Of a stretch of DNA of 64,000 bases, positions 1 through 64,000 are shown one piece after another. The position numbers and the translations under genes were made by a program. Source of the stretch: Cymodocea nodosa (taxonomy: Eukaryota; Streptophyta; Magnoliopsida; Alismatales; Cymodoceaceae); the NCBI GenBank assembly GCA_036874045.1, contig CM072335.1, positions 15,954,001 through 16,018,000 of the forward strand, in the 5' to 3' direction. The notes beneath the pieces were generated by a model. It was not told the origin of the DNA, ran no database searches, and saw nothing but the letters and a program-made list of their open reading frames with translations. Position 1 is the stretch's first letter. Each line of letters starts with the position of its first letter.

Positions 1-495
1 CTTACCAAGTCTTTTTCCTCGAATTTCTTGCCTAAAGATTTTAATGAATTTACAATTTCAAGAAAACGGGAAAACATATCAGAGATACATTCATTTTCGT
101 GCATTTTAAAAAGCTCATATTTATGTACTAACATATTAATCTTAGATTCGTTGACATGGTTAGTACCTTTGTTGGCAACTTCTAATGCATGCCATATCTC
201 ATATGCAGTTTGATATGTAGAAACTTTGTTAAATTGATCATGAGATAAAGTAGAAAACAAGATGTTTAAACCTTTAGCATTCAGTGTCATTCGTTCCTTT
301 CCATCAAAAGTCCAAGTATCATATAGAGTCGTAACTAACACTATAGGATTGCTAATTATATGCCACAGTTTGAAATCAATTGAGAAAGAATACTTTCATC
401 CTATATTTCCAATAGCCATAATTGCTACCTTCAAACATAGGAGGACGATTAGTGGTCTGTCCTTCAGTCATAACTAAGATTTCAGTATTATCCAT
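1..495 (-). pseudogene. Copia gag, N-terminal (UBN2-type) part, cut by window edge
   Basis: Read on the minus strand from an ATG at 495, this gives the start of a Ty1/copia Gag: a short leader, then an F-E-G-S-N-Y-x-Y-W motif typical of the UBN2/DUF4219 N-terminus, and further on a stretch resembling ML.K.ELFKM.ENE.I.DMFSRF. The same protein is encoded at 41996-42469 in the copia element of the SNARE intron, but the two copies are clearly diverged. The frame shifts once near 385-390, so it is not translatable as it stands. The rest of the element lies left of the window. It starts about 125 bp after the primer-binding site at 621-632, as a copia gag should. Lineage (SIRE-like) is inferred from the resemblance to the intron element. 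Confidence 0.8.
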
Positions 496-620
496 TTTAA
501 ATAGATGATCCTAAGTAAATGACAGGAAAAAAACTGATTCCTAAATAAAAAAATGAAAACTTTTCAGATGCTTTAATACTAGATGTAGTAGAGTGTAGAC
601 AATTTGACAAGAATTTAAAA

Positions 621-632
621 GCTCTGATACCA
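621..632 (-). other. Primer-binding site (initiator tRNA-Met) of the left copia element
   Basis: On the minus strand this reads TGGTATCAGAGC, the standard plant copia primer site complementary to initiator tRNA-Met. It lies two bases inside the LTR end at 635 and upstream of the gag start at 495, which fixes the element as minus-strand. Confidence 0.9.
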
Positions 633-634
633 AT

Positions 635-1888
635 TGTAGGATCGTTGTATTACAAGAGGAGGGTTGAATTGTGTCTTTAGCAATTAAAATTACCAACAGA
701 TAAAACAAGAGCACAAAATACTCATAAATAAAATTCTATTCTTTATAAACTTTAAAGACAGAATTTACAATATCTTTTCAACTCAATTCCATTCTTGACA
801 GTTTTGATACAGTAATGTCCGATATACAATTCAAGTAAAAAATGAAGTCCTTATTCAAAATTAATTTCGAATTGTATAAAACCTGATCTTTATGCACATA
901 GCTCCTTTCCTTCTTTTTGCTCAGCTTTTGTATCTCTTCTTCTCCAATTGTCGAATTTTCAGACTACTTACGCTTGCAGCTCCTTTTCTGAAATTGCTTG
1001 GAATTTCGAACTTCTTCTAATGTTGGAGAATTTTTCTGAATATGAATATTCAAACTTAACTTTTCAGTTAGGAATCCGGATTGAATATTCAGACTTGGTT
1101 TTTGAGATTAGGATCCTCTTGTTGTAATGTAGCTCGTACTCTCTATTTGTAGTCGAACTATATCGTCACATTCAGCATGTTCATCCACTTAATCCATAAT
1201 CCACAATCCATAATCGACATACTAATTTTTTTCTTTAATCCAAATTACTATCTTTTTGAATTTCCACTTTCTCCACTATAATTTTGAATTTCCACGATCT
1301 CCACTTGTAGATTCACCAAAACTTTATCTTCCTAGAGTTTTGTGGAATATCTTCTAAGTCTTCATTTTAGTCGAACACTTATCATTTAAGTCTGGTAAAA
1401 ACTCGAACATATATCTATAACTCTTCAAGTTTTTGCACCTACAAAACACGTAACTAAACACAGAAAAATTATCTGTTTGTTAGTCTTTTTATAAAACTTG
1501 AACAGTTATCTATCCATGCATATAAAAACTCGAACAGTTATCTAACTCTTCGATTTTCATTAACGAACGCATATGGAAAACACATGACAACTTAAAACAT
1601 TAAAAACACACGTGCAGATAACTTAACTATACAAGTTTTTAACATAAACTATTCGACAAAAATGAAATGTTAACTATCCAAAAGTTTAACTATCGAAAAT
1701 CTAACTATTCGAAAACTTTAACTATCCAAAAACTTTAACTATCTGAAAGTTAACTATCTAAAATAAAAATGAAGCTTTCTGATAACCTGTTAACATTTAA
1801 TTACGTGACTATTATACTTAGAAAATATTATTTAGACTTATTTAAAAACTTTAATAAAGTATTCATCATCAAAACAAAATTCCTAACA
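635..1888 (-). mobile_element. 5' LTR of the left (minus-strand) copia element, family F2
   Basis: A 1254-bp LTR with TG...CA ends. On the plus strand it reads TGTAGGATCG... to ...CCTAACA. The primer site next to its left end shows it is the 5' LTR of the element whose gag leaves the window at position 1. Related LTRs occur at 17668-18907 (solo), 48902-49684 (truncated) and in fragments at 17013-17440 and 18913-19586. Its right part (about 1640-1760) holds a run of AACTATCC/AACTATTCGAAA words, similar to palindromes in other elements here. The insertion lies in the 3' tail of an Athila element (1889-3112). Confidence 0.85.
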
Positions 1889-3112
1889 AATGAAACAATA
1901 TTCATGCATGCTACAATTACTGTATTTACTGTAAAATCTTTTACATTGAGGACAATGCGAAATGTAGGTATGGGGGGGAGGTAATTAAAGTAACAGTCAT
2001 GTAATTTTGTTAATTAGAGGAATTAGAATGGTACTGCAAAAGTTCTAAAATTTAGTTTCACAATTTTAAAAAGAAATTAGAATGCTTAACTAAAACTCAG
2101 TAAATTATCTGAAATCTTGAAAGAGCTAAAATGTTGATTTTTGGATTAAATGAAATACATATGATCAAGGATACATTTAATCTGATTGATTAAACTTGTA
2201 GAATGATTTATGTGTAAATCTTATTAAACTATAGTAAAAGTATGAGCTTATTGATATGGATTCATATTTTTAGTAAATAATAGAAGCAGGATTATATGAG
2301 ATTTGTGTTTTATTGCATTTGTATTAATGAAATATGTATATATATCTGTGAAAGAAGAAAAAAAAGGAAAAAAGAGAAAAACTTTGAGAGTTTATTGACT
2401 TATTTGATCACAAGCCTTTTGTACTTGAGTAGATAGGTATGTAAGGATTGTTGACTTGAAAAACACTCTTTAAATCTGGCAACCTAAGATCCTGATCAAA
2501 TCTGGAATTGTTGACTGAAAGCTCGATACATGGGTACACTAGAAAGCTATTGTATGATTCAAGCTTTTCAAATTAACTTTTAAAGTACAAATATGCATAT
2601 ATTGTTTTGAAAAGATAAAAGTGTTTTGTGAAATACAGATATCTTTTAAATCGAGTATATTTTTTGTTATCTAAGATTATTGAAGTATGAATCTAGAATA
2701 GACTTTTAAAGTTGTTTATTTGAGATACAATTCTTTATTCTACTTGTTTTAATCATATTGAATTGGATTGTGTTTTGATTCGTATGTAGTTGAAATTTAT
2801 TCTGGAAATCATATTAGAAAATTCAAGATAACATATGTTGAAAGGAAGAAAAAATGATAATATAATTAACACCTATGTGTTACTAATATATTTTGTATGT
2901 AATTTACATATGTTTTAAATATATTTGCAGGTTGAAGAGGAGAAAACAAAGTTAAAACAGATTGTTGAAAAATACAGAATATCTATATAGTAATCTAATT
3001 TATATATTCTGAAGATACAAAATGAAGAATTAGTTCTAGCACTTTAGAAAGACCAACTAGTTAGATCTTAGTAGTTTGCTAAAGGACTAGCAAAAGTTAA
3101 GTATGGGGGAAG
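1889..3112 (+). mobile_element. 3' tail of an Athila family-1 element with two polypurine tracts
   Basis: Non-coding. At 1943-1982 there is a TTGAGGACAATGC motif followed by a G-rich purine run (about 1968-1982). The same motif lies in the 3' region of element B at 28736-28780, at nearly the same distance (about 1.1-1.2 kb) before the LTR. Just before the LTR at 3113 there is GGACTAGCAAAAGTTAAG and a TATGGGGGAAG purine tract, matching the tract before the 3' LTR of element B. So this is the end of an Athila element whose LTR is the one at 3113. Its left side was cut by the copia insertion. No gene is seen in it. Confidence 0.7.
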
Positions 3113-5093
3113 TATTTAGAATGAAAAAGTACATAATATTAAGGGTTAAATGATTGTTAATTGCATAATATTTAGCTTATCATATAAGAATTAAGCCATT
3201 ATGTTATAATTGCACTGTTATATGCTTTAATGAAGGAATCTACACAATTTCAAGGAATTAATGTTAATTTAGTACATTTCTGAACTGTTGGTGAATTGCA
3301 AGTTGTGGAATTCTTAAGTATCCGAATTTTCTGTTATTTCAGAGAGTTATGTTTAATGTACCGGACAGTATGTTTTAAACGAATATTTTATTATTTCTTG
3401 GAATACATGTGTTGAAACCTTAATGCATGACTTAAATGGATTTTCGGTAAGTTATCTACTAACTATCCAAAATGAATCTAGGCATCGGATAGTTAAGGTT
3501 TGTAAGTATCTGAAATATCTGAACTCGTTAAGTTAGAATTATGCACGTGTTGAATTTAAATGCTTTAGTATATCACGTGAGATGCACATGTTCAGCTCGT
3601 CAAGTTAGCATAACTTTACACGTTGAGTTACATGAATACACACTAAGGTAACACGTTATGTTAGCGGCTTATTTCTTTATTACACGTGTTTTATAGTTAA
3701 ATCAATGAAGTAAGTCCGTTGAGTTTTCTGTAACTCCATGGACCATTTATTTTCTAATATGTCACTGTAGCAATTACAAAAATAGGACATTCGAAGGAAA
3801 ACCACGATTGCATGTATCACGCAAGAATTCACTCGTGGAAGCAAGAAGAAATCACCATCATTGATATGAATGAAGGAAATCCAACTGATCATCTAAGCAG
3901 AAGCAATTACTACTGAAGAAATATAAAAAAAGAGGAGAAAAATGAAGAAAGTGTGGTTGGCTGTGTGTGTAGAGGTGGAGAACTGCGCTAACTGCAGTAA
4001 CGTTGGAAGTTCACTAAAACTCCACACCATCACCAAAAACACCAAAATCACCAACCATCGGAGGTCTATGAGGATACTTTCCTAATGTTGGGTCGATTCT
4101 GAGCCAAACATGGTGCTTGACAACTATTGTGAGGAGTGATCACGTCGCGAGAAGGGAAGCCATTTTCACCAAGCACCGACTCATATCTCAGGAGATCATA
4201 AAGCTTCTAGCCTTGGTTTCGAGTTGATGCTAATATGCTAAAAAGGAGATCATCTTGCAATTCTGGACTTGCAATTCTATAAGGAGAGGAGACAAGATTG
4301 TAAGTGATTAAGTTTTCAGTGGTGTAATCACGTTGCATGTAGTGACGAAAGCATTTACTATCAATAGAGATTTTTATATTTCACCTATCATTCATCTTCA
4401 TTAATATATCAAAACAAAAATACCAAAAACAATAAATTATCTGTGTTTATATTTAGTACTTAAGTGTTGTATTGTTTGTTTTGTATCGTGATTAATGTTA
4501 TTATTGTCAGTATTGTGAATGTTTTATGTTTGTTTGATTCAGAAAATAGAAAATAGTTTTACAATTTACTAAAATTGATTCATACCAAATACTTAAAGAT
4601 TTTAATGATTACTGTTTGAAATATCTGAATGTTAGTGTTGCTTAGTGATAAATCTAATCTTAACTAACTTTGAAGAGCTTAATTGATGTTATTTACAATT
4701 TATGGAAACGCCCAATGGTTGGCCGAATTCCTCTATAATTAACAATATTCAACTAAAAAAATAGGCTCGTGGAGTTAACTTAAGTCCACGAGGTTAGTCC
4801 GTTGAGTTAGCCGTAACTCCACGAACTTAGTCTGTTGTGTTAACTGTAACTCAACGGAATGCTTACTGAACACATAAACTCCAATATAAAAATCAGAGTA
4901 GTACACAATTCTTAATCTCTATGGGATCGACCTGTACTTGCACATAAATACAATATACACTATGCACTTGCAGTTAAAATACAAATTGGAATTAATATCT
5001 AATTTGTGTGAAAGGTTGTTTGTTTACTTCTAAAAGTAATTATTGATATAGGCATAAAGACAAATTAAACAAGTTTAAAAATAGAAGTTAACA
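3113..5093 (+). mobile_element. Athila family-1 LTR (full length)
   Basis: A 1981-bp LTR. Its start, TATTTAGAATGAAAAAG, matches TGTTTAGAATGAAAAAG of the LTRs ending at 17012 and 61596 (minus strand), with TG mutated to TA; it ends ...GAAGTTAACA. It contains the palindrome families described in the findings: CGGATAGTTA-type words around 3440-3530, and TCCGTTGAGTTA / TAACTCCACGAA alternation at about 4768-4860. No primer site follows directly, because the leader is deleted here: LTR end passes straight into sequence that in elements C and D lies about 100-200 bp further in. Confidence 0.85.
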
Positions 5094-5140
5094 ACCCTAA
5101 ACACTTATGCTCGAAGATTTCTGAAACCTGTAGTTAGCAT

Positions 5141-8100
5141 ATGTGAATTCTGCAATTTGGAAGGTCACGACATCTCTGATTGTTTAAAACTAAGACGATT
5201 GTAGATGGTTAGATCACATGAACAACAAATGAATTATCTTCAATATAATAGATCTGAGTAGATATAATAGATCTGAGTATGAGAAGCCTATAGTTTACCC
5301 AATTGATGGTCAGTTTAGAATGTATAATATGTTGAGAGACAAGGAAGTTTGGGATAGGTATGATAGACTGGAGCGTAGCTTAGAGCAAAACATGGACAAA
5401 CTGGAACAATACATGTGGCAGCAACAAGAAGTCAATTAATTAAACTATAGAGAAGAATATTCAAAACCTAAAATTGATATCATTTACAAAACTGAAAAAA
5501 TCATAATGAAAATTGATCAAAAATTGAATGCAACGAGATTAGATGATCTGGAAAGAAAATTAAAAGTATTGGACGAATATACAATGAAATTACAAGTTAT
5601 GCAACAGAAAACACAAATGAAAACTTTAATGTTACAGATTTGCATAATTTACAAGACATACAAACAAAAGAAAATACCAATGCAATAGAATTTAAAGAAT
5701 GCAAGTTAAAACTAAAAATAGTTGAAGATCATAATCATGAAAATGAAATACAAGAACATCATGAAAGTAATGAAAATCTGGAAGATATGTGTATAACATT
5801 AAGATCTTGAACTAATATACCACCAAGAACTCAAAAAGAAAATAATATGAAGGTGGATAAGAACAAAAATCAAAATGATAATGAAAATGTAATATTTGAA
5901 AACATAGAAATCAATGAAGAAAAATCTGAATCAAAAAATAAGACTAAAAATGTTTAAACAAATGAAATGAAAGAAAAAGAATCTTTTAAATCACAATCAT
6001 TAGCACCCTATCTTGAAAGATTACAATAAACATTTCCTAAAAAATAAGAAAAAATTAGAGAAATTTTTGAAAAAGTACAAGTTAACATTCCTTTGTTAAA
6101 CTTATTACAGAAAATGCCACCTTGTGTTAAATTTCTTAAGGATTGGTGTACTAAGAAAAGACAGCGAAAAGTTTTAAGGAAAGTCTTTTTAGCTGAGCAA
6201 AGTAGTTCCCTATTTCTACTACAAATTCATAAAAAGTTATCTGATCTTGGAATTCCTATTATATCATGCACTATAGGAAATACCATTCTAGAAATAACCT
6301 TAATAGACCTAGGTGCAGGTATAAATGTTATGCCAAGTGATATATTTGCATCCTTAGGATTAGAATGCTTAATCCCTACTAAGACTGTTATTCAATTAGC
6401 TGATAGAAGTATAAGATACCCTAGAGGAAAAATAGAGGATGACTTAATTAAAATCAAAAACTTCATATATCCTATTGATATTGTAATTTTGGATTCTCAA
6501 CAAATTAAGCATAAAAATCATGATACATGTTTAATCTTGGGAAGACCATTCTTAGCAACATCAGGGGTTATTATAAATTATAAAACTGAAGTAATGAAGT
6601 TAACATATGGTAATGAGGATACTCAATTAAACATTTTCAAACCAAAAAAGTTTGAGGAGTTAGAAATGTCCTTACATACTATAGACTTTTTAGAGGATGA
6701 AGGAGATATGCTAGATGATGTGATTCAAGAAGAACTAAATAGGCAACTAAATTCTGAAAATTTAAAAGAAAGTGAAAGCATAAATATAGAAGGAGATCAG
6801 GAAGAAATTAATATAGAAAATGATGATGTTAAATTAGGTGCTCTAGCTTCTGATGGTCAACATTTAGATTTAAAACATTTACCTCCTAAATTAACCTATA
6901 TATTTCTGGAAGAAAAACGAACATGTCCAATCGTTATTGCTTCAGATTTAAAAGAGGATCAAATTGCTAAATTAAAAGATGTAGTAAAAACTTATAAAGA
7001 GGCAATAGGATGGACTATGACTGATATAAAGTAATTAAGTGCAACTTTATGCTGTCACCACATATATTTAGAAAAGAATGGTAAACTAGTTAGAATTCTT
7101 GAGAGGAAATTAAATCCAAACCTTAAAGAAGTAGTCACGAAGGAAATAGTGAAATGGTTAGATAATGACATAATTTATCCATTTTCTAATAGCTCATGGG
7201 TTAGTCCAATCCATGTAGTTCCCAAGAAATCAAGATTAACAGTTATTAGGAATGAAAGTCAGGACTTGATACCTACTAGAATTCAATCAGGCTGGAGAGT
7301 GTGTATAGACTATAGAAAGTTGAATGCTGTGACTAAGAAAGATCATTTTCCCTTCCTTTTATAGATCAAATGCTAGAAAAATTAGTAGGGCAAGAATATT
7401 TTTATTTCCTAGATGGGTATTCAGGATATAACCAAGTGCTAGTAGCATTAGAGGATCAAGAGAAAGCAACTTTCACCTGTCCTAATGGAACTTATGCTTT
7501 TAAGAGAATGCCATTCGGATTATGCAATGCACCAGCTACCTTTCAAAGGTTTATGCAGGGCATATTCACTAAAATGACTGAAGATTTTTTTAGAAATATT
7601 TATGGATCATTTTACTGTTTATGGAACTTCATATGAAGTGTGTTTAAACAATTTAGACCAAATGTTAAAACGCTGCGTGGAAAAAAGTCTTATTCTAAAT
7701 TGGGAAAAATGTCACTTCATGATTAAACAATGAATAGTCTTGGGACATGTTGTTTCAAAGAAAGGGTTGGAAGTAGATAAAGCTAAAATAGAAGTAATTT
7801 CTAATCTACTAGAACCTAAATCAGTAAAAGATATTAGATCATTTCTAGGACATGTTGGATTTTATAGAAGATTTATTAGAGACTTTAGCAAAATAGCTAG
7901 ACCTTTAACTAATATATTAAAAGATGTCACATTTAACTTTGATAAAAATTGCAAAGAAGCATTTTTCAATCTTAAAACTAGCTTAATTTCAACTCCTATA
8001 ATACAAGCACCTGATTGGACCCATCCATTTGAATTAATGTGCGATGCATCTGATTTTGCTATAGGAGCAGTGTTAACACAGAAGATAGAAAAATCTCGTA

Positions 8101-9764
8101 GAGTGATTCATTATGTAAGCAAAATCTTAAATAATGCTCAAGTTAATTATACTACTACTGAAAAAGAGCTGTTAGCTGTTGTGTTTGCCTTAGAAAAGTT
8201 TAAATCATATCTGATTGGAGCTAAAGTGATAGTATACACGGATCATTTAGCTTTAAAATACCTAATAGCAAAGAAAGAGACTAAACCTAGATTGATCCGA
8301 TGGATATTATTATTACAAGAATTTAATCTAGAAGTTAAAGATAAAAAATGTTGTGAGAATGTAGTAGCTGATCATTTATCAAGATTACAAATAGAAAAAT
8401 CAAATATTGAAATTAAGGATAATTTTCCTGATGAACAATTAATGACCATCAACACAATGCCTTGGTATGCAAACATAGTTAATGAGTTAGTTACTAGTTT
8501 AACACCTAAGGATTGGAATAGATAAGATAAGAAATTGTTCTTTTCAAGAGTAAAATATTACTATTGGGAAGACCCATACTTATTTAAGAAATGTCCTAAT
8601 CTGGTTTTAAGGAGTTGTGTTCTAGAAATTGAATATCAAAGCATATTGTCATTCTGCCATGACCAAGCATGTGGAGGGCATTTTGGTTCAAGGAAAACTA
8701 CTGTCAAAATTCTGTAATGTGGATTTTATTGGCCAACAATATTCAAAGATGCTCATAAATATTACTTAAGTTGTTTAAAATGTCAACAAATAGGAAGAAT
8801 ATCAAAGAGCAATATGATGCCTCTTAATTCTATTGTTGAGGTTGAAATCTTTGATGTGTGGGGAATAGATTTTATGGGTCCATTTCCTATGTTTAATCAA
8901 TTTAATTATATATTGTTGGGGGTGGATCATGTATCTAAATGGATAGAAGTTATTCCTACAAAAACTAATGACAACAAAGTGGTAATACATTTTATAAGAA
9001 CTAATATAATTGCCAAATTTGGAAAACCTAAAGCTACTATCAGTGATAGAGGAACTCATTTCTGTAATAGAAGTTTTGAAGCCTTAATGAAGAAATATGG
9101 AGTAAATCACAAATTTGCAACATCATATCATCCGCAAACAAGTGGACAAATAGAAAGTGCAAACAAACAAATTAAGTTAATCTTAGAAAAAGTAATAAAT
9201 CCTATTAGAGCAGATTGGACTAATAGATTGATAGATGCACTTTGGGCTTATAGAACTGCTTATAAGACAAGCTTAGGTTTGTCACCTTTTAGGCTAATAT
9301 ATAGAAAAAGTTGTCATTTACTAGCTGAAATTGAACATAAAGCTTATTGGGCATTAAAAACTCTAAACACTAATTTAAATCAAGCTGCTGAAAATAGGAA
9401 AATGCAATTGATTGAATTAAAAGAATTTAGGAATGAAGCTTATTCGAAAACTATAAGAGAAAAAGAGAAAATGAAGTTTTGGCAAGACAAGAAAATTATT
9501 CCAAAAACCTTTGAAATAGGACAAGAAGTATATCTTTACATGACTAGACTCCATAACCCTCTAGGAAAATTAAGATCTAGATAGGCAGGACCTTACATAA
9601 TTTGAAATATTTATTCCTATGGAGCTATTGAAATTGAAAATCCTAAAAATCAGAATATATTTAAAGTAAGTGGACAAAGACTTAAACCTATTTTGAAAAT
9701 ACCTAAAAGTTATTTTGGAATTATAGAAGAAGTAAGAGTAGAGGACTACTCGAGCTTTACTTAG
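5141..9764 (+). pseudogene. Athila family-1 pol: zinc knuckle, protease, RT, RNase H, integrase (element A)
   Basis: Decayed polyprotein. The order is: a CCHC knuckle (C-x2-C-x4-H-x4-C) at about 5144-5185, followed by L-TAG-ATG; a charged, coiled region to about 6000; an Athila-type aspartic protease with DLGAGINVMP near 6307 and LGRPFLATSG near 6540; RT from about 7080; RNase H about 8040-8400 (CDASD, TEKE, YTDH); integrase with H-H-C-C near 8660-8795, D at DFMGPFP, D at ISDRG and E in the TSGQIES segment. At 7599-7610 the RT catalytic motif reads FMDH where the related copies have FMDD, and a T-run just before it shifts the frame. There are many stops, for example TGG to TAG near 9580. It cannot make an active polymerase. 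No gag precedes it. Confidence 0.9.
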
Positions 9765-10493
9765 TAAGAAATTCTCTAAGTATGTTAAAAAAAAAAAATC
9801 CTTATCTAAACATAGTCACGGTTCAACTGAAAGAAATTATCGGTTTTACCAAAACATATATTAAACGAAAAAAAACGTTGCAGTTCAACCAATAGGATCC
9901 GTCGGTCTGACCGAAACATAAAAATATTAAAAACATAAAAAATCTATATATTATATTAAGTAAAAATGTCAATTTTACCGAAGCATAGTATTGATTCAAC
10001 CGATAAGAAAGAAAGAGAGTAATTAATTTTGATTCAACCGAGGAATATAATGGTTTGACCGAAAATTCTAAAATGTTAAAAAAATTAAGAGTCAGTTAGA
10101 CTAGAAATTCTTCGATCTTGACCAAAGTAAAAATTATTATTTTAAGTATTTTTATTAAATATATCTTACGGGGAGTCCGTTGAGTTACACTTAACTCAAC
10201 GAACTTACTCCGTTGAGTCTAGGATAAGTTAGCGAATTTACGTCGTTGAGTTAATTATAACTCAACGAAGTATTGTAGTTAAGTCCACGAACTTAGTCCG
10301 TAGAGTTAACCGTAACTTCACGGAGAGGTAAGTGAGAGAGAGAGAGTTTGCGCGGGAAAATAACCCAATTACCTACTTAAACTTAGGGCTTATTTATATT
10401 AAAACTTAGGATTTGGGGGCATTATCCGCAAACTCATTTAGAACTTAGAACAATAAAGATCAGAGCAATTCTGTTTCGTTTTGTAACTCCACG
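9765..10493 (+). repeat. Post-integrase spacer with two palindrome families (element A)
   Basis: No gene. Two kinds of short repeat fill it. From about 9820 to 10130, words such as GGTTCAACCGA, TCGGTCTGACCGAA and GGTTTGACCGAA recur. From 10173 to 10325, TCCGTTGAGTTA and TAACTCAACGAA alternate head-to-head and could fold into short hairpins. The matching gap in element C (54228-54782) has both families in the same order. A GA microsatellite is at 10331-10345. Confidence 0.75.
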
Positions 10494-11633
10494 ATGACAA
10501 AGATGACACCAGAATTCTGGGAGGACGTAGTTGACATGTTAGAATTTCTTAAACATTCAGAAGAATGGCACACAAGGTAGAAGATTAGAAATACAATGAG
10601 GGAAAAAGAACTACAAAAGGTAGAATCTAACCTTTTCTACTAGAGAAAAGTTTTGGTAGATTTAGGCATAAAAATATCTCAGATTATGGAAACAAGAATC
10701 AGAGTAGCTACGGAAGTTGCTGTAAATAAAGAAAGACAAATCAAGCCAAATAATGAAGTTGCCCTAGAATTGATCCAACGTAAGTCCCGACTCTGGTTCA
10801 AAAGACGCATAGGTAGACGGGCTCAGTGGGCAATCTGGGAGCAACAGAGGAAAGGAATTGAAGAATATGCAACTGAAGAACAAGAGGAACCAATTGCTGA
10901 AAAACCTGTCCCTAAGGAACAACAGCTTGGACCTTTAGTTCCACTACCAAGGCCTTTAGAAAGAGCAGCATTTTTGGGGCCTTCTATTGAGGAAGAATTA
11001 AGAGAATTTCAAGAACTAGTTCAAGTTGGAAAAAACCAAGGAGAACCAAAAGATTTGGTAGTAGCTAAAGCACATTTGGTGTTTGATACACTTTGCAAAA
11101 GGAGGGCTGCAGAAAAGTTGAAGGCCCAATACAAAATTAAAGTTGAACAGCATCAAGAAGCCATTACCATACCTACTACAAGAGGAGCTGAAGCTGGTCC
11201 TTCAAGACCAGCAATTATAGAAAAAATTAAACAGGAAGAGCCAGTACCTGTGGCTCGAAGGCCTACAGAGCCTATTTTTGTAGATTTAATCTTAGAAGAA
11301 GAAGAGGAAGACCAAGCACAATTAATCAGAAGAAGGAAAGGAAAAGAGATAGTGTTTGAACATAAAGAAGAGATTAAATCTGAGATGCAAATATTAGTAG
11401 AGCCTATAGAGCCAATTTTTGTAAACCTGCTATCCGATTCTAAGGGTGAGCAAGAGCAGTAGCAGCAAAAGCACAAAGAAGAAGAAAAATAGGCTGAAAC
11501 AAATCTGCAACCTATACAAACAGAAGAAATAGAAATTAGGGTAAAAGTTGATTTGCCCGTCACTCCATCCCAATCTGCCATAGAAACAGAAAGAACAGTG
11601 ACAATGTAGATTGATAGTCAAGAGGAAGAATGA
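10494..11633 (+). pseudogene. Glu-rich ORF downstream of pol (element A copy), function unknown
   Basis: A 380-codon frame starting at ATG 10494 (MTKMTPEFWEDVVD) and staying in one frame to TGA 11631-11633, interrupted by in-frame stops (for example near 10578, 10641 and 11460). The element C copy at 52842-54227 is clearly homologous and begins MRKMTPEFWEDAVD. Conserved blocks include QIMETRIRVATE and NNEVALELIQRK...LWFKRRI, followed by a long Glu/Gln/Pro-rich tail. No signal peptide, membrane segment or known domain is visible. It sits where some Athila elements carry an env-like ORF, but nothing here looks like an envelope. The end of the frame is a junction with a truncated LTR, so the true C-terminus is longer, as in element C. 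Confidence 0.7.
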
Positions 11634-12878
11634 AGAAAAAATCACCATCGTTGATATGAATGAAGGAAATCCAACTGATTATCTAAGCAGAAGCAGTTAC
11701 TACAGAAAGAAATATAAAAGAAGAGGAGAAAGACGAAGAAAGTGTGGGCAGTGTGAGTAGAGGTGGAGGGCCGCGCTAACTACAGGCAACATCGGAAGTT
11801 CCTTGAAGCTCTACACCACCACCAAAATCATCAACCATCGAAGGTCCGTGAGGATACTTTCCTGATGTCAGGTCGATTCCGAGCCAAACACAGTGACTGA
11901 CAACTACTATGAGGAGTGATCGCGTCGCAGGAAGGGAAGTCATTTTCATCAAGCATCGACTCATATCTCAGGAGATCGTAAAGCTTCTAGCCTTGGTTTC
12001 AGGTTGATGCCAATATGCTGAATAGGAGATCATCTTGCAATTCTGGACTTACGATTCTATAGGGAGAGGAGGCAAGATTGTAAGTGATTAAGTTTTCAAT
12101 GGTGTAATTGTGTCGCATGTAGTGACTGAAGTTTTTACTATCAATAGAGATTTTTACATTTCACCTTTCATCCATCTTCTGGAACATATCAAAACAAAAA
12201 TACCAAAAACAACAACTTATCTATGTTTACATTTAGTATTTAAGTGTTGTATTGTTTCTTTTGTATTGTGATTAATGTTATCATTGTTAGTATTGTGAAT
12301 GTTTTTATGTTTGTTTGATTCAGAAAATAGAAAATAGTTTTATAGTTTACTGAAATTAATTTGTTCCAGATACTTAAAGATTTTAATTGCTACTATTTGA
12401 AATATCTGAATGTTAGTGTTTCTTAATGATAAATCTAATATTAACTAACATTAAAGAGTTTAATTGATGTTATTTACAATCTGTGGAACCACCCAATGGT
12501 TGACCGAATTCCTTTGTAATTAACATTATTCAACTAAAAAAATAGGCTTGTGGAGTTAACTTAAGTCCACGAGGTTAGTCCATTGAGTTAGCCATAACTC
12601 CACAAACTTAATCCGTTGTGTTAACTGTAACTCAACGAAGTGCTTACTGAATACATAAATTCCAATATAAAAATCAGAACAGTACACAATTCTTACTCAA
12701 TCTCTGTGGGATTGACCTATACTTGCACACAAATACAATATACACTATGCACTTGTAGGTAAAACACAAATTGGAATTAATATCTAATTTGTGTGAAAGG
12801 TTGTTTGTTTACTTCTAAAAGTAATTATTGATATAGGCCTAAAGACAAATTAAACAAGTTTAAAAACAGAAGTTAACA
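11634..12878 (+). mobile_element. Truncated family-1 LTR (3' part)
   Basis: Aligns with about 3843-5093 of the full LTR, including the Arg-rich-looking AGAAGAGGAGAAA segment, the TCCGTTGAGTTA palindrome cluster (12548-12640) and the ...GAAGTTAACA end at 12878. Its first ~730 bp are missing, replaced by the end of the Glu-rich ORF. It abuts minus-strand pol sequence of element D directly. Confidence 0.85.
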
Positions 12879-14657
12879 ATCACAAATAGGAGGTAAATGT
12901 TTTAAATCTAAATGTTGCCCATCAAAAGCTAGAGCTCCTAATTGAACATCATCATTTTCTATATTAATCTCTTCTTGATCTCCTTCTACATTTATGCTTT
13001 CACTTTCTTCTAAAGTTTTAGAATTTAGTTGCCTATTTAATTCTTCTTGAATCACATCATCTAGCATATCTCTTTCATCCTCTAAAAAGTCTATAGTATG
13101 TAAGGACATTTCTAACTCCTCAAACTTTTCTAGTTTGAAAATGTTTAATTGGGTATCCTCATTACCATATGCTAACTTCATTACTCCAGTTTTATAATTT
13201 ATAATAGCCCCTGATGTTACTAAGAACGGCCTTCCCAAAATTAAAGATGTGTTATGATTTTGATGCTTAATTTGTTGGGAATCCAAAATCACAATATCAA
13301 TAGGATATATGAAATTCTTTATTTTAATTAGGACATCCTCTATTTTTCCTCTAGGGTATCTTATACTTCTATCAGCTAATTGAATAACAGTCCTAGTAGG
13401 GATTAAGCCTTCTAATCTTGAAGATGCAAATATATCACTCGACATAACATTTATACCTGCACCTAGGTCTATTAAGGTTCTTTCTAGAATGGTATTTCCT
13501 ATGGTGCATGATATAACAAGGATTCTAAAATCAGATAACTTTTTAGGAATTTGTGGCAAAAATAGGGAACTACTTTGCTTAGCTAAAAAGACTTTCCTTA
13601 AAACTTTTCACTCTCTTTTCTTAGTACACCAATCCTTAAGAAATTTAGCACAATGTAGCATTTTCTGCAATAAGTCTAACAAATGAATGTTAACTTGTAC
13701 TATTTCAAAAATTTCTCTAATTTTTTCTTGCTTTTTAGGAAATGTTTGTTGTAATCTTTCAGGGTAGGGTGCTAATGATTGTGATTTAAAAGATTCTTTT
13801 TCTTTCAATTGATTTGGTTGATCATTTTTAGTCTCATTTTCAGATTCAAATTTTTCTTCATTGATTTCTAAATTTTCAGATATTACATTCTCATTATCAT
13901 TTTGAATTTTGTTCTTATCCACCTTCATGTTACTTTCTTTTTGAATTCTTGGTGGTATATCAGTTCCAGATCTTAATGTTTTACATGCGTCTTCTCATTA
14001 CTTTTCTAATGTTCTTGTATTTCATTTTCGTGCTTATGATCTTCAATTGTTTTTAGTTTTAAATTGCATTCTTTAAATTCTATTGCATTGGTATTTTCTT
14101 TTGTCTATATATCTTGAAAATTATGTACTTCTGTAACATTAAAGTTTTCATTTGTGTTTTCCTGTTGCATAACTTGTAATTTCATTGTAAATTCGTCCAA
14201 TGCTTTTAGTTTTCTTTCCAAATCATCTAATCTCATTGCATTCAATTTTTGATCAATTTTCATTATAGTTTTTTCAGTTTTGTAAATGATATCAATTTTA
14301 GGTTCTATATATTCTTCCTTATAGTTTAATTGGTTGACTTATTGTTGTTGACACATGTATCATTCCAGTTTATCCATGCTTTGCTCTAAACTACGCTCTA
14401 GTCTGTCATACCTATCCCAAACTTCTTTGTCTCTCAACATATTACACATTCTAAACTGACCATCAGTTGGGTAAACTATAGAATTCTCATACTCAACTCT
14501 ATTATATTGAATATAATTCATTTGTTGTTGATGTGATCTAACCATCTACAACCGTCTTAGTTTCAAACAATCAGAGATGTTTTGACCTTCCAAATTGTAG
14601 AATTCACATATGCTAACTACAGGTTTCAGAAATCTTTGAGCATAAGCATATGCTATA
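12879..14657 (-). pseudogene. Athila family-1 leader and protease fragment (element D)
   Basis: On the minus strand this is the start of a family-1 pol: the leader with a degenerate zinc knuckle, the conserved L-TAG-ATG junction at about 14548, a charged region with MNYIQYNR and YPTDGQFRM, then protease (IDLGAGINVMSSD near 13450 and LILGRPFLVTSG near 13220). It stops right after LKHLPP at about 12890, where plus-strand LTR sequence begins. RT, RNase H and integrase are absent. Close in sequence to elements A and C. The leader ATG is ATA here. Confidence 0.85.
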
Positions 14658-14737
14658 TTCTCAATTAGAAAATAAAACACACAACACTCCTCCTGCTATT
14701 AAAACAAAACAACACTTACAGTTGCTTAGCTTCTCAA

Positions 14738-14755
14738 TCCCTAGCAACGGCGTCA
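14738..14755 (-). other. Primer-binding site of element D (tRNA-Asp type)
   Basis: On the minus strand TGACGCCGTTGCTAGGG, one base from the TGGCGCCGTTGCC form in element B at 22116, the usual Athila primer site thought to pair with tRNA-Asp. It is 18 bp inside the LTR end. Confidence 0.75.
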
Positions 14756-14773
14756 GAAGACTTGTCTTGGATT

Positions 14774-17012
14774 TGTTAACTTCTGTTTGTTAAGCGATAC
14801 TAGAAAACTTGTTTGGTTTGTTTTTATGCTTATATAAATAATTACTTTTAGAAGTAAAACAAATAACCTTTCACACAAATTAGATATTAAATCCAATTTA
14901 TGCTTTTAACTGCAAGTGCACAGTGTATATTGTATTTGTGTGCAAGTATAGGTCGATTCCATAGAGATTGAGTAAGAATTGTGTACTGTTCTGATTTTTA
15001 TATTAGGGTTTATGTGTGTTCAGTTAAGCACTCCGTTGAGTTACAGTTAACATAACGAACTAAGTTCGTGGAGTTATGGTTAACTCAACAGACTAACCTC
15101 GTGGACTTAAGTTAACTTCATAAGCCTATCTTTCCAGTTAAATACTACTATTTACAAAGGAATTCGACCAACCATTGAGCGATTCCATAGAATGTAAATA
15201 ACATCAATTAAGCTCTTTAATGTTAGTTAATATTAGATTTATCATTAAGCAATACTAAGATTCAGATATTTCAAACAGTAACTATTAAAATCTTTAAGTA
15301 TCTGGAATGAATCAATTTTAGTAAACAATAAAACTATTTTCTATTTTCTGAATCAAACAAACATAAAACATTCACAATATTGACAATGATAACATTAATC
15401 ATGATACAAAACAAATAATACAACACTCTATACTAAATGTAAACACAGATAATTTGTTGTTTTTGGTATTTTTATTTTGATATATTCCTAAAGATGAATG
15501 AAAGGTGAAATGTAAAAATCTCTATCGATAGTAAAAACTTCCGTCACTACTTGTGACACGATTACACCACTGAAAACTTAATCACTTACAATCCTGCCTC
15601 CTCTCCCTATAGAATCACAAATCCAGAATTGTAAGATGATCTCCTCTTCAACATACTGGCATCAACCCGAAACCAAGGCTAGAAGCTTTACGATCTCCTG
15701 AGATATGAGTCGATGCTTGGTGAAAATGGCTTCCCTTCCCACAATGCGATCACTCCTCACAGTGGTTGTCAGTCACCGTATTTGGCTCAAAATCGACCTG
15801 ACATTAGGAAAGTATCCTCACAGACCTCCGATGGTTGGTGATTTTGGTGGTGGTGTGGAGCTTTAGGGAACTTCTGACGCTTCCTGTAGTTAGCGCAGTT
15901 CTCCACCCCTACACACATACTTTTTCTTCGTCTTTTATATTTCTTATAGTAGTAACTACTCCTACTTAAATGATCGATTGGATTTCCTTCATTCATATCA
16001 ATGATGGTGATTTCTTCTTCCTTACATGAGTGAATTCCTATGTGATACGTGTAATCATGATTTTCCTTCGAATGTCTTGTTTCTGCAACTGTTACAGTAG
16101 CATATTAGAAAATAAATGGTCCGTGGAATTACAGATAACTCAACGGACTTACTTCATTGATTTAACCATAAAACATGTACAATAAAGAAATAAGCTACTA
16201 ACATAACGCATTACCTTAGTGTATATTCTTGTAACTCAACATGTATAGTTATGCTAATTTAACAAGTTAAACATGTGCATCTCTTGTGATATACTAAAGC
16301 ATTTAAATTCAACACATGCATAATTCTAACTTAACAATTTCAGATATACAACTTACGGTTTTTACTCAATAACTCAATGAGTTCTCATGTGACCTTTTTA
16401 TACCTTTAAACTTGTAACTCAACGAGTTGGCACATGATCTTTCAACAAAAAGAACACTAACTCAACGAGTTGTTACTGTGCACCTGTACATGATATAAAT
16501 ATATGTAAATAAAATAGATCATGCTTAATACTATAAAACCACACTTAAATCAAGTTTTTAGATAACAACACGTGTCCTAGTAAATTTTATAATAAAAAGA
16601 TATTTCGGATACTTGCAAACCTATCTATCTAATGTTCAGATGCATTTCGGATAGTTACCAAATAACTTACTTAAAATTCACTTAAGTCATGCATTAACGT
16701 TTCAACACGTGTACTTCAGGAAATAATAAAATATTCTTCAAGCATTTAAAACATAATTGTCTGGTACATGCAATATAACTCTCCAAAATAACAAAAAATT
16801 CAGATACTTAAGAATTTCACAACCTGCAATTCACCGACAATTCAGAAATGTACTTAATTCATGCTAATTCCTTGAAATTATGTAGATTCCTTCGTTAAAT
16901 CATATAGCAATGCAATTATAACATAATGGCTTAATTCTCAAATGATAAGCTAAATATTATGCAATTAACCATCATTTAACCATTAATATTATGCACTTTT
17001 TCATTCTAAACA
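14774..17012 (-). mobile_element. Athila family-1 LTR of element D
   Basis: 2239 bp, minus strand, from TGTTTAGAATGAAAAAGTGC (17012) to ...GAAGTTAACA (14774). It is about 250 bp longer than the LTRs of elements A and C. Part of the excess is a block near 16370-16480 with extra ACTCAACGAGTT words. It shares the TCCGTTGAGTTA-type palindromes (15030-15120 and 16125-16150). Confidence 0.85.
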
Positions 17013-17440
17013 ATATATCATTACATCTATCATTTCTAAGGAGAATTGAATTGTATATTGTAATTGAAACATTGAATAAAAAAATTTGAATAAAATAGTG
17101 TCTTGACTTGTTTTAATTTTGAAGTTTCGATTATAGTTGAAAATGTTGAAAAACATAATTTAACCCCCTCTTGTGTAGCCTTTTGATCCTACAAAATTCA
17201 CTCAATGTTAGAATAAGATTAATCATCTTTTCGAGTGTTGATTTGTATAAGAGAAAATTTTGTATCAAAATCGATAAGTAAGGAATTAGTGCTTAAAAGT
17301 ATGTAAATTATTACTTTGTCAATAAAGTTGTGATTTATGAAAATTATGTGAATTTATGTTCTTGTTTTATCTACTAGAAATTTTAATTAATTATCTAAAG
17401 ACACAATTCACCCCCTTCTTGTGATACTTACGTTCCTACA
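17013..17440 (+). repeat. Inverted copia F2 LTR fragments
   Basis: Two LTR starts read on the minus strand of this stretch: TGTAGGAACGTAAGTATCAC beginning at 17440, and TGTAGGATCAAAAGG near 17196. Both match the start of the F2 LTRs but face the other way from the copies at 635 and 17668. They are short and decayed. The rest is AT-rich with no gene. Confidence 0.55.
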
Positions 17441-17667
17441 ACTACACAAAACCTTTTACCTTTCTTTCTCTAAGCTATTCCTCAATAGCTATTGAAACCT
17501 TACTCTTCTAAATTCCTCATTAATCTTCAACTTTGATTCCTTCTAACCTTTAGCTCTTCAGATTGATCTCGAGTGGTGTAAGTGGTTTTTGGCTATGTGA
17601 AAGTTTTCTCTCTCTAAATAGGGACACCTTCTCTCTATTTGCTCTCACAAAGTATTAAATGAGATTC
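17441..17667 (-). repeat. Left part of an older F2-type LTR
   Basis: Weakly similar to the middle of the F2 LTRs (CTTCT/CTCTTC-rich). It is interrupted at GATTC (17663-17667) by the solo LTR and continues at 18913. Its own start is not recognisable. Confidence 0.45.
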
Positions 17668-18907
17668 TGTAGGATTGTAGTATCACAAGAGGGGGGTGAA
17701 TTGTGTCTTTAGAATTTAAAAATTTCTAACGAATAAAACAAGAGCACTAAACACTTACAAATAAAATTCTAATCTTTATTAATTAAAGAAAGAATTTACA
17801 ATTACTTTTCAGCACAATTCCCTACTTGTCAGTTCTGATACAATATAGTCTAAGATACAATCCAAAGAGAAAATAAAATCCTTGTTCTAATCTTGTTTGA
17901 ATTGTATAACCAAAACCTAATCTTTATGCATGTAGCTTCTTTTCTTTCCTTTTTCTCAACTTCTGTATCTCTTCTTCTCTTGTTGTTGAATCTCCTAGAC
18001 TTCTTGCGTTGCAGCTCTTTTTTCTGAATTTTCTTAGAATTTGAACTTCTTCTAATGTTGGAGAACTTTTCTAGATTTGAATATTCTGAATTGAATATTT
18101 TGACTTGGGATTTGAGATTGAATACTCAAGATTGGTATCTAGGAATGAGATTATTGTAATGTAGCTCATACCCTTTATTTATAATAGTTGAACTATGACT
18201 TCATGTTTAGCATGTTCTTCAACTTAATCCATAATCTCACATACTAATTCAAATTTAAATTATCCTCGATCTCCACTATCCTTTTGAATTTCCATTATGT
18301 CCACTTCTTATTTTGAATTTCCACTATCTCCACTATCTTTTTGAATTTTCACGATTTCATATTGTAGATCCATTGAAAATTCTTCTTCTTGGAGATTTGT
18401 AGAATATCTTCTAAGTCACTACTTTAGTCGAATACTTATCCTTTAAGTCCTATAAAAACTTGAACACTTATCTATAACTCTTCAAGTTTTTGCATTTGCA
18501 AAGCAAATGACTAAAACAAGAAAACCTAACTGTTCATTAGTCACTTTCTAAAACTCAAATAATTATCTTTCCATGCATATAAAAACTCAAACAATTATCT
18601 AACTCTTCGATTTTCATTACTGAATGCACATGGAAAACACGTGAAAACTTAAAGTATTTAAAACACACGTGTAGATAACTTAACTATATGAGTTTTTAAC
18701 ATAACTCTTCGACTAAATAGAAATGTTAACTATCTGAAAGTTTAACTATCCAAAACTTTAACTATTTGAAAGTTAAGTATTTGAAATTTAAATGAAACTT
18801 TTTGATAATTTTTCAATGTCTAATTATGTGACTATTATACTTAGATTTATTTAGACTTATTTATAAAGTTTAGTAAAATATTCATCATCAAAACAAAATT
18901 CCTAACA
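17668..18907 (-). mobile_element. Solo LTR, copia family F2
   Basis: A 1240-bp LTR with TG...CA ends (plus strand TGTAGGATTG... to ...CCTAACA), flanked by the 5-bp duplication GATTC at 17663-17667 and 18908-18912. No internal region exists, so two LTRs have recombined to leave one. It sits inside an older LTR of the same superfamily. Confidence 0.9.
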
Positions 18908-18912
18908 GATTC

Positions 18913-19586
18913 AATTTGGAATGGATTGGGATGTCTTAAAATATAGCTCAAACCCCCAATTTATAGTAGTCAAACTAGAGTTACACATTCAACATGTTCA
19001 TCTACTTTTTCCATAATTCCATGATCCCACATCCTTTTGAATTTCAAAATATCCATGTTCATCATGTTCTTGCATGATCCCATGTTCTCCTATCATACAT
19101 TCATCGAGAATGCTCTTTCTAAAGAAACGTAGAGTTTTCCTCCTAAGTCACTACCTTAGTCGAACACTTATCTTATAATGCTTGTAAAAATTTAAACACT
19201 TATTTGATAACTCTTCAAGTTTTTCACCTACAAAACATGTGACTAAAAAACAAAACTTAACATTACATTAGTCGCTTATAAAACTTGAACAATTATTTAA
19301 TCTATGCATAAAAACTTAAACAATTATCAAACTCTTCAATTTCTTTAAAGTACACATATGGAAAACATATGAAAACTTAAAACATTTAAAAAGACACATG
19401 TAGATAACTATAACCATATAAGTTTTTAATACAACTCTTCGACTAACTCGAAACATTAATCATAATTATATGACTTTTCAAAAACCTGTTAATGTCTAAC
19501 TATACAACTAATGTAAAAACTTAGACTTATTTAGACCTATTTTCAAACTAAGCAAAATACTCAACATCAAAACAAAATTCCTAACA
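18913..19586 (-). repeat. Right part of the older F2-type LTR
   Basis: Aligns with the last half of the F2 LTR (AATGTAGCTC..., CATGTTCATC..., AACTCTTCAAGTTTTT...) and ends ...ATTCCTAACA at 19586, as the other copies do. It is more diverged than the solo LTR that split it, so it is older. Confidence 0.65.
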
Positions 19587-20049
19587 AAAAATACAACAAA
19601 GCTCTCTACATCTACATGTGTAATCCTTGATTCAGTAAAAAGGTGTTGGTTCATGGCTTTGACATTGAAGCTTTAAGTTTGGTTGGTTAGAGCTTCGTAG
19701 ATGGTGTTGGTTCTTGTTTTAACTTGAAATTAAGTGTTTGTAAATAAGAAAAATAGTAAAATTCAAGTTGTACTTAAGGGTGGATTAGCCGTTAGTAGTA
19801 AACCACTTAAAATTTCTTGTATACCTTTTTATTTCCTACCATGTATGTTTTAATTTATTCTTCTCACTATGTTGAACATTAATTTAAGTTTTCTACAAAT
19901 CTTTCAAATTCCATCATTTACACTTAAACTCACCATTCACTCTCTTGGTGAAGTCATACAACCCTAACAAGTAGTAGCTCAAATGGGGAGATGTCAAACC
20001 CAAAGAAAGTCCATGTAGATATTTCTTCAAGCATTAACAAGGTCTGAAA
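19587..20049. other. No recognisable feature
   Basis: AT-rich sequence between the old LTR and the chromovirus remnant. I see no gene or repeat in it. Confidence 0.5.
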
Positions 20050-20572
20050 GTCCTAATACAATTCATTTGCTTGGTAGGTGTGCAAGCCAACAAGTTTACC
20101 ATTCAAATAGATTCGAGTAGCACTCACAACTTCATCTAGGTAAGCATGACCAAAAATCTTAATTTATTTATTAAGAAGAGGATAGGACTTTAAGTAATGC
20201 GACGAAATTTGTCCGGTAGTTAAATTACAAGTGGAAGGCACTTCAATTGTCATTGATTTATATATGGTTGTGTTGGGGAGTGATATAATAGTGAGAGTTC
20301 ATTGGTTAAACCATATGGAGATGTAACCCTTAATTGTTAGAAGATGACTTGTTCCTTTAATATGAATGGACAAGTTATTCAATGGAAGGGTCAACCCATT
20401 AAAGAGATGCAGGTAGCCAACTCAGAGCCAATTGAACTTCCAATAATTAGAGCCACTTGATCACAATATCCAATTAAAGGATCCCAAGAAGGCAATTCAA
20501 ATCAAATCGTACAAATATTACCGAGAGAAGGAAATTGAAGGACAAATTGAAAGATGGAATGTGGAGGTTATG
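20050..20572 (+). pseudogene. Chromovirus-type gypsy pol remnant: protease to RT start (left half)
   Basis: Frameshifted Ty3/gypsy coding sequence. Near 20098-20145 it reads FTIQIDSSSTHNF, the protease motif (usually LIDSGSTHNF) with Gly changed to Ser. At about 20203-20300, CPVVKLQVEGTSIVIDLY and VVLGSDIIV match the end of protease. At about 20350-20560, MNGQVIQWKGQP and YKYYREKEIEGQIERW match the linker into RT. The DSG-type protease separates it from the Athila DLGA type. It continues at 31509 beyond the inserted Athila element. Confidence 0.7.
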
Positions 20573-22109
20573 TGTTCAAACTTTAATTTTGCCCATTTTT
20601 AATGAATTTTATAAGTAATTTTGCATGATATTATATATCTATGATGGATAAATGATATTAATTATGGGTAATATAAGTCTTGAAATATAATGCAATATAG
20701 AAATTTAATTAACAAGTGCATCCCCCATTGAATATAATTTTACATGGAACACATTGATTTATTTTGCATGTCCTATGTTGGCTAACGTCTCTTGGAGTTC
20801 AACTTCCATTAATTGTAGGTAACATATATATGGGAGGAGCTTAATGCAAAAGACCAAAAAAGATGTAAAGAATCAAAAGTTGGTGGACTAAACTTTAAAG
20901 AAGAGGACATGCCAACACCTTATTGGCCCTCCTAGATCTATGGCATCTTATTGGCTTGGTGATAAAACCAAGGTGCCACATCAAAGAGAGAGAAGACAAA
21001 ACAACATAAATACAAGGGGAGAGGAATTTCGACCAACAACTTGGTGTTTCCAAGGAGAGAAAGAAGGAGGAGAAGAAGCTTGGAGGTGAGGCTTGTGCTT
21101 CCAAAGAGAGGTCATCCATTCATGCTATTCACCATTCCAAGGGCTAAGGAGAAAACGTCCAAGCTTGGAGGTGGATTTGCTGTCAAGTTCCATTGAATTC
21201 AAAGCTCTAGAGAAGAAGATAAGAAGCTCCTAAGGTAGTGACAACTCTTAGAGTTTATTATTTTCTTGTGTAGAAAGAAGAATTGATGAGAAATGGTGGT
21301 GAACATCTCAATTATATGTCTTCTTAGCTAGATAGAGTTTAATGAATGTATATGAATGTTTAATTCTTCTTTTCAACTTCTAATTTGCATTCTCTATTCA
21401 CGTGTATTGTTGGGGCTGTTGGTGAGGCTTTCACACGAGTGAATGACACTCACCAATGGTAGCTTGGCGCATTTGAGAAGAAGGTGTGAATTGAAAGAAG
21501 AAGAAAATAAGTGTTGATGTTCATTTTAAAGAAGAACCTATCACTTATATCTAGTTGTTAATTTTAATTTCAGTAGTTAATTGAGTTTGTTATATCTTAT
21601 ATTGATCACATTTTGTCCTAATCAATCTCCAAAAAGAATTTCTAATGCAAGTAGTATAGTATAGTTTAGCTAGATTAGCAAATAGCATAGTTGCATGCAT
21701 TTAGTATAAATTAGAATAGAGTAGTATAGTCTATTGAACCTTCTTGTTTTATTTTTCTTTCCTTAATATTGATGCATGGATATCACTTCTGAAATCACGT
21801 GGAACTTGTGTGCATGTTATAATTGAATGAGTTGATAGATTTACAAGTAAAGAAATTGATTCACATCACCATTTTCCACTACACATTGCCTTGAAATTGC
21901 ATGATTTGTGAGCTTGTGTTAACTTTGATTATTCTACATTCACATGTCATTAATTTACTGAAGTATACCTAAGAGCTTGAAGAACAAGTTGAGTAATAGT
22001 TGATTAAGTCATAAACACAATCCTTGTGGAAGAATGACCTGTATTTGCCATGTACACCAAAAGAACTGTGCACTTGCAGCAAAGCTTGAGCTAAAAATAT
22101 AGCTCAACA
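20573..22109 (+). mobile_element. 5' LTR of element B
   Basis: 1537 bp, TGTTCAAACT... to ...GCTCAACA. Nearly identical to 29957-31508. An R/U5 boundary cannot be fixed by eye. Confidence 0.95.
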
Positions 22110-22115
22110 AGTTTT

Positions 22116-22133
22116 TGGCGCCGTTGCCAAGGA
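22116..22133 (+). other. Primer-binding site of element B (tRNA-Asp type)
   Basis: TGGCGCCGTTGCCAAGGA, six bases after the LTR end. This is the typical Athila primer site. Confidence 0.85.
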
Positions 22134-22257
22134 TTGGCAATTTGGCTTAGTTTATTTTTACCATATTTGAAGTTCTTAGTTGGTTGTTTGACAAATTTTG
22201 ATAACATAACTTTCTTGTGCTTAGTTGTGAATTTTATTGCTTAAATTTCTTGCAAGT

Positions 22258-25200
22258 ATGTCAAATTTTCATCATGATGATCCTTTTAAGTTTATAAATG
22301 ATTTTTTATCAGAAAGTGCTTGTTCTTATTGCCATGTAAAAGGTCATGATGAAAGCATATGTACCAGCAAGTTATTTAATATAAAAATTCAACCAGTAGA
22401 AGAAACAACTCATGTTAGTGATGAATATGATGTCTTGCATGATGCTAGTGAATTTTCTTACGATTTTGATATGCATAAATCTCATATTGATGAAAGAAAT
22501 GATGTTTGTGATTGCTCTCATGTTAGTAGTAGTTCTATAGAAGAGTCCATGAGGAATATAGAGAGAATCATAGAGTTAGGAGATAGCTATTATATTGCCA
22601 CTAAGCTCCTACAACAAAAAGAAGATGTAATTGTCATAGATGATGAAGAAGACTCTAATGTAGATAAAAACGTGAATTTAATCTTAAGATCTGGAAAAAC
22701 CATAGAAAGAAACATATTAGAACATGAAAGTGAAGAAAAACAAAGTGAAGAAAACGTAGATGAAAAGGAAGAAAATATGTTGACAAGAGATGAACATAAG
22801 GATGTAGAACTAGAACATGAAGGAGTTGAACTTGAAAAATGTCTAATGGATGAAACTAATGAAGAATTAATTGAAGAAAACCCTGTTATAGACTTAGAAA
22901 TGGATAAAAAGAAAGAAGAAACATCTGAAAATATGAACAACAAACCACCATTTCCTAGTCGGCTTGACAACAATAAAGAAAATGAGGAAAATGAAGCTAT
23001 AAGAACCATATTTGAGAAAATCAATGTTAATATGCCTATGTTAGAATTAATTAGAAAAATTCCAGCATATGGGAGGGTGCTTAAAAACCTTTGTACCAAG
23101 CATAGGAAGCCAAGAAAAAAATTAAGTAAGCAAGTTTATTTAACCGAGTTAAGTAGTTCAATGTTGCTTGATAGTTTAGCTAAAAAATTCAATGATCCTG
23201 GTGTTCCTCTAATAACTTGCTTAATAGGGAATGTTTTAATTGAAAAAGCATTATTAGATCTTGGTGCAGGAGTTAACGTGATGCCAAAACACTTATATGA
23301 ATAATTGGGAATCACAGGAATTAAGAAAACTAGAACACTAATTAAACTAGCTGATAGATCATATAAGAGTCCCATGGGTATTGTAGAAGATGTCTTAATT
23401 CAAATTGAAGATTTTATATACCCAACCGACTTTATCATTTTAGAAACCAATGCACCAACTTGTGAACCAAATGAATCTACATTGATCCTAGGGAGACCAT
23501 TCTTAGCAACTATTAATGCCCACATTAATTGCAGAAATGGTAAAATGTCAATCTCCTTTAACAATAAGGTGATATCATTGAACATTTTTAAAAGAGATAG
23601 GACTATAAACCATCAAGTAGATGACAACATTAGTGTAAGCATTTCTGAATTATTTGAAGAAGTTGAAAATAGTAGTAATGAGGAAGAACTTAGTGCTGAA
23701 ATTTGCTTTCTAAACGTTGAAGATAATCTAGAACACAAGGTATCGTTACAAGAGAATAGTGGTGAGCATGAAATGAATAATGACTTGATTTTAGAAGTTA
23801 AGGAAAGGAATAAATTAAAAGCACTCCCACAAAATCTGAAATATGCATTTATAGATAAGCAAAATGAATATCCTGTTATAATTGGAGCAAACTTAATCCC
23901 AAACCAAGAAGAAAAATTAATGAAGATATTAAGTAAAAACAAGAGAGCTCTTGGTTGGCAATTGAGTGATATTGTAGGAGTTAGTCCCACTATAGTTCAA
24001 CATAGAATTATCTTAGAAGATGAGAACTATGCCTTTAGAGAACCTCAACGTAGATTAAATCCTCAAATGAGTGAGGTGGTAAAGAAGGAGATAGTTAAAT
24101 AGCTTGACAATGGCATTATATACCCTATTAGTGATAGTAGGTGGGTAAGCCCTGTGCATGTAGTACCTAAGAAATCGGGCTTTACAGTAGTTGAAAATCA
24201 AGATCATGAGTTAGTGCCTACTAGAATAAAAACTAGTTGGAGGGTATGTATTGATTATCGTAAATTGAATTCTGCAACTCGTAAAGATCATTTCCCATTG
24301 CCATTTGTTGATCAGATGCTAGAAAGGTTAGCTGGACATGAATTTTATTGTTTTCTTGATGGATACTCTGGGTACAATCAAATACCCATAATCTCTGAGG
24401 ATCAAGAAAAGACTACTTTTACTTGTCCAAGCGGAACCTATGCTTTTAGGCGTATGCCTTTCGGTTTATGTAATGTGCCTGCAACATTTCAAAGATGCAT
24501 GGCAGGAATTTTTTATGATATGAATGAAAAATTTTTAGAAATTTTCATGGATGACTTTTCTGTTTTTGGCAAAAATTTTGATATTTGTTTACATCATTTA
24601 GATATGGTTTTGCAAAGATGTGTTGAAAAGAATTTTATTTTAAATTGGGAAAAGTGTCATTTCATGGTGAATGAAGGCATAGTTCTTGGGCATGTGATAT
24701 CTAATAGAGGGATTGAGGTGGATAAGGCAAAAATTGACGTTATATCTCATTTGCAGCCACCTAAATCTGTTAAGGAGGTTAGAAGCTTTCTAGGACATGC
24801 TGGTTTCTATCGTAGATTTATTCATGATTTTAGCAAGATAGCAAGACCTATAACTAATTTACTTGCAAAAGATTTTGAGTTTGTTTTTTATGAACATTGT
24901 CTTGCTGCCTTTAATCAACTTAAGCATGCATTAATATCTCCTCCTATAATTCATGCCCCAATATGGGATTATCCTTTTGAAATTATGTGTGATGCCTCCA
25001 ATTATGCAGTAGGTGCAGTACTTGGGCAAATAATTGATAAGAAACATCATGTCATATGCTATGCTAGTAAAACTTTGAATGAAACTCAAGTAAATTATAC
25101 TACCACAGAAAAAGAATTTCTTGCTGTTGTTTTTGCTCTAGATAAATTTAGACCATATTTAGTTTGCAATCAAGTTATTGTGCATACTGATCATGCAGCT

Positions 25201-26706
25201 ATTAAACATTTGATGAGTAAAAAAGATGCAAAACCAAGATTAATTCGTTGGGTTTTATTGCTGCAAGAATTCAACATAGAAATTAAAGATAAGGTTGGAA
25301 AAGAAAATTTAGTTGCTGATCACCTCTCTAGATTAGAAAATATTCCAGCATGCAATAATGTGATTAATGAAAAGTTTCCTGATGAGAGTTTATTTCTAGT
25401 TGGTAAGTTACCTTGGTTTGCAGACATTGCTAACTATCTTGCTATAGGGTTAATACCAACTGATTTATCTAAACCAGATAAGAAAAGATTGAGGTACATG
25501 GCTAAACATTATGTTTGGATGGAACCTTATTTGTATAAAATGGGTTCTGATCAAATTTTAAGAAGATGTCTTCCTGAAGATGAAATTGCTAATGTCTTAA
25601 ATTTTTGTCATAATCATGCTTGTGGAGGTCATCTTAGCCATAGAAAAACTTCTTTGAAAATTCTTGAATGTGGATTTTATTGGCATTCTCTAATTAAAGA
25701 CTCTAAAGATCATTGTAGACATTGTGATAGATGCCAAAGAATGGGAAAAATTTCCAAACGAAATATGATGCCTTTGAATCCTATCATTGAAGTTGAAATT
25801 TTTGATGTTTGGGGCATTGATTTCATGGGACCATTTCCCATTTCTTTTGGTTATTCTTATATTTTGTTGGCTGTTGATTATGTTTCTAAATGGATTGAAG
25901 TTATCCCAACTAAGAGAAATGATGCTAAAGTTGTTGTTGATTTTCTTAGATCTAACATTTTTGCTAGATTTGGTATTCCAAGAGCTATAATTAGTGATAA
26001 TGGACCTCACTTTTGCAACAGAGTATTTCAAATGGCTTTGAGGAAGTATGGGGTTACTCACAAGTTAGCAACACCATATCATCCTCAAACAAGTGGGCAA
26101 GTTGAGGTATCCAATAGACAAATCAAGCACATGCTCGAAAAAGTAATCAAACCAAGTAAGAAGGATTGGGCAGAAAAGCTTAATGATGCACTTTGGGGTT
26201 ATAAGACTGCCCATAAAACTGTGTTAGGAATGTCACCATTTAGAGTAGTTTATGGGAAAGCATGTCATTTACCTATAGAAATAGAACATAAAGCAGAATG
26301 GGCTATTAGAACATTTAACATGTGTGTTGATGATGCAGGAAAAGCAAGAAAATATCAACTCAATGAGCTGGAAGAAATAAGAAGAGAGGCTTATGAAAAT
26401 GCAAAGATTGCAAAAGAACGAGCAAAAGCATTCCATGACAAGAAAATTTTGAGAAATGACTTTCATGAGGGACAAGAAGTTTTATTATATAACTCTAGAT
26501 TACATTTGTTCCCTGGAAAATTTAAGACTAGATGGACAGGACCATTCATCATTAAACATATATATAATCATGGAGCTATAGCTATAGAAAATTGTAAGAC
26601 AGGATTTAAAACTGTAGTGAATGGTCAAAGACTTAAAGAATATTATCTTGGAAAAACCTACAATCATGGAGAGAGTGCTTTGTTGTTGGAACCCAATTAT
26701 AATTAG
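22258..26706 (+). pseudogene. Athila family-2 pol (zinc knuckle, protease, RT, RNase H, integrase), two in-frame stops
   Basis: One continuous frame of about 1480 codons from ATG 22258 (MSNFHHDD), only 124 bp after the primer site. A CCHC knuckle (C-x2-C-x4-H-x4-C) lies at 22321-22362, then an acidic linker, protease (DLGAG at 23257-23271; LILGRPFLAT near 23490), RT (FMDD at 24544-24555), RNase H (CDASN, TEKE, HTDH), integrase (H-H-C-C about 25608-25735; [12 protein letters not shown] and TSGQVEVSN carrying the D, D and E) and a C-terminal GPFIIKHIY module. Two stops break it: TAA 23302-23304 (by comparison a former Gln) and TAG 24100-24102 (a former Trp, as in VKWLDN of the relatives). Otherwise all catalytic residues are present. 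It may have been active recently. There is no Gag domain in it beyond the knuckle. Confidence 0.93.
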
Positions 26707-27081
26707 TGTTTGTATGTATTTAGTTGTAGATGTAGTTTTTCTTTTCTTAATTCTTAGTAATTTTTCATTCTATGTATTAGTGTGTTAGTAGTTAACAATA
26801 AAATTTATTATTGCAAGTTCACGTCAAAATTTTATATGCTTATTATCATGCATCTATCCTTGTTGTTTCATGTCATCTTGAATTTATATGATGAACCATT
26901 CATGCTGAAATTTTATGATATATGATGGTACTTGTATACTTTGATGATATTTCACCATGTAAATAACTCTTGCATATACTCTTGAATTACATAAATGATG
27001 TGAATGTCTTAGTGCATGAAAAGTTGGGAGAGAGGCGCAGATAACAGGTTGATACGCATAGAGAATCAAAAAGAAACACAC

Positions 27082-28377
27082 ATGGCAGCAAACAATAATG
27101 AGAGGAGGGTGGTGCTCAAGGACATGTTCTATCCTACACAGAGAAGTAGGATCACTTGCATTCAACTACCAGATGAGAATGGAGCACATTTTGAGTTGAA
27201 ATCCCACTACATCAGCCAATTACCAAAGTTCATGGGACACGATGATGAGGATGCTTATGGCTTCCTTGAAGAATTTGAAGATGTATGCAACTTAATGAAG
27301 ATACAAAATCTGACAGATGATTCCATCCTATTGAGATTTGTTCCCTTTGCCTTGAGAGACCAAGCAAGAAGGTGGCTTCAAAGTTTACCACCCAACTCTA
27401 TTACTTCATGGGAGCAATTTAGTGCCATCTTTTTGAAAAGATTCTATCCAATTGCCAAAACAAATGAGATGAGAAAGGTTATTAATTCTTGCTATCAAAT
27501 GCTAGAAGAATCATTTGCTAATTTCTTTAGCAGGTTCAATGAATTGCTTGTGAGGTGTCCACATCATGGGATACCCTTGTGGAGACAATGCCAAATCGTG
27601 TATGATGGAATCCCTACATCAGTAAAGGGCTTGCTGGAATCCATGGTGCAAGGAGACTTTGCAAATCTTGAAGACACAGTGGCATGGAACTTCTTGGGAG
27701 AGTTGGCGGCAAAGACATTAAGTTGGGAGAAATCCTCTCCAAGATCTGAAACAAGGCAAGAGAAGGGCATTCATTCCATAAATGCAACCACGGCCCTTGA
27801 AATGAAATATGGAAGCCTATTGAAAAGGGTTGAAGCAATAGAAGGAAAAGGGAAAGAACCACTCAAGTGCTTGGGATGCAATATGGTAGGCCATATTGTG
27901 AATGAATGTCCTATGTTGGCTAACCCTTCTACTGATGTTCAGGAAATATACACAATGAACAATCAAAGGCAAGAAGTTTATGACAACTCCTACAACCCAT
28001 CTTGGAGGAACCACCCAAACTTTTCATGGAGAAACTCACATTTTCAAGATAATCAACATGGTGAATCCTCAAATTTTCAAGGCAATCAACCTACACGAAA
28101 TACTATGGAATTGGCTAAGAAAAATGATCATTCAGCAGCAATAGAAGACATGGGAAAGAAGATAGACAGCTTGATCAAAGGCATGGAAGCATTTGCCATG
28201 AACAACGCTAAGTATCAACCAATTGTGCATGCTAATGCACAATCAATCAGCAAGATAGAGGCACAACTATCCCAAATATCAGCAAGGCTTTGCGAGAGGG
28301 AGAAAGAAACCATTCCAAGCCAAGCTATCACAAATCCACGTGTCAACCAAGTGGAGACAACTTCAGGAGAAAAGTAA
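27082..28377 (+). CDS. Athila family-2 Gag, downstream of pol (intact frame)
   Basis: 431 residues from ATG 27082 (MAANNNERR); the frame is open from an earlier ATG at 27016, which would add 22 residues. It is a Retrotrans_gag-type capsid protein: FELKSHYISQLPKF, LRFVPFALRDQARRWLQSLP and FLKRFYP are the conserved Athila Gag blocks. A CCHC knuckle, CLGCNMVGHIVNEC, follows near 27867-27908, then SYNPSWRNHPNFSW and a Gln/Asn-rich end with a coiled stretch. It packages element RNA. Placed 375 bp after the pol stop, it would need its own mRNA or internal initiation. Position after pol is unusual; see findings. No frameshift or stop is seen. Confidence 0.92.
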   Translation: MAANNNERRVVLKDMFYPTQRSRITCIQLPDENGAHFELKSHYISQLPKFMGHDDEDAYGFLEEFEDVCNLMKIQNLTDDSILLRFVPFALRDQARRWLQSLPPNSITSWEQFSAIFLKRFYPIAKTNEMRKVINSCYQMLEESFANFFSRFNELLVRCPHHGIPLWRQCQIVYDGIPTSVKGLLESMVQGDFANLEDTVAWNFLGELAAKTLSWEKSSPRSETRQEKGIHSINATTALEMKYGSLLKRVEAIEGKGKEPLKCLGCNMVGHIVNECPMLANPSTDVQEIYTMNNQRQEVYDNSYNPSWRNHPNFSWRNSHFQDNQHGESSNFQGNQPTRNTMELAKKNDHSAAIEDMGKKIDSLIKGMEAFAMNNAKYQPIVHANAQSISKIEAQLSQISARLCEREKETIPSQAITNPRVNQVETTSGEK

Positions 28378-29956
28378 AGAGAAGAATCACTTGCAATCAA
28401 CAAGATAGCTAGATGCAACCTTTTATCTCCACAACTTATGCTCAGCTTATTTGATAAGAGACTTATTTTATTTCATGCTTGAGATGTTTAATTTTAAAGA
28501 ACAGAATTTGATGATATATTTAAAAGTAGTTAGATGCATGATTTTCAAATACTTGAAGGGTGTAGAATGGGTTGAAAGACTTTATCATGATATCATGTGT
28601 TTGTTTGACAAATTGATGTTCAACCATAATTAAAGTTAAATACATTTTATCTATACCACTTGAAGAGCAGTGCACAACAGGTATGAGCTAACATTTTTTT
28701 TTTTACTTATTCTTATTGTTGAAACAATCCTTTCTACATTGAGGACAATGCAGGAACTAAGTGCGGGGGGGAGGAGAAAGTAAAAAAATGTTTTAGGATG
28801 CATACTACAGCAATGAAATTGAAAATTTTCCAAATGTAAGTTTCTTTCACAAGCAGGTTGGTGGTAAGTTTGAAAATTCATTCTATATGTTGCATGCCAC
28901 CATGTTTTATGTGTATCCATGATAAGAACTTGCATGTCAATTTTATTTTTTTTAGGAAATAGCTTTGTTAGTTTAATTTTGATTTTGAATTATTGCATCT
29001 TAGCCTTACTAGCATGCTACTCAATCTCCATTGTATGCTCTTAAGGTTAAGATCATTAATTCTTTATTAGTTTTAGCTTTGTTTTCATTTGAACTTAATT
29101 TCTTTTTGTGGCATGTTGAATTTTCCTCAGTAATGTTCTTTCCTTATGATGTCGTACACTTAGAGCTGAGCTTATCTTTAAGGTGAGGATAGGAATATGC
29201 ATTTGAGATGCCAACCATAGTTTCTTACTTATAACATATACACATTCTTGCACTAGACTCTTAATCATGTGGTATCTAGAGGACTCTTCTTATGACATGA
29301 ATCTTGAGGAGTGGCTTAGGAAATCTTTCCAATAGGTTGTCCCATGAGAAGGGTAGATATATGAATTTGGGAATAAGGTTTGATACCCGTTCTCATAAGG
29401 TTGCTGGGGACGGAGGCTAAGTAACCTCTTAGTCTTCACATGTAAACCCTTTATGGGAGGTATCCTAAGGGTAGTGGTAGGATGTGAGAAAAGAGAGGTT
29501 TCCAAAAAAAAAAAAAAAAAAAAAAAGAAGAAGAAGAAGAAGTTGTTCTATATAATGAATAAAGAAAATACTTTTGTAGAATAAAAAAAAAAAAACTCAA
29601 TTGAAAATAAAGGGGCAATGTACTAGAGGATAGAAGCCTAAAGAAACCTTCATGTATTCTTGGATTAAGTGAGATGAACCTAGATGCTATTGATTATGGG
29701 TCTAAGCACTTTGCACTTAATAGTATCTTTAAAAACTTATTTTCCTTAGGTTGGCATTAGATGTCTATTCTATATTCCTCACCATTACAAGAACTCACCT
29801 TGTGAGTGGAGATTATCTATAAGTATTGTTGCATTACTTAGTGAGAATTTAATTTGCCTTAATTTTCTTTATTGTGTTTGTTTGTTTAAAAGGGGTTCCT
29901 TAATCTTTTCTTCTTAAATTTTGCCAGAGGACTAGCAAAGTTTAAGTGTGGGAGGG
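28378..29956 (+). other. 3' region of element B with internal and terminal purine tracts
   Basis: No gene. At 28736-28780 the motif TTGAGGACAATGC is followed by a G/A run, matching 1943-1982 in family 1. At 29504-29541 there is an A-run passing into GAA repeats. The terminal polypurine tract, GTGTGGGAGGG (29946-29956), abuts the 3' LTR and is preceded by GGACTAGCAAAG, as at 3084-3112. Confidence 0.75.
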
Positions 29957-31508
29957 TGTTCAAGCTTTAATTTTGCCCATTTTTAATGAATTTTATAAGT
30001 AATTTTGCATGATATTATATATCTATGATGGATAAATGATATTAATTATGGGTAATATAAGTCTTGAAATATAGTGCAATATAGAAATTTAATTAACAAG
30101 TGCATCCCCCATTGGATATAATTTTACATGGAACACATTGATTTATTTTGCATGTCCTATGTTGGCTAACGTCTCTTGGAGTTCAACTTCCATTAATTGT
30201 AGGTAACATATATATGGGAGGAGCTTAATGCAAAAGACCAAAGAAGATGTAAAGAATCAAAAGTTGGTGGACTAAACTTTAAAGAAGAGGACATGCCAAC
30301 ACCTTATTGGCCCTCCTAGATCTATGGCATCTTATTGGCTTGGTGATAAAACCAAGGTGCCACATCAAAGAGAGAGAAGACAAAACAACATAAATACAAG
30401 GGGAGAGGAATTTCGACCAACAACTTGGTGTTTCCAAGGAGAGAAAGAAGGAGGAGAAGAAGCTTGGAGGTGAGGCTTGTGCTTCCAAAGAGAGGCCATC
30501 CATTCATGCTATTCACCATTCCAAGGGCTAAGGAGAAGACGTCCAAGCTTGGAGGTGGATTTGCTGCCAAGTTCCATTGAATTCAAAGCTCTAGAGAAGA
30601 AGATAAGAAGCTCCTAAGGTAGTGACAACTCTTAGAGTTTATTATTTTCTTGTGTAGAAGGAAGAATTGATGAGAAATGGTGGTGAACATCTCAATTATA
30701 TGTCTTCTTAGCTAGATATAGTTTAATGAATGTATATGAATGTTTAATTCTTCTTTTCAACTTCTAATTTGCATCCTCTATTCACATGTATTGTTGGGGC
30801 TGTTGGTGAGACTTTCATACAAGTGAATGACACTCACCAATGGTGGCTTGGCGCATTTGAGAAGAAGGTGTGAATTGAAAGAAGAAGAAAATAAGTGTTG
30901 ATGTTCATTTTAATGAAGAACCTATCACTTTTATCTAGTTGTTAATTTTAATTTCAGTAGTTAATTGAGTTTGTTATATCTTATATTGATCACATTTTGT
31001 CTTAATCAATCTCCAAAAAGAATTTCTAATGCAAGTAGTATAGTATAGTTTAGCTAGATTAGCAAATAGCATAGTTGCATGCATTTAGTATAAATTAGAA
31101 TAGAGTAGTATAGTCTATTGAACCTTCTTGTTTTATTTTTCTTTCCTTAATATTGATGCATGGATATCACTTCTGAAATCACGTGGAACTTGTGTGCATG
31201 TTATAATTGAATGAGTTGATAGATTTACAAGTAAAGAAATTGATTCACATCACCATTTTCCACTACACATTGCCTCACTACACATTGCCTTAAAATTGCA
31301 TGATTTGTGAGCTTGTGTTAACTTTGATTATTCTACATTCACATGTCATTAATTTACTGAAGTATACCTAAGAGCTTGAAGAACAAGTTGAGTAATAGTT
31401 GATTAAGTCATAAACACAATCCTTATGGAAGAATGACCTGTATTTGCCATGTACACCAAAAGAACTATGCACTTGCAGCAAAGCTTGAGCTAAAAATATA
31501 GCTCAACA
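29957..31508 (+). mobile_element. 3' LTR of element B
   Basis: 1552 bp, TGTTCAAGCT... to ...GCTCAACA. Longer than the 5' LTR by exactly one 15-bp tandem copy of CACTACACATTGCCT near 31261-31290. Confidence 0.95.
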
Positions 31509-31790
31509 TTATGCATAAATTATAAAGAGTTAAATAAGAATGTGGAGGTTATGCATAAATTATAGAGTTAAATAAGAATACTATTAAAGACAACTACCCA
31601 ATGCCCATTATCGAAGAACTACCTGAATCAAGGAAAGTAAAGTGCTATTCTAAAATTGATTTAAAAGTCAGATATCAGTAGGTTAGAATGAAGAAGATAT
31701 TCATAAAATAACCTTTAAAATTCACGATGAACATTATGAATTTGTAGTTATACCCTTCAAATTATACAAGGGTATTTAAAACACTTGGAA
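31509..31790 (+). pseudogene. Chromovirus-type gypsy RT remnant (right half)
   Basis: Continues the pol broken at 20572. From 31577 it reads TIKDNYPMPIIEEL and, after a frameshift, YSKIDLK and EDIHK...HYEFVV, matching the RT palm of chromoviruses (NVTIKDKYPIP..., FSKIDL, EFLVMPFG). It carries stops, including a former Gln. A 36-bp tandem duplication of the insertion-site sequence lies at about 31509-31575. Confidence 0.7.
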
Positions 31791-32402
31791 AAGCTACCAT
31801 TAGCCAATTATAGTAGATTCTCCGTAATAGTTCCAAAGGTATACGGTGCTTGCAATGTTTCTTGAACGAACTGGGAAGAATTTATATTACATGAAAATAT
31901 AATATTTGATCAGAAAGAAACACTAATAAGAAGCTAAGAAGAATACAGAGAAAGGATATCATACACAGCATGATACGAATGTGAGAAACATAAATTCTTA
32001 ACCTGAATAGCCTGCATAACGATTACCATTTCATTTGCATGCTGCCGAGAAGCTCGTATGAAAATCCATGCAGAACTAAAATAAAAGAAGTAACTAATAA
32101 ATCATCATGAGTTCAGAATTTAGCTATTCAATGTCCCTGCTTCCAGTCAGTATTATTGATTGTCTCGACAGACTAATCAGATCAAAGTCGAATGGAGTGG
32201 AGACAAGAATATCAAGTATGCCCAACCAAGAGTCAAAGGATGATGTGTGGAAAAAAAGTTGACTGAAGAACTTGATCTGGTTTGGCATAGAAATAAAAGA
32301 ATGAAAATATACAGAGAAGAATATTACAAGAAATGAAACAGAAACTGTAATTTATATATATATGTGCTTACAGAATGCAAAATGCTCAATTTTGATTCAG
32401 AT
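31791..32402. other. 3' flank and probable 3' UTR of the SNARE gene
   Basis: AT-rich sequence downstream (minus strand) of the SNARE stop codon at 32403. The 3' UTR must lie here, but I cannot place a polyadenylation site. No other gene is seen. Confidence 0.5.
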
Positions 32403-32516
32403 TTACTTAGTCAACCAGTAAATCAATATAAGAAATGTGCACGTAGAAGCAACAAGAGAAATGATAATGGTGTCCATCGATTTCCTCCTCTTAATACCCG
32501 CAAGAATATTGTTTAC
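32403..32516 (-). CDS. GOS11: SNARE gene exon 5 (residues 185-221, membrane anchor)
   Basis: Acceptor TCTTCAG. Encodes VNNILAGIKRRKSMD and a hydrophobic tail anchor of about 20 residues, ending in IYWLTK and TAA at 32405-32403. Confidence 0.93.
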   Translation of the reverse strand, partial: VNNILAGIKRRKSMDTIIISLVASTCTFLILIYWLTK

Positions 32517-35500
32517 CTGAAGATTTAGTCAATGGTGTCAATATCATACACTAGACATAATCCATACTTTGTACAAGTTAAATTTTCATGTAATAGAATT
32601 AAAATGTCAATTAGAAATTGTAAAAAATTATTATTGATTCGTAAAGAATATTATGTTTGACCATTTATCAACATTCTATTATTAAGATTATTAATCTAAA
32701 CAAATAAGCAATGCTCTTATGGTATATGGCTATCTATAACTATTTGTTTATGCTGTACATTAGATGCAAAAGTTAGATAAAATTTTTCAACTAATTACTC
32801 ATTAAAATAGTCCTTTTCCATTATTTAATCAAAAAGACTATTTAGGATTTTAATTGTTTCAATTATAATCTAAACTTAAAAAAAAAGAATTAATTTTAAC
32901 AACATTGTACTCATTTTTTAAAAGTCCAAATTCATATATATATATATATTTGTGTAGGTGATCATTATTATTAGAGAGAGAGTGATAATGATCATTTGGC
33001 AGCATAATATTCCGATGCAGCTCAAAAAGAAAATGAATGAATGAAAATGTGAAAGAAAACATAAATAATTGGGAACAAAGTAAAACATATCCCAAAAATT
33101 GCTAAGGACAATGGAAACGCACCACAGGGAGACGACTGCTGACATTGCCAATCTTTGAGGTGATGCCACCAAATGTTGATCGTTGATGGACAAGAGCACC
33201 AAGTGTTGTTTGGGCTTGGGAAACCACAGTATCAGCCTATAAAATAGCAATATAATTTAATCATTCAAATGTATTTATGGTATATTAATAAACAACGGTA
33301 TGTTGTATGGCCTTGGGGAAAATATTGTTAATCATAGCAAGATAGTAACAATTATAACCCCAATATGAGGTCATGTGGAAAAGTGATTAACTACCCATTA
33401 GAATGTAACCCATTACCCCATATTCTAGCATTCTAAGGCATGGCAATGACCCTAGACTCAACTATTGCCTGGGCTTGTGAAGCCACTATCAGACCATATG
33501 ATGATACGCTGCTGCTACTACCATTCAAACTCAAATTAACTCATGAACCATTTTAACTGCGCATGCATGTATGTGCATATAATCAATGAGTGTGATCAAC
33601 GGAAATTTGATATTTTCAAACCTGTCCCATGCTTCTATTGATGGCTGCCTGCTCATTAAGAAGAGCCTGTTCTACAGAACCAGCATTTTCTTCCATGTCA
33701 AATCTTGCCCTGTCAAATTCCCTGAAATCATGCAGTAGAGATGCATGCTCTCTCTTGGCCTCGTAGCTAGAATGGAGCCTATAGAACTCCTGCCATTTTT
33801 ATCACACGACAATGTTAATATTCTCTTACAGGCCCAACAGCAACTAATCTCATGTAACAAACTCTTCCAGTTATCCACTAATTGAATTGAAGCAAGAGAA
33901 ACCTTTCCATTTCACATATAAGCTAACAAAATATAGCATTCGTATCCCATGCTATCTAGGTACACATGAGCTTAGAACCACAGACATTGGATATTTCTGC
34001 ACCACTGTTGCAACAAGAAGGCCTGCAACAATATCCCATGGCCGTGACTCTAGACTCATAAAATCAGACTGCATCAGATCAAGAGAATTTTGAGAACTAG
34101 GATAAATGTAAAGTTTCTCTGCAATGGGGCAACCTCAGAGAATTTTATCCGCTTTTATTCAGAAAATAACCCAGTGGACAAGGAGCAAGGAGAATCTTCA
34201 GTTTTAATGCATTACCAAAACTTTAAAATATAGTCTCCAGTTGAAAATCAAGTCTCCATATTCACTCCAAAAATAGAAGCAGTGTCTGTTGTAAAGTGAT
34301 TCAATTCAAGAGAAAATCAAAACCATACACCAAGGTCACTCTCTCAATTGATTCAACTTATGTTTGCATTAGATTCCAGCTATGAAATGAAAAGTACTAT
34401 TGAGAAATGATTACCTGCATAAAATCCTGTAAAATTTCTTGATGCCGAGTCAATGTATGTGAGAAAAATTCTGCTCCTCCTGAGGATATCAAAGATTGCA
34501 TCTGTAAATTAACTTGCTGAAGTTGTTTGAGCAGCTGATCTATTTCAGATTCAAGGTCATCCCCAGAAGCATCAGATCTTGAGGCAACCAATCTGCGGTA
34601 AAAATTCATTTGCTCATCCAAATGGTCTTGAAGTGTCCTTGCCTGCAGAGAAATACGTACTTGAAATTAAATGAATGTTTTGATGTATACATTTGTTTGA
34701 TATTTTGATCTTAGATAATATAGATCTCTAAGCACTTGCATGTTTGTTCAGCAGCACAGAAAATCAGTGCCACTTGCCCAATTTTACACTTTTTAGCAAA
34801 AAATTTGCACACTTTATAAAACAATTTCCTCTTTAATTTTTACATTGGTTTATATCTATGATGCACACTTATACACATGAAAATGTACAACACTCATGTT
34901 CTTGTCTTAAGTTTTCTTAAATCTCCTTATCATACATTCATGCATACATGATATATCCATAATTCCTGGAAATCCACACTCTCAAAAACGAGCTAGGATC
35001 ATACAAAGTCCATGAAACACTACCTATTTCAAAGCAAGAATAAAAAATAACTATTTCAACAAAGATATTATATGAAATTATAGTGTTTTAAACTCAACAA
35101 CCAAGCACTTTTTGCAGGGGCTTGCAATTCCTGTGTGTACTCCTCAACAAGGTATGAACATGATAAAGAAAATTGGATTTGAGTTGAATTAGAATGGGAA
35201 TGTTAAACATCAATGGGCATGAACTATAAATAAATTGAAATGTAGTAACTCAGATAAATGTGTCTGTTTCATGTTGAGCACTTCAAATCCCTATCTGATG
35301 ACATGACGTAAACTTCACAATTATAAATCTGTTTTTGGGGTTTTGTAGATGTATTGAGAAAACTCTAGAAGACCTAAAAGGTAGGAATGATCTAGTAGCA
35401 TTGCTATGTACAGTTATGCTACTGAATCACAATACCAGAGAAGTTTACCACCAGGCATTGTTCAGTTGGAATCTATAAGAAATTGGGAAGGCTAAATTGG

Positions 35501-38500
35501 ACAACATATACATATTTTTTTAATGATGATTGATGAGTTATAATATGTAATGAAAAGTGGTATACTTGATTTCTTGTGGATATGATGAATTACATTATAA
35601 ATGATGACTTGTTGAATTGAGGATGCTCTAATCATTATTTTTAAATCAAAGTTGTCAAGGCAAAAGGCAACATCTAGACCCCCCCTAACTAAAATGCTCA
35701 AGGTGAGATACAAGGTAACCACCTGACTCATGTAGGGCAACAATAAATGAAATTTAAATAAAAATTAAATAACAATAAGCATCTAATCATATAGCACATT
35801 GGTAAATAACTAAAATATGAATAAAACAAAGAAATATACAAAACCAAAGGATAATAAGCAAGTTAAATGTCATGCATTCATGTTTCAATCAATATGAAGT
35901 CACTAATACAATAACATTAATTTTAAGCAATCAAACATAAGTTTACAAAAGCTAAAGATACTAATACATAAACAGGAGCCTATTTAAATAGATAGATAAT
36001 AGAGTTGCGAACATAGGCTAGAGATATAAGGAAGAAGGTGTTAGGATCGATAGGCTCACTAAAGGGGGGTGAATGATGAAGGTGTATAAGTTTTAATTCT
36101 TTTAACTTAGAATCGATTGATTCTACAAAACAGTGAGATGAAATGAATTAAATGTAAACAAAACAATAAGAAAATAACATACAGTAAATTTTAGGTGGTT
36201 CACCAACTTGGCTAGTCCACTCCTAAGATACACTTGAACTTCACTAAATAGACAAGTACTTACAACACTTGCTTTCAGGTTGAAGCAATAACCAACACTT
36301 AGAGCTTTCAGGTATAAGCTCAATAACCAATCTTTCTTTCGAACTTTCAAGTTGAAGCTCTCAACCAACAATGAGTTTTCAATTTGAAACTCACGAACCA
36401 ATAGTTTTGAATTTTTCTATCAGAGTTTTGACATAGGGAGCTTTTCTGCAGTGAATCTTTAAGAGTATACTTGACTGTTGCAAACTTTAAAGTGTATTTG
36501 GAATTTTGTGTAGCTCACAGTAATGTATAATCATTATCTCTATCTGATCTTCTCTTAAAGATCTCATATTTATACCAAAATGTATTACGATCATATTTTT
36601 CTTTCAATGGATGTATTCTGCTATACTTACTAAATAATCAGACCTAAATATGGTAAGTTACCGTTCTGTCTAATATTCAGTAAGTAACCCTCCAATTTCC
36701 TTTGATTTTCAGATGGTTACATGAATAACTCACCAAAAAGTGTCTATAACTTACCGAAACTTCACTTACATCCTGTTGTCTGTGTCACGTGAGGATTTTA
36801 AGTTGTTCACGTGAAGTGTCAAGTATTCGGAGACTTGTAGTTTTAACTTACCAAAAAACTCTGAACTTCCGGATAGTTAAATACAGTAACTCTCCGATTT
36901 TTTTTTTAAACTTCCGACTACTGTCTTTTTAATTCTGCACGTGCGTAATAAAATAACTTAAGTTCTAAATGGTTATACCTGTAACTCACCGAAATCCTTC
37001 AAATTTTGGATAGTTAACTTTCTAACTCTCCAAAAAGTCATTTAAGCTTCTGTTCTGGATTTCTACACGTGGTTAATTGAATGACTTAAATTTCGGATAG
37101 TTAGCCTTTCTAACTTTCCGATCATTCAACCAACTGTCTTTCACAACTCTCCGAAGGCTTTATGATTTCGGATAGTTATTCTTCTAACTGTCCGACAGTG
37201 TTACTGCTGCTTTAAACTTGCTCTTCGGATACATAAGTCTGTAACTCACCGAAGATTAATTTTCTTCCGGATGCATAAGTCTGTAACTGTCCGATTTTCT
37301 GTAGCTCTATAGCAGCACATTCTGAAATTAACAACATTTTGTTTGTCTATCTTCTGATCTTTTACTACACTAACTTATCTATGAAATACAATATGTTTCC
37401 TCACACAGGTTTTTGCATTATCAAAATACTCAGGTCTTAACAATCTCCTCCTTTTTGATAATTGACAAAATCTTTTACATTTATTTACATGTATTTCACT
37501 CCCTAGATTATTTCTATACATTCAGTTACATAGAAACTAAGTAAAATAAGGATTTATAATGAATATACTAAAGTGGTGAGATTCCTCCTCCTGACTATGT
37601 ATTGTCTTCTCCCCCTATCTGTGTGCTAAGATTTCCTTCCTCCTTTTTAATACTTCTCCTTCTGTCTGTATTGGAAATACTGTAAGTTTCCATATTCTTC
37701 TCCAATTTCCATATTCTTCTTCCCCTTTTTGTCATTATATAAAAAGGTGACTGATATCTGTAAGACTGTAAAACTAATATCTAATATGTTCTACACGAGT
37801 ACATGTTAGTAGAAAGCAAGCTCCCATATGGTGAGCTTGAGGAATAATAGATAAAGGCATTTAAAGATCTTGTAATGAACATATGCCTAGATTTCTTCTA
37901 ATATGATTAAAAGTTGATTCATTTAAGGGTTTTGTTAAAATATCTGCAAGTTGATTTTCTGTTGGAACAAACTTGAGTGAGATGTTCCCTTTTTCCACAT
38001 GATCTCTCAAAAAATAATATCTGATCTCGATATGCTTGGCTCTAGAATGAAGTACTGTATTTTTAGATAAACTGATTGCACTATTGTTATCACAAAATAT
38101 GACTGTATTCTGAATTTTCAGTCTGTAGTTTGCTAAAGTTTGCTGCATCTAAAGAATTTGAGCACAACACAGACCTGCTGTAATATATTTGGTTTCAGTA
38201 GTAGATAATGCAATACAATTTTGTTTCCTACTGAAACAGAAAATTAATGAATTTTCAAGTAGTTGGCATGTGCCACTAGTGCTTTTTCTGTCAGATCTAC
38301 TGCCTGCATAATCTACATCACTATAGCCTGATGACGTTAGGCTGCTATCAGTTGAGTAGTATAATTTAAAATCTTTAGTACCTTGTAGATATTTGAAAAT
38401 TCTTTTTACTGATTTCAGATGAAATTCCTTTGGTGATGCTTGAAATCTAGCACACAAGCATACACTGAATATGATATCTGGCCTACTTGCTGAAAGATAC

Positions 38501-41500
38501 AATAGAGATCCAATCATGCCTTTATATTTCTTTTGATCTACTACAACACTTGAGTTATCGATTTCTAGTTTTGTACTTGAACTCATTGGAGTATTTGCAG
38601 ATTTAATGTTTTCATAGTCAAATTTCTTTAACATCTCTTTGCAGTATTTCTCTTGGTTGATAAAGATGTCATTTCACACTTGATGGATTTGTAAACCTAA
38701 GAAAAACTTCAATTCTCCCATCATGCTCATTTCAAATTTATTTTTCATCAAATTTTGAAATCCATGACAAAGTCTTTCTGAAGTAGCTCCAAAAACTATA
38801 TCATCAACATATATCTGTACGATCAAAATGTGCAAATCAATAGTTTTGATAAACAAAGTGTTGTCCACTTTGCCTATAGAGAAGTTATTTTTAGTTAAGA
38901 ATTTTTTCAGTCTCTCATATCATGCCTTAGGTGCCTGTTTCAGACCATATAAAACTTTGTTTAATTTGAAGACATGATCTGGCTTGACTTTATCTTCAAA
39001 TCTGAGAGGTTGTTTAACAAAAACTTCTTCCTGAATTTCTCCATTCAAAAAGACACTTTTCACATCCATCTGAAACAATTTTATTCTCATACTGCTTGCA
39101 AAGGCAAGTAACATTCTGATAGCTTCTATTCTGACTATAGGTGCAAAAGTTTCTTCATAATCAATACATTCTTGCTGATTATAGCCTTGTGCAACTTATT
39201 GAGCTTTATTTTTGAGTATGTTTCCTTCTTCATCTAATTTGTTTCTGAAAATCCATTTAGTTCCAATGATAGATTTTTCTACAGGTTTTTCCATTAAATT
39301 CCAGACATTGTTTTTCTAGAATTGATTTAATTCTTCCTACATAGCCATTGTCCAGTAAATATCCTTACAGACTTCATCTACTAATTTTGGCTTTATTTCA
39401 GACACAAATGCACAGAAATTGCAAATATCTTGTACTTTGCTTCTCATTTGTACCCCTTTGGTTATATTTTCAATTATTTATTCTATGGGGTGATCAAATT
39501 TAAACTTCCAACTGTGTTGATTTTGATCTAAAGCTTGAGATTTAAGTTTCTGCTTGCAATTACTTTTCTCCAAATATTCATTTTCACTGTCATTATCAAT
39601 CTTCAGATTCTTGAAATCCTATATCAAATCTTCATCAAATTGAACATTTATACTTTCCTCTACTCTTCTGTCTTTAGCAACATATACTCTGTAAGTTTTG
39701 CTTCTAGATGAGTATCCAACAAGTATGGCAGGTTCAGATTTTACATCAAACTTGTCTTTAACATTTCCAGTGTTTAATACAAAGCATTTGCAACCAAATG
39801 TCTTAAAGTAACCAGCATTTGGAGTCTTATCAAACCAGATTTCAAAAAGTGTCTTATTTATCATAGGTCTGATGTAAGTTTTGTTAGAGATATGACAAGC
39901 TATACCTACAGCTTCAGCCCAGAGAAATTCTGGTAGATCAGTGGCATTTAACATAATTCTAGTCATTTCTTGCAATGTCCTATTCTTTTTTTCCACTACT
40001 TCATTTTGAGCTGGAGTTCTAGGGCAGGAAAATTCATGCAAAATTCCGAATGAATTGCTCAAATTTTCGAACTTATGATTTTCAAATTCTCCTTCATGAT
40101 CACTTCTGATTTTCTTTACTGCTAGTTCCTTCTAGTTTTGAATTTTAATGTAAAAATTTCGGAACTCACTACATGTCTCATTTTTATGAGTTAAAAATAT
40201 TACCCAGGTTAATCTAGAAAAATCATCTACAATAACAAAAGTATATTTTCGACCTCTAAAGCTTGAAATTTGAGTTGGGCCAAACAAATCCAGATGTAAA
40301 AGTTCTAATGGCCTTTTGGTTGAAATTTCATGTTTGCTATGGAGAGAGGTTCTCTTTTGCTTTCCTAGCATACAGTCACTGCACATCTTGTCTTTCTTGA
40401 ATGTAAGTTTAGGTAATCCCCTGACAAGATCATCTTTGGATAGCTTTCTGAGAATCTTCATACTAATGTGATCAAGTCTTTTATGCCACAACCAATCATC
40501 TTCACTAGATGCTACCAAACAGGAATTGTTTGCAGTATTTTCACATGGAAAGTTTAATGTATAAATATAACAATTTCTAATACCAGCAAATTTTATTTCA
40601 TTTGTTGTCGAATCAATAATGCAACAATTTTCAGCAGTAAAAGAAACTGTATAACCTTTATCACATAATTGTCCTACACTTAATAAGTTTTGTTTTAATC
40701 CATTGACATGCAAGACATTCTCAATTATACCATTTTCTGATGTGATATTTCCTATAGCAGTTATTTTACACTTTTCATTATTTCTAAATTTAACAAATCA
40801 TGAATTTAGACTTTGAACAGAATCAAGAAATCTTTTCTTACCTGTCATGTGCTTTAAGCATCCACTATCCACAATCCATTTTGTTGTACGTACTTGAAGC
40901 TCATTGTCATCCTGCAATTTATATTGAAATTAAGGCTTTTGGTACCTAAATTTTCTTGGGTCCAGTAAGTTAATCCTTAAAATATTAAATCTATTGCCTC
41001 TTGACAGCCACATATAACCTGATCTTCTTTTGATGGCAAAAACAATGGTGTCATCTCTATATGATCGAATCATTCCACCACAATAAAGTAATTCCTGTAG
41101 TGTAGCATACTCTAGGCTATATTTACTACCATTAGATCGTTGACATCTTATAATTTTATTTAGTCTTTTTTGGCCTTGAGTAAATTTACATATGGTATTT
41201 TTCAAATCAGATATTGTAGTTAATAAGTTTTTATTTTCTTCTTTTAATTTACAGTTATCACAACTATATTTATCCAAGTTAGATTTCAGATTTTTATTTT
41301 CAACTACAGCTGTTTCTAATTTAACAAGAGAATCTTCTAAGCAATTATTCAACATTTTGATTTCTTTCTTAAATTCCCTACATTTAACATAGAGATTATC
41401 TACAGTAGACAGAAGACTATTAATATCTATTTTATCATGCTCATCTTCTGAACTAAAAGAAGTGGAGCATACCTCTTGAGCTACAAAACACACATTTGTT

Positions 41501-44500
41501 GCAGCTTCATCTTCAGAATCAGATAAACTACTTGATGAGCTACTTTCATCCCACGTAGCTTTGAGTGTCATCTTCTTTTTGTTCTTCCATCTCTTCTTCT
41601 TATCTGCCTGATCCTCTTCTGTCTGAAATGGACAGAAAGTCTGTATGTGTCCTTGCCTTTTGCATTTAAAACATATAGGGACAGTTCTTTTGAAGGAGTT
41701 GGTCTTATTCTTTTTCTTCATGAACTTTCTGAAGTTCCTTGCCAGCAACATGATTTCATCATCATCTGAGCTTGGAGCTTCTTCTGTTGAAGAAAATGTT
41801 ATTTCCTTTTTCTTCTTAGTTTTCTATTCAACAGCTCCCTCTTGCTCTTTCTAGTCCTTCATTTGAACTTTATGGGCCAGAAGATTACCCAACAGTTCTT
41901 CAACCGTGTAATTGTTGAGATCCTTGAAATCTTGAATAGATGTGAATTTTTGTTTTCACTCAACAGTTAAACTTTTCAGGATCTTCTGTACCTATTCATG
42001 AGAAGAAAATTTTTTTTTCCAAGCCTTTCAAACTATTAATAATTTCAGTAAATCTTGAAAACATTTCAGTTATGTTTTCATTTTCATCCATTTTAAACAG
42101 TTCTAATTTTCTCAACAGAATGCTGATTTTAGTATCTTTTACTTGGCTTGTACCTTCGTAAGTAACTTGAAGGATTTTCCAAACCTCATGAGCAGACTTA
42201 CATGCAGACACTTTGTTATATTGTTCAGTAGTTAGTGCACAATATATGGTATTTAGCCCTCTAGCATCTAACTGGATGATTCTCTCATCCTCCTTAGACC
42301 AGTTTATAACATCACTGGTTGGAAGTATAGTTCCAAGAACAACAATCTTCCAGAGTTTTATATCAGAACTCCTAAGAAAACACTCCATTCTATTCTTCCA
42401 ATAATTATAGTTAGAACCATCGAATAAAGGAAGTCTATGGATATTTTGTCCCTCAGCAAATTAAGCCATAAATCTAGATGGTTAAATCTTACAATGGATT
42501 AACCAAGCTCTGATACCAATTGTTAAGATCGATAGGCTCACCAGAGGGAAGGTGAATGGTGAAGGTGTGTAAGTTTTAATTCTTTTAACTTAGAATCGAT
42601 TGATTCTACAAAATAGTGAGATGAAATAAATTAAATGTAAACAAAACAGTAAGAAAATAACACATAGCAAATTTTAGGTGGTTCACTAACTTGGCTAGTC
42701 TACCCCCAAGATACACTTGGACTTCACTAAATAGACAAGTACTTACAACACTTACTTTCAGGTATGAGCTCAATAACCAACCTTTCTTTCGAGCTTTCAG
42801 GTTGAAGCTCTCAACCAACAATGAATTTTCAGGTTGAAGCTCTCAACCAACAATGAATTTTCAGGTTGAAACTCACAAACCAACAGCTTTGAATTTTTCT
42901 ATCAGAGTTTTGGCATAAGGAGCTTTTCTGTAGTGAATCTTTAAGAGTATACTTGACTATTGCAGACTTGAGAGTGTATCTGGAATTTTGTGTAGCTTAC
43001 AATAATGTATGATCGCTATCTCTATCTGATCTTCTCTTAAACTTCTCATATTTATACCAAAAGGTATAACGATCATATTTTTCTTCCAACGGATGTATTC
43101 TACTGTACTTGCTAAATAATCAGACCTAAATATGGTAAGTTACCATTCTGTCTGATATTCAGTAAGTAACCCTCCGATTTCCTTTGATTTTAGGATGGTT
43201 ATATGAATAACTCACCAAAAAGTGTCTATAACTTACCGAAACTTCACTTACATCCTGTTGTCTATGTCACATGAGAATTTTAAGTTGTTCACATGAGGTG
43301 TCAAGTGTTCAGAGACTTGTAGTTTTAACTTACCGAAAAACTCTTAACTTCTGGATAATTAACTACAATAACTCTCCGATTTTTCTTTTAAGCTTCCGAC
43401 TGCTGTCTTTTTAATTCTACACATGCATAATAAGATAACTTAAGTTCCGGATGGTTATACCTGTAACTCATCGAAATCCTTTAAATTTCAGATAATTAAC
43501 TTTCTAACTCTCCGAAAAGTCTTTTAAACTTCTATTCTGGATTTCTGCACGTGGTTAATTGAATGTTTTAAGTTTCGGATAGTTAACCTTTCTAACTTTT
43601 CGATTATTCAACCAACTACCTTTCACAACTCTCCGAAGGCTTTATGATTTCGGATAGTTATTATTTTAACTGTCCGACAGTGTTGCTGCTGCTTTAAACT
43701 TGCTCTTTGGATACTTAAGTTTGTAACTCATCGAAGATTAATTTTCTTCCAGATACATAAGCCTAAAACTGTCCGATTTTCTATAGCTCTATAGCAGCAC
43801 ATTCTGGAATTGACTGCATCTTGTTTGTCTGCCTTCTGATCTTTTGCTGCACTGACTTATTTGTGAAATACAATATGTTTCCTCACACAGGTTTTTGCAT
43901 TATCAAAATACTCAGATCCTAATAAAAGGAAGAAATAGCCCCATACTTAGGGTTGGAATGCTGGAAAAGAAGGCTTGGAGGAGGAAAAAGAGAGGAAAGA
44001 TTCTGTAGTTTAGGGTTTTATTATTAAAAATAATCAGGTTTCTGAACTCATTTACCATTTAAATGCCTCCTCACAAAAGTAAAAGAAGAACCGAGCAACC
44101 AAGCATTGAGCACTCCTCTAGGTGCTAGGATAAGCCCAGGTGGTCTCCTTTCTGACCTATGGGCTACAACATCTCTACACAAGCCCAACCAAGAGGTCCT
44201 CACCTCAGGCAACCAGGTGCTAAATGAGAAAATTCAAATTCAAATGATGATAAGTCCATCCTTTTTTGGAACTATAGGACAAATTTCAAATTCAATTAGT
44301 TTACATGGATTGAGGTAACACATACAAGAAAGTTGGGCTTGGTAATGGTTTTTTGGGCATATTTAATAGGTATGTCAGGTTTAGGCTTGGTTCATATGGG
44401 TTAGGTAATAAATGGGACCAACATAAATATGACATGTGAAGTTATAGACTATAATTTCTTTTAATATCTTCTCTTGATACTAACTAGTCAAAAGAAAAAG

Positions 44501-45449
44501 AAAAATCTTGATTATTTGATAATTGGATATCAACCACAACCAAATGTGATATGAAGCTAGTCAGTCACTTTAACTTGAGTGTTTGAAAAGAACTTGAAAT
44601 CCTACATCTTACAAGCTAATATGCATCATGCTATGGTATAAACCATGTGAATATTGTACCAGAAAAGATCACGAACTGTAAATCATGATAGATGAAAGAA
44701 AAACGCTATTGCTCAATACAGCTGATAGCAATATTTAATTTGACAAACGAATCAAGGAGTAAGAAAGCCTCTAATCAATCTCAAACTAACATACTCCAGC
44801 ATCATGGTTGAAAACATGAGGGAAAAAAAATCCTGGAGTAGAAATAAGGAAACAAGGTCGACCTCAATCTTAAGAAAAACAATGAAATGTAAGATTATAG
44901 GTTGCAGGTATTTTAACAGTCAATACCCAGAATAAACATTCATTACATTACGGGTCCGCATCCCTCCGTACCAAAACTTGTCCAAGACCCCACAATTCTC
45001 AAAACATGGGTACGCAAAATCCACGAAGCGTAATTCACTTCATATCAGCATTCAAAACCGAAGGAATCAATACACCGATTATCAAACACGAAAACCCCGA
45101 AAGCATCCAATCAAGCATGCGCAAAGCGTCAACAGCACAAAAATAAACGACTAAAATGCAACAAAATCCCGGCCTGAAATATCTTCACGGGAAAGCAACC
45201 TAATAAGGCCGACTCTAGATCATCCGAATTCCGGCTCCCAACTCGTCAGATCCAACGTCATCAAATCATACGAATCAATGTATCCAAGCCGAATCCAGTG
45301 TGACCTGATATTCTACCTCCGATTCTCCGTCAGACAAGACGAAGGGGGCAACGGAGAACTGTCTGACAGAGGGACAGAAAGAGAGAAGCCAGAAGTGATC
45401 CAATTACCTGTTTTCGAAGCGAATCCCATGTCATAGACTGCAGGTCCAT
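32403..45449 (-). CDS. GOS11: Golgi SNAP receptor complex member 1 (GOS11-type Qb-SNARE), five exons
   Basis: Spliced CDS: 45449-45408, 34642-34415, 33789-33622, 33236-33123, 32516-32403. All introns are GT-AG and all exons are phase 0, giving 221 residues, close to the ~223 usual for plant GOS11. It begins MDLQSMTWDSLRKQ, joins exon 2 as ...RKQ|ARTLQ, and contains LTRHQEILQDFMQEFYR, the SNARE helix over exons 3-4 (residues about 125-190) and a C-terminal membrane anchor (about 200-219) ending IYWLTK. Family role: a tail-anchored SNARE that pairs with partner SNAREs for vesicle fusion within the Golgi and ER-Golgi traffic. The first intron is 10,765 bp because a copia element (36039-43924) sits in it. 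All sequence needed for function appears intact. GOS11 rather than GOS12 is inferred from the RxLV...SDLE/LLKQLQQVN region. Confidence 0.93.
33123..33236 (-). CDS. GOS11: SNARE gene exon 4 (residues 147-184)
   Basis: Acceptor TTATAG. Encodes ADTVVSQAQTTLGALVHQRS and TFGGITSKIGNVSSRLPV, the second half of the SNARE helix. The donor is read as GTG|GTGCG, which joins to VNNILA as in relatives. Confidence 0.9.
33622..33789 (-). CDS. GOS11: SNARE gene exon 3 (residues 91-146)
   Basis: Acceptor ATGGCAG. Encodes EFYRLHSSYEAKREHASLL, DFREFDRARFDMEE and the start of the SNARE helix (ALLNEQAAINRSMGQ). Ends CAG|GTTTG. Confidence 0.93.
34415..34642 (-). CDS. GOS11: SNARE gene exon 2 (residues 15-90)
   Basis: Follows a TCTGCAG acceptor. 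Encodes ARTLQDHLDEQMNFYRRLV, a SDASGDDLESEI linker and HTLTRHQEILQDFMQ, the N-terminal helices of the protein. Ends CAG|GTAAT. Confidence 0.93.
34643..36038. other. Native intron 1 sequence, 3' part
   Basis: Intron sequence between exon 2 and the copia insertion. AT-rich, no gene or repeat recognised. Confidence 0.6.
36039..37442 (-). mobile_element. 3' LTR of the intron copia
   Basis: TGTTAGGATCGATAGGCTC... to ...AGGTCTTAACA (plus-strand reading). Its second half (36600-37320) is packed with CGGATAGTTA...TAACT..CCGA words. Purine tract (minus strand AAAAAGGAGGAGAT) at about 37443-37456. Confidence 0.92.
37861..40925 (-). pseudogene. Copia pol: protease, integrase, RT, RNase H (decayed)
   Basis: In minus-strand order: protease WIVDSGCLKHMTG near 40841-40880 (normal DSG); GAG-pre-integrase WLWHKRLDHIS and C-x2-C near 40330-40490; integrase with DLFGPT, VDDFSR and RTPAQNEVVEKKNRTL (the E); RT with WKxAM region lost, DVKSVFLNGEIQEEV at 39067, YVDDIVFG at about 38795-38810; RNase H with SGYSDVDYAGSRSDRKSTSG, CCAQIL and FCDNNSAISLSKN. 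The frame is broken by at least half a dozen stops or shifts (for example near 40130, 39600, 38910, 38670, 38149). Catalytic residues are mostly kept, so decay is by point mutations. Confidence 0.9.
40926..42469 (-). pseudogene. Copia gag (UBN2 plus CCHC knuckle), decayed
   Basis: ATG at 42469, 38 bp after the primer site, but the third codon is TAA. Then F-D-G-S-N-Y-N-Y-W, the UBN2 domain to about 42000, a frame break at a T-run near 42000, a knuckle CFKCKRQGHIQTFC at 41632-41673, a Ser-rich acidic stretch and a coiled region to about 41150. Homologous to the fragment at 1-495. Confidence 0.88.
42507..42518 (-). other. Primer-binding site (initiator tRNA-Met) of the intron copia
   Basis: Minus strand TGGTATCAGAGC(TTGG), two bases inside the LTR end at 42521. 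Confidence 0.9.
42521..43924 (-). mobile_element. 5' LTR of the intron copia
   Basis: TGTTAAGATCGATAGGCTC... to ...AGATCCTAATA (plus-strand reading). It shares the CGGATAGTTA palindromes (43130-43760) with the 3' LTR. A stretch reading CAGGTTGAAGCTCTCAACC is duplicated near 42790-42850. Confidence 0.92.
43925..45407. other. Native intron 1 sequence, 5' part
   Basis: Intron sequence between the copia insertion and exon 1. GC content rises towards exon 1 (from about 44940). No gene seen. Confidence 0.6.
45408..45449 (-). CDS. GOS11: SNARE gene exon 1 (residues 1-14)
   Basis: ATG at 45449; the exon encodes MDLQSMTWDSLRKQ and ends CAG|GTAAT. WDSLRKQ is the conserved N-terminal start of the family (usually W-D/E-x-L-R-K/R-x-A-R). 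A longer overlapping frame (45313-45747) is out of frame with it and is a shadow. Confidence 0.9.
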
Positions 45450-45660
45450 CAGGGCGGGTATCGGATTGTTGCGAATCGTAGAACGAGGGTTTCGAGGCGG
45501 GGGAGGAAGAAGTGTAAAATGCGGTATCCTGTTCTACCGGTCCCGGGTGGAAGTATATCGATCGGTACGTTGGGCTCAAGCGTGTACGGTGTGGCCCTTC
45601 GCAGTGCTTAAATTGCAATTTCCTCCACCAATGAAAATGGGCCGATGTGAACGTATATTT
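45450..45660 (-). promoter_or_regulatory. Probable 5' UTR and core promoter of the SNARE gene
   Basis: GC-richer than its surroundings. It has two TGGGCY (site II-like) words on the plus strand, at 45571-45576 and 45638-45643, a GGCCC at 45592-45596 and a CCAAT at 45628-45632. Such sites are common in promoters of plant housekeeping genes. No clear TATA box was found at a fixed distance. Start of transcription not determinable. Confidence 0.5.
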
Positions 45661-46700
45661 TATTGATATTAAAGAATTTTGACATGATTGACCAATCTTC
45701 AAATCTTTAAATTTGTATTTATGGTTAAATTTTTTATTTCGTAGCAAAAAAGGATAGTAGGCTGACTTCGATTAACTTCCAAAATCATTCATATCTTAGG
45801 TAGTGCTTGTTAAGGAAAGTTAAATTCTTTGTTGTACCAAAAAGCTGTGAGAGCCACCTCTATTTGTAGATACAATAACTTTTTTATCGTGACTAGAAAT
45901 CTTTGCTTTAATATTACCTTAATTAGAAATCCTCACCTTGTGGAAAAGAATTATAACTAATTATTTTTGGTGGTGGTGTTCGAAATGTATACCATCCATC
46001 TCATTTTCCTATTTCAAAGAAATATAAGTAGAAGCATTTGCTGTCATATTACCTTGATTAGAAATCCTCACCTTGTGGAAAAGAATTATAAATAATTATT
46101 TTTAGTGGCGGTGTTAGAAATGTATACCAACCATCTCTTTTTCCTGTTTCAAAGAAATATTAGCATGTACAACAAGGTAGCCTATTCCTTAATTTCAATA
46201 TCTCAATGGGAGAGAATTCTTGGCGCCTTATAGAACAAGATACCTTATTCCTTAATTTCAATCATCTCAACCCGAAGGGAAGGAGATTTTTAATCACCTT
46301 CTTCCCTCTTTGAAAAATGTCATACTAAACTTAATTGGGAAGGTTATTCTAACAAAGATTGTGATTGCTTGAAGAGGTAACCTTGTAAGCAAAGATTATG
46401 GTTCTTTGCAAGCAATCACCATAAAAGATAGGTCATACTAGCCTTCGTTCCTCTTGGCTCCTTATGCTATGTTTAAAATTTAACACCTAATTTTAGGGTT
46501 TACAAAGCAATTTTTATAGGATATCCTATTAGTCAAAAGAGCTACAAAGTAGGCAAATAGATTTGTAGTTAAGAGATTTCATATTTCATGAAAACAGATA
46601 TCCTTTTGCACATAAAAGGCATTCCAAAGATTTGGATCTAGTGTTGCCCATAAACATTTAGGAATGCCAAGTCAATAACAAAGATAATTTCTTACCTAAA
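45661..46700. other. Intergenic sequence upstream of the SNARE gene
   Basis: AT-rich, no gene recognised; contains the tandem duplication at 45902-46160. Confidence 0.5.
45902..46160. repeat. 135-bp tandem duplication
   Basis: Two copies, 45902-46025 and 46037-46160, offset by 135 bp. Both hold TTAGAAATCCTCACCTTGTG, AAGAATTATAA and GAAATGTATACCA. They differ at several bases, so the duplication is not recent. Confidence 0.8.
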
Positions 46701-47465
46701 AATTATGAAAATCAAACATCATATTGTCTACTTATGTTCCACTTACAAATGTACTACAAAGTTTCCCATACAAAATTTTACTTCTAATCATAGGCTCTCC
46801 AATCAATATAACACATTGATAACTTTCACATAGAGGTGTCAATTGAGCTAGGCCATTGCAAGCTAGCCTAACCTAACTTGATTTAAAAAATCAAGTTGAG
46901 TTGGGCTACAATATATTAGAAAATTAGCTTACGGGTCAGGATGGCCCACAAGCCAATTCAGGCTGAGTTAGGCTGGCCCATGGGTCGATTCGAGTCAAGC
47001 CCAAGCTAGCCCATAGGCTAATTCAGGTCAAGCTCCGTAAGATATATTTAAGTTCATGTATGTTAAACAAATGTTAAAATAACATTCATTTTTCAACGTT
47101 CTTAAAAAATGAATGTTGAAATCAACGGAAAATAAAAAATAAAAATTGGAATATGATACCTCTCTTATATACATTAAGTATTTGTTTAGATCCTAGGACT
47201 AAGTAAAAGTTGTTAAAAAATTAATAAATATAATACAAACTTATTTAAACATAGAACTTCATGTAACAATTGAAAATATAGAACAAAGTTTAAATAATAT
47301 GTTTGATATGTATGTTACAAAATATAGAATACAACAAACACAAATTATGTCCTACTTTTCATAATCATCATCATCATCATCAATAATTGATTATAGTATA
47401 TTTGATGATGAACATAGTAATTTATTGTAATAAATAAGAAAGAATTAAATAATTTTAATCATAGC

Positions 47466-47696
47466 TATTTAATAAGAGATAATCTTGATTTTCTAGATTT
47501 TGATGTAATAAATTGAAGGAAAACACAAAAATGCACATTTCTTATTTTATCATTAATAGCAAGAGATTTACTAACAATTCCAACTTCTTCTGTAGCATGT
47601 GAACAAGTATTTAGTATTAGTGGTAATATATTAGATGATAGAAAAGTAAGAATAAAAGATGATATTTTAGAAGCATTAATGTGTGTTAAAGACTAA
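47466..47696 (+). pseudogene. hAT transposase C-terminal dimerisation domain (hATC) remnant
   Basis: Reading frame to TAA at 47694-47696: FLDFDVIN, an in-frame TGA where relatives have Trp, then LSLIARDLLTIPTSSVACEQ, FSISGNILDDRKVRIKDDIL and EALMCVKD. This is the standard hATC pattern (ARDLL.IP.SSVA.E..FS..G..L...R..L....EALMC). The upstream transposase (BED finger, DDE core) is not recognisable. Confidence 0.85.
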
Positions 47697-48059
47697 GAGT
47701 TTACTTGTGTTCGTGGACAGTAACAAAAAGATGACTTCATCAATGAATTTACAAATTTAAATGTTTAAATATAATTATGTACATTAAATGTAAAAATATT
47801 TGATGTAATTACAAAAATAATGTAATTTTAATTTAAATTCAGAAATAAAATAATTATTTTAACTTTATGACTTTGGGTTTGAATGTGTTGTTGGATGATG
47901 AATTATGAATGGTCTGTTGATGATGTCTTGATATTGATTTAATGTGATGAATAATGATTTATGAATAATGACTTATGTTTGATGTTCATGTATTTATAAA
48001 TAAAATAATGCATTTGAATGATGAATTGATTATTGGAAACATTGTAATTTTTTTTAATT

Positions 48060-48470
48060 TTAATTTAAAATCAAAAAAATAAATATAAAAAATCAAAAAC
48101 TTCGATTAGATTGAAGTTAAGATTCGATCAAACCAAAAGAAAAAATAAAGAAAATAAAAAACTTTGGTTAGACCAAAGCTTATCTTTAGTCAAACCGAAG
48201 GAAAAAATAATAAATTTAAAAAGCTTTGATCGGACTAAAGTTTATCTTTGGTCTGACCAAAGAAAAAAATTAAAATATGTTAGTTAAATCGAAGGAAAAA
48301 ATAAAAAACTTCGATCAGATAAAAGTTAAGCTTCAATTAGATCAAAAAAGAAAAAAAAAAATTTCGATTGGATCGGAGTAAAGATACAGTCATATCGTTA
48401 AAAAAATAAAAAACTAAAACAAATTCGGTTGGACTAAAGTTGACATTTGGTTAAATCAAAGAAAAAAATA
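48060..48470. repeat. Degenerate ~60-bp tandem repeat of TTGGTTAGACCAAAG-type palindromes
   Basis: Inside the hAT element. Units such as CTTTGGTTAGACCAAAG, CTTTGGTCTGACCAAAG and CTTCGATTAGATTGAAG, separated by A-rich runs, recur about every 55-65 bp, six or seven times. Confidence 0.65.
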
Positions 48471-48569
48471 AAAAAATAAAAAGTTATAAAAGCAAGCCAG
48501 GCTACAGGTTGGGTTGAGTTGTCTCAAAAAAATTTAAAAAAATTTTAGCTCGACCCATTGACACCTCTA

Positions 48570-48830
48570 CTTTCACGATGCAAAATAATGAACCAAATTC
48601 ATATGAAAAAGTTGTCAGTGATTAAAGGTGGAGACAAGCCATGGAAAGGACATTTCTTCTCTTGAAGTCAATGAAACTTGGAAATCAACTAATACTCCTA
48701 AAAATAAACATATGATAGTTTCCAAATAGGTCAATAAAATTAAATACAAAGTTAATAAATAAATTGAAAGATTTAAAGCTAGACTTGTAACCAAGATACA
48801 ATCAAATAGAATGATTTGATTTTAATGTGT
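48570..48830 (+). pseudogene. Copia RT N-terminal remnant
   Basis: Reads NEPNSYEKVVSD, WRQAMERTF, NETWKS and IERFKARLVTK, the integrase-RT junction of Ty1/copia pol, with stops including TAG where VYKIKY relatives have a Trp. The sequence just left of the hAT element (about 46780-46830) is probably its continuation. It belongs to a different copia lineage from the intron element; which one is unclear. Confidence 0.65.
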
Positions 48831-48901
48831 TACAAGAAAATTAGGCTATTATGATAGTTATGTCTATCACAATAAATAAAAAAAATTATTACAAAACTAT
48901 T

Positions 48902-49684
48902 TGTAGGATCGTTGTACCACAAGAGAGGAGGTGAATTGTGTCTTTAGTAATTAAAATTACTAGCAAATAAAACAAGAGTACAAAACACTCGTAAATAAAA
49001 TTCTATTCTTTATAAACTTTAAAGAAAGAATTTACAATATCTTTTTAGCTCAATTCCCTTCTTGACAGTTTTGATACAGTAATGTTCGATATACAATTCA
49101 AATAGAAAATGAAGTCCTTATTCAAAACTAATTTAAAATTGTATAAAACCTAATCTTTATGCACATAGCTCATTTCCTTCTTTTTGCTTAGTTTCTGTAT
49201 CTCTTCTTTTCTAGTTGTCAAATTTCTAGACTTCTTGCGTTTGCAACTCCTTTTTTGAAATTACTTGGAATTTTGAACTTCTTCTGATGTTGGAGAATTT
49301 TTCTAGATATGAATATTCAAACTTGATTTTTCAGTTTGGGATCCGAATTGAATATTCAGACTTGGTTTTTGAGATTGAGATCTTCATTGTAATGTAGCTC
49401 GTACTCTTTATTAGTAGTTGAATTCTGACTTCATGTTTAGCATGTTCATCCACTTAATCCATAATCCACGTACTAATTTCAAATTCAAATCATCCACGAT
49501 TTCCACTATCTTTTTGAATTTTCACTATGTTCACTATCATTTTGAAATTTCCACGATTTCCACTCGTAGATTCATCGAAACCTTATCTTCTTGGAGACTT
49601 GTAGAATATTTTCTAAGTCTTCATTTTAGTTGAACACTTATCTTTTAAGTCCTGTAAAAACTTGAACACTTATCTGTAACTCTA
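48902..49684 (-). mobile_element. Truncated F2 copia LTR
   Basis: Starts TGTAGGATCGTTGTACCAC (plus strand), like 635 and 17668, and follows them closely until about 49684, where it stops abruptly at ATCTGTAACTCT and passes into the F-box remnant of element C. The last ~450 bp of the LTR are missing. Confidence 0.85.
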
Positions 49685-50446
49685 TATCATTTTATCAAAT
49701 TCTGTAGATGGTGGTTTAGCTATATCACTCGGTATAGGTAATATTTCTATAAAATCATCATAACTGTCTATACTCACTATGTATAAATCAGATCCAAATG
49801 CTATTGATATATCTGTGACTAGATATACATATCCATCAAGTATGACATGCATGCTGTTAATTAATGATTTATGTCCTAGATATATCATAATATTTTCAGT
49901 CTAAGATCTATTTAGAAAATTATACACACTTAAGCGTAAATCTTCACCCCAATTTCCTATAGGTCTCCAATAATATAATTTTTCAAGAATTGTAGAATTT
50001 TTATCAGAAAATATTAAAGCCGACCTACAATTTACAATTAGTACTTCATATCTATTAGGTCTTCCTATATACCATTCTTCTCTTGTTATAGGATTTCTTA
50101 TCAAAATATCAAGTAATAGACTTGCATACCTTGGTCTCGTCTTGTATATGATTAATCCTTCATCTATCCCCATAATATGATCTATTCCTTCTAATGTATT
50201 GGGTGGAATTCCAGTAGTTTCTTCCATAGGTAGATATTCATGGTTAATTGAACTACGATTAAATGACCTCCATATGAATCCATCTCTAATCTTAGTCATT
50301 TTTGCAGCTTGTAGTCCTTGAAAATATTTTTCTCTAACATAGTCTTTAATTTCCTTTGATACACAACACAGCCTACACAGATCTTTAGCTGACAAGTTAC
50401 TCAATACTTCTCTTAGTGCATCCAACGGTAATTGCATCAATTCCAT
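49682..50446 (-). pseudogene. F-box-like ORF at the 3' side of element C, truncated
   Basis: Starts MELMQLPLDALREVLSNLSA, followed by KDLCRLCCVSKEIKDYV: an F-box (Skp1-binding) motif, residues about 5-45. The open part is 181 residues (to 49901). After a stop and a frame change it continues with NSMHVILDGYVYLV and SDLYIVSIDSYDDFIEILP, resembling the C-terminal associated region of plant F-box proteins, and is cut at 49682 by the copia LTR. F-box proteins select targets for SCF ubiquitin ligases. It lies on the same strand as element C gag, 187 bp after it, with family-1 palindromes in between. I infer a captured gene, but a host gene overrun by transposons cannot be excluded. Confidence 0.65.
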
Positions 50447-50632
50447 TTGTTGATTCTATATAACACAAACAAAAATTTAGCAAAGACAAAAATTAACATA
50501 ACTACTGCACACCCTCGTGGAATTAAGGCATAACTTAACGGACTAAGTTCACTAAGTTAAGGACTAACTCTACGATACTATTAACTATAAATAAAACATA
50601 TATATACAGATAGTTGCTTCAGATATGTTGCT

Positions 50633-51975
50633 TCATTCAGCTACTCTCCTAGAAGAGGTATCAATTTCATTAACAGTTCTATTGACAAGGTTAGGTACTG
50701 CTTGCATTGCAATCCTCTAGTAGGTCTAACTTCCATTGATTCCTTCTATCTAAGTGGTATATTTCTATTCTGATTTTGAATTGCAGCATTTCCAAATACA
50801 AAATCTAGACGATTGTTTAATTATTGGATTATCTTTTCTAATTTCTCTATTCTAGATCATTGTTCTGGTAATGCTTCATAACTTATATTCTTCTCATTTA
50901 CATTTTCTCCTCCCTGGAAATTGTTGTTTCTCCAAGATAAATTCGGGTGATTTCTCTAATTAGGATTATAAGAATTTCCAAAGTTATCTTTCTGGTTTCT
51001 AGCATAAATAATATCTAAATCATTAATGTTTGCATTCTTTTCTGCTAGTTTTTGATTTAATGATAACTCTTCTATTTTCTTTGTTAATTCAATTAATTTC
51101 ACTTCAAGCATAGTACTTGACTCTATTTCACTCATTCCTCTTGGCAATATTCTTTTATCTATAATAGCTTCAGCCAAGTTTTCCCACTGTGCAATTCTTT
51201 TTGCAAAGTTTTCTAAATATGCCCATGCTTCTTCACTACATAGTTTCAAAAATCCATTTTGACAAGTAGATTCTAATAAAGATTTCGTTGAAACATCTAT
51301 GTCTTCATAAATTATACCTATTAATTGTGCTTTACTCATTGCATGATATGGACATTGAGTCAGTAAATCTTTAAATCTTTCAAAATATTTCCAGAATGAT
51401 TCACCCTGTTTTTGGCTACACATTAATATTTCTTTTTTCTTTTTAATCGTTTGATGTGTTGGATAATATTTTTCTAGAAAAACAAAGCAAAATTCAGTCC
51501 ATGCAGAAATTGAATCAGACGATAGAGTATATAACCATCTCTTAGCTATGTCTTTTAAAGCAAAAGGGATATATCTAAGTTTAATAGCATCTATACTCAT
51601 GTTCGACATTTTCATCATTTGACAAACTTCATTAAATTCTCTAAGGAAATAATAGGCATCCTCTCTTTCTAATTCATGAAAATGTGGCAATTGACTAATA
51701 TAATTAGATTTCAGTTCAAACCTATCTCCCTCAAAGTTTGGCAATTGAATACATGAAGGTTCATCAACTAATTCAGGATACAGAATTTCTCCTAATGGTT
51801 TTTCTACTAGAGTAGCCATCTCTACGTTCTCTTTTAAAGAAAGGTTAGCTACACCCCAAAGAATTTCATTAAAGTCCAATTTAGAAAATGTTTCAGTGTG
51901 CCTCTGTGTTGAAAATTCCTAGGTAGGTGTTCTTACTAATCGTTTAGTGCTTAGAGAACGAGTCCATGTGCTCAT
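50633..51975 (-). pseudogene. Athila family-1 Gag, downstream of pol (element C)
   Basis: ATG at 51975 (MSTWTRSL), an in-frame TAG about 19 codons in, then open from 51879 to 50956. It matches the element B Gag in order: ELKSNYISQLPHF, LRYIPFALKDIAKRWLYTLS, FLEKYYP, then SYNPN and NHPNLSWRNNNF after a Trp-to-TAG stop. More stops and probably a frameshift follow before the end at about 50633. Unlike element B Gag there is no zinc knuckle; the only family-1 knuckle is in the pol leader. Same strand as pol, and 2.8 kb after the pol end. Confidence 0.88.
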
Positions 51976-52841
51976 AAATAAATAGTAGAAGATTAATTAC
52001 ATATCAGTCTAAAGCTTTCCATTCAGTAAATATTTGTTGACGGATGAAGTCGAATCAGCTGCTTCTCCTTCCAGTTCCTCTAACGCTATTCTCCTTTCTT
52101 TTAAAAGTGCTGGTAACTCGTAAATAACATTTTGTTCTATATATATAATGCACATCCATAAAGTGAATAAATCTCGTTGCAAGAACGTGTCTTGCAACGT
52201 GCATCGTAGTTCCTATTTTTATGGGTACGTGTACCACTATTAATTTCAAATTTTGGTAACTGCTAAGCCGATGAAGTTTCGTTCATGGTTAAAAGAATAA
52301 CCGTTCTGCTTAATCCACAAACTAACCTTGTTGAGTTACAGATAACTCAACGGAATAAAGTCGGTTATTGTTGCTAACTCCACGGACTAACTTCGTTGAG
52401 TTATAGATAACTCAATGGAGTGACCTTATATTATATTATTGACATTGTGGAGTTAAGTTTAACTCAACGAACTTACTTCATTGGGTTAACACTTGGCAAC
52501 TTCTAAGTTTACTCCTCGTAAGTACCTCTCTGCTTTTTTTCTTTTCATTTTGCTAATTGAAATAAAGTTAAATCTATGTCATTAATGCATCATTCTAATC
52601 AAAATTCGTTTAAATTTGAACATTATACAAATATTTAACTTGCAGGTCAATTTATGTTATGCAGAATTTACATTTTACCTTGCAACATGTAGAAATTTTC
52701 AAACATCTATCCTATCATTCAGCAAATTGAAAATCTATTAAACATTCATTCATAATGTTCCACAAATTATATAACATTCAATAAATTCTATTCATTTCAC
52801 ATTCAAAACATGTATGAAAAGTACATCTGAAAAATTTATAT
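51976..52841 (-). repeat. Spacer between Glu-rich ORF and gag of element C, with palindromes
   Basis: No convincing gene. At 52310-52500 GTTGAGTTACAGATAACTCA-type inverted pairs recur four times. The rest is AT-rich. Confidence 0.7.
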
Positions 52842-54227
52842 TCATTCAGTTGGGTCAAGAATTTGACTTTGTTATTCCAAAGGGGTTTGTTCTTGATCTT
52901 CCTCCTCCATATGCTGCATTTGAACATATTCTGCAGATTCTTGAATTTTTGCTTCTACTTCTATCTGTGGTGGTGAGCTGGCAGAACTCTCCACTCTGTC
53001 TTGAATTCTTTCCATAAATTGCTGAAGAGTTTCTTACTCTTTAGTGGAATCTGCAAAGTCATTTTTGTCCAAATGGCTTTGTTCAACTTCTTCTTCATTT
53101 TCTATTCTTTCTTCTTCCTCCTGACTACCAATCTACTCTGTCACTATTCTTTCTGATTCTGTGGCAGATTGGGATGGAGTCACGGGCAATTCAGTTTCTG
53201 CCCTAATTTTTGTTTCTTCTTCTTGTACAAGTTGCAGACTAATTTCAGCCTGTTTTTCTTCTTCTCTTTGCTCCTACTGTTGCTGCTGCTCCTCCTCCTC
53301 AGAATCGGATAGCAGGTTTATAAAAATTGGCTCCATAGGCCCTGTTGACATTGGTACCTCAGATTTAATCTCTTTTTGATACTCAGGCACTATCTCTTTT
53401 CCTTTCCTTCGTGCGATTAATTGTGTCTGGTCTTCCTCTTCTTCATCTGAGATTAAATCTAAAAATAAAGGCTCTGCATGCATTTGAGCCATAGGTATTG
53501 GCTCTTCCTGTTTAATTTTTCCAATAATTGCTGGTCTTGAAGGACCAACTTCAACTTCTCTTGCAACACTTGATTTAGCTGCTGCTTGATGCTGTTCAAC
53601 CTTAATTTTGTACTAGGCCCTCAACTTTTCTTCTACCATTCTTCTTTTAATGCCATCATATAAAATATGTGCCTTAGCTATAGCTATTCCTTCTTCATCA
53701 CCTTGGTATCTTGCTGTTTTGACCAAGTTAGCAAATTCTTTCTCTTCTTCATCAGTTCTCGGCCAAGCAAATGCTACTCGTGGCAATGGCTTTGTTGGCT
53801 GAACTGGAGGTCTTGACTGGTGTTCCTCAGGAATAGGTCTTTCAGCAATTGGTTCCTCCCGTTCTCCTACTTGTTGCTGCCGCCATATTTCCCAACTTCC
53901 ACGACTAGCAATGCGCCTTTTGAACCATAATTTAGCCTTGCGTTGGATTAGCTCTAGGGCTACTTCATTGTTTGGCCTGATTTTTCTTTCTTTACTAAAT
54001 GCAATTTCTGTTGCTACTCTAATTCGTGTCTCCATTATCTGGGGTGTTTGTATACCACAATCTACTAACACTATTCTTAATCTAAAAAGTTCAGATTCTA
54101 CCTTCTATAACTCTTTTTCTCTTATCATATTTCGATTCTTTTGTCGCGTGTGCCATTCCTCTGATTCCTTTAGAAACTCTAATGTGTCAACTGCATCTTC
54201 CCAAAACTCAGGTGTCATCTTCCTCAT
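52842..54227 (-). pseudogene. Glu-rich ORF downstream of pol (element C copy), function unknown
   Basis: A single 462-codon frame from ATG 54227 (MRKMTPEFWEDAVD) to TGA 52844-52842, broken by several TAG/TAA codons that in most cases replace Gln codons of the element A copy or its surroundings. The conserved core is QIMETRIRVATE, NNEVALELIQRK and LWFKRRI. The C-terminal half is very rich in Glu and Gln, with repeated EPIF(V/I)(N/D)L motifs about 60 residues apart. No known domain seen. The persistence of one frame in two copies argues for past selection as a protein. It might be a family-specific accessory protein. Confidence 0.7.
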
Positions 54228-54729
54228 CGTGGAGTTACACAACAACAAGGAATCGCTCTGATCTCTACTATTCTAAATTCTAACTGGTTTGCTGGATAAT
54301 GCCCCCAAAACCCTAGGTTTTAGTTTAAATAAGCCCTAAGTTTAGGCGGGTAATCGGGTCATTTCTCGAAACAACTATTGTTCTCTCATCCGCGGTCTTA
54401 GCTACAGTGCCCCGTTGAGTTACAGTTTACTCAACGGAATAAGCTCGTTGACAAACTCAAGACTCAATGGAGTAAGCTTGTTGAGTTAACCATAACTCAA
54501 CGAACTTCCCGTACAAACATATATATATAATAATAATAATACTTAAGGTAATAGTTTTTCTGTTTTTACTGGTTTAACCGATACTATGTTTCGGTCAGAC
54601 CTAATTTTTTCCAGTTGAATCAATACTCTATTTCGGTAAAACCAACATTTTTTTCTTCTGAAAATTAATATAGATAATTTTTATGTTTCGGTCATACCAA
54701 TGGATCAAGTCGGTTGAACCGTAATGATT

Positions 54730-54760
<31 letters not shown>

Positions 54761-54782
54761 CAACATAAAAACTGATTTCTTA
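54228..54782 (-). repeat. Post-integrase spacer of element C with two palindrome families
   Basis: No gene. 54410-54505 holds the TCCGTTGAGTTA...TAACTCAACGGA type; 54565-54720 holds GGTTTAACCGA and TTTCGGTCAGACC words. Next comes an AT microsatellite at 54730-54752. Order and content match 9765-10493 of element A. Confidence 0.75.
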
Positions 54783-57700
54783 CTAAGTAAAGCTCGAGTA
54801 GTCCTCTACTCTGACTTCTTCTATAATTCCAAAGGAGCTTTTTGGTGTTTTCAAAATAGGTCTAAGTCTTTGTCCATTTACTTTAAATATATTCTGATTT
54901 TTAGGATTTTCAATTTCAATAGCTCCATAAGGATAAATATTTCGAACTATGTAAGGTCCTGCCCATCTAGATCTTAATTTTCTTGGATGGTTATGGAGTC
55001 TAGCCATATAAAGATATACTTCTTGTCCTATTTCAAAGCTTTTTGGAATAATTTTCCTATCATGCGAGAATTTCATTTTCTCCTTTTCTCTTATAGTCTT
55101 CGAATAAGCTTCATTTCTAAATTCTTCTAATTCAATTAATTGCATTTTTCTATTTTCAGTAGCTTGATTTAAATTAGTGTTTAGAGTTTTTAATGCCCAA
55201 TGAGCTTTATGTTCTATTTCAGCTAGTAAATGACAACTTTTTCCATATACTAGCCTAAAAGGTGACATACCTAAGCTTATCTTATAAGCAATTCTAGAAG
55301 CCCAAAGTGCATCTATCAATCTATTAGCCCAATCTGTTCTAGTAGGATTTACTACTTTTTCTAAGATTAACTTAATTTGTTTGTTATCACTTTCTACTTA
55401 TCTACTTGTTTGCAGATGATATGATGTTGCAATTTTGTGGTTTACTCAATATTTCTTCATTAAGGCTTCAAAACTTCTATTACAGAAATGAGTTCCTCTA
55501 TCACTAATAATAGCTTTAGGTATTCCAAATCTGGCAAATATATTGGTTCTTATAAATTGTATTACCACTTTATTCTCATTAGTTTTTGTAAGAATAACTT
55601 CTATCCATTTAGATACATAATCTACCCCCAACAATATGTAATTAAATTGATTAGACATAGGAAATAGACCCATAAAATCTATTCCCCACACATTAAAGAT
55701 TTCAACCTCAACAATAGGATTAAGAGGCATCATATTCCTCTTTGATATTCTTCCTATTTGTTGACATCTTAAACAACTTAAGCAATATTTATGAGCATCT
55801 TTGAATAGTGTTGGCCAATAAAATTCACATTGCAGAATTTTTGCAGCAGTTTTCCCTGATCCAAAATGCCCTCCACAAGCTTGGTCATGATAGAAAGACA
55901 ATATGCTCAGATATTCAGTTTCTGGAACACACCTCCTTAAAACCAAATCAGGACATTTCTTAAATAAGTAAGGGTCTTCCCAATAGTAATATTTTACTCT
56001 TGAGAAAAATAATTTCTTATCCTGTGTATTCCAATCCTTAGGTGTTATACTAGTAATTAACTATGTCTGCATACCAAGGTGTTGTGTTGATGGTCATTAA
56101 TTGTTCATCAGGAAAATTATCCTTAATTTCAATATTTGATTTTTCTATTTGTAATCTTGATAAATGATCTGCTACTACATTCTTACAACCTTTTTTATCT
56201 TTAATTTCTAGATCAAATTCTTGTAATAATAATATCCATCGGATCAATCCAAGCTTTGTCTCTTTTTTCTTTATTAGATGTTTTAAAGCTGCATGATCTG
56301 TGTATACTATTACTTTAACTCCAATCAGATATGATCTAAACTTTTCTAAGGCAAACACAACAGCTAATAATTCTTTTTCAATAGTTGTGTAATTTACTTG
56401 AGCATCATTTAAGGTTTTGCTTGCATAATAAATCACTCTAAGAGATTTTTCTATCTTTTGTCCCAACACTGCTCCTATAGCAAAATCAGATGCATCGCAC
56501 ATTAATTCAAATGGATGGCTCCAATCAGGTGCTTGAATTATAGGAGTTGAAATTAAGCTAGTTTTAAGTCTGAAAAATGCTTCCTTGCAATTTTTATCAA
56601 AGTTAAATGGAACATCTTTTAATAGATTAGTTAAAGGTCTAGCTATTTTGCTAAAGTCTTTAATAAATCTTCTATAAAAACCAGCATGTCCTAGAAATGA
56701 TCTAATATCTTTTACTGATTTAGGTTCTGGTAGGTTAGAAATTACTTCTATTTTAGCTTTATCTACTTCCAACCCTTTCTTAGAAACAACATGCCCTAAG
56801 ACTATTCCTTATTTACCATGAAATGACATTTTTCCCAATTCAAAACCAAATTTTTTTCCACATAGCGTTTTAATATTAGGTCTAAATTGCTTAAACAAAC
56901 TTCATATGAGTTGCCATATATAGTAAAATCATCCATAAATATTTCTAAAAAATCTTTAGTCATTCTAGTAAATTTTCCTTACATACACCTTTGAAAGGTA
57001 GCTGGTGCATTGCATAATCTGAATGGCATTCTCTTAAAAGCATAAGTTCCATTAGGACAGGTGAAAGTTACTTTCTCTTGATCCTCTAATGCTACTGGAA
57101 TTTGATTATAACCTGAATACCCGTCTAGGAAACAGAAATATTCTTGCCCTGCTAATCTTTCCAACATTTGATCTATAAAAGGGAAGGGAAAATGATATTT
57201 CCTAGTCACAACATTCAGCTTTTTATAGTCTATGCATACTCTCTAACCTAATTGAATTTTAGTAGGTATCAAGTCTTGACTTTCATTCCTAATAATTGTT
57301 AATCCTGATTTCTTGGGAACTACATGGATTGGACTAACCCACGAGCTATCAGAAATCGGATAAATTATGTCATTATCTAACCATTTCACTCTTTCCTTCT
57401 TGACTACTTCTTTAAGGTTTGGATTTAGTCTCCTCTCAAGAATTCTAACAAGTTTGGCATTCTCTTCTAAATATATGTGGTGACAACATAAAGTTGGACT
57501 TAACCCTTTTATATCAGTCATAATCCATCCTATTGCTTCTTTATAACTTTTTACTACATCTTTTAATTTATCTATTTGATCCTCTTTTAAATTTGAAGCA
57601 ATAATGATTGGACAGGTTCGTTTCTCTTTTAGAAATATATAGGTTAATTCAGGAGGTAAAGGCTTTAATTCTAAATGTTGCCCATCAGAAGCTAGAGCTC

Positions 57701-59422
57701 CTAATTAAACATCATCTTTTTCTAAATTAATTTCTTCCAGATCTCCTTCTATATATTTATGCTTTCACCTTCCTCTAAAGTTTTAGAATTGATTTGCCTA
57801 TTTAATTCTTTTTGAATCACATCATCTTACATATCTCCTTCATCCTCTAAAAAGTCTATGGTATGTAAGGACATTTCTAACTCCTCAAACCTTTCTGATT
57901 TGAAAATATTTAATTGAGTATCGTCATTGCCATATGATAACTTCATTACTCCAGTTTTACAATTTATAACAGCCCCTGATGTTGCTAAAAATGGCCTTCC
58001 TAAAATTAAAGATGTATCACTATTTTTATGCTTAATTTGTTGGGAATCCAAAATTACAATATCAATAGGATATATAAAGTTTTTTATTTTAATTAAGACA
58101 TCCTCTATTTTTCCTCTAGGGTATCTTATACTTCTATCAGCTAATTGAATAACCGTACTAGTAGGAGTTAAGCCTTCCAATCCTAAGGATGCAAATATAT
58201 CACTTGGCATAACATTTATACCTACACCTAAGTCTATTAAGGTTCTTTCTAGAATGGTATTTCCTATGGTGCATGATATAATAGGGATTCCAAGATCAGA
58301 TAACTTTTTAGGAATTTGTGGCAGAAATAAGGAACTACTTTGCTCAACTAAAAAGACTTTTCTAAGAACTTTTCGCTCTCTTTTCTTAGTACACCAATCC
58401 TTTAGAAATTTAGCACAAGGTGACATTTTCTGCAATAGATCTAACAAAGAAATGTTAACTTGTACTTTTTCAAAAATTTCTCTAATTTTTTCTTGTTTTT
58501 CAGGTATTGTTTGTTGTAATCTTTCAGGATAGGGTGCTAAAGATTGTGATTTAAAAGATTCTTTTTCTTTCGGTTGATTTGTTTGATCCTTTTTAGCTTC
58601 ATTAGTAGATTCAGATTGTTTTTCAGTGATTTCTAGATTTTTAGCTATTACATTTTCATTATCATTTGGATGTTTACTTTTATCCACCTTCATATTATTT
58701 TCATTTTGAGTTTTTGGTGGTATATTAGTTCTAGATCTTAATGTTACACATACATCTTCCAGATTTTCATTACTCTCATGATGTTTTTGTATGTCATTTT
58801 CGTGATTATGATCTTCAATTGTTTTTAGTTTTAAAGTGCATTCTTTAAATTCTCTTACATTAGTATTTTCTCTTTGCTGTATATTTTACAAATTATGCAA
58901 ATCTATAACATTATAATTTTCATTGTCTTGTTGCATAACTTGTATTTTCATTGTATATTCGTCTAATGCTTTTAATTTTCTTTCCAGATCATCTAATCTC
59001 ATTGCATTCAATTTTTGATCAATTTTCATTATGATTTTTTCAGTTTCATAAATTATATCCATTTTAGGTTCTGAATATGCTTCCTTATAGTTTACTTGGT
59101 TGACTTCTTGTTGTTGACACATAAAGTATTCTAGTTTGTCCAGGTTTTGCTCTATACTACGCTCTAGTCTATTATACCTTTCCCAAACTTCAGTGTCTCT
59201 CAACATATTACACATTCTATACTGACCATCAGTTGGGTAAACTATAGGATTCTCATACTTGGCTCTATTATACTGAGGATAATTCATTTGTTGTTCATGG
59301 GATCTAACCATCTACAAACGTCTCAATTTCAAATAGTGAAAAATGTCGTAACCTTCAAAATTGCAGAATTCACATATGCTAACTAAAAGTTTTAGAAATC
59401 TTTGAGCATAAGCATATGCCAT
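54783..59422 (-). pseudogene. Athila family-1 leader and pol (element C)
   Basis: Minus strand. A short leader ORF starts at ATG 59422 (MAYAYAQRFLKLL) and carries the knuckle with its His changed to Tyr; it ends in TAG directly before ATG 59311. Then charged region (MNYPQYNR), protease with IDLGVGINVMPSD near 58230 and LILGRPFLATSG near 58000, RT with intact FMDD near 56940, RNase H (CDASD near 56500; YTDH near 56310), integrase H-H-C-C about 55900-55760, DFMGLFP, ISDRG, and the GPYIVRNIYPYGAIEIEN C-terminal module. Broken by about ten stops or shifts. It is closest to elements A and D, clearly separate from element B. Confidence 0.9.
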
Positions 59423-59503
59423 ATTCTCAATTACAGAAGAAAACACACAACACTCTGGCTATTAAAATGAAACAACTTTAACAGTTGCTTATATTAATTC
59501 AAT

Positions 59504-59602
59504 TCTCTAGCAACAGCGCCATAAAACTTGTTTGTGTTTGGCCAACACGACACCAGAAAACTTGTATTAGATCTTCAGCAACGCACTAGAAAAACTTGGA
59601 TT
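59504..59602 (-). other. Primer-binding site of element C within a ~33-bp triplication
   Basis: The true site reads TGGCGCTGTTGCTAGAGA at 59521-59504 on the minus strand, unusually far (81 bp) from the LTR end. The gap contains two further diverged units, each starting CAAGTTTT(C)T and carrying a GYGYCGTTG-like core, so the site seems to be the last of three tandem units. Confidence 0.6.
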
Positions 59603-61596
59603 TGTTAACTTCTATTTTTCCTTAGTTAATTTATCTTTATGCCTATTCTTTTTTTTAGAAGAAAACAAACAACCTTTCACACAAATTAGATATTAATTCC
59701 AATTTGTATTTTAACTGCAAGTGCACAGTGTCTATTGTATTAGTGTGCAAGTATAGGTTGATCCCATAGGGAATTGCTTAAGAATTGAGAACTGTTCCAT
59801 TTTTAACAATCAAATTTATATATTCAATAAGCCCTCCATTGAATTACAGTTAACTCAATGGATAAAGTTCGTTTAGTTATGGCTAACTCAACGGACTAAC
59901 CTCGTGGACTTAAGTTAACTCCACGAGCCTGCATTCCAATTTAATACTACTATTTACAAAGGAATTCGGCCAACCATTAGGCGGTTCCATAGATTGTAAA
60001 TAACATCAATTAAGCTCTTTAATGTTAGTAAACACTGGATTTATCATTAGGCAATACTAACATTCAGATAATTCAAACAGTAACCATTAAAATCTTTAAG
60101 TCTTTTGAACGAACCAATTTCAGTAAACTGTAAAACTAAAACAAACATAAAACAATCACAACATGGACAAAGATAACATTAATCACAATACAACACAAGC
60201 AATACAACACTCAAATACAAAATACAAACACAGATAAGTTGTTTTTGATATTTTTGTTTTAATATGAACATGGAAATGGGCGAAAGGTGAAATGTAAAGT
60301 AATCTCAGTCGACAGTAAATACTTCTATCACTACATGCGACGTGATTACACCACTGAAAATTAAACCACTTACAACTCTGTCTCCTCTCCCTATAGAATC
60401 GTGAGTCCAGAATTGCAAGATGATCTCCTCTTCAGCATACAGGCATCAACCCGAAACCAATGCTAGAAGCTTTACGATCTCCTAAAATATGAGTTGGCGC
60501 TTGGAGAAAATGGCTTCCCTTCCCACGACGCGATCACTCCTCACAGTGGTTGTCAGGCACTATGTTTGGCTCGGAATCGACCCGACATCAGGAAAGCATC
60601 CTCATAGACCTCCGATGGTTGGTGATAAGGTGGTGGTGATAATGTTGTGGTGATAATGTGGTGGTGATAATGGTTGGTGTGGTACTTCAGAGAATTATCA
60701 ACACTGTCTGCAGAAAGCTCGGTACTCCTCTGTACACATTGGCCATACCCATCGATCACACACCCTTTACTTCTTTTTCTTCTTTTCTTTTATATTTCTT
60801 TAGTGGTAACTGCTTCTGCTTGAATGGTTGGTTGGATTTCCTTCATTCATATCAACAACGATGCTTTCTTCTCCCTTCGACGAGTGAATTCCTGCGTGAT
60901 ACGTGCGATCGTGGTTTTTCCTTCCAACTGTCTTGTTTCTACAATCGCTACAGTGGCATATTAGAAAATAAATAGTCCGTAGAGTTACAGTTAACTCAAC
61001 GAACTTACCTCGTTAATTTAACTATAAAACACATGCATAAATTTAACTATTCGATGCTTAGGTGCATTTCGGATACTTACAGATAACTCACCGATATATA
61101 ACTTAAGTAAATCTACCAGATCTTGACATGTGTCATCAACAGTTTAATAATAAAAGAAACATTTCGCAGAGTTACAAGTCTAACTATCTGATGCCCAATT
61201 GCATTTCGGATAGTTAGAGATAACTTACCGAAAATCCACTTAAGACATGCATTATGGTTTCGACATGTGTACTTCAGGAAATAATAAACTATTCTTTTAA
61301 GACATAACTATTTGGTAGTTTAAACATAACTATCCGATACATGTTCGATATGTTAAACATAATTGTCCGAAATATCAGAAAATTTGGATACTTAAGAATT
61401 TCACAGCCTGCAACTTACCGATAGTTCAAAAATGTACTAAATTACCATTAATTTCCCCAAATTAAGTAAATTCTTTAATTAAAGCATATAATAGTGCAAT
61501 TATGACATAATGGCATAATTCTTATATGATAAGCTAAATATTATGCAATTAGCCATCATTTAATCGTTAATAATATGCACTTTTTCATTCTAAACA
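59603..61596 (-). mobile_element. 5' LTR of element C (family 1)
   Basis: 1994 bp, TGTTTAGAATGAAAAAGTGC (from 61596) to ...GAAGTTAACA (59603). Holds both palindrome types: CGGATAGTTA...CCGAA words at 61040-61400 and TCCGTTGAGTTA words at 59830-59930 and 60975-61015. A GTGGTGATAAT micro-repeat lies at about 60635-60680. Confidence 0.9.
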
Positions 61597-61649
61597 GTAC
61601 ACTTTTTCAAATGAAATACTACATGAAATTAGAAAGCTGTTCAAGATGA

Positions 61650-62569
61650 GAAAAATTTTTGTTGGAAGTTTATTCGCAATTATGCTTAAACACAATTTAG
61701 ACTAAAACAGATTGAACTTTCTACATTAAAACTATGGAAACGAACTTTACAACCTAACCCTATGGTTGTTACAAGTTCTGGACAGATACCTGAAAAATCG
61801 GTACGGTCTATCACTTTTTATGGAAAGTAATGGGGACCAATGATAGAAAATGCAAATAGGGAATTAGCAACATTGTATTCCCAACATTATTTTCCCCTAG
61901 CTGTTTTAGATGACATTCAATAGTATATAAATGAACAGAAAACTACCATTAGCAAAATGGGCCTTCGAAGTGAAGGACAAAGAGTTTATCAACTTAAAAT
62001 GGTAGAGGTGGAGAGTTTAAAACTCTATATTCCATTATTACCACCTAGGCATCATGGTGAAGGAACATCAAGACCCCAGGTGCCTTTAATAGGAGAAATT
62101 AAGAAAATTTTAGAACCTCCTGAACAACAAGAAACACTGTAGATATATAGTCGGAAAAAGTCATTAGAATATTTTGGACTAACTGTAGGTGTAGAAGGAA
62201 TAATGCAACAAAAAGAAGAATCATTGAAAAATGGAAAACTGTATTCCATTGCAGAAGCTAGACAGACATTTGTGTCAGGAATCCTAGCAGATGTGAACGA
62301 TATTGGATTACAAGTATACACTCTAAGGTATTGTGTCACATTAGTGCATAATGTATCTTTTAATACAATGAACAATTTTTCACATCATGCTACAAGCACA
62401 CATTCTTTTCCTACGGAAAGAGAACATGTAGGAAATTTTGATGATACATATACAGATGATATCAATTTTGATGATATTTTTGATGATATAGACACTGAGT
62501 CTATGAATGTTGACGATATTTCATCTGAAGAGGAATGTACAGATATTCTTCCTCTAACTGTATCATAGA
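61650..62569 (+). pseudogene. Degenerate coding region, not identified
   Basis: One frame runs from about 61690 to TAG at 62566-62568 with stops at about 61828, 61921 and 62140. Pieces that look coding include MGLRSEGQRVYQLKMVEVES (61957 on), LLPPRHHGEGTSRPQ, and SIAEARQTFVSGILADVNDI, then an Asp-rich tail (FDDTYTDDINFDDIFDDID). I do not recognise the family. It may be the extra ORF of a retroelement, or an endogenous viral sequence. Both are guesses. Confidence 0.45.
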
Positions 62570-63060
62570 TAGAAAATTTTGATTTTTGGTATAGTTGCTT
62601 ATACTACAGTTTATACATATGGTTATGTCTATTACAGTATATAATATACTTGTTGATAAATGTATATAATCAACAACATACACAGTTACAGATTGAATAT
62701 CACACTACCTATGTCTCAAGAATAGAAATTTCAGAAATACAGCATGATTCTATTATACAAACAGATATAGAACATTCTTTCATACAGAGATAGTTGTTGT
62801 ATAGATCAATTATAGACATACATGTTGCTGATAGACAGATTGATATAAATACTGTTGCTACTGAAATGTTTCCAAAAGTACAAACAGAAGAATTTCAACA
62901 GATTATTGATACGACAATAACAGATATTTCAAACATTTATACTAGTTTTGATAGAAATCCCACTAGTTCTAAAAGATCTGAAAATATAGATGCTGTTGAT
63001 AATCTTGAAACAAGTCTCAGATCAGAACATCATGATAGGAAAATACCTAATCCTGAATAG
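62570..63060 (+). pseudogene. Continuation of the unidentified coding region
   Basis: An 88-codon open stretch ends at 63060 and is in a frame broken by stops upstream (for example at 62793). It is rich in Ile, Asp and Thr (DIHVADRQIDINTVATE) without a known motif. Codon texture resembles that of the flanking pieces, so it may be part of the same decayed protein. Confidence 0.35.
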
Positions 63061-64000
63061 AGTTTAAATGAAAATACATTATTATGGTTCAGAAATAGTT
63101 CATGTTATGACAAATTTCAAACATATAAAAAGTTTTATATTCAAGACCAGTTAAGTTTGAAGGGATGGCACATATAAGAGAAATGTTTGAATTTCAAGGC
63201 TTGTTGACTCTACTTCCACAATAGCCAGGCCATCTTGTTATACCCGAACTTATCAGTTGTTTTTACTCAAACGTAACAGTGGAAGAAGGTATTTTTGTTT
63301 CCAATATAAAAGAAAATGACATATATTTAACTCCAGATTTACTTTATCAAGTACTTGGTTTGAAAAATGAAGGAGTTAAATTATCAGAAAGAAAATAGGT
63401 TTATCATTTGGGATGGGACATTCAAACTTTAGCCAAAGATACAACTGCTAACAAACCATTGATGTTACTAAATGACTTAAATGGCCAAGCACATTTTATT
63501 GCAAAAATATTGCATGCTTCATTGTTTCAAGGGTTTGGTCATGGTGTAGAAGTTGGCAGATGTTGTCTTTATGCTACATATGCATTAATTAACCATATAT
63601 AGGTGAACTGGTATGATATTTTTATTTCTCATATCTTACATTTGTAGAGTAAATTATTTTATGGTGATACGATTTTGAGAATTGTGGTAAGTCAAACAGA
63701 TATTACACCTTGGCCATAGAAAAGATTAAAATCAAGATCTTTCTCTACAAAGGAACTCCAAAAATACCAGGCAATAGATACACCAGTAGTCCAACAACAA
63801 CAGGATAGGCAAACTCAGTCCCAACAGCAACAACAACAATCAACACAATTTTCAGAACAACAATAGCAACATACAGATATAAATACTAGTATACATACAG
63901 ATATAAATACAGGTACACAAACAGATACAAATACAGGTATACATATAGACATCCATATTGAATTTTTACAACAACCATCACAAGTTTCACAAAATAATTT
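63061..64000 (+). pseudogene. Degenerate retroelement-associated ORF (PF20167-like), runs off the window
   Basis: From 63070 it reads NTLLWFRNSSCYDKF, after a frameshift near 63165 LVIPELISCFYSN, YLTPDLLYQVLGL, then LGWDIQTLAKDTTANKPLML, GHGVEVGRCCLYATYALI and VNWYDIFISHIL. The layout (an LV.EFY.N step, a short extra-beta, an L.P..L...LG. step) resembles the putative plant transposon protein domain found in env-position ORFs of Athila/Tat-type elements. It ends in a Gln-rich tract (63785-63845) and octapeptide repeats. Several TAG stops interrupt it. Domain assignment is from memory of the pattern, so uncertain. Confidence 0.45.
63876..63958 (+). repeat. 24-bp tandem repeat coding TDINTGIH-like octapeptides
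   Basis: Three and a half units of about ACAGATATAAATACAGGTAT plus four bases, in frame with the Gln-rich stretch before them. Confidence 0.75.

What the first reader, a model, noticed from the sequence alone, without database searches (positions are those of the whole stretch)
22116..29956. Element B: pol precedes gag between two intact LTRs
Seen directly: after the primer site there are only 124 bp before a pol frame that begins with a zinc knuckle and goes straight to protease, RT, RNase H and integrase. An intact Gag frame (27082-28377) follows, on the same strand, before the 3' LTR. Both LTRs and the TTATG target duplication are present, so this is one transposed unit, not a chance junction. 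Ty3/gypsy elements, including the Athila elements I know of, have gag first. With gag last, Gag would need a separate mRNA or internal start, and the normal way of making far more Gag than Pol would be reversed. I cannot tell whether this order has been reported already.
Basis: partly seen in the sequence, partly recalled or inferred. Interest (0 to 1): 0.9.

Follow-up and report, generated by a model that had tools for sequence, protein, structure and literature searches.

The report
Retrotransposon clade with gag after pol
In this plant genome several related families of Athila-like jumping genes carry the gene for their shell protein (gag) after the gene for their enzymes (pol), the reverse of the usual order, so the two proteins are likely made separately and the enzymes would need their own way into the particle.

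Summary
Element B is real as described: LTR-PBS-PR-RT-RH-IN-gag-LTR with TTATG duplications. It is not a one-off. In the window's own 374.6-Mb genome, 54 of 82 B-type gag matches have a B-type pol start within 9 kb on the same strand, upstream in 54 and downstream in none. Four families share the order: B, fam1 and fam2 are seen whole between LTRs, the A/C type of this window in two overlapping parts. None of 46 gag loci examined has a protease downstream in the flank held, and a normal-order gag-PR query does not cross the gag/PR junction in any of 65 scored matches; a probable plant contaminant in two bacterial assemblies shows the normal order with the same probes. RT-IN and gag trees each put the families on one side of a branch, below the starred support level. 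Gag dN/dS is 0.06-0.13 in four fam2 pairs. At least one copy of each family starts Pol with a CCHC knuckle. Likely reading: Pol alone from genomic RNA, gag from a separate, probably spliced, RNA. Seven open-access paper searches aimed at gene order listed no such element. The expression mechanism is untested.

The parts
20568..20572 (.). 5' target site duplication TTATG
   Evidence: read directly; matches 31509-31513
20573..22109 (+). 5' LTR (TGTTC...CAACA)
   Evidence: 98.5% identical to the 3' LTR outside gaps
22116..22128 (+). primer binding site TGGCGCCGTTGCC
   Evidence: 0 mismatches; 0.02 matches expected by chance for the 17-mer at up to 3 mismatches
22253..22261 (+). candidate 5' splice site CAA|GTATGT overlapping the pol ATG (predicted only)
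   Evidence: the one GT site with at least 7 of 9 matches to a recalled consensus in 21500-22400; no RNA evidence
22258..26706 (+). pol frame: leader, CCHC, protease, RT, RNase H, integrase; two in-frame stops in this copy (23302, 24100)
   Evidence: the protease part has no Pfam hit in B and is named by alignment to other protease regions
22321..22362 (+). zinc knuckle CSYCHVKGHDESIC near the Pol N terminus
   Evidence: motif CX2CX4HX4C
24154..26706 (+). RT, RNase H and integrase part
   Evidence: RVT_1 3.3e-29, RT_RNaseH 1.1e-35, rve 1.9e-19, Integrase_H2C2 4.8e-9
26707..27015 (+). spacer between pol and gag; candidate 3' splice site ending at 27012 (read by eye, predicted only)
   Evidence: same spacer in 30 of 30 B-type loci
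27016..28377 (+). gag: capsid domain and its own CCHC (27868-27909), 453 aa, open frame
28738..28750 (+). motif ATTGAGGACAATG downstream of gag, also after gag in fam1 and fam2
   Evidence: in the window alone not beyond chance at up to 2 mismatches
29944..29956 (+). polypurine tract next to the 3' LTR
   Evidence: read directly
29957..31508 (+). 3' LTR
31509..31513 (.). 3' target site duplication TTATG
50956..51879 (-). gag of the A/C-type element, downstream of its integrase and ORF2 (second family with the order)
   Evidence: assigned to the A/C element by colinearity with L043
54775..59412 (-). pol of element C, starting shortly after its PBS-like site, no gag upstream
5104..9772 (+). pol of element A (same family as C), CCHC near its start, no gag upstream

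Best explanation
Element B belongs to a group of at least four related retrotransposon families in this plant genome in which gag lies after pol between one pair of LTRs; Pol is predicted to be translated on its own from the full-length RNA, Gag is likely made from a separate, probably spliced, RNA, and the zinc knuckle at the start of Pol would help package Pol without a Gag-Pol fusion. SHOWN: the order, its spread over families, no normal-order relative among the matches scored, the CCHC near the Pol start, and low dN/dS of gag in its new place. INFERRED: a single relocation in the ancestor of these families. A gag-pol frame like that of P0001 was split just before its LRSGK motif; a whole gag, with its own N terminus, came to lie behind integrase, and the 5' gag was lost except perhaps for a nucleocapsid-like knuckle now fused to protease. 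PREDICTED: Pol starts at the first ATG after the PBS; in B a donor overlapping that ATG, joined to an acceptor just before gag, would remove the Pol start and leave the gag ATG first. UNTESTED: packaging of Pol through its CCHC and the genomic RNA, as in foamy viruses.
For: Order: 54 of 54 paired gag matches (of 82) have ORF1 upstream; 41 of 46 gag loci have integrase upstream on the same strand and none of 46 has a protease downstream, while both control contigs do. Families: fam1 (L041/L042) and fam2 (L045/L046) complete between LTRs; A/C type from the window and L043. Transposed as units: different 5-bp TSDs at three B-type copies (TTATG, TAAGC, ATTAT) and at fam1 (CTACA). No normal order: 65 of 65 scored P0001 matches stop by residue 475 of 680. 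Shared ancestry: RT-IN 94/96 and 90, gag 88. Selection: gag dN/dS 0.06-0.13 in four fam2 pairs; integrase 0.12-0.18 in five fam2 pairs. Pol alone: 13 of 117 ORF1 matches lie in an open frame of 1,489-1,491 aa, the length of the gag-less pol frame. CCHC near the Pol start in B, A, fam1 and fam2. Split point: one normal protein, P0001, aligns B gag at 38-467 and B ORF1 at 477-625.
Against: No RNA or protein data, so splicing, start choice and packaging are unproven. B's acceptor at 27012 was not listed by my scan; the one listed (26758) would leave several ATGs before gag. In fam1 the nearest donor-like site (7 of 9) is 33 nt before the Pol ATG and in fam2 it lies inside ORF1; neither overlaps the ATG, and both families have about 1.0-1.2 kb between PBS and ORF1. 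Tree supports (94/96, 90, 88) are below the starred level. Gag and pol of fam2 do not always share one history: L005 gag is 75-79% identical to three other fam2 gags while its pol is 90-92%, and gag dS exceeds integrase dS for the same pairs, so gag may be exchanged between elements. Closer pairs give gag dN/dS 0.34-0.54, and B-type copies show no third-position excess. The fam2 copy showed no TSD. C-type gag and the fam2 gags scanned have no CCHC. Only top-scoring candidates are scored in this genome, so rare normal-order copies are not excluded.
Confidence: 0.6

Rival explanations
1. Same order, but Gag is made without splicing: by an internal promoter in the 3' part of pol or the spacer, or by internal ribosome entry on the full-length RNA.
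For: A noncoding spacer of about 0.3 kb lies before gag in B, fam1 and fam2; splice-site candidates in B are not strong.
Against: TTTTTCTTAGCAG|GA in fam1-type loci and TATTTCAG|GG in fam2-type loci (read by eye) look like acceptors. No promoter search with a plant model was made, so this rival was not tested.
Confidence: 0.27
2. gag behind pol arose several times by separate template switches rather than once.
For: Supports are not at the starred level; A/C has an extra ORF2 between integrase and gag, B, fam1 and fam2 do not; fam1 and fam2 have longer leaders; L005 suggests that gag can be exchanged.
Against: Both gene trees group the families, and fam1 and fam2 are sisters in both; a CCHC start of Pol is shared.
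Confidence: 0.13
3. The downstream gag is a relic; Gag comes in trans from normal-order elements in the same genome.
For: Many copies are broken: 22 of 30 B-type gag copies have stops. A gag-less B-type copy exists (L047).
Against: gag dN/dS 0.06-0.13 at dS 0.76-2.47 in four fam2 pairs; no normal-order Athila-like gag among 65 scored matches or 46 loci.
Confidence: 0.05
4. Chance junction, nested insertion or assembly error at 22116-29956.
For: None found.
Against: LTR pairs with TSDs and the same junctions in many copies on many contigs.
Confidence: 0.01

Closest known systems
Athila lineage of plant Ty3/gypsy elements (Diaspora, Calypso, Athila4)
   Same: RT-RH-IN and gag of the same kind, PBS a few bases after the LTR, LDLGA-type protease motif, long LTRs; Diaspora features from passages of PMC1142308
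   Different: Diaspora has one gag-pol frame with gag first; here pol is first, gag is a separate frame after integrase, and Pol starts with its own CCHC
Foamy viruses (Spumaretrovirinae)
   Same: Pol made apart from Gag, with packaging through genomic RNA (start of the abstract of PMC3196705 in the listing); proposed here by analogy
   Different: foamy viruses keep gag before pol (recalled); here the order itself is changed and Pol, not Gag, would be on the full-length RNA
Gmr1-like Ty3/gypsy elements
   Same: a known change of gene order in a Ty3/gypsy group
   Different: there integrase lies before RT (passage of PMC3587641); here pol is internally normal and gag is displaced
Juno1 and Juno2 elements of bdelloid rotifers
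   Same: an extra zinc knuckle inside pol (passage of PMC5408684)
   Different: gag is ORF1 and pol ORF2 there; the knuckle is upstream of RT, not at the Pol start

Membership tests
Ty3/gypsy (Metaviridae) | RT-RH-IN order within pol | tested here: met
Ty3/gypsy (Metaviridae) | domain order GAG-PROT-RT-RH-INT (criterion in PMC6317226, passage) | tested here: not met
   gag after integrase in B, fam1, fam2 and A/C
Athila lineage | RT-IN phylogeny within Athila | tested here: inconclusive
   groups with plant proteins of this type, but no reference row carried the name Athila; the label rests on homology and recall
Athila lineage | tRNA-Asp PBS just after the LTR | tested here: inconclusive
   TGGCGCCGTTGCC 6 bases after the LTR; that this matches tRNA-Asp is recalled, and no tRNA was compared here
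Athila lineage | one gag-pol frame, gag first (as in Diaspora) | tested here: not met
Foamy-virus-like separate Pol expression | Pol not fused to Gag | tested here: met
   by sequence only: 13 of 117 matches in open pol frames of about 1,490 aa without gag
Foamy-virus-like separate Pol expression | separate RNAs and RNA-bridged Pol packaging | not testable with these tools
   no RNA or protein data

The most novel reading that the evidence does not exclude
A clade of LTR retrotransposons has given up the rule that gag precedes and is fused to pol: gag sits in the env position on its own RNA, Pol is the first and only product of the genomic RNA, and a nucleocapsid knuckle moved onto Pol brings it into the particle. 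This would be a second, independent escape from Gag-Pol fusion beside foamy viruses.
Probability: 0.5. Interest if true: 0.92.

Novelty: new variant of a known kind. Interest (0 to 1): 0.83.

Why it matters
Gag-first order and a Gag-Pol fusion are treated as near-universal in LTR retroelements because they set the Gag:Pol ratio and carry Pol into the particle. A multi-copy lineage with the order swapped and gag still constrained would show that both jobs can be done otherwise, and makes the question testable by cDNA and protein assays. It also shows a blind spot: a reference survey of plant elements removed every element with domains in unexpected order as a likely misprediction (PMC6317226, passage), so such lineages could be missing from standard libraries.

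Tried and rejected
Chance, nested insertion and assembly error: rejected. Gag supplied by normal-order kin: no such kin among the matches scored. Viral contigs for more contexts: nothing usable in two scans. Prokaryote contigs: four hits; L048 and L049 served as normal-order controls but are 99.7% identical over 9.0 kb, so they count as one observation; L050 shows no gag in its 1.7 kb after integrase, and L051 matched at 34% only and was not used. Pol protein search gave no genomic context; 20 of the 120 listed proteins were read, six of them with a gag C-terminal part fused to LRSGK-type sequence and protease. P0121 (source jgi, 418 aa) looks like a gag-less Pol start, but its contig is short and it has no CCHC; a lead only. 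Signs of spliced gag copies: L027 and L031 have pol deletions that start just after the LTR or inside ORF1, not at the candidate donor, so they do not support the splice prediction. Literature: nine searches were made; seven aimed at gene order, one at splicing and foamy viruses (62), one at Gmr1 (74). They returned listings; no title or shown abstract reports a pol-then-gag element, and most listed papers were not opened. Opened: PMC1142308, PMC6317226, PMC7264820, PMC3587641, PMC5408684 and PMC8775202 (passages) and PMC12440569 (abstract and outline). The host species was not identified. Rows dropped: the tree used every second reference row that passed a coverage filter, another the first 12 and every second of the rest, a hand-picked 23 plus L048 and L050; the pairing used 82 of the 94 gag rows (11 rows at 36-42% identity and one 33-residue piece left out), one search used 48. 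The eight loci were picked by hand from the list.

Full report
OBSERVATION. The finding holds. Element B has a 5' LTR (20573-22109), a PBS, a pol frame from 22258, gag at 27016-28377 and a 3' LTR (29957-31508) inside a TTATG duplication. Pfam finds RT, RNase H and integrase in 24154-26706 and Retrotrans_gag in 27016-28377; it gives no hit for the protease part of B, which is named by alignment. LTRs are 98.5% identical, K2P 0.0151; with recalled plant rates of 7e-9 to 1.3e-8 that is about 0.6-1.1 million years. The pol frame of this copy has two in-frame stops; its gag is open.

A SHARED ORDER, NOT AN ACCIDENT. The window lies in a 374.6-Mb genome of 28 contigs. A B-gag search gave 94 matches, 82 of them at 68-100% identity beside one 33-residue piece and 11 at 36-42%. 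All 30 fetched B-type loci, B included, have integrase and the same spacer directly upstream and the same 3' region downstream; in three (L027, L031, L036) only the last part of integrase remains. A B-ORF1 search gave 117 matches. Pairing the lists, 54 of 82 gag matches have a same-strand ORF1 within 9 kb; ORF1 is upstream in 54 and downstream in none, 42 of them at 4.60-4.95 kb; some matches are pieces of one split gene, and 28 of the 82 have no listed ORF1 nearby. Of the 40 scored LTRs (575 candidates), 12 lie near one of 48 listed gags: six before it, five of these at 4.82-4.91 kb and one at 6.4 kb, and six after it at 1.56-1.64 kb. Two further copies with both LTRs have their own 5-bp duplications, TAAGC and ATTAT.

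OTHER FAMILIES. The eight best Pfam gag hits in the genome (150 scored of 4,640 candidates) are not B-type: their gag is 34-40% identical to B's, yet all eight have integrase upstream on the same strand. Two of these families were read whole. fam1 (L041/L042): LTRs 95% identical, exact PBS, protease, RT-IN, gag, LTR, duplication CTACA. fam2 (L045/L046): LTRs 93-94%, PBS with one mismatch, the same order, no duplication found. The window's A/C type is a fourth family: A and C begin pol shortly after the LTR, have an unassigned ORF2 after integrase, and C has gag downstream at 51879-50956. L043 shows that this gag belongs to the element: it runs colinear with C from just after ORF2 through gag, and then with the left end of the window through the motif region and PPT into an LTR of the same type.

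CONTROLS FOR NORMAL ORDER. P0001 is one reading frame in which B gag aligns at 38-467 and B ORF1 at 477-625, so B holds the same two parts swapped. Searched in this genome, P0001 gave 65 scored matches (12,076 candidates); none passes residue 475 of 680. In 46 gag loci (8 best Pfam hits, 30 B-type, 8 hand-picked further down the Pfam list) no protease lies downstream in the flank held; the single protease match, in L031, is upstream. Integrase is upstream in 41, in L063 only as a 35-residue piece; the other five are A/C type, where the flank ends before pol. The same probes find protease after gag in L048 and L049, probable plant sequence in two bacterial assemblies, 99.7% identical to each other and so one observation. 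Only best-scoring candidates are scored, so rare normal-order copies are not excluded.

HISTORY. In an RT-IN tree of 30 rows the five own rows form one side of a branch, support 94/96; in a 55-row tree support is 90 for six rows; in a gag tree of 62 rows 88 for twelve. None reaches the starred level. In RT-IN their nearest rows are P0131 and P0146, unnamed proteins of unknown context; in gag they are P0001-P0004, of which P0001 is normal-order. So the swap is likely derived and likely single, not proven so. Gag and pol need not travel together for ever: L005 gag is 75-79% identical to three other fam2 gags while its pol is 90-92%.

FUNCTION. In four fam2 pairs gag dN/dS is 0.06-0.13 (dS 0.76-2.47; a fifth pair was saturated), beside 0.12-0.18 for integrase in five fam2 pairs. 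Closer pairs give higher values: gag 0.34-0.54 in three pairs, integrase 0.50-0.74 in two, as expected for decaying copies. B-type copies differ from B with no third-position excess (123, 230, 210 at positions 1-3 over 29 copies), so young copies look neutral. 8 of 30 B-type gag frames are free of stops and 13 of 117 ORF1 matches lie in open frames of 1,489-1,491 aa: intact copies of both parts exist.

MECHANISM. In each family at least one copy starts Pol with a short leader and a CX2CX4HX4C knuckle: B, fam1, A and fam2; C and D carry altered forms of it. B gag and two fam1-type gags also have one; the C gag and the fam2 gags scanned do not. Without a Gag-Pol fusion Pol needs another route into the particle; foamy viruses use the genomic RNA as a bridge (start of the abstract of PMC3196705). 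I propose that the Pol knuckle serves this. For Gag expression a spliced RNA is favoured: in B the single GT site with at least 7 of 9 consensus matches between 21500 and 22400 overlaps the Pol ATG. But B's acceptor at 27012 is weak, and in fam1 and fam2 the nearest such donors lie 33 nt before the Pol ATG and inside ORF1, so this is a prediction with limited support.

NOVELTY. Seven searches of open-access full text aimed at gene order listed no element with pol before gag; most listed papers were not opened, and subscription journals are not covered. Neumann et al. 2019 state that elements with domains in unexpected order were in every case removed as likely mispredictions (passage). A known order change in Ty3/gypsy, Gmr1 (passage), lies within pol.

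Noticed in passing
49901-50446 (-), L043 3707-4798, L056-L063: A/C-type elements carry an F-box protein ORF downstream of gag, 363 aa and open in L043; found in 6 of 8 sampled loci, the other two being fam1- and fam2-type. In L056 it is fused in frame to a truncated gag. It looks like a captured host gene.
   Followed up: partly
10653-11462 (+) and 53613-54071 (-): An ORF2 of unknown kind (A's copy has no Pfam match above cut-off) between integrase and gag in A/C-type elements, 55-59% identical between A and C.
   Followed up: no
L047 (G000:C5:9315600-9322000): A B-type copy between two LTRs that lacks the gag region; window 26848 is joined to 28530 at a short repeat, flanks 97-98% identical.
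   Followed up: partly
L027, L031, L036: Gag-bearing B-type copies whose rearrangement junctions in the integrase part cluster at window 26244, 26339 and 26351; cause unknown.
   Followed up: no
L005 against L001, L003, L004: In fam2 the L005 gag is far more diverged (75-79% identity) than its pol (90-92%), as if gag had been exchanged between subfamilies.
   Followed up: no
3075-5094, 11633-12879: The LTR before element A is preceded by a polypurine tract like B's, so it may also be the 3' LTR of an element further left; A's right LTR lacks its first 0.7 kb.
   Followed up: no
36039-43925 (-): A probable Ty1/copia-like element with 89% identical direct repeats at its ends and broken ORFs, named by eye from the translations.
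   Followed up: no
L048 (NZ_QPKJ02000021.1), L049 (NZ_JABGCL010000066.1), L050 (DAIEQH010000041.1): Contigs of bacterial assemblies that encode plant-type retrotransposon pol, so likely contamination; L048 and L049 are 99.7% identical over 9.0 kb across two genera.
   Followed up: partly
31261-31290 and 31509-31580: A short tandem duplication inside the 3' LTR that the 5' LTR lacks, and a repeated stretch beside the right target duplication.
   Followed up: no
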